Position numbers and translations under genes: made by a program
The notes under the pieces: generated by a model
What the model was told of the DNA's origin: nothing
The model's database searches: none
The model's input: the letters and a program-made list of their open reading frames with translations, nothing else
Virus record (IMG/VR): IMGVR_UViG_3300046306_000015
Span: 1 to 28,226 of that record
DNA from: a virus
Strand: one strand, 5' to 3'
Length of the DNA: 28,226 nt
Shown: positions 1 to 28,226 of the stretch, piece after piece
Position numbering within the stretch: the stretch's first letter is position 1
Layout of the letters: every line of letters begins with the position of its first letter

Positions 1-35
1 GTGTTAGGTGCCAGCAACGGCAAGAAAGGCAGCAA

Positions 36-70
36 GGGAATATGAGAAGCGGGAATATGGCGGGAATATG
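36..70 (+). repeat. Three GGGAATATG copies
   Basis: The 9-base word GGGAATATG occurs at 36-44, 51-59 and 62-70; the last two belong to an exact 11-base tandem unit (49-59 and 60-70). The spacing (15, then 11) is not uniform, so this is weak as an iteron array. It may be an operator, or a by-product of slippage in the coding sequence that overlaps it. Confidence 0.4.
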
Positions 71-196
71 GCGGGGAACACCTTGGAAAATATTTTGGCG
101 GAGGGCGAAATAAAGCTTGCGAGGTCCGGGAAAAAATGCCAATCTTTCGGCGTTGCAAGAAACGGCGAGGGAAAGCAATCCTGCCACACCCGCTGA
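68..196 (+). CDS. Possible 42-residue protein, unknown
   Basis: This is a short frame from ATG 68 to a TGA at 194-196; a GTG at 8, directly after an in-frame TAG, would lengthen it to 62 residues. It begins MAGNTLENILAEGE and ends in a Lys/Arg/Cys-rich tail. No family is recognised. Its ENILAEGE stretch is matched at both DNA and peptide level by ENISAGGE in the protein at 567-866, which gives slight support for it being coding. It ends 23 bases before the next likely start at 220. It could equally be non-coding leader DNA containing repeats. Confidence 0.28.
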   Translation: MAGNTLENILAEGEIKLARSGKKCQSFGVARNGEGKQSCHTR

Positions 197-219
197 AACA
201 ATCTTGCGGCAACAATACA

Positions 220-540
220 ATGAGTGATGCAAATACAATGTCCGCCGTAGCGCCAGACGTGATCTATGGTAAGGATCAATACGAGCGGGACGCGGCGAGG
301 ATCGCGGCTAGCTTGGGATGCGATAAGACGGAGACGATAAGCGGGGTGGATTACCTTGTGATCTATCTGTTTATTCTCGAAGAGCAAGGCGTTGCCGACC
401 CGGCAATGAAGGATCTGGCGATACAGATAGCGTGCGCCGCGAAAGCTAATAATTCCGCCCTGCGACAACACCTGTACCAGCGCAAGGAAGAGGCGAAAAC
501 GAGCAATAAGGCAAATAAGTATCTTAATAAGGGATTGTAA
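220..540 (+). CDS. Hypothetical protein, 106 residues
   Basis: I prefer ATG 220 to the upstream start at 136, because 220 follows an AACAATACA leader like those of other genes here and the upstream extension overlaps the preceding small frame. The product (MSDANTMSAVAPD...) is soluble. It has a predominantly helical middle (around residues 20-85) and a Lys-rich C-terminal tail (KTSNKANKYLNKGL). No signal peptide, membrane segment or recognised motif is seen. It lies 26 bases before the next gene, which follows in the same direction, so the two are likely co-transcribed. The function is not recognised; its position upstream of the late block suggests an accessory or early-to-middle gene. Confidence 0.55.
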   Translation: MSDANTMSAVAPDVIYGKDQYERDAARIAASLGCDKTETISGVDYLVIYLFILEEQGVADPAMKDLAIQIACAAKANNSALRQHLYQRKEEAKTSNKANKYLNKGL

Positions 541-566
541 AACTAACACCTAACAATTAAACAAAA

Positions 567-866
567 ATGAGCAACGTACGAGAAATGAGCCTGACGCTGG
601 AGGGCGATGTAATCTGGCTGACCATTGCCGGCACAATGTATGAGCTGGACGAGCTGGATGCGGTCGACCTATTGGCCCGCCTCAGGGCGATTCTGGAAAT
701 GCTAGCGACGGGGGAAAATATTTCGGCGGGAGGGGAAGAACCCTATCTGGCGGACCGGGATAATATTGATTTTCACATCGGTCCGCAAGGGGAAATAATG
801 AGCGATAATGAGACGCCGTCGATGTACCTAGAGCGGCTCGTCGCGCGGTACGTGGATAGAGGCTAG
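567..866 (+). CDS. Hypothetical acidic protein, 99 residues
   Basis: ATG 567 follows the leader AACAATTAAACAAAA, which has no Shine-Dalgarno sequence but is typical of this genome. The protein is acidic: residues about 5-25 look like a beta hairpin (SLTLEGDVIWLTIAGTMYEL), then a helix (ELDAVDLLARLRAILEML) and a Glu/Asp-rich C-terminal half. No family is recognised. It is the last gene before a gene-free stretch of about 480 bases. Its stop lies inside a tandem GGCTA repeat at 861-875. It carries a DNA repeat (713-734) shared with 85-105. Confidence 0.55.
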   Translation: MSNVREMSLTLEGDVIWLTIAGTMYELDELDAVDLLARLRAILEMLATGENISAGGEEPYLADRDNIDFHIGPQGEIMSDNETPSMYLERLVARYVDRG

Positions 867-894
867 GCTAGGCTAGCCCGTTCTGCCACGTTCT

Positions 895-906
895 GCCAAT
901 ATTGGC
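895..906. repeat. Perfect 12-base palindrome GCCAATATTGGC
   Basis: GCCAAT/ATTGGC is a perfect inverted repeat without a spacer, placed just after two GTTCTGCCA copies. It could be a binding site for a dimeric regulator. Confidence 0.4.
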
Positions 907-1002
907 GGGGCGTGGCTTTCTTGCGCCGTGGCATAGGCTAGGCGGGCTTGCAGGGCTTGGCCGGAATACGTTCCCCATTTCGCCCCTTGCCAGCCGCCTT
1001 GC

Positions 1003-1016
1003 TGCTCCTAGGAGCA
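1003..1016. repeat. Perfect 14-base palindrome TGCTCCTAGGAGCA
   Basis: TGCTCCT/AGGAGCA is self-complementary over 14 bases. The outer bases can extend the pairing with a bulge (GCTT...AAGC). There is no T-run, so it is not an intrinsic terminator. The CCTAGG core recurs near 1063-1070 in the same region. Confidence 0.4.
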
Positions 1017-1090
1017 AAGCACGTATAGCAGGCTTCCCATCCTTCCGCTTACGTATCGCTTGCCCTAGGTGTCCCGGCCCTCGCCAAGCT

Positions 1091-1164
1091 GCCGCTAACG
1101 TGCCGCTAACGTGCCGTGCCACGTTCCCCTAACGTAGGGTGTTGCTAACACTTCCCTAACACCT
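1091..1164. repeat. CTAAC-type repeat cluster
   Basis: CTAACGT occurs at 1095-1101, 1106-1112 and 1129-1135, the first two within an 11-base tandem unit (GCCGCTAACGT). CTAACAC follows at 1145-1151 and 1156-1162. A further CTAACACCT copy sits at 543-551, just upstream of the 567 gene. The spacing of 11 between the first two equals roughly one helix turn, which fits cooperative protein binding. Confidence 0.45.
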
Positions 1165-1213
1165 CCCTGTCCGCTGTGGCTCCGCAAAGGGGTACCCTTC
1201 CCTTTGGGTCGGA

Positions 1214-1242
1214 TTGTCCTAATTTATGTACCTGCTTACAAA
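1214..1242 (+). promoter_or_regulatory. Candidate promoter for late genes
   Basis: A -35-like TTGTCC (1214-1219), a 17-base spacer and a -10-like TACAAA (1237-1242) lie at the start of an AT-rich patch upstream of the first late genes. Each box matches the sigma-70 consensus at only four of six positions. If the host is Bacteroidota, a different consensus would apply. This is a guess from position and composition. Confidence 0.22.
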
Positions 1243-1344
1243 TTACACCAAATTGAATATCTAACAGAAATCCAACACCCACCAAAGGCTTAATTAAACA
1301 ACAATCCCCTTGCCAGCCGCCCCACTGTCCCACACAATCCCACC

Positions 1345-1479
1345 ATGCCAAACACCACCCCAAAACGCACGGTTGCAAAACCCAGTGCACGACGTGTTTT
1401 CACCCGTGCGGTTACCGTCAAAAACCCAACCCTCACGGCCAAACGGCTGTTTGACCTATGTCCGAAACCAGTCCTCTAA
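1345..1479 (+). CDS. Small basic protein, 44 residues
   Basis: A short frame opening MPNTTPKRTVAKPSARRVF and ending LCPKPVL, strongly basic (many Lys/Arg, almost no acidic residues) and rich in Thr/Pro. Its last 22 bases overlap the start of the small-terminase-like gene at 1458, an arrangement that would couple their translation. The leader (CACAATCCCACC) has no Shine-Dalgarno sequence, like its neighbours. The composition suggests nucleic-acid binding, but no family is recognised. It could also be a leader peptide controlling the next gene, or a chance frame. Confidence 0.42.
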   Translation: MPNTTPKRTVAKPSARRVFTRAVTVKNPTLTAKRLFDLCPKPVL

Positions 1480-2210
1480 CCGAAGTCCTCCAACGTGTCC
1501 ACGCTCCAAGCGCCGAGGAAGAACTCCGCGACACACAAACCGAGTTTGTCCCAATTCTCAAACAGGGGCAAAACGGGCGAATCGGTCGGGTAAAAGGGGT
1601 GCCAAAAGACCCAAACCGAATAAGAGCCAACTGGGAGTTCAACGAAGCCCGTGATGGTCCAGTCCATGACGCAATGCACGAAAATAAACAGTGCCTCCAC
1701 AACTCCCCACGGCCACCTGTCTTACTAAAAACCGAACAACCGGAGCACCGTTTTCTAGTCTTCCTCTACGCCCAGGGACTCTCAACCAAGGAAATCTTCC
1801 TCCAGCTAGGTGGCGCTTGGGACTCCAACACCAATCTCCCCGTTTCCGGCACCGGTGCACGCTACTCCTACGCCCACCTATGCTCCATCCGCCGCCAAGC
1901 TTGGTTCCAAACCAACCTTGTCAAATACATGGACGAATGTGGCAAGGACGCAATTCGGGCAAAATTCGAAATGGAGTTAAAGCCAAGCATTGAAAAGGTC
2001 ATTGCTATTAGGGATGATTTGAAGGCACCTTTGCAGTTGCAGTTACGCGCCGCGGAGTCGCTGATTGATAGGTTTCTTGGGAAACCGGTTCAACAAGTTG
2101 TGGCACTCCCACAGAGCAGTGTTGCAAAGTATGAGCAAGATGCGGCGTCACTAGCACGGGAGACCGAAGCTGTCGAAGCGGAGTTGAAGAATTTGAATGC
2201 GGCGTTTTAA
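1458..2210 (+). CDS. terS: Probable terminase small subunit
   Basis: This protein probably recognises phage DNA and hands it to the large terminase. A helix-turn-helix-like stretch lies at residues 97-120 (HRFLVFLYAQGLSTKEIFLQ). The C-terminal part is long and helical: residues 165-210 end in an AAESLIDRFLGKP motif of the kind seen near the C-terminus of phage small terminases and related HTH packaging proteins. A Gln/Glu/Ala-rich tail follows. The N-terminal ~85 residues are variable and probably disordered. At 250 residues it is somewhat longer than many small terminases. It is the first large gene of the late block, upstream of fibre, lysis and large-terminase genes. The call rests on the HTH plus the C-terminal motif and position, not on a firm family match. 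Confidence 0.62.
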   Translation: MSETSPLTEVLQRVHAPSAEEELRDTQTEFVPILKQGQNGRIGRVKGVPKDPNRIRANWEFNEARDGPVHDAMHENKQCLHNSPRPPVLLKTEQPEHRFLVFLYAQGLSTKEIFLQLGGAWDSNTNLPVSGTGARYSYAHLCSIRRQAWFQTNLVKYMDECGKDAIRAKFEMELKPSIEKVIAIRDDLKAPLQLQLRAAESLIDRFLGKPVQQVVALPQSSVAKYEQDAASLARETEAVEAELKNLNAAF

Positions 2211-2226
2211 AGTGTAGATTAACAAT

Positions 2227-3981
2227 ATGATCAAACAAGTTATAGAAAGAGGGAGTGCTCCGGTTAGTGGAGCAAGCGGGACGGCCGGGGTGCTTGGGCA
2301 GTTGTGTGTGGTTACCATTTCCGGGGTGATAACCACTTATGAGTGCGTGCGGGTGAGTCCTGTGCTTTGGGTGCTGCAAGGTGGTGGTAGGGCGGTGGAT
2401 ATTTCCAACACCCCGGCGGGGAGCATCGCTGCGACTAACGTGCAGGCGGCGATCAATGAGTTGGCGACGGATAAAGCGCCGCTTGCTTCGCCCTCGTTCA
2501 CGGGGTCGGTGAATTCCTTGGGTTCGATCACGGTTAACGGCGCGACCGCATATATTCGCACAATCGGCGACTTAGGCTCTATCACAACGACCGGCGAAAT
2601 CGCATACATCCGCACTTCTGGCGAGTTAGCCACCATCAGCACGACCGGCGAAAGTGCCAACATCTCCACCTACGGGGCAAATGCAAACATCATCACCAAC
2701 CAAGGCCAGTTCATAGGCGCGGGCACGGGTCTTACAGGCACGGCCGCTAGCCTAACCGCCGGATCATCCAACGGGTTGAAATCCGCCACCACGACGGTCT
2801 CGGTCTCCGCATCCACCGCGCCAACAACCGGGCAGGTGCTCACCGCCACCAGCAGCACGGCCGCAACTTGGCAGACTCCAAGCGGCAGCACCTACACCGC
2901 AGGCACGGGCCTAACTCTCACAGGCTCGGTGTTCTCAGTCACAGCTGGCACCTACGCTCAACTATCCGGCGGCAATACCTTCGCCGGGCCACAGGCATTT
3001 TCCAGCACGACACGCCCAACCAGCAGCGGCACCGGCGCACCAGCGGCAACCAGCATGATCACACTACAGGATGTAGATTCACAGTTGGCCTCCAGAATAC
3101 CAGATTCGCTCTACCTCCACGACAGGTTTGCCACCGGCGGGACGACGAACGGATCAATCGGAGAATTAGGGTGGACTCTGGGAGGCACGGGGGGCGGGTA
3201 TAACCGCGCCGGAGTTTATGGCTTGTTGGTCCCGGCCAGCACCATCAGTGCAGCGCTGAATTGTGCCACGCTTAGTTTTACCTCTGGAGATTACGCCGGA
3301 AGTCTCGGCATTTACTCCCGCTCCACGGCGCGCACGTTTGATCTGATTTCCCGTATTTCACAGTATCACGGGTGGGCGAGCGGGAAGCCGTCGTCGTGGT
3401 CTATGTATTTCGCGGCCGATGCTAGCGCAGGAGTCAACCCCAACAGGATCATACCAAATAACGCCGTCGGGATCGCCGCAATTGACACGGCAGACGCGAC
3501 TTGGGCGGCGCTTACCCCTTACGTCGTCGGGAATACCCTCGCCCCGACCACGCCTAACGGCTATAAATACATCTGCACCACGGCAGGGACCAGTGGGGCG
3601 AGTGCCCCGACATGGCCCACTACGTTTGCAGGGACAGTTGCAGACGGGACTGCCGTTTTCGTTAACGCAGGTCGTGATGGCTCGTCTAATTTCATCTTTT
3701 TTGTGACCGGCGCAGATGCTCTAACTAATATAACCGTAGCGGCAAGCAGTATCCCTATCCTGACAGCACACAGCGGTGCGACATGGTTCGATCTATCGAT
3801 CAAGGCAACCGCGACTGGCTACAATTTTTCCGTAAACGGGGAAACACCAGTTACCATAGCGGACACGACGACGCTACTTGGAACCCCAGGCTTCGCCGTC
3901 CGAAACGACACATCTCAAACGGCAGTCGGAATGCTCAGGCTTAGGCATTTTGGTTTTTTTGGTGCCGTCCGCAACTTCTGA
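2227..3981 (+). CDS. Tail fibre / receptor-binding protein
   Basis: A 584-residue fibre-like protein. Residues 60-95 carry the common fibre motif (AATNVQAAINELATDKAPLASPSFTG written in two parts: AATNVQAAINEL, then APLASPSFTG). Residues 97-160 hold short beta-type repeats (YIRTIGDLGSITTTGE, YIRTSGELATISTTGE, then two diverged copies). Residues 160-290 are Ser/Thr/Gly/Ala-rich shaft. From about 296 a LamG/jelly-roll-like head begins (DRFATGG...IGELGW) and appears to continue to the C-terminus. It is interrupted at about 424-480 by a Trp-rich module of the type WAALTPYVVGN...PNGYKYICTTAG...APTWPT. This module resembles small carbohydrate-binding repeats of other phage fibres. The role is host surface binding. 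Its place directly after the small terminase is unusual. Confidence 0.75.
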   Translation: MIKQVIERGSAPVSGASGTAGVLGQLCVVTISGVITTYECVRVSPVLWVLQGGGRAVDISNTPAGSIAATNVQAAINELATDKAPLASPSFTGSVNSLGSITVNGATAYIRTIGDLGSITTTGEIAYIRTSGELATISTTGESANISTYGANANIITNQGQFIGAGTGLTGTAASLTAGSSNGLKSATTTVSVSASTAPTTGQVLTATSSTAATWQTPSGSTYTAGTGLTLTGSVFSVTAGTYAQLSGGNTFAGPQAFSSTTRPTSSGTGAPAATSMITLQDVDSQLASRIPDSLYLHDRFATGGTTNGSIGELGWTLGGTGGGYNRAGVYGLLVPASTISAALNCATLSFTSGDYAGSLGIYSRSTARTFDLISRISQYHGWASGKPSSWSMYFAADASAGVNPNRIIPNNAVGIAAIDTADATWAALTPYVVGNTLAPTTPNGYKYICTTAGTSGASAPTWPTTFAGTVADGTAVFVNAGRDGSSNFIFFVTGADALTNITVAASSIPILTAHSGATWFDLSIKATATGYNFSVNGETPVTIADTTTLLGTPGFAVRNDTSQTAVGMLRLRHFGFFGAVRNF

Positions 3982-4014
3982 TAGTCCCCGCATCATTCAC
4001 CGAAATCTAATCCT

Positions 4015-4368
4015 GTGATCCTCCCTCACCTAACCGAATTTGAAGCCGACACCGCTTGGCTAACCTCGCTAATCCTCCGCATGGGGGAAGCCACCCACCA
4101 TCTCGCCACCGTCGCCACCGACGTTAACACCGAGTTCTGGCACGCGCTAACGACCGAGCGCCTGCTTGCCCTGCTCAATGCCGACGTTTCGCTGTCGCTG
4201 TCGATCCTCGCCGGAAATACCGCCATCGCCGGGCCAGTCAATGCCTCACTGGAATCTATCGGCCTCGCACGGTTCTGTCACCGCGCCCCCACCGAGCCGG
4301 GCCGCACGGACATTTCCTTCAACGGCACCGCGTTTTTCCTCGTTGAGCCAGAGCCAGAGCCAGAGTAA
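4015..4368 (+). CDS. Hypothetical protein, 117 residues, GTG start
   Basis: The only usable start after the upstream in-frame TAG (3982-3984) is GTG 4015, giving MILPHLTEFEADTAWLTSL. The product is helical in its first two thirds, with a Leu/Ala-rich middle (TERLLALLNADVSLSLSILAGN). It ends in an (EP) repeat, EPEPEPE, encoded by tandem GAGCCA units. There is no signal peptide. It sits between the tail fibre and the holin-like gene, three bases before the latter, so it may be a small structural protein or fibre helper. No family is recognised. Confidence 0.6.
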   Translation: MILPHLTEFEADTAWLTSLILRMGEATHHLATVATDVNTEFWHALTTERLLALLNADVSLSLSILAGNTAIAGPVNASLESIGLARFCHRAPTEPGRTDISFNGTAFFLVEPEPEPE

Positions 4369-4371
4369 TCC

Positions 4372-4704
4372 ATGACAGATTCCACTATCACCCTCGTCGT
4401 CACGAACCTCGTCCTCGTCGCCGGGGGCCTTACCAAAGTAATCGTGGACGAGCTACGCCGTCGCAACGACCGGCTCGACCGCGCCCAAGACCGGCTCGAC
4501 CGTGAGCAACTGGCCCAGCTCACGAGCGCCCAACTGGAGTCCATCCGCCTCGCTGGAGACCGTCGCGTCAAAACCGTAGTCGAGGAAGTCGTCAAAACCC
4601 GCCAAGTCGCGATCAAAGCCTTCAAGGAGGCGAACGGGGTGAACCAGAAAATCGAATCCCTCGGCCTCAAACTCACCGAAAACAATCCACCCCCGACCCT
4701 ATGA
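4372..4704 (+). CDS. Holin-like small membrane protein
   Basis: A 110-residue protein with a single N-terminal hydrophobic stretch (residues about 5-24, TITLVVTNLVLVAGGLTKVI). A charged coiled coil follows, including an exact heptad duplication DRLDRAQ/DRLDREQ that is visible in the DNA as two 14-base GACCGGCTCGACCG copies at 4468-4481 and 4489-4502. The C-terminus is Pro-rich. It overlaps the endolysin gene by ATGA. A one-TM protein with a coiled coil immediately before an endolysin is the usual setting for a holin or a spanin-like lysis protein. The assignment rests on position and topology; no family signature is seen. Confidence 0.5.
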   Translation: MTDSTITLVVTNLVLVAGGLTKVIVDELRRRNDRLDRAQDRLDREQLAQLTSAQLESIRLAGDRRVKTVVEEVVKTRQVAIKAFKEANGVNQKIESLGLKLTENNPPPTL

Positions 4705-5135
4705 AAACCCACACCTTCGCCGAATGGTTCGACTCTCTTGGAGTTAAAAACTTCTCCGCCACAGAGTTCACCGAATATTTCCAAGTCCACCGCCGGGGAG
4801 TCACGAACTCCCAACCACCCCAAGAGATGTGGGCAAACATCATCCCGACTCTCCAGATCGTCGATGAGCTACGCACCTATTTAGGTAAGCCAATCGTCCT
4901 CTTGTCCAGCTACCGCTCGCCCGCCTACAACCGCGCAATCGGTGATGCTGCTCCCAAAAGTTACCACATGCAATTCCGCGCACTGGACATCGCCGTAGCG
5001 GGTAAATCGCCACGCCAGGTGTTCGACCTGCTCCACCAATGGCGCGATCAGGGTAAATTCAAAGGCGGTCTCGGTCTCTATAACTCATTCGTCCACATCG
5101 ACACTCGGGGCAGTAATGCTACCTGGGGTGTGTGA
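4701..5135 (+). CDS. Endolysin, M15-type peptidase
   Basis: A 144-residue single-domain peptidase of the Peptidase_M15_3 type (D-Ala-D-Ala carboxypeptidase/L-Ala-D-Glu peptidase fold), expected to cut peptidoglycan cross-links at the end of infection. Visible family features are the N-terminal FSATEF...PP...W block (residues 18-45), the core LLSSYRSPAYNRAIG (67-81), and zinc ligands in SYHMQFRALD (H89, D96) and FVHIDTRG (H132). The conserved Gly of SxHxxGxAxD is replaced by Phe92. There is no signal peptide, so release depends on a holin. It starts within the stop of the holin-like gene (ATGA), indicating translational coupling. Confidence 0.85.
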   Translation: MKTHTFAEWFDSLGVKNFSATEFTEYFQVHRRGVTNSQPPQEMWANIIPTLQIVDELRTYLGKPIVLLSSYRSPAYNRAIGDAAPKSYHMQFRALDIAVAGKSPRQVFDLLHQWRDQGKFKGGLGLYNSFVHIDTRGSNATWGV

Positions 5136-5177
5136 AAGCCCGCTTCCGCCAACCCAATCCTAGCCAAGTCAGAGCCA

Positions 5178-6722
5178 ATGATTACCAATGACCAAGAACC
5201 AGAACCAGAAGATGACATATTCTTGCTGCGTCGTAGGTTGGAGCTGAAGAAGAAACAGTTAGCAATGGCGAAAGCCTTTGGTTTGATGTTCTACAAGCCG
5301 CATAGTAAGCAGGCTTTATTCCATCAAGCCGCACTGTTTCGCTTCCGCTTGGGTAGGTGCGGGAACCGCTTCGGTAAGAGTGATATGGGAGTTTCGGAAG
5401 ACTTGGCATTTGCGCTGGGTGAGCGGGTCTGGCTGTCCAAAGATGATCCTATGCGGTATTTGGGTATACCCAAACATGCCACCAAAGGACTTGTAGTATG
5501 TGCCGACGATGATAAGGTGGATGAGATTTTCACTGGGAATGGCAGTAAGGGACATGTTGGTAAGATTTGGAAGAAGATACCAAAAGACCTGATTGTTGGT
5601 CAGAAGCGGGGGAGTTCGGGGACGATTATTAACCTACGAATTAAGGGCTTGTATGGTGAGAGTGTGATTGACTTCGACACCCGGTCGGCTTTCAAGAATA
5701 ACCCTATGGGTAGTGAGTCGTCCGACTATGATTGGTGCCATGTGGATGAACCTATTGAGGAAGCACACTGGAAGGCGATATTGCGGGGGTTAACGGATCG
5801 GGGCGGTAAAGCTTGGTTCACCTGCACGCTAATCGAGCAACCCTGGATTAATGATATGTTCTTTGGTGGTCCCGACGACAGCTCCAAAGAAATGACTGAG
5901 ACGATTACGGAATCCGGTCGGAAGGTTAAGTGGTCCATAACTGGGTCTATCTACGACAACCCATACCTATCGGCCGATGATATCGAGGACTTCCTGAACG
6001 CGTTGACCGACGATGAGAAACAGTGCCGAATTCATGGGATACCACTACACCTTTCGGGTGTAATCTACAAAGAGTTCGAGCGGCATAGACATGTGCTGTC
6101 CGAACTGCCTCCCGGTTGGCTCGCGTTCAATGACCCGCCGAGGGATTATACCATTCACTTCGCGATCGACCCGCATCCGCGAACTCCGCACGCAGTGTTG
6201 TTCATCGCGGTGAGTCCACACGGCCGAGCCTACGTGTATGATGAGATCTTCCACTCCTGCACCACTGACGAGCTGGCTAAGTTGATCTTAACCAAGATTG
6301 CCGGTCGACATGTGTGGACAAAAATCATGGACCCCATGGCTTGGATTGAAGACCAACGGACGAGGTCTATGATGGCGGATGACTTTGCAAAGTTTGGTCT
6401 GTTCGGTTTAGAGAAAGCACCAAAGGATTTGGTGCGGGGGATACCGGAAGTCAAACGCTTAATGAAACTCTCGGACTTCCTGTATGTAAGTCCTATGTGT
6501 CGCACCTTCCTGTGGGAGTTAGGACGCTACGCTTGGGACGACCGACAAGGGACGCCGACAAATAAGCCCCGAGACAAGGACGATCACATGATGGAGTGCC
6601 TGTATAGGCTGTGTCTCCGCGGACTAGACTATTATGATGCTGATAAAATGACCTCACCTGTGGAGGAAATGTCCATCTCCGGTGATATGGACGATGACCA
6701 ATTCGGTTCACTCACTCTTTGA
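5178..6722 (+). CDS. terL: Terminase large subunit
   Basis: ATPase and nuclease motor that packages DNA into the prohead. A Walker A-like loop GRCGNRFGKS is at residues 59-68, placed early as is usual. The Walker B stretch is SDYDWCHVDEP (182-192) with D190/E191. A motif III-like WFTCTL follows. The nuclease half opens with HFAIDPHPRTPHAVLFIAV (catalytic Asp in AIDP) and ends with the DKDDHMMECLYRL segment that supplies the last metal-binding acid. The length of 514 residues is normal for TerL. An acidic N-terminal tail (PEPEDD) precedes the ATPase. It lies directly before the portal module. The small subunit is about 3 kb upstream rather than adjacent. Confidence 0.9.
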   Translation: MITNDQEPEPEDDIFLLRRRLELKKKQLAMAKAFGLMFYKPHSKQALFHQAALFRFRLGRCGNRFGKSDMGVSEDLAFALGERVWLSKDDPMRYLGIPKHATKGLVVCADDDKVDEIFTGNGSKGHVGKIWKKIPKDLIVGQKRGSSGTIINLRIKGLYGESVIDFDTRSAFKNNPMGSESSDYDWCHVDEPIEEAHWKAILRGLTDRGGKAWFTCTLIEQPWINDMFFGGPDDSSKEMTETITESGRKVKWSITGSIYDNPYLSADDIEDFLNALTDDEKQCRIHGIPLHLSGVIYKEFERHRHVLSELPPGWLAFNDPPRDYTIHFAIDPHPRTPHAVLFIAVSPHGRAYVYDEIFHSCTTDELAKLILTKIAGRHVWTKIMDPMAWIEDQRTRSMMADDFAKFGLFGLEKAPKDLVRGIPEVKRLMKLSDFLYVSPMCRTFLWELGRYAWDDRQGTPTNKPRDKDDHMMECLYRLCLRGLDYYDADKMTSPVEEMSISGDMDDDQFGSLTL

Positions 6723-6784
6723 TAATTATCCAACAAACATCTTGCCACCCACCAACCACCAACCTAAAGTTCCCTTAACAACTC

Positions 6785-7456
6785 ATGAACAACTACCAAG
6801 CAGACGGAATTGGAACCGGTTTCCTCCCCCGACCAGCACTCCAATTCCTCCTAACCAGTGACCCGTTCTTAGGCACCAGTGTTCCGGGTGTGCCTGACGG
6901 CCCATTCAACCGAGAGTTGTATAAACTGTTGGAAAATGACTCCGCACTTGCAAACGCCTTGATGGGGTATTTGGCCAAAACTCACGGTGTGTCGAGCAGT
7001 GCCGCCCCAAGTGTCAACACTGTCCCGAATCCACTAACCGGCGCACCCAGCACACCGGCCAACCTCGCAGTGCATGTTGTATACTACACGAATTTTGAAG
7101 TCTCCTACCGGTTCAATGGCACATCTGGCCTTTGGGTGGAACTAGCTCGTATTACCAGAACCTACAATGTTTACCAAAAGCATACTAAGAAGATCACAGT
7201 CCAACTAGTCGACGGGGAGACAAACATTTCCGTCACTCTTCCCACCACCGACTCAACCGGTGCCGCTTTTGCCTTCACTCTCGATGACCTCAAAATCTTC
7301 TACATCAATAATCTGGACGATGAGAGTCCGGTGCTGAGCGTCCTCCCCGGACTGTCCGTCTCTGGCACGGTGATTCGGGTGTTGAGCACCACAGCACCAA
7401 TCGAAGGTTCCAACTACCAGTTGGTGATGGTATTCGAACATGTAACCACCACGTAA
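6785..7456 (+). CDS. Unknown, probable virion protein
   Basis: A 223-residue protein between large terminase and portal. The N-terminal ~75 residues are mixed and partly helical (FNRELYKLLENDSALANALMGYLAK). A Pro/Ser linker follows (about 78-97), and the rest is beta-rich with many Thr/Val (YYTNFEVSYRFNG, KKITVQLVDGETNISVTL, YQLVMVFEHVTTT), compatible with a jelly-roll or Ig-like fold. No family is recognised. Its stop overlaps the portal start (TAATG), so the two are probably translated together. A capsid decoration, head-vertex or tail-spike role would fit the context; this is inference only. Confidence 0.65.
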   Translation: MNNYQADGIGTGFLPRPALQFLLTSDPFLGTSVPGVPDGPFNRELYKLLENDSALANALMGYLAKTHGVSSSAAPSVNTVPNPLTGAPSTPANLAVHVVYYTNFEVSYRFNGTSGLWVELARITRTYNVYQKHTKKITVQLVDGETNISVTLPTTDSTGAAFAFTLDDLKIFYINNLDDESPVLSVLPGLSVSGTVIRVLSTTAPIEGSNYQLVMVFEHVTTT

Positions 7457-8625
7457 TGGAAGCTAAAGTCAAAAATGAGCTGTCGCAACAAAAGCAGACA
7501 GCGTTTCACTCCCAACTTCTACAACACTGTAAGGCGTTGGTTGATATGTCACGAAGTGATATGTCAAAATACTACGACCGGTGGGAGGCTAGCGACCTAG
7601 TATACCGCGGTGAACGCTTCGCCGACGAGGAAGACAAGAAGGCTTGCAAAACTGGTGCACCATCCAAGATTGTAATCCCCTTAACCTACGCACAGATTCA
7701 AACCTTCGTATCGTTCGGTATGGGACTGCTCCAACAGCGGGAACACTTTTTCGAGCTAGAAGGTACCGGGGAGGAAGACCACCGAGCAGCGAAACTGGGT
7801 GAAGCCTTGTTGGACCAGAATCTGGAAGCCAACCAGTTCACAACTCTTTTGTATCAATTTCTACTAAATATTGGTAGATTCTCTTTGGGTGTTATCAAAC
7901 ACTCATGGGTTAGGGAAACCGAAAGTGTTTGGGTTGAAGAGGAAGTTCAAGTCAGTGGGTTCCAGCCTATGCGACTGCTTGGACAGCTCTTCAACCCAGC
8001 ACCAAGGGTGCCAGAAATGAAGCAGGTCAAGAAAGAACAAGTTGCCTACATGGGGAACCGCTTAGAATCTGTAAGTCCATTCTGCTTCTACCCTGACACG
8101 CGTTTCCCACTATCCAAGTTCCAACAGGGTGAGTTCTGTGGTAGTGAAACCGAGATGTCAATGACCCAGCTTCGTAAAGGTGAGAAAGACGGCCTCTATG
8201 CAGGTGTTAAGTTCATTGAAAAACTGAGCGGAGACAAATACCTCAAACGGCAAGGCCAACGTTTTGGTCACTACCGGCAGGAGTCAACCACCGCCAAGGG
8301 TCAGATTGAATCCACAGTGATTGTAACGAGTGTGCAGTTGGAAATCACACCTTCCAAGTTCAAACTATCAGACGGCACCACCCTCGGATCGTCCAACGAC
8401 CCGGAGAAATGGATTGTTGAGTATGCAAATGATTCTCGGGTAATCCGCGCCGAACCGCTCGGTTACGTTCACAATCACTTCACCTACAGTCTTGGTCAAT
8501 TCTCCCCGGATGAGCAATCTTTGGTGAATGAGACCATTGCAGAAATGGTCGGCCATCTACAGGCTGTGATTGACTGGTTTGTTAACGCTCACATCACCAA
8601 TGTTCGCAAACCGGTTGGTCGTTGA
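7456..8625 (+). CDS. Portal protein, N-terminal part
   Basis: Most of a podovirus-type portal (the dodecameric ring through which DNA is packaged and ejected). Recognisable traits are the helical N-terminus (KYYDRWEASDLVYRGER), the ARxPLTYAQ-like PLTYAQIQTFVSFGM segment, EALLDQNLEANQF, and the start of the long stem helix ETIAEMVGHLQAVIDWFVNAHITNVRK. The frame then ends at TGA 8623-8625. The expected continuation NRLVVDP is present at once, but in the +1 frame (see 8600-9460). The two parts together are about 670 residues, close to a full-length portal. The break is either a true lesion, an assembly indel, a programmed frameshift or a real split gene. Confidence 0.82.
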   Translation: MEAKVKNELSQQKQTAFHSQLLQHCKALVDMSRSDMSKYYDRWEASDLVYRGERFADEEDKKACKTGAPSKIVIPLTYAQIQTFVSFGMGLLQQREHFFELEGTGEEDHRAAKLGEALLDQNLEANQFTTLLYQFLLNIGRFSLGVIKHSWVRETESVWVEEEVQVSGFQPMRLLGQLFNPAPRVPEMKQVKKEQVAYMGNRLESVSPFCFYPDTRFPLSKFQQGEFCGSETEMSMTQLRKGEKDGLYAGVKFIEKLSGDKYLKRQGQRFGHYRQESTTAKGQIESTVIVTSVQLEITPSKFKLSDGTTLGSSNDPEKWIVEYANDSRVIRAEPLGYVHNHFTYSLGQFSPDEQSLVNETIAEMVGHLQAVIDWFVNAHITNVRKPVGR

Positions 8626-9460
8626 TCCTGCTGGTGTGATGTTCGAGGACATTCGTGACCACAAACCAGTCATCCGCCTCAAGCCAGGTGCGTCCAATAC
8701 CGGCGTAGACCGCTACGTTAAACAACTAAACGTCTCAGACGTAACTCGAGGACACATCTCCGATGTCCAAACCCTAATGCAGTTCGTCTACATGACAACT
8801 GCGATTAGTGACAATAGTATGGGACAGGTCAACTCCGGTCGCCGCTCGGCCCGTGAAATCTCAAACACTGCCAGTGCTTCCGGTAACCGTCTCCGAACTG
8901 TTATCAAACTAATCTACGACGGTTGCCTAAAACCACTTGGCAAAGACCTCCTATCTAATCTCCGGGATGGTCTCGACGAGGACACTTTCGTAACCGTTTC
9001 GGGCACCGAGTTCCCGGACTGGGAAGCATACACCTCTTTCACTATGAAGGACGGACGAACAAAGGTCAAAGTAAACCGCACCAATCTAGCAGGTAACTTC
9101 GACTTCAAAGTCTTCGAGGGTATCCTCCCATCCGACAAGTTCGCTCAGGCAGAAACTATCGAAAACACCCTAATGGCTTTGATGAAAAACCCACAAGGTT
9201 TACCCATCCTAACCCAAGTCCTCGGCTACGACCCGAAGAAACTCTTCACCGAAGTGCTCGAACTTCGAGGCATCAAACATCCGGATCGGTTCAAGATCGA
9301 CGAAGTCCGTATGCAAGAACTCCAACTCGCAGCACAACACCAACAACAATTAGAAAATGGACCTACAAATCCCACAGGAACTGAACCCGGAATACAAGGA
9401 AGCCCCACCAACGGAGCTGTTCAAGCACCATCCGGTCCTTTCGAGTCTCTCCTTGCTTGA
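8600..9460 (+). CDS. Portal protein, C-terminal part (+1 frame)
   Basis: Continuation of the portal in the +1 frame. I start it at ATG 8600, inside the end of the first part; the frame is open from 8570 (TTG possible). It begins MFANRLVVDPAGVMFEDI, the segment that normally follows the portal stem helix. It includes NSGRRSAREISNTASASGNRL, the conserved C-terminal portal helix region, and ends in a Gln-rich, probably disordered tail. The frame change must occur between 8570 and 8622. The join CGC-A-AAC CGG (8605-8614) is the point where homology would pass from one frame to the other. Independent translation from ATG 8600 is possible but would be unusual for a portal. Confidence 0.75.
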   Translation: MFANRLVVDPAGVMFEDIRDHKPVIRLKPGASNTGVDRYVKQLNVSDVTRGHISDVQTLMQFVYMTTAISDNSMGQVNSGRRSAREISNTASASGNRLRTVIKLIYDGCLKPLGKDLLSNLRDGLDEDTFVTVSGTEFPDWEAYTSFTMKDGRTKVKVNRTNLAGNFDFKVFEGILPSDKFAQAETIENTLMALMKNPQGLPILTQVLGYDPKKLFTEVLELRGIKHPDRFKIDEVRMQELQLAAQHQQQLENGPTNPTGTEPGIQGSPTNGAVQAPSGPFESLLA

Positions 9461-9707
9461 ACTATCGGCTAAACTCCACGAGTTCCAAACCAACCCATTC
9501 TTCTCCTACCTGTCCGGGGTGTTGCAGGAAACAGCCGACCAAGCTATAGTATCCATCATCTCTGGTTTCCAGGTTCGGGACCGAACAGCAATATTGGAAA
9601 GGGAGCAAACCATAGGTGCCGCACCAGCTTATCTCAAATTCGCTCAACTCACTGACGATCTCCGGACCACTCTCACCGAAGCACTAAACAAACAATCCAA
9701 TGGATAA
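9357..9707 (+). CDS. Small protein after portal, unknown
   Basis: A 116-residue helical protein whose start (ATG 9357) lies 104 bases inside the portal end, in another frame; the overlapped portal region codes for its Gln-rich tail. A later non-ATG start would shorten the overlap. The middle (ETADQAIVSIISGF) and the helical block ILEREQTIGAAPAYLKF resemble small post-portal proteins of other podoviruses, whose function is not established. It overlaps the scaffold gene by eight bases. There is no membrane segment. Its position suggests a role in head assembly or as a portal partner. Confidence 0.6.
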   Translation: MDLQIPQELNPEYKEAPPTELFKHHPVLSSLSLLELSAKLHEFQTNPFFSYLSGVLQETADQAIVSIISGFQVRDRTAILEREQTIGAAPAYLKFAQLTDDLRTTLTEALNKQSNG

Positions 9708-10605
9708 CGAAAACAGTACCACCGATGCTCCCGACACGTCGAGCGAGCCGACTCACTCCGCAGTTGCAGCATTCCTCTTTGACGAGGTTAACCCAGTGTT
9801 TGACGACATCACTCCAGATGACGACACCACCACCGAGGACACTGCCTCCCACACTGACCAACTCACCAAACTCGCCACAGAAGGTCAAATCTCCCATGAT
9901 GAGCCAGTCCACGTCACCGACGAACAGGTCACAACAGTCGAACCTGTCGAACCTGCGATCAAGTTAGCGCCAATTATTGAAGAGGTCGAGAAAGCACAGG
10001 TGCAAGCACCAGTCACCCCCTCCGCTCCGGTCTCTCAGGCCGAAATGCAGAAGCACCTGAATATTTATGATGTGTCTGAAGCGGACTATGATGCGATCTT
10101 TGCCACCGAGAGTAAGGAAGATTCCATCAAAGCACTCAACGGTATGATGCAGAATGTGGTGCGTCAGGCTGTGACAATGAGTCACGTGTTAGTGCAGGAC
10201 TTGCAGGCCAACTTCCAGCAACAAGTGCAGCCATACATGCAGTATGCGGACGAGCAGAAGCACTCAGCAATGGAGTCTGCATTCTACTCCCAGCACGCTG
10301 ACCTACGAGCAGCACAACCAGTGGTTGACGCAGTGCTGAAACAATTTCAGGGAAGTGGGCAGAAGTTCGCAACCCCAGAGAAACTATTTGACGCAGTAGC
10401 CCAGAATACTAAAGCCTATTTGTTGCAGTTGCAACAGCTCGGGCAGACGGCCACTCCGAACACGCGAGGACCTGTGCAGACACAAGGAGTTACCCAGCAG
10501 GGTAAGCCCCGGATGGCAGCACTGCCGAGTGGTGGGCAGGGTGGTGCAGGTGCAGGTGGGGGTAATAGCGGCAAAGTCAATACAGCCCAAAGGCTGTTCG
10601 GCTGA
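9700..10605 (+). CDS. Probable capsid scaffolding protein
   Basis: A 301-residue protein directly before the major capsid gene, the standard site for a scaffold. The first ~110 residues are very acidic and Thr/Ser/Pro-rich, likely disordered. Residues about 118-245 are helical with coiled-coil character (AEMQKHLNIYDVSEADYDAIF, then QAVTMSHVLVQDLQANFQQQVQP). The C-terminus is Gln/Gly-rich with a basic end. This acidic-disordered, coiled-coil, basic-tail layout is known from scaffolds that assemble procapsids and then leave. No sequence signature is diagnostic, so the call rests on layout and position. Confidence 0.7.
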   Translation: MDNENSTTDAPDTSSEPTHSAVAAFLFDEVNPVFDDITPDDDTTTEDTASHTDQLTKLATEGQISHDEPVHVTDEQVTTVEPVEPAIKLAPIIEEVEKAQVQAPVTPSAPVSQAEMQKHLNIYDVSEADYDAIFATESKEDSIKALNGMMQNVVRQAVTMSHVLVQDLQANFQQQVQPYMQYADEQKHSAMESAFYSQHADLRAAQPVVDAVLKQFQGSGQKFATPEKLFDAVAQNTKAYLLQLQQLGQTATPNTRGPVQTQGVTQQGKPRMAALPSGGQGGAGAGGGNSGKVNTAQRLFG

Positions 10606-10638
10606 ACCAACAATACAACAACAAACTAAACTAAAATT

Positions 10639-12039
10639 ATGGCCCTATTTGGCTTACTAAGCACGGAGAGTTTTGCCTCCGAACGTTTCACCAGCATCCG
10701 ACGCTCGGTGTTCTACCAGTACCCTAACGGTGCTGCTCCGCTACTGGGACTCCTCAGTATGCTTGACGGCGAGGTCTTGAATGACCCGGAATTCTCATGG
10801 TACGAAGATCGCCTGGCTGAACTGGTATCCACTACAGTGGTTAATGGTACGACTAGTGGTGCTTGGTATGCGGACAGCTCAGGCTCCCTGGGTTCTGCGA
10901 TGGCAACTACCGCGGCTGACCGGACTGCGAACACCTCCGCTGCCTACTGGCTTCGCGTGGCTAGTCTGGACCCATTTCGCGGAAATGACATCATCAAGAT
11001 GAAGGGACTTAACGTCACCGGTTCCACCGTTGATGGTCAGTTCCGTATTGCACCAAACAGCTCCGGTGTGTTCTCGTCCAGCTCTGGTGGTTTCTACATT
11101 CGTGTAGTCCCAATCAACACCATTGTAAACGTGTTAAACGTTTATAACCAAACAGATGCCGCAACGGAAGTGCAGGTGCTGGGCAATGCAAACATGCAGG
11201 GCCAAACCGGCTCAAGTGAAGGTTCCTACACCATTGCTACCCGAACTGGTAATAACTCCCAGATCTTCCGGACACCAATGAGCTTCACTGGCACAGCGTT
11301 GGTCACTTCCGCGAAGTTTGACGAAGCCGGACCCTACAAGGACAAGGCTAAAAAAGCCTCCATGCGACACATGATTCAAATGGAACTTCAGTTCCTCTTT
11401 GGTGATCCAAGTAAGTCCATCGACACTACTTCCGGTCTGCCAACCTACACCATGGGTGGTATCATGTTCTTCCTGAAACTTTGGGAAGCTGGTGCCGGTA
11501 ACGCCGTTGCTGGTGTTGTAAGCACCTACCCAGTATCTGCCTCCACCTCCAACTCCGACGACAATAAGCGGATCATCAATGTCAATGGTAATATTACCGA
11601 ATCGGCCCTGGACGACTACTTCGAAAAGTTGTTCCGCCACACAAACAATGTGTCCAATGAGAAAATGGCATTCTGTGGGTCTGGTTTCCTGAACGTACTG
11701 AACAAGCTATACAAGTCCAAGGTGGTGTTCCAAGCCGACATCCCACAAGCTGATGCCTACGGAATGTCCGTGGTCAAACACGTTTGCCCGTTCGGCACCA
11801 TCTACTACAAGACGCACCCACTCTTCAGTCGTAACGCGTTCATGCGCTACAACGCACTGTTCCTTGATGTTCAAAACTTCAAATACCGCTACATGCAAGG
11901 TCGTGACACTGACATCAAGAAGAACATCCAACCAAACAATGCCGACTACCGTCAAGATGAGTTTTTGACCGAAGCTGGTCTTGAATGCCAATTCCCGGAA
12001 GCCAACATGTATATGGTTGGTGTCACCGGTGCTGCCTAA
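10639..12039 (+). CDS. Major capsid protein
   Basis: A 466-residue protein following the scaffold, with traits of the SU10-type (DUF5309-like) major head proteins, HK97 fold. These include an early PLLGLLSMLDGEVLNDPEFSWYEDR segment, a later MRHMIQMELQFLFGD E-loop/helix region, and a C-terminal block with ALFLDVQNFKYRYMQGRDTDIK and a final LECQFPEANMYMVGV strand. Shells of this phage type are built from hundreds of copies. The leader is 33 bases of A/C-rich DNA (ACAACAACAAACTAAACTAAAATT) without a Shine-Dalgarno sequence. An intrinsic terminator follows one small gene downstream, as expected where head proteins must be made in excess. Confidence 0.82.
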   Translation: MALFGLLSTESFASERFTSIRRSVFYQYPNGAAPLLGLLSMLDGEVLNDPEFSWYEDRLAELVSTTVVNGTTSGAWYADSSGSLGSAMATTAADRTANTSAAYWLRVASLDPFRGNDIIKMKGLNVTGSTVDGQFRIAPNSSGVFSSSSGGFYIRVVPINTIVNVLNVYNQTDAATEVQVLGNANMQGQTGSSEGSYTIATRTGNNSQIFRTPMSFTGTALVTSAKFDEAGPYKDKAKKASMRHMIQMELQFLFGDPSKSIDTTSGLPTYTMGGIMFFLKLWEAGAGNAVAGVVSTYPVSASTSNSDDNKRIINVNGNITESALDDYFEKLFRHTNNVSNEKMAFCGSGFLNVLNKLYKSKVVFQADIPQADAYGMSVVKHVCPFGTIYYKTHPLFSRNAFMRYNALFLDVQNFKYRYMQGRDTDIKKNIQPNNADYRQDEFLTEAGLECQFPEANMYMVGVTGAA

Positions 12040-12065
12040 ACCACAAACCAATAGAACACAGAACA

Positions 12066-12260
12066 ATGAGTGATATGAGAAAATCCGACGTCCGTACTAT
12101 TAGTCCTTCCCTTGCCGGTGGGACACAAGGCACCATGGGTGGTAAAACCGACACCGCCTCCAAGGATTCGCTAATCGGCACTAACACTGTCAAAGAATAT
12201 GTCCCTGGGAAACTCACCATGGGGGCAGGTGCTCCCGGCGGCAAGGGTCAGCGTAGCTAA
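12066..12260 (+). CDS. Gly-rich small protein after capsid
   Basis: I choose ATG 12066 (after the leader AGAACACAGAACA, past the capsid stop) rather than a longer frame running back into the capsid gene. The 64-residue product (MSDMRKSDVRTISPSLAG...) is rich in Gly, Ser, Thr and Lys. It has no predicted secondary core and ends in GAGAPGGKGQRS. It is co-transcribed with the capsid and lies before the terminator, so it is probably produced at similar level. It may be a head decoration or cement peptide; no family is recognised. Confidence 0.55.
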   Translation: MSDMRKSDVRTISPSLAGGTQGTMGGKTDTASKDSLIGTNTVKEYVPGKLTMGAGAPGGKGQRS

Positions 12261-12279
12261 GCAACCCAACTAGTCCAAG

Positions 12280-12310
12280 CGGCAGTAACCTCGTGTTACT
12301 GCCGTTTTTT
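12280..12310 (+). terminator. Intrinsic terminator after capsid genes
   Basis: A perfect 10-base-pair stem, CGGCAGTAAC (12280-12289) and GTTACTGCCG (12295-12304), with a five-base loop and followed by six T (12305-12310). It lies only 11 bases before the adaptor start, leaving no room for a new promoter, so tail genes must be made by readthrough. Confidence 0.93.
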
Positions 12311-12321
12311 CGCATACTAGT

Positions 12322-12981
12322 ATGAGCGACCTCTTTCAAATGCGGCAAACGGTTCTGGGCTGTGTGTCACGGATAGGCACCACTTTCAACACTGGGACAC
12401 AAAACTTCGTCGACACCGCGATCAATAATGCCATCATCTATGCACAACGGAAATGTGACTTCGAGTGGAATAAGGGTGTTGTCAGCATCCGGTGTGCGCC
12501 AACTGGTCGCATTGACCAAGCGTTTGAGGACGGTGAACCGGTTAAGTTGAAGAAGATTATTAAAGCCTTTGGGTTGGTTGATCCGGGGTTGGCGAATAAT
12601 CAGTCAGTGCCGTATTTGTCCAGAACCAGTCAGATTGCCGACGACACCCTGCGGAGACAGAATCACTGCCCTTGCACGGGTAATCGGGTTATACATGATG
12701 GGCAAAAGGTTTATCATACGCCTTTGCTGGCCGAACCGTATGATTTGTTTTTCTACGCGGTTAAGTGGATGCCACGTTTGGTCAAAGAACAGGATACTAA
12801 TTTTTTACTAGACTACGGTTTCGACTACATCATGTATCGTGCAATCGTGGAGTTGAACTTTTTCATCAAAGAGGACGAGCGGTTTCATGTGAACACCTCC
12901 ATGGTGGCAGATGCTTGGAATAGCTTGTTGACTTGGGATGCTAGCCTAATTTCACCAACAGAAACAGAAATTGAATTATGA
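12322..12981 (+). CDS. Head-tail adaptor (T7 gp11-like)
   Basis: A 219-residue, mainly helical protein in the position and with the general look of podovirus adaptors that attach below the portal. The first helix block is NFVDTAINNAIIYAQRKCDFEW. The middle is a beta region around VVSIRCAPTG and LKKIIKAFGL. The C-terminal helices (YGFDYIMYRAIVELNFFIKEDERF) have the TtuA-like pattern. It begins 11 bases after the terminator's T-run with no Shine-Dalgarno sequence. It overlaps the following fibre gene by ATGA, so their translation is coupled. Similarity to the T7 gp11 family is judged by eye. Confidence 0.68.
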   Translation: MSDLFQMRQTVLGCVSRIGTTFNTGTQNFVDTAINNAIIYAQRKCDFEWNKGVVSIRCAPTGRIDQAFEDGEPVKLKKIIKAFGLVDPGLANNQSVPYLSRTSQIADDTLRRQNHCPCTGNRVIHDGQKVYHTPLLAEPYDLFFYAVKWMPRLVKEQDTNFLLDYGFDYIMYRAIVELNFFIKEDERFHVNTSMVADAWNSLLTWDASLISPTETEIEL

Positions 12982-14108
12982 GTTACGAAAGCGAGAATGG
13001 TTTAAACGACCTTGATGTGGCAGAGCCTTTGGATGGTGCGACACCGGCGGAGCTACTGCTAGCATTTCGACAGTTGAAGGCGGTGGTGAAGAATGCACTA
13101 CTGGTGGCACATCACCCGGATGGTAGGTTGCGTCCAGGTGCGTTTACCAAGTTGGAGGAAAACTTGGTAGGAACAGGGCAGTTGGTGGACCTCGCGGTTA
13201 CTTCGACTAAGCTAGGTCTTGGTGCGGTTACCAGCACCAAGATTGCTGACTTGGCGGTGACGGCCAGTAAGCTGGCCACTGACAGTGTGACGGAGGATAA
13301 ATACGCCGACGAGTCTATACCAGCAGCAGCTTACAAAACCAACACTATCCCGCTCACAGCACTTGCCAGTTACATAACCCGTGGCTACCTATCCTCTCAC
13401 GTGAGTGATGATAATATTCGAGCAGTCACCGCACAGGCGATTGCAGATAAAGCAGTGGTGGACAGGACAATTGATACTATGACGTTTAGCAAGCTGATTG
13501 GTGGTTCGAACAATAGTCTACTATTCAAGTCGAACGATGCTTGGCAGGCTGTTTCACTAGCTGATGGTGCCTTAGCCTACAACTCCACAACCAATATGTT
13601 TGAAATCACTAATGGTTGGAAAACTTGCACCACGGTGAGTGCGCAGACGAAGGGCTTGGGCGGCGGGCAAGGAGCATCCGGTGGCTGGGTGACTAGGGTG
13701 ATGACTCAGGTGACAGACACTGACGATATTTTTGCCGGAACCGATGGAACAGCGTTCAAGCTAATCCCAGGTGTGTATCTAGTACGAATTGACTGCCCAG
13801 CTTTTAACGTCGGGACAAATCAGGCGAAGTTAATAAAACGGGACCCAACCATTTTCCCCGCAGTTTATACCGACGTTGCTTTCGGATCTTCTGTGGTTGC
13901 CGGCAGAGCAACCACAGGTACCCCTACGCCAGCTTCATCCATGTCGACTATTAACACCATCCTAACTGTAGTTTCAGGCACCGATGAATACACGTTGCAA
14001 CACTGGATACAAACAAGTACAAATATGCACGACTTCGGCTATCCTACAGATTCCACCAACTCCACCGGTGAAGTCTACGTCCAAGGTCAGTTCATTAAAA
14101 TAGCCTAA
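12978..14108 (+). CDS. Second tail fibre protein
   Basis: A 376-residue fibre. After a helical N-terminal anchor (residues about 20-65) come ~11-residue shaft repeats (LAVTSTKLGLG, AVTSTKIADL, AVTASKLATDS, SVTEDKYADES), typical of trimeric phage fibres. These run to about residue 170 with further diverged copies. The C-terminal ~165 residues, from GWKTCTTVSAQ, are beta-rich and Gly/Thr-rich, similar in outline to C1q/TNF-like or other jelly-roll receptor-binding heads. It is encoded between adaptor and nozzle, so it may attach at that ring. Host receptor binding or fibre-anchoring is the likely role. Confidence 0.72.
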   Translation: MSYESENGLNDLDVAEPLDGATPAELLLAFRQLKAVVKNALLVAHHPDGRLRPGAFTKLEENLVGTGQLVDLAVTSTKLGLGAVTSTKIADLAVTASKLATDSVTEDKYADESIPAAAYKTNTIPLTALASYITRGYLSSHVSDDNIRAVTAQAIADKAVVDRTIDTMTFSKLIGGSNNSLLFKSNDAWQAVSLADGALAYNSTTNMFEITNGWKTCTTVSAQTKGLGGGQGASGGWVTRVMTQVTDTDDIFAGTDGTAFKLIPGVYLVRIDCPAFNVGTNQAKLIKRDPTIFPAVYTDVAFGSSVVAGRATTGTPTPASSMSTINTILTVVSGTDEYTLQHWIQTSTNMHDFGYPTDSTNSTGEVYVQGQFIKIA

Positions 14109-14112
14109 CCGT

Positions 14113-15405
14113 ATGCCCAACAAGAACATAACCCGTGAGCAGATTCACACTGGTCTCAGCCAATCCAAGTCAGATGAAAAATGGTCCGACATGATGAACT
14201 TCCGGTGTGCTTCAAACCGAACAAAGGTGGTGCCACGTAAGTTTAAGCTATCAGAAACCACCGATGGGTATCACACTATTATTCGTGGTGTCAGTGGGCT
14301 AATCTACGCCATAGGTTTACGCTTCTCCAAGGTGCTCCGCGGTATGGATGGCACGATACCCCAGCACCTGTGGCGGGCTAGAGTCACCCGTGAAACACAC
14401 ACTGACGATCAGTCTGAGAACCTGCGAGTCCGTGGAAGCTACCTCGGTGGTGTGCCAAAAAGCATTCGTGTAACTGTGGTGAACAACAGACTAATCGCTG
14501 ACCACGACTGGGCAGCACCAATCTTGGACGAAGAGGTTGAAGCTGGTGAGGATGTAACTGATGGTGCATACCCACTAGAACTAACCATCTCCTTTGCTGT
14601 GCCACCTTGGCTTGGCACCAGTGAACTAGAACGAACAGAATACACAATTGGTCAAACTGTTCGGCAAAACCATAACATCGCTACACCCGAATTCCCAACC
14701 ACCGGAGACGTCTACCAGTGTGTGAAAAATACAGCTGGGTTTCCTAATACTTTCTGCTACGCTGGCAACGACCAGTTCTGGCGCAGGTGGCAAAGATACA
14801 ACTGGGTGGATAATTACTACCATCCCAGCGGTGTGGCTTACAAAATTGGTGAGCGAATACTTGACTCCACTGAGCAGTATATTTTCGAGTGTATTCAAAT
14901 TGCCCTGCTAAAGCCCCCCACAACCAGCACCGTAATCGGCTCTTCCTACACGAAACATCCACAGTCTGAGCAGTACTGGAAACTAATAGGCCCAACCGGT
15001 CCCATCCCACGCTACTGCTATTATGCTAAAAACTTCGTAGGTGACCAAGTGTCCTACAACGGTGTTCGCTACACCTGTGTACAAAACCATGAGCACGGTT
15101 TGTCACCTATTGGTCACCCAGAAATATCCACCGTCCCTGGTGCCTCCACCACCATCCCCTTTTGGTCCGTAACCAACCCATACCTCCAGCCTGCTCGCGC
15201 TGCCGATGTGGACATCTATGATGGTGTTGTAAAAGTTGGTGACCAAATAGCAAATGCCAACGGCCTGTCTCGGCTGCACCTAAACACCGGAACGTACCGA
15301 ATTGTCGTATCCCGAAACGACTGTAGGTTGACTGAGTTCACCGTGGTAAAAACCACCGCACTCCAAACTCAAGCAGTAACCATCCAACAGGTCCACACCG
15401 TATGA
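14113..15405 (+). CDS. Tail nozzle part 1 with three sugar-binding-like repeats
   Basis: A 430-residue protein. The N-terminal ~170 residues (SDEKWSDMMNFRCASNRTKVVPR...) resemble the opening of a podovirus nozzle (T7 gp12-like), where small N-terminal motifs position the first beta-propeller blades. Three related modules follow at about 177-226, 242-292 and 303-354. Each has a pattern like (Y)xxGxxV...YxC(V)...W, the third being clearest: GDQVSYNGVRYTCVQNHEHG...PFW. This pattern is that of CBM5/12 (chitin-binding-type) modules. It overlaps the next gene by ATGA. A single nozzle protein elsewhere is usually one polypeptide; here the function seems divided between this gene and the next. Confidence 0.6.
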   Translation: MPNKNITREQIHTGLSQSKSDEKWSDMMNFRCASNRTKVVPRKFKLSETTDGYHTIIRGVSGLIYAIGLRFSKVLRGMDGTIPQHLWRARVTRETHTDDQSENLRVRGSYLGGVPKSIRVTVVNNRLIADHDWAAPILDEEVEAGEDVTDGAYPLELTISFAVPPWLGTSELERTEYTIGQTVRQNHNIATPEFPTTGDVYQCVKNTAGFPNTFCYAGNDQFWRRWQRYNWVDNYYHPSGVAYKIGERILDSTEQYIFECIQIALLKPPTTSTVIGSSYTKHPQSEQYWKLIGPTGPIPRYCYYAKNFVGDQVSYNGVRYTCVQNHEHGLSPIGHPEISTVPGASTTIPFWSVTNPYLQPARAADVDIYDGVVKVGDQIANANGLSRLHLNTGTYRIVVSRNDCRLTEFTVVKTTALQTQAVTIQQVHTV

Positions 15406-16916
15406 TAAACCGAACCCTATCAACTTACGCGCATACCAATGCCCTATGCACCCCAACTGACGCATTCGTATCTATCGGTGACGGTTTGGAAGTAATGCTA
15501 CCGGTGGGTGCAAAATCAGGTGACTCCTGGCTCATCACCATTGAGCACTTCAAAACTCCCACCCCGCTCACCCACACAACTCAAGGTAGGGAAACCTACA
15601 TAACCAGCTCAGCCGAACTCCTTTCCCAACTCCAAGGCAATCTTGTCTCCTGTCCAAACGACACTAAGCAAACCTTCAAACACCACAACCGCGAACCAAT
15701 CTCCCAGCCGAATCACCGCTCGGACATGTTGGTATCATTCTTCAACCACCTCTTCCTAGTCAAGGGTCGCACACTCTGGTGGACCGACTTAGACAATCCA
15801 TTTGAATGGTCACCACACCCACACAACGAGGCCGACTTCCGCATCATTGAGTGGGAGACAGAGAACGCCACGGGACTAGTCCGAGCAGCTGATAAACTAT
15901 ACCTCCACTTCCCAAATGCCATTTACGAAGTAACCTACGTGGGTAAACCCGCCATTGTCACCATCGTGGCAAAGGTCCACGGTATTGGCTGCATAACACC
16001 AAGAGCTCTCGTCGTCCACAACACAGTCCAGTTCTTCATCGGCACCGACAGTTTCTATGCTTGGTCTCCAGAAACCGGCCTAGCCTCAATTGGACAAGAT
16101 GTGTGGAATCGCTTCATATCCCAACGTGGTCCACTGTCTGAAACCTGGGCCTACATCGACCAGCGGAATAATGAAATCTGCTGGGTGTCCGGTCCAAACA
16201 CCTGGGCCTTCAACTTCATCGAAAAGCATTGGCAAAAATACTCAACTGACGGTATCCTCTCCCACACCAGTATGCCATGGCAAAGTCCTGTCGGGTCGGG
16301 GCCAACAATTGGCAAGGACCAAATCGACGGATTGGAGAATCTGTGGGTGACAGATGGTGTGGTGTGTAGGGAGGCAAGAGCGGGTGATGATATTAGTCAA
16401 TGTGCTGTGATGACACAACCGTATTTGGAAAGCGATGATATCACCTACGGGGACTTACACTTCAGTAAACGATGCGATCTGGTCATGCTCGACATGCGGA
16501 CGGACTTTCCGTGGCTGGGTGTGCGGGTGCTGTTGAGTGGGCGTGACTTTGTAAGCCACCCTAGCCAGTGGGTTGATTGTGGTTTGTGGACACAGGAACT
16601 ACCCGGCAAGCAGGTTGATTTCAAAACTGTAGCGGGTAAGGTTTTAAAATTCCGTTTCGAACTAGTTGATTCATTGCATTGGGATGGGCTGTTACCCAAC
16701 GGTGGGCTGTCATTAAATGGCAAAGCTCTTGACGTTGCGGATGGTGAGATTACCATGGACGGAAGTAGGAACGACTTCCGTGGGAGACAATTTTTACAAC
16801 TTGACGGTACACAGACGATTGGGCAAACCTCGGAGGTGATGCTTGGCTATGCGGAACTAAATGCATGGGGTGAACGTATTGATTTACCACAAACTTTAAT
16901 CGGACCAGATAAATGA
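15402..16916 (+). CDS. Tail nozzle part 2 (T7 gp12-like)
   Basis: A 504-residue beta-rich protein with nozzle beta-propeller traits: LVSFFNHLFLVKGRTLWWTDLDNPFEW, then VQFFIGTDSFYAWSPE and IGQDVWNRFISQRG, a block typical of the central part of podovirus tail nozzles, and NNEICWVSGPNTWAFNFIEKHW. The C-terminal third is a second beta domain. It forms the tip tube that contacts the host surface and gates DNA release. Both ends overlap neighbours by ATGA (15402 and 16913). With the preceding gene the nozzle totals 934 residues. Confidence 0.7.
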   Translation: MINRTLSTYAHTNALCTPTDAFVSIGDGLEVMLPVGAKSGDSWLITIEHFKTPTPLTHTTQGRETYITSSAELLSQLQGNLVSCPNDTKQTFKHHNREPISQPNHRSDMLVSFFNHLFLVKGRTLWWTDLDNPFEWSPHPHNEADFRIIEWETENATGLVRAADKLYLHFPNAIYEVTYVGKPAIVTIVAKVHGIGCITPRALVVHNTVQFFIGTDSFYAWSPETGLASIGQDVWNRFISQRGPLSETWAYIDQRNNEICWVSGPNTWAFNFIEKHWQKYSTDGILSHTSMPWQSPVGSGPTIGKDQIDGLENLWVTDGVVCREARAGDDISQCAVMTQPYLESDDITYGDLHFSKRCDLVMLDMRTDFPWLGVRVLLSGRDFVSHPSQWVDCGLWTQELPGKQVDFKTVAGKVLKFRFELVDSLHWDGLLPNGGLSLNGKALDVADGEITMDGSRNDFRGRQFLQLDGTQTIGQTSEVMLGYAELNAWGERIDLPQTLIGPDK

Positions 16917-17371
16917 TTACAATCAAAGAAGTTACGGATATTGAACAACTCACCATACTGATGCCACTCTTCATCGAAGGCTACCATGCAATGAACAAGA
17001 AGAAGAAGGTGTTTGAAGTGGATGAAACTGGGTTTGTCAGAACACTGGTCGGGGTGCTCAACACCCAACCGTCTAGTGGAATACTAGTAGCCTTTGATGA
17101 CTTCACCCCGGTTGGGTATGGAGTGGCCTTCGATGAAACACCAGCATTTGCCACCAAGCGGGAGTTGTTGCTGTGGGCATTGTATGTCAAGCCAGCATAT
17201 CCGGGGACGCTAGTGATCCAACTGTTCGACGCCGCGAAACTGTTGGCGGCACAGCGAGGCTACGAGGTGCTGAAAGCTTTTAACTCCAGATTCACTGGCG
17301 GCATGTTCCGCCTGTTTGAAGGTAAACTGGGAATGCGTAGAAACCGAATCCAATTTAATTATAACTTATGA
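16913..17371 (+). CDS. GNAT-like acetyltransferase fold protein
   Basis: A 152-residue protein with the layout of a GNAT acyltransferase: N-terminal beta-alpha pair (MITIKEVTDIEQLTILMPLFIEGY), a central strand (SGILVAFDD...PVGYGVAFDE), the VKPAYPGTLVIQLFDAAKLLAAQRGYE acetyl-CoA region, and a C-terminal strand. The usual R/Q-x-x-G-x-G/A loop is not clear (KPAYPGT instead), so activity is uncertain. GNAT-like genes are known between tail and internal-protein genes of many podoviruses, sometimes as fused domains; their role there is not settled. Both ends overlap neighbours by four bases (ATGA). Confidence 0.65.
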   Translation: MITIKEVTDIEQLTILMPLFIEGYHAMNKKKKVFEVDETGFVRTLVGVLNTQPSSGILVAFDDFTPVGYGVAFDETPAFATKRELLLWALYVKPAYPGTLVIQLFDAAKLLAAQRGYEVLKAFNSRFTGGMFRLFEGKLGMRRNRIQFNYNL

Positions 17372-18435
17372 GTGCAGGAGGATCAGTAGGTGGTGGAAAC
17401 ACCAAGTTTGAACGTAAGGGAACTGTGGCAACGTCTAGTTGGCGCGACTTGACAGACGGGCAGCATAACAAGTTCAACAAGGCGTTCGGCAAGATCGACG
17501 ACGGGGATCATAATTCAGACAAGGTTCAAAAAATGTTGAACGCTCGGATGGATAATGGGTATGACCAATTGCCAAACCGAGGTGCCTTGCAGTCTCTGAT
17601 TGGTGCAAACTTGCCGAACAAGGCTGTGCCCGGACAGGCGAGCTTAACAGCCCAAGCAGGGGTTAATCCATACACCACTGACTACGCGGATAATACCTTC
17701 TCTGCATATACCGATCAAGTTCTGCGGTCTATCGGTCAGGCTCGGAGTGGTCCAATGGCAACTCGTGGCGGAACTGCCGCACAGGGTTACATGATGAGTG
17801 ACGTTGTTGGTCAACTTGGGCTAAACCGCCAAGACGTGTTGGCTAAGAATCGACAAGCTGATGCAGGTATCCAACAGCAAGCGGCAGGTCTACTGAGTCA
17901 GGAGCGAAGCCAGATGAGCCAAGTTGCACAGAATGGTATCAACACTGGGTTTGGTGGGTATTTCAACTCACTACAGGATCAGCAGTCTGCTGGCAGTCTG
18001 GCAAGTGAACGTGCTAAAATGTATGCCGATCTTGTACCTGCGTTTACTAATCTAGCCAGTCGAGTGCACGGGACGGAGAAGAACGACCTACACGGGACTG
18101 GCGCACAAACCAGTAGCAGTGTTGGCGCTGGTATGCAAGCCTGCTGTTTCATCTTCCTAGAAGCCTATAATGGGACATTACCAGAATCCGTTCGGTTGTG
18201 CCGCGATAAGTTTGCACCGGAATGCTCTGCCCGCAGAAGGGGTTATATTTTGACAAGTAAGTGGTTGGTTCCAGCGATGAGGGTTAGCAGTATAGCCCGG
18301 ACGCTGACCAATCATTTACTTGTTAAACCGCTCACGTATTACGGCGAGTGGTTACACGGTCGGAACAAACTCGGCTGGGTCGCTTGGCCTGTTAAGCAAG
18401 CTTGGTTTACACTTTGGAAACAATTAGGAAAGTAA
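17368..18435 (+). CDS. Internal virion protein with CFI-type C-terminus
   Basis: A 355-residue protein in two parts. Residues 1-255 are Gly/Gln/Ala-rich and helical (ADAGIQQQAAGLLSQERSQM; SLASERAKMYADLVPAF), as in ejected inner-core proteins. Residues 257-355 form a distinct domain beginning ACCFIFLEAYNGTLPE (Cys259/260), then RLCRDKF, an RRGY motif and a Trp/Leu-rich end (WLVPAMR...KPLTYYGEW). This follows the pattern CFI..A..G....VR..RD known from the C-terminal CFI-box type domains of secreted or virion proteins of phages and bacteria. Its biochemical role is unknown. It overlaps the GNAT-like gene by ATGA. Assignment as an ejection protein is by position. Confidence 0.62.
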   Translation: MSAGGSVGGGNTKFERKGTVATSSWRDLTDGQHNKFNKAFGKIDDGDHNSDKVQKMLNARMDNGYDQLPNRGALQSLIGANLPNKAVPGQASLTAQAGVNPYTTDYADNTFSAYTDQVLRSIGQARSGPMATRGGTAAQGYMMSDVVGQLGLNRQDVLAKNRQADAGIQQQAAGLLSQERSQMSQVAQNGINTGFGGYFNSLQDQQSAGSLASERAKMYADLVPAFTNLASRVHGTEKNDLHGTGAQTSSSVGAGMQACCFIFLEAYNGTLPESVRLCRDKFAPECSARRRGYILTSKWLVPAMRVSSIARTLTNHLLVKPLTYYGEWLHGRNKLGWVAWPVKQAWFTLWKQLGK

Positions 18436-18439
18436 TATT

Positions 18440-18976
18440 ATGCCACTACCACCACTACTCGCATCCCTTATTGCAGGGTCAAACATGAAGCAAGGCACCG
18501 GACAGAGTGTTGCACTCCTCGGACAGGAAGCCCGGAATCAAGACCTGTCCGGGTTAATGAACATGATGCAAGGTTCAGGTTCGGCGAGTGCCGCCAGTCC
18601 AGCACTCCAAACACAGCAACAGTCAATGCAGGCACCACCGCAACCGCTAAGTGACATCTCCTTAGGTCCTGACGGTATCCCAACAAACGACAGCAATGTG
18701 CTACCGCCAATTGGTGCAATCAACCTTCAACAGCAAAATGCAGCCCAAGGCACTTTTGCTCGGCCGCCCCAACCTGGGTCAATACCAATGAGTGGCGCGG
18801 TCCAGCAGCAACCAGCACCTTACGTGGACAATCGTAAGTGGGGCGGATTGGTTGGTGGTGATGTGAACCACCCGAATGGGTTGGTCCGTATGTCACAGGG
18901 GTATGAGAATGGGGGGTTAGCCGGTGCACTTGGGTATCTGATGACCAACATGGACAAACAACAAACTATTAGGTAA
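18440..18976 (+). CDS. Gln/Pro-rich internal virion protein
   Basis: A 178-residue low-complexity protein. It has a short hydrophobic start (MPLPPLLASLIAGSNM) and a long Gln/Pro/Ser-rich centre (residues about 50-130), probably disordered. The C-terminal block is more ordered and Gly/Asn-rich (KWGGLVGGDVNHPNGL...YENGGLAGALGYLM). No family is recognised. It begins five bases after the preceding stop and ends one base before the next start, so it is part of the same translational unit. By position it is one of the small proteins of the inner core or DNA-ejection apparatus. Confidence 0.6.
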   Translation: MPLPPLLASLIAGSNMKQGTGQSVALLGQEARNQDLSGLMNMMQGSGSASAASPALQTQQQSMQAPPQPLSDISLGPDGIPTNDSNVLPPIGAINLQQQNAAQGTFARPPQPGSIPMSGAVQQQPAPYVDNRKWGGLVGGDVNHPNGLVRMSQGYENGGLAGALGYLMTNMDKQQTIR

Positions 18977-18977
18977 T

Positions 18978-20468
18978 ATGAGTGATTCAGGAGGAATGAG
19001 TATAATTGACCCGTATAGGCCAAATCCCACAAATGGTGTTGGTGCTATGCAAGGGATGGCACAGTTTGCAATGAGTCAAGAAGAGTTGGCGAAAAGGCAA
19101 GGGGAGGCTGCACTTGCACAAGCAACTAGGCAGTATTTGGCCCGTATGATGGGACTACCTGAGGGGGTTGACCCTGGCAAAATACAGGAGTATAATGGGG
19201 AGTCACAGAGACAAGAAGCTTTTCGGGGACAGGAAACAAGAGCGAAAACACAGGAAACAAGAGCGCAAGGACAGGAAACAAGAGCGAAAACACAGGAAAC
19301 AAGAGCGCAAGCCCAGGAGACTAGGGCGAAAGGGGATGCTGCGCTAGAACATGCAACAAGGCGGTATTTGGCCCGTGTAATGGGACTACCTGAAGGGGTT
19401 GACCCTGGCAAAATACAGCACTCCAATGGGGAGTCACAGAGACAGGGAGTAGTTCGAGGACAGGAAACAAGAGCGCAAGGACAGGAGACTAGGGCGCAAG
19501 CCCAGGAAACAAGAGCGCAAGGACAGGAAACAAGAGTGCAAGGGGATGCTGCGCTAGCACAAGCAACTAGGCGGTATCTGTCTCAAGTAATGGGACTACC
19601 TGAGGGGGTTGATCCAATAGCGGTGCGGCAGTCCAATGGGGAGTTACAGAGGCAGGGAGCCTTTCAAGGACAGGAGACTAGGGCGCAAGGGGAGTATGAT
19701 AGGACCGGGGCAGATAGACAGAGTGCGCTGAACTATGTCGACCAGTTGCCAGAACAAAAAGACCCAGCACTGGAGGCATTCCGTAAAGCCGGTGGGGTAT
19801 TTGGTGCTAAGGAACTTGCAGCACTCATGGGCAGTGATTACACAAATAAGGGTGCTTTGGATACAAGACACCGAATGAACCTTGATGACAATATCGCGAA
19901 AGCGAGTCAGGAGACGAACAGGTTGATGCAGCAAAATGGGTTTGACTTGGAGAAGGAGAAACGCAGTAAGTTGTTGCGAGATGAAGAGAACAAGAGGAGT
20001 CAGGCAGCAGCAGACATGTTGGTTTATGATCGTAATCCTGTGGGGGTTATTGGGATGAATCCTAACCTGGCTGGGACGCCTACTGTGGGTGATAAGGTTG
20101 ATCAGTATCATAACAGACAAGACGAAGCTAAGGCGGTAAAAGATAATGAGGAAGACAAGAGCAGGTATAGGCCCAAACCGGGGGATACTGGCGATTTCCA
20201 AGAAGACCCGAGATTGCCGCAAGCACGCATTAATCAGCAGTTCCCAAACATGCAACCAATTGACATCGTTCGACAGACGATTCTAAATACTGAGCATCTG
20301 GGGGGAGATCGCGTGTGGAAGGACGTGCGAACAAAGTATCCGGAACTGTATGACGAAGCTTGGAGACAAAGGCAGGAGGAGCTTAGGGAACAAAAAGTGC
20401 AAACGCTGCTGGAGTATATAAGGCAGCCACCGGTTCCGCCAAACCCCAAAAGCGTCCACGGTTTGTAG
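18978..20468 (+). CDS. Virion protein with nested tandem repeats
   Basis: A 496-residue, highly charged helical protein. Residues 43-84, 120-161 and 190-231 are three copies of a 42-residue block (centre GLPEGVDP). They are separated by 7-residue repeats of the type QETRAQG: five after block one (85-119), four after block two (162-189) and one after block three (232-238). The remainder (240-496) is Gln/Glu/Lys/Arg-rich helix with a Pro-rich end. Residues 1-42 are mixed (MSIIDPYRPNPTNG...). It is between the Gln-rich small protein and the giant ejection protein. Long, low-complexity helical proteins in this place are usually ejected with the genome. The heptad units are ideal for extended coiled coils, but the biochemical role is unknown. 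Confidence 0.65.
   Translation: MSDSGGMSIIDPYRPNPTNGVGAMQGMAQFAMSQEELAKRQGEAALAQATRQYLARMMGLPEGVDPGKIQEYNGESQRQEAFRGQETRAKTQETRAQGQETRAKTQETRAQAQETRAKGDAALEHATRRYLARVMGLPEGVDPGKIQHSNGESQRQGVVRGQETRAQGQETRAQAQETRAQGQETRVQGDAALAQATRRYLSQVMGLPEGVDPIAVRQSNGELQRQGAFQGQETRAQGEYDRTGADRQSALNYVDQLPEQKDPALEAFRKAGGVFGAKELAALMGSDYTNKGALDTRHRMNLDDNIAKASQETNRLMQQNGFDLEKEKRSKLLRDEENKRSQAAADMLVYDRNPVGVIGMNPNLAGTPTVGDKVDQYHNRQDEAKAVKDNEEDKSRYRPKPGDTGDFQEDPRLPQARINQQFPNMQPIDIVRQTILNTEHLGGDRVWKDVRTKYPELYDEAWRQRQEELREQKVQTLLEYIRQPPVPPNPKSVHGL
19104..19691 (+). repeat. Nested repeat: 126-base blocks and 21-base units
   Basis: DNA of the repeat region: blocks at 19104-19229, 19335-19460 and 19545-19670 (126 bases each), with 21-base units in between: five copies (19230-19334), four (19461-19544) and one (19671-19691). 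The 21-base units are nearly identical at DNA level (AGGAAACAAGAGCG words), pointing to recent copy-number change. The gene stays in frame throughout. Confidence 0.9.
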
Positions 20469-20494
20469 AAACTAACTAAAACAAAACCAAACTT

Positions 20495-23400
20495 ATGCCA
20501 ACGACACAACTTCCATTTGACCAGATTAAAGCAATCCACGACCGTGCGATTGCAGATGGTTCACCATTGGGTAAATTAGACCTTGCTGGATTTTCCAGTG
20601 AGATGCAGAAAGGAGACCAGCATAACGATTGGTCTGCTGGACATGGGGCAGATAATATAATAGGCACTGTGTCTAGGGGTATTGACTCCGGTATTGCTGC
20701 GACAAGATTGCCAGACCTGACAGGGGCAGTAACCGGGTTTATCGGTTCCGGTGCTGATGCACTAGGTGGCAGAACAGACCAGCACTATGAGCAGCTTGCT
20801 CGTAGTGTTGGTGAAGGACTGCCACGAACACTTGCCGATCTTGGTTTGATCATGGGTGGTGGTGCGCTGAATGCCGCGGCGGTGCTTGCGGCAGGTCCAA
20901 CCGGCGGTGCTTCTCTTGCCGCCCTTGCACCCGGGTATGCCATGATGGGCGCTGGTGTCGCTGATGCTGGTGTGAAGGGCTACTCGGATACGAACTCGGT
21001 GAAACAGGGACTTACGAGTGCAGCGCTCACAGCACTTGCACCTTCCATAGCCAAGGTTGGTTCGGCTGCCGGTATCGGCATTATGGGTAAGTTTGCGCCC
21101 AAACTAGCTACCTCCGGAGCAGCACGCGTCGCCGCTTCGCAGATTGGCCAAGAAAGTGCATTCCTCGCATCCGACGCGGCGGACATGACGTTCAACGGAA
21201 ATGAGTTTACGATGGACAATGTGTTTGCTAGTGCGATTGGGAATATCGCAATGTCGCCACTTATGGTGCAGGAGGGTAGAAGCGTTTACAGGAATACACC
21301 GAAGGCAGCTGCCAAGACTTGGACACCCGAAATGGGTGCTGACCAGTCCGTGTTGGGTGGTGCAGCAAACAACCTAGGTCGCTTGACTGACTACCTCCTG
21401 GGCTCCCCTGACCAAGATGTGCCAAGTTTTGTCCACAATGCTGGTGGACTACACCAAGCATTGGAACTGACTGGCCTTGATCCTGCCGGGTTAGCACCTA
21501 TGCAAATGATTAGCTTACTGGGTAAAAGGCGGCAGGGGAAGGAACTGGTTCAACGGCTGGGGGAGAATACACCTGCGGAAGCAATTCACCCTGAGTTGAT
21601 CAAAAAAGCAGGAGAGTTGCTGCAAACTGATGACGGTAGTTTGGTGTCGAGTATTAGGTTGTTGCAAACCGCGAACGCATTCACTCGTGAACGACAGGCG
21701 ATTGCTGGGTTACAAACACAGATGGACCAAAATGTGAACCAAAATAGGTTACGCATGTCAGTGGGTGGCGAGCAGCTTGGTCCACAGGAGCAGTTATTGC
21801 TGGGGAACCGGCAGAAGAACGAGTTGATGGTGCACCCAACGGCACGGACCAAGGAGCAGGCAGCACTAGCGCAGTTTGATCCTACCGATCCTACAATAAT
21901 GGATTCGGCAGTTGGTCAAGCCGGTGCAGAGCAGGCTAAACAAAAACTAGACAGCACGGTTGCAAATCGCAAGCCGTTGAGTATGCAGGAGAAGTTTGGG
22001 TACGAGCAGGGGAAAGCTATGGGTGCTAGTCCGTTTGATCCCGCACAGCAACCCTATGAGAGGAACATTGCACTTGGGGAAGCTCCGATGGGAGTGAGAC
22101 CGCAAGCGGTGAAGGGAAAATTAGGGAATGAGTTTCCGGATACTAGACAACAGAATTTAACTGGCCTTCGTCCTGAGGCGGTGAAGGGGAAGACAGGGGA
22201 TGTGCAAGCCAGGAGTGCTGTGCCGGAGTTTAGTCGGGTTGGTGAGGAACCAACCGGAGCTGACTCACAAGGCTTCTTCACCACCAAGTCTTTGGGCACT
22301 GAACTTGAACGGCTAAACACCATTGAGGCAACACCAGAAATGGCACAAGCACGGTTGATGCAGAAGGTTAAGAATAAGGTGCAGGAACATGTGGATGGTG
22401 CACAGATGCCGGAGCAGCCTGCAGGGAGTATGCACAATGGTGATATGACAGAATTGTATAATCAGCGAGCACCGAAGTTTAAAGACCTAACTTTTGAGCA
22501 GTTTCTTGGTGAGGTGAAGCAGCACTACATGAAGGATGCCGTTTTGGAGTATGGTGCTAACTCAAGAGGGTTTCAAGAACTAGGCGGCGCTGAGGGTTGG
22601 GGTGGCAGACAGTCTGAAAGAGTCCTTGCACTTGATTCAGCGTTTCATCACTTTGGTGAAACTGCTCCTAAGTTGCTGCACCGGGAGGCTCATCAGGAAA
22701 GTTTGGCTGGGTTGAAAGTAGGTGATGAGTTTAATCCTAATCGATTTACATCCTCTAGCACCAAGAAAGCTGTAACAAAATCCGGAACGTTCACCAACCC
22801 GGAAGAGAGCATTCAAGTGACTATTAAAACAAAGGGTGACATTAAGACCATTGATATGGATAAGTTTTACCAGCAGCACGCAACGGGTCGGTTTGCCGGC
22901 CGTGTTGATGAAGGTGAGATACTGTTCCCACGGAATACTAAATTTACTGTAGAGAGTATAAATGGTAGGAAGTTTGTTTTGAAAGCAAGTAATGGTGCAC
23001 AAGAAAAAGCACCTCTCAGCGGTGGGTTGCAACTAATGTCCCGTGCGTTTGATGCGATGGGTTTGCATCCGACTCACAAAGCGTCACACATGGAGGTAGC
23101 CGAACGGGTGCTGGGTATGTTCAACACCGGTGCTATCTTCGGTGATACCAACCATCCGGATAATGGTGTGCTGGGTGCATTTTATGGAGTACCTTCGATT
23201 AAGTCTGGGTTTACTCGATTGTGGCGGGCTGAGGTTGGTAAGACTGATGGGCCGGTTCCAGACTGGATGAAAGGCGCACCTGAGCAAGCAGAAATGGCAA
23301 ATGTTTCTGGTCGGTGGTTTTATAAAACTCGACAAGAAGCACAGTCACACATAGAAACACTTGATGGCGGTAAAATGTCTTACCTTGACGTACCTACAGA

Positions 23401-26400
23401 ACATGTCGAGTCGTTCAATGCGAGAGGCAATAAACATGCCGGACCGTATGGTAGGGAAGGAAACGAGTATTTTGTGTCCAGAGAATTAGCAGATTCCAGA
23501 AAAACAGTTGACTTTGAGGGTACACAAAGTAGAGTCACCATCAACACTCAAAGTAAACTCTTCCGGAATGATATAGGTGGATTTAACCTGTTGAAGACAC
23601 TAGCACATGAGCATGTGCACTCCTTGTTCAAACAACTCGACGATGGGGTGAATTTGGGTCTGGACAACTTTCGGCTCAAACACTTTGCAGAGAGCGAGCA
23701 GTTCGTGTCTACGTTGACACCGGAACAAAAACTCGGTATGATGACAGACACGTTGAATGAACTTATACCCAAGGGACACTTACGCAACGAACAGGTGGAA
23801 GAGCTGATCGCCGGGTTAGCGAAAGCTGGGGCAAGCACACCTCGGGAGTTTTTAACCGACATTGCAGCTATGCACCTTGTGTCAAAAGCGAGTGCAGAAG
23901 CGAAGCGCAATCATCTGCGGTTCTTACCTGAACCTATGCAAAACTTCTTTCGGGCAGTTTACCGTGGTGTCAGTGAGTTACGACAGGCCGTGCGCTTAGG
24001 TGCAGGGGAGAGGGGGATTGACCTCAAAGGTCTTGACGCCTTCCATTCCAACTTGGATATGATCTTCTCTAAAGACCCGGTGCTGGAGAACATGAAAAGC
24101 AGTATTGTGAAATCCCAGCAAGTTCAATCGGCGATTGAAAATGGTGACTTGGCTGGCAACTCAGTGCAGTATTCCAAAGTAGGTATCAAAGTACTGGATG
24201 AGCGGATTAAAGAGATGGTGACAATGCGGCAGAGCAATGGACTAATCCGCAACATCGCACAGCACATGCAAATAAGTGCAGGCCCACTCTACATGGAAAA
24301 GCTACCCAGCTATAATAAGTTGACCACCGTACTGGCTCGTGTGGACTCCGACGCGGTTGCAATGCAACACGCGACTGATGTGCCTTTTATGGTGGTTGCA
24401 GATGGTGGGTTGCTAAAACGCATTGCCGCAATGCCAGATGGGAAGTTGAACCCAGCTGAGCGACAGTTCAAGGGGACAATACAACGTATCGAAGGGTCGA
24501 AGGAGATGGTTGAAAAATTCAACACCCTTAGTCAAACCTTCAACGACCTAATGAAGGAAGCACAGCGAGCCGGTATCGCGTATCCAACCATGGATCACCC
24601 TAGTATACTGTCCAAACTGCACGGGCTGTCACAAGAGTCACTAAGTGATTTGAAACAACTAGGTGATGCTTACTTGGCACAAAGTCACGGTGTCGCCCAG
24701 GGTCATAAGATGGACGAAGTGGCTACGATGCAGGAAGTTGTGGCAAACCATTTACTAGGTGCCGGAATAGACTACCATGCGGCCAAGGGTATGGGAGTGC
24801 AGTTGTTTGACCAAATGCTGTCGGGTAATGTAGGCTGGGTGCGGAAGCCGGATGTGGCACAAGGTGTTACTGGTATACTTGCCGGACTACCACCAGACCT
24901 GGCCACCCACCCAGGTGCGGTAGCAGCGTTCAAACACTGGGAGGCGGTTAAGCCTGCGTTTGACCAGCGGATGAGTGACCTTGACCGACCACATATCACA
25001 GAGTTCCGATCAGGGATGTATGGGGTTAGGTATAACGTAGCAGCACCAGCGGACGGTTGGCCACTTGGCGCACACCCCACGGAGACGGAAGTGGCGGAGC
25101 AGTTTAAACCCAAGTCCGGTTACCGTTCAACAAACGACCCTACTGAGTGGAAGGCAATCCAGCGAGATGTGGCAGCAGATACGGGTAATACCATCACCGA
25201 GCTGGTCGACCACCGGAGAGACCCGAAAGGACGGTTTGGTCAAATGCAAACACGAGGGTTGGAAGAGGCGACTCGGTTGGTTCGCGAACACTACAAAGCA
25301 GCAATGGACGCAATGGAACCCGGGTTGGCCAAGATGTTTGAACAAGCGGGTGTGGAGTTAAACATGCAGAACTTTGACCCGGCTGAGCCACTTAACCGAG
25401 CAATGCGAAGTATGCAAGGGGTGATGGCAGAACGTAGTTGGGCACCTGGCCGAGAGCACATGAACTACATTGAAGCACAAAAAGCATTCAGTGGGTTGAA
25501 TGCTCGTAAACTAGCGAACAACCTTGCTAGGCGAGAGTCGGATTGGTTGTTGAAAGACCCAGCTTGGCAGGGTGATCCTAAGTTGTTTGTCGAGATGCAA
25601 GAGTTCAGGAACAATATACTAAGCGGCGGTAAGCAGGATTTCCAAGGCTTCCGGAAGTTGACTTCCTTCGTGTCCTTGGCAGGTAATGTGGCTGGTGGAT
25701 TGTCCAACGCGGTGCAACCGCTGAACATGGGTGTCTGGCGTGCAGCACAGGAAGTTGGAACAGCGAAAGCACTGAAATACACCGCACAGGGTTTAATCGA
25801 ATCTTTCAAACCTTTGGACAAAATGACAGATAAAAGGTTCAAAGACATCATGGTGGAAGCGATCAATCGTGGGCACCTTAAGTCTGGTGGTTCGCACGAC
25901 GACTTTGTGTCAACAGATTCTGTCGTAGACTACAACATCTTAAAAGCCGGGTCGAGTCGAGATATGGTGGACCTACGCTCACGAGTTACAGACGGTGAGT
26001 TCCTTGCCCACCGAGTTGTGGAAATGTTTAGCAAACTTGGTGACAAGACAATGGTGATCGGTATGACACCAATGCGTATCACCGAACAGTTGAACAATAA
26101 GAATTCCCTGTGGGTTGGTTATAAGCTTGGTTTGGACCAAGGACTAACCGGGCGACCACTGTTTGATAAAGCAGTTAACTTTATGCAAACTGTCAACATC
26201 CACGGACAGCGGACGGCTCATTCAAGTTTCAAGATGAAGGCGGGACAAGCAAATGGTTTTGTCGAAGCAGCAACACTGATGACAAACTACTCAGTTGCTA
26301 TGTTCTCACAGGCGGTTAGCTCTTGGCAAGGGATGTTGAAGTCGAGTGGACTGGACGCAGCCACCCGTAATCGAAGTGCACAAGCATTTGCCGGACAGGT

Positions 26401-27406
26401 TTTGACCCAGATGGCACTAGCCGGCGTAGGCGGGGTAGGTCTAAAAGGACTCTTCGCAGTGGTGAAAGACTGGTTCGGAATGGACCCAGAGGATGAAATT
26501 CGAAAAGGTATGGCGACGATTGACAACAGCGGCACACTTGGGCAGCTATTGCTAAACGGTGCACTGAACACCACCACCGGTGTCGACCTAGCAAGTCGCT
26601 TCGACCTCACCGTTCCTGGACTCAACCCTTACACAGGTTTTGCTGCCAAAGGACTATTCGGTGCTGGTGGGGGTTTAATATCCGCACTCTACAATGCACC
26701 GAGTCAGATAAACAAAGGCGACATCAGTAAGATACAAATCATCCCCACCGGTATTCGTAAGATGATTACCGCTTTTGGTGACGATGCTTACAAAGATGCA
26801 AGCGGACAGAAGATCATCGACCCAACCAACACAGAACGGTTTACCCAAATGCTTGGGTTCAAACCTGCTCGTATGGCACAGGCACTAGAACAACGCTCCA
26901 CCATGCGGACTATTGACGACATTGCAAACCAAAGGAACAGCCAAAAGCAAGTCCAGCAACTCGCCCTAATGCAAGCCGGTGACATGCCAAGCTTAATGTC
27001 AAGCATCCAACAGGACGTGATGTTGGATCTCCAAGGTTCGGAATACTCCAGCCACAGCCCACAGGAGTTGAAGCAAGCACAGGCTGGACTGGTGAGGGAA
27101 AAGATGCTCAGCTTGGTTAACCACGGGGTTGAAAAACTCCTACCCTTCGATCCTATGTCACAAGGGACAGGGCAAACCGCGCAAGACATGGCAAACAGTG
27201 CGGTAGGATTCGGCAACACCCTAGCACCTAGACAGGCTGAAGAAACCCGCACCCTACTCAAACAGCAGATGATGCAGAAAATGGGATTGAAACTCCCAAG
27301 GAATGCACCAAAAGCAGTCCGCTCGGCACACTCCGTTGACGACATACTAAGAGCCAATCCCACCCTAACCCGCAGCCAAGCCATAACCTACCTACAAGGC
27401 CAATAG
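20495..27406 (+). CDS. Giant internal virion (ejection) protein with effector domains
   Basis: A 2303-residue protein, the last late gene and by far the longest, in the place of the largest ejection protein of podoviruses. Residues 110-200 are Gly/Ala-rich and hydrophobic, possibly membrane-inserting. Residues about 690-830 look like an R-S-E mono-ADP-ribosyltransferase: R730 in LLHRE, FTSSST at 751-756, and E806-x-E808 in DEGEILFPRNTKF. Around 905-995 is a domain with LWRAE (R911) and GRWFYKTRQEA (939-949). Residues 1038-1042 are HEHVH, an HEXXH zinc-protease site, with E1118 as possible third ligand. The C-terminal half is helical with Ala/Gly-rich hydrophobic stretches (about 1725-1760, 1925-1995, 2050-2070), as in large polyvalent phage proteins. 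The leader is A/C-rich without a Shine-Dalgarno sequence. ADP-ribosylation or proteolysis of host targets on entry is inference. Confidence 0.8.
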   Translation: MPTTQLPFDQIKAIHDRAIADGSPLGKLDLAGFSSEMQKGDQHNDWSAGHGADNIIGTVSRGIDSGIAATRLPDLTGAVTGFIGSGADALGGRTDQHYEQLARSVGEGLPRTLADLGLIMGGGALNAAAVLAAGPTGGASLAALAPGYAMMGAGVADAGVKGYSDTNSVKQGLTSAALTALAPSIAKVGSAAGIGIMGKFAPKLATSGAARVAASQIGQESAFLASDAADMTFNGNEFTMDNVFASAIGNIAMSPLMVQEGRSVYRNTPKAAAKTWTPEMGADQSVLGGAANNLGRLTDYLLGSPDQDVPSFVHNAGGLHQALELTGLDPAGLAPMQMISLLGKRRQGKELVQRLGENTPAEAIHPELIKKAGELLQTDDGSLVSSIRLLQTANAFTRERQAIAGLQTQMDQNVNQNRLRMSVGGEQLGPQEQLLLGNRQKNELMVHPTARTKEQAALAQFDPTDPTIMDSAVGQAGAEQAKQKLDSTVANRKPLSMQEKFGYEQGKAMGASPFDPAQQPYERNIALGEAPMGVRPQAVKGKLGNEFPDTRQQNLTGLRPEAVKGKTGDVQARSAVPEFSRVGEEPTGADSQGFFTTKSLGTELERLNTIEATPEMAQARLMQKVKNKVQEHVDGAQMPEQPAGSMHNGDMTELYNQRAPKFKDLTFEQFLGEVKQHYMKDAVLEYGANSRGFQELGGAEGWGGRQSERVLALDSAFHHFGETAPKLLHREAHQESLAGLKVGDEFNPNRFTSSSTKKAVTKSGTFTNPEESIQVTIKTKGDIKTIDMDKFYQQHATGRFAGRVDEGEILFPRNTKFTVESINGRKFVLKASNGAQEKAPLSGGLQLMSRAFDAMGLHPTHKASHMEVAERVLGMFNTGAIFGDTNHPDNGVLGAFYGVPSIKSGFTRLWRAEVGKTDGPVPDWMKGAPEQAEMANVSGRWFYKTRQEAQSHIETLDGGKMSYLDVPTEHVESFNARGNKHAGPYGREGNEYFVSRELADSRKTVDFEGTQSRVTINTQSKLFRNDIGGFNLLKTLAHEHVHSLFKQLDDGVNLGLDNFRLKHFAESEQFVSTLTPEQKLGMMTDTLNELIPKGHLRNEQVEELIAGLAKAGASTPREFLTDIAAMHLVSKASAEAKRNHLRFLPEPMQNFFRAVYRGVSELRQAVRLGAGERGIDLKGLDAFHSNLDMIFSKDPVLENMKSSIVKSQQVQSAIENGDLAGNSVQYSKVGIKVLDERIKEMVTMRQSNGLIRNIAQHMQISAGPLYMEKLPSYNKLTTVLARVDSDAVAMQHATDVPFMVVADGGLLKRIAAMPDGKLNPAERQFKGTIQRIEGSKEMVEKFNTLSQTFNDLMKEAQRAGIAYPTMDHPSILSKLHGLSQESLSDLKQLGDAYLAQSHGVAQGHKMDEVATMQEVVANHLLGAGIDYHAAKGMGVQLFDQMLSGNVGWVRKPDVAQGVTGILAGLPPDLATHPGAVAAFKHWEAVKPAFDQRMSDLDRPHITEFRSGMYGVRYNVAAPADGWPLGAHPTETEVAEQFKPKSGYRSTNDPTEWKAIQRDVAADTGNTITELVDHRRDPKGRFGQMQTRGLEEATRLVREHYKAAMDAMEPGLAKMFEQAGVELNMQNFDPAEPLNRAMRSMQGVMAERSWAPGREHMNYIEAQKAFSGLNARKLANNLARRESDWLLKDPAWQGDPKLFVEMQEFRNNILSGGKQDFQGFRKLTSFVSLAGNVAGGLSNAVQPLNMGVWRAAQEVGTAKALKYTAQGLIESFKPLDKMTDKRFKDIMVEAINRGHLKSGGSHDDFVSTDSVVDYNILKAGSSRDMVDLRSRVTDGEFLAHRVVEMFSKLGDKTMVIGMTPMRITEQLNNKNSLWVGYKLGLDQGLTGRPLFDKAVNFMQTVNIHGQRTAHSSFKMKAGQANGFVEAATLMTNYSVAMFSQAVSSWQGMLKSSGLDAATRNRSAQAFAGQVLTQMALAGVGGVGLKGLFAVVKDWFGMDPEDEIRKGMATIDNSGTLGQLLLNGALNTTTGVDLASRFDLTVPGLNPYTGFAAKGLFGAGGGLISALYNAPSQINKGDISKIQIIPTGIRKMITAFGDDAYKDASGQKIIDPTNTERFTQMLGFKPARMAQALEQRSTMRTIDDIANQRNSQKQVQQLALMQAGDMPSLMSSIQQDVMLDLQGSEYSSHSPQELKQAQAGLVREKMLSLVNHGVEKLLPFDPMSQGTGQTAQDMANSAVGFGNTLAPRQAEETRTLLKQQMMQKMGLKLPRNAPKAVRSAHSVDDILRANPTLTRSQAITYLQGQ

Positions 27407-27414
27407 CCTAGGTT

Positions 27415-27435
27415 GGTCAATGACGGTGATTGGCC
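27415..27435 (+). other. Weak hairpin ahead of the terminator
   Basis: GGTCAAT (27415-27421) can pair with ATTGGCC (27429-27435), with one G-T wobble and a seven-base loop; a second small hairpin (GCCTG/CAGGC, 27433-27448) overlaps it. There is no T-run. It may protect the 3' end of the late transcript. Confidence 0.3.
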
Positions 27436-27456
27436 TGTACCAGCAGGCATAGAAAG

Positions 27457-27482
27457 GCCCTAGTAGTTCACACTACTAGGGC
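27457..27482. terminator. Bidirectional intrinsic terminator
   Basis: A perfect 11-base-pair stem, GCCCTAGTAGT (27457-27467) and ACTACTAGGGC (27472-27482), with a TCAC loop. AAAG lies to the left and TTT to the right, so both strands carry a short U-run after the hairpin. It separates the + strand late genes from the convergent - strand genes and can stop transcription from both sides. Confidence 0.88.
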
Positions 27483-27496
27483 TTTGCTGTTTGGTT

Positions 27497-27757
27497 TTAT
27501 TTATTGATTACCGGTGATTGTCTGTTGACAAATGGTCCGGGAGCTATGCTTGTTTCGTGGTATTGCGACATTTGTTTTGCTCGGCGGGATATACCTGGGT
27601 CCGGGTCGTTAATTGACATGGAGTCGGCTAGCAAGTCGTAGACCATTGATACGTCAAATTTGCATTTAAATTTAGCTTGCTTTGATTTTACACAAAGTTT
27701 ACCTTTTTCAATTGATAAGGTGATTGTGTCTGTGGCTGTATGTTGTACTATTTTCAT
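27497..27757 (-). CDS. Small hypothetical protein, 86 residues
   Basis: A - strand gene starting MKIVQHTATDTITLSIEKGK and ending VNRQSPVINK. The first ~35 residues are beta-like and Lys-rich (KGKLCVKSKQAKFKCKF). The rest is a short helix (VSMVYDLLADSM) and a polar tail. No membrane segment and no family is recognised. It starts four bases after the stop of the upstream gene, behind a 37-base leader repeated ahead of that gene too. It is in an AT-rich operon that converges on the late genes, probably an early-transcribed cluster. Confidence 0.68.
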   Translation of the reverse strand: MKIVQHTATDTITLSIEKGKLCVKSKQAKFKCKFDVSMVYDLLADSMSINDPDPGISRRAKQMSQYHETSIAPGPFVNRQSPVINK

Positions 27758-27793
27758 TTGTTTATTTTGGTTCAGGCTGATTACCAGCGAGAT
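27757..27793 (-). repeat. 37-base repeated leader, copy 1
   Basis: Matches 28073-28109 with one difference (G versus T at the centre on the + strand). On the - strand it reads ATCTCGCTGGTAATCAGC, one variable base, then TGAACCAAAATAAACAAA. It covers the end of the upstream gene and runs into the ATG of the next. The A-rich half acts as the leader. Confidence 0.9.
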
Positions 27794-28064
27794 CGGTTCG
27801 AATTGCGGCTCTTAATCTAACTTCGCTTACACACATTTTATGTGCAGTTGGTTCGATATCTATGGATTTTAATAGCACTAGGTTGATTAGTTTGCCTGAT
27901 ACGTATTCTCCTTGATTGTCAGGCCACAAGTCTGATAAAATATATTGATTTATTTCGTCTAAAAGTTTGTTCACAGTAGAAAGAATTCTGTATTCGGTTT
28001 CATTTTGACTTGCGTTTCTTTCAATGGAAGCGGTTCTTTTGTAGTCTTGAATTATTACTTTCAT
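27762..28064 (-). CDS. Small hypothetical protein, 100 residues
   Basis: A - strand gene. I choose ATG 28064 (MKVIIQDYKR), which follows the repeated leader just as the MKIVQ start of the next gene does. The upstream ATG at 28091 lies inside the leader and exists only because of the one base that differs between the two copies. The product is helical: NETEYRILSTVNKLLDEINQYILSD, then a beta-type middle (GEYVSGKLINLVLLKSIDIEP) and a helix VRLRAAIRTDL. It is acidic to neutral with no membrane segment. No family is recognised. It belongs to the convergent AT-rich operon. Confidence 0.66.
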   Translation of the reverse strand: MKVIIQDYKRTASIERNASQNETEYRILSTVNKLLDEINQYILSDLWPDNQGEYVSGKLINLVLLKSIDIEPTAHKMCVSEVRLRAAIRTDLAGNQPEPK

Positions 28065-28072
28065 GTTAATAT

Positions 28073-28109
28073 TTTGTTTATTTTGGTTCATGCTGATTAC
28101 CAGCGAGAT
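28073..28109 (-). repeat. 37-base repeated leader, copy 2
   Basis: Second copy of the leader at 27757-27793, with its first base 316 bases away. It also overlaps the end of the upstream gene (codons for SRW and the stop). Confidence 0.9.
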
Positions 28110-28226
28110 TTTGTTACCTGTTCTTTGGTGAATTGGGGTATACCTAAGGCATCGGTGAAGTATGATTTGGAACCTTTTTTAACCCAGTAGCCGGCGGACT
28201 TCCATTCGGTGAAGGAGCAACAGGAG
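28097..28226 (-). CDS. C-terminal fragment of a small protein
   Basis: A gene cut by the window edge, reading on the - strand to TAA at 28097-28099. The visible 42 residues begin SCCSFTEWKSAGYWVKKGSK and end FTKEQVTKSRW. The pattern F..WK..G..VKKG.KS....G...F...Q is common near the C-terminus of small phage proteins of unknown function and also recalls the substrate-binding part of ArdC-like proteins, too little to name it. The two Cys at its start could belong to a zinc motif lying outside the window. It is the first visible gene of the AT-rich operon. Confidence 0.65.
   Translation of the reverse strand, partial: SCCSFTEWKSAGYWVKKGSKSYFTDALGIPQFTKEQVTKSRW

Follow-up and report, generated by a model that had tools for sequence, protein, structure and literature searches.

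Apparent lineage-specific lengthening of a helical arm by nested repeats in a probable phage ejection protein

Few phage proteins diverge as much as ejection proteins, and the ways in which their length changes are poorly understood. In T7 (gp14, gp15 and gp16) and in P22 (gp7, gp20 and gp16), the ejection proteins come from three adjacent genes, a small one, a medium one and a very large one, and according to a published review the gp15-like proteins form a tunnel across the periplasm and differ widely in length (PMC8954989). In this study, we analysed a virus record of 28,226 bases, hereafter the window. As in the T7 and P22 sets, three consecutive genes for small, medium and very large proteins (178, 496 and 2303 aa) lie here downstream of head and tail genes, and the medium gene carries a nested tandem repeat. 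We believe with moderate confidence that this repeat is specific to the lineage of the window and lengthened a helical arm in phase-keeping steps, in what is probably an ejection protein at the position of T7 gp15 and P22 gp20.

The repeat gene and its neighbourhood

The terminase, the portal, the major capsid and further virion genes upstream of the repeat gene were recognised through PHROGs (Table 1), and the order of the genes that follow is the 355-aa CCFIF gene, the 178-aa gene, the 496-aa repeat gene and the 2303-aa gene. A similar layout occurs in L122 (3300024346_007322) and other relatives, in which the small and medium genes vary in order. Microcystis phage Mel-JY34 has a related capsid and a comparable arrangement of genes. 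A small gene is present in this neighbourhood in relatives too, and its sequence similarity to the 178-aa gene is undetectable. From gene order, gene size and helical character we infer that the repeat protein is located in the virion and is, by analogy with T7 gp15 and P22 gp20, a probable internal-virion (DNA-ejection) protein. Searches of PHROGs, Pfam and PDB with the repeat and giant proteins matched no known ejection protein, and neither sequences nor profiles linked them to gp15/gp20, to gp16 or to a PHROG ejection family; the giant protein had no match in named phages, and a pattern scan of viral contigs was likewise empty. The preliminary description had placed the repeat next to genes for DNA ejection, which is borne out by a small-medium-large set like those of known modules but not by homology to known ejection proteins. 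The giant protein also has a weak ADP-ribosyltransferase PHROG match at residues 742-824 (E 0.048), and this part may be an enzyme domain that enters the host together with the DNA. Relatives of the gene with the CCFIF-type domain were found in 48 viral contigs.

Table 1. Positions of the genes and repeat elements in the window
Feature	Position	Strand	Remarks
Terminase	5178-6722		Upstream of repeat gene; PHROGs
Portal	7456-9460		Upstream; frameshift-broken; PHROGs
Major capsid	10639-12039		Upstream; PHROGs
355-aa gene, CCFIF-type C-terminal domain	17368..18435	+	Syntenic marker for finding relatives
178-aa upstream gene	18440..18976	+	Open frame; small member of small-medium-large set
496-aa repeat protein gene	18978..20468	+	Open frame; L122 homologue; low-confidence helical model
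2303-aa giant gene	20495..27406	+	Large member; probable internal virion protein; N-terminal part of L122 34% identical
Block 1	19104-19229	+	42 codons; divergence hot spot versus L003
Array 1	19230-19334	+	Five 21-nt units, QETRA[KQ][TGA]
Block 2	19335-19460	+	42 codons
Array 2	19461-19544	+	Four units
Block 3	19545-19670	+	42 codons
Array 3	19671-19691	+	One unit

The nested repeat that had been described beforehand, with three blocks of 42 codons alternating with five, four and one copies of a 7-residue unit, was found exactly in its place, in the 588 nt (28 heptads) of region 19104-19691. The repeat is real and far beyond chance, with TRF scores of 664 (period 231) and 584 (period 210), whereas codon-shuffled versions of the gene reached at most 65 (200 shuffles). 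Copies that share 85% identity over 213 nt and over 156 nt are offset by 231 and 210 nt. Because a TRF score of at least 100 was reached at just two other places in approximately 610 kb of related-phage DNA, which partly overlaps or comes from near-identical records, the repeat in the window is exceptional.

The 21-nt unit encodes QETRA[KQ][GTA], and one of the units reads QETRVQG. Calling these units nearly identical was an overstatement, with a mean pairwise DNA identity of 83%, identical pairs in 4 of 45 comparisons and two synonymous subtypes (GAA ACA AGA versus GAG ACT AGG). The blocks are 75-84% identical in DNA, with dS of 0.35-0.73 and dN of 0.13-0.21, and appear to be under purifying selection (dN/dS about 0.3-0.45). 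Such values of dS, which are far above the divergence from a 98.5%-identical relative (L003), argue against a very recent duplication of the blocks, which are most simply older than the split from that relative. A fourth, degenerate block in the protein tail (LPEQKDP) was considered and was not significant (p 0.1).

The single-sequence AlphaFold2 model of the protein is mainly alpha-helical, with helices at residues 22-57, 66-134, 148-205 and 213-241 and breaks at GLPEGVDP, and its confidence is low (mean pLDDT 60, pTM 0.22; pLDDT about 76-84 across array 1). In this low-confidence model, the arrays would sit in long helices separated by the GLPEGVDP breaks. A structure search with it gave no match at E 0.001. 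A helix would gain approximately 10.5 Angstrom with each unit. If Ala takes position a and Gln position d of a heptad, Glu (e) and Arg (g) would pair between strands; judged from its residues, QETRAQG is probably a weak coiled-coil unit, with Ala as the sole core residue, plus a Gly. The syntenic counterpart in G005 has a predicted helix of 67 residues at a still lower pLDDT of 51. The counterparts are self-similar at offsets of 18 and 7 residues (combined Z 3.5 and 3.3; 36 offsets), which is not proof of duplication because any amphipathic helix can give such a signal. Only the counterpart in G039 (L087:5677-6654) has a strong repeat of 18 residues, of the QWHQGEL type; this length equals exactly five helical turns, and no TRF-level DNA repeat accompanies it.

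Relatives and apparent exchange between copies

Relatives were collected as 80 loci through the terminase and 48 through the CCFIF gene, and the genes preceding the giant gene were read. The gene order of L122 is that of the window, with a CCFIF gene that is 47% identical and a giant gene whose identity was measured over the first 600 residues (Table 1). Between these two genes, the repeat protein has a homologue of 373 aa (E 2e-6) with a single block (LERGTRQQLNGQLGYGENVDPFSMQKFQGEGQRQ), then one unit-like QENMRAN and a homologous C-terminal part; TRF found no DNA repeat in its gene. The claim that copy number differs between relatives is confirmed, with three blocks and ten units in the window versus one block and about one unit in L122. 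Subtracting the 147 residues of the extra copies from 496 leaves 349 for the window protein, which is near the 373 of L122. Because of this one-copy homologue and this agreement in length, the ancestral state would most simply be one block with about one unit, followed by expansion in the lineage of the window. A loss of copies in L122 instead is formally conceivable.

The homologue scan yielded no repeat-protein homologue other than L122. The other counterparts are rich in Q, A and R and look helical; no unit was recognisable in them, and those syntenic counterparts examined contain no comparable DNA-level repeat. No two tandem QETRA units occurred in a scan of all viral contigs, and the sole match of the block profile in the viral and genome collections was the near-identical relative. 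Among 21 proteins of the other counterparts, two reached a p of about 0.017 at best for the block motif, which is unconvincing for so many tests. In another locus (L138:7671-8090), the gene before the giant gene contains 5.3 perfect copies of a 15-bp, Ala/Gly-rich repeat. Since only two relatives, L122 and L003, are informative and L003 is truncated, no complete second array was seen.

L003 (3300046332_000486) is the closest relative and is 98.5% identical to the window over 13.8 kb. In block 1, 18 of 126 sites differ (14.3%), compared with about 1.4% elsewhere, 0.3-2.7% in the upstream genes and 12 differences in the next highest window of 126 bp. At 10 of these 18 sites the differing base is the one found in block 2 or 3 of the window, where 2.5 were expected (p about 1e-5), and this excess of shared variants indicates exchange between the copies. 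The pattern would fit gene conversion or unequal recombination among the blocks, and recombination with another, unsampled phage could also produce the excess divergence. Of the first unit, the contig of L003 contains only 5 nt and ends there, as assemblers do at repeats.

Other parts of the window also differ from its relatives. The second divergence peak versus L003, with the 12 differences just mentioned, is at 13741-13866 in a 376-aa gene (12978-14108) in which 13 codon changes are nonsynonymous and 12 synonymous, and whose product may be a receptor-facing protein. Nonsynonymous and synonymous codon changes versus L003 number 10 and 4 in the 178-aa gene and 9 and 2 in the gene at 14113-15405. 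Identity to L005 is 98.8% downstream but falls to 93%, with numerous gaps, in the left 2.5 kb (1-2504).

Explanations for the repeat

We believe that the N-terminal half of the protein would be a rod of alpha-helices, broken at the GLPEGVDP turns, whose ancestor had one block and roughly one 7-residue unit. In the lineage of the window, this rod would have grown as 21-nt units were duplicated in tandem and as block and array were copied together in larger duplications, and sequence would later have been exchanged among the copies through homologous recombination or slipped pairing. Each step would be a multiple of 7 residues, or two helical turns, so that the reading frame and, nearly, the helix phase are kept and a change of length is tolerated. 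What the locus suggests is tolerance of length, not selection for a particular length.

It is very unlikely that the number of units is merely an artefact of assembly. The L003 contig breaks within the first unit, and at position 8608 the window has an 11-bp deletion, absent from L003 and from L004 (otherwise 99.9% identical to the window), that splits the portal into frames 7456-8625 and 8570-9460. This deletion is either a defective variant or an assembly error, and the assembly of the record or the integrity of the genome is therefore not perfect. However, the blocks and most units are separated by many substitutions, and each array, at no more than 105 bp, would probably fit inside one ordinary short read. 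An artefact cannot produce three diverged blocks, and the objection fails for them; the exact unit count in array 1 could be off. If the copies are real, they could still have arisen simply because replication slipped in a flexible linker, and have no functional consequence. We regard such neutral instability as unlikely, although the repeat is confined to one lineage, its copies appear to exchange sequence and its coiled-coil pattern is weak, because the frame and the 7-residue phase are kept over 28 heptads and the low dN relative to dS between blocks indicates that the copies are constrained.

The preliminary description saw a molecular ruler or spring whose length evolves by unit gain and loss. 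On such a reading, the number of units would set the length of an internal core or trans-envelope conduit and be tuned by selection to the host periplasm. The repeat gene adjoins the giant gene, a unit of 7 keeps the phase, gp15-like tunnel proteins that span the periplasm vary widely in length (in the available part of PMC8954989), and variable-length repeat proteins of bacterial surfaces work in this manner (Periscope proteins, in the available part of PMC8201768). However, L122 keeps the rest of the module with a single block and about one unit, and all other counterparts keep it with no repeat, which makes a conserved ruler unlikely; we consider this reading improbable, and a ruler function could matter in the lineage of the window alone. 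We also consider it very unlikely that the protein is the coiled-coil shaft of an external, tail-fibre-like structure. PHROG tail fibre families match residues 84-192 with E values down to 2e-6, and tblastn matched 74 phage records, with identities of 31-34% among those listed. These matches are limited to the repeat region (residues 47-215, mostly 83-215) and spare the N- and C-terminal parts, in a conserved order the repeat gene stands after the CCFIF gene and before the giant gene, and the PHROG and phage-record matches included no homology to a fibre tip or attachment domain outside the low-complexity repeats. By their restriction to the repeats, they are best read as probable convergence.

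Comparison with known systems

The locus illustrates one way in which such a protein can grow, where a probable helical arm is extended in steps of whole heptads and through duplication of blocks. The one-copy homologue serves as the baseline, and exchange between copies can be seen in a near-identical relative. An ejection conduit of evolvable length, whose unit number changes by recombination within populations and tunes the reach of the channel to envelope thickness, seems to us a very slim prospect. If the number of units varies in populations and alters channel reach, a link between envelope thickness and host fit becomes testable.

Tail-fibre coiled-coil shafts (PHROG 24159 and 1419) share with the window protein short repeats rich in Q, E, T, R and A and long predicted helices, but the match covers the repeat only, the genomic place is another, and the window protein is expected inside the virion. 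Tail tape-measure proteins are likewise helical, and their length could set a length; however, the relatives of the window look podoviral (T7-type head-tail adaptor/portal family), and no long tail would be expected. In Periscope proteins, gain and loss of tandem repeats also change length, but their repeats are folded domains on the bacterial surface (PMC8201768), whereas the repeat of the window is a short helical unit, by prediction, in a protein of a phage structural module. As to variation of repeat number among strains, the distant L122 has one block and the close L003 is cut off at the first unit.

The closest likeness is to the ejection proteins of T7 and P22. Tandem 7- and 42-residue repeats are unmentioned for these proteins in the part of the account available to us (PMC8954989), and we found no precedent for repeats in ejection proteins in the open-access literature, which is weak evidence of absence. 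Unlike them, the window proteins have no detectable sequence homology to the known sets, and the giant gene far exceeds gp16 in length. Like them, the window has a medium member that is helical by prediction, in a class of proteins whose length, as far as that account extends, varies greatly between phages (PMC8954989).
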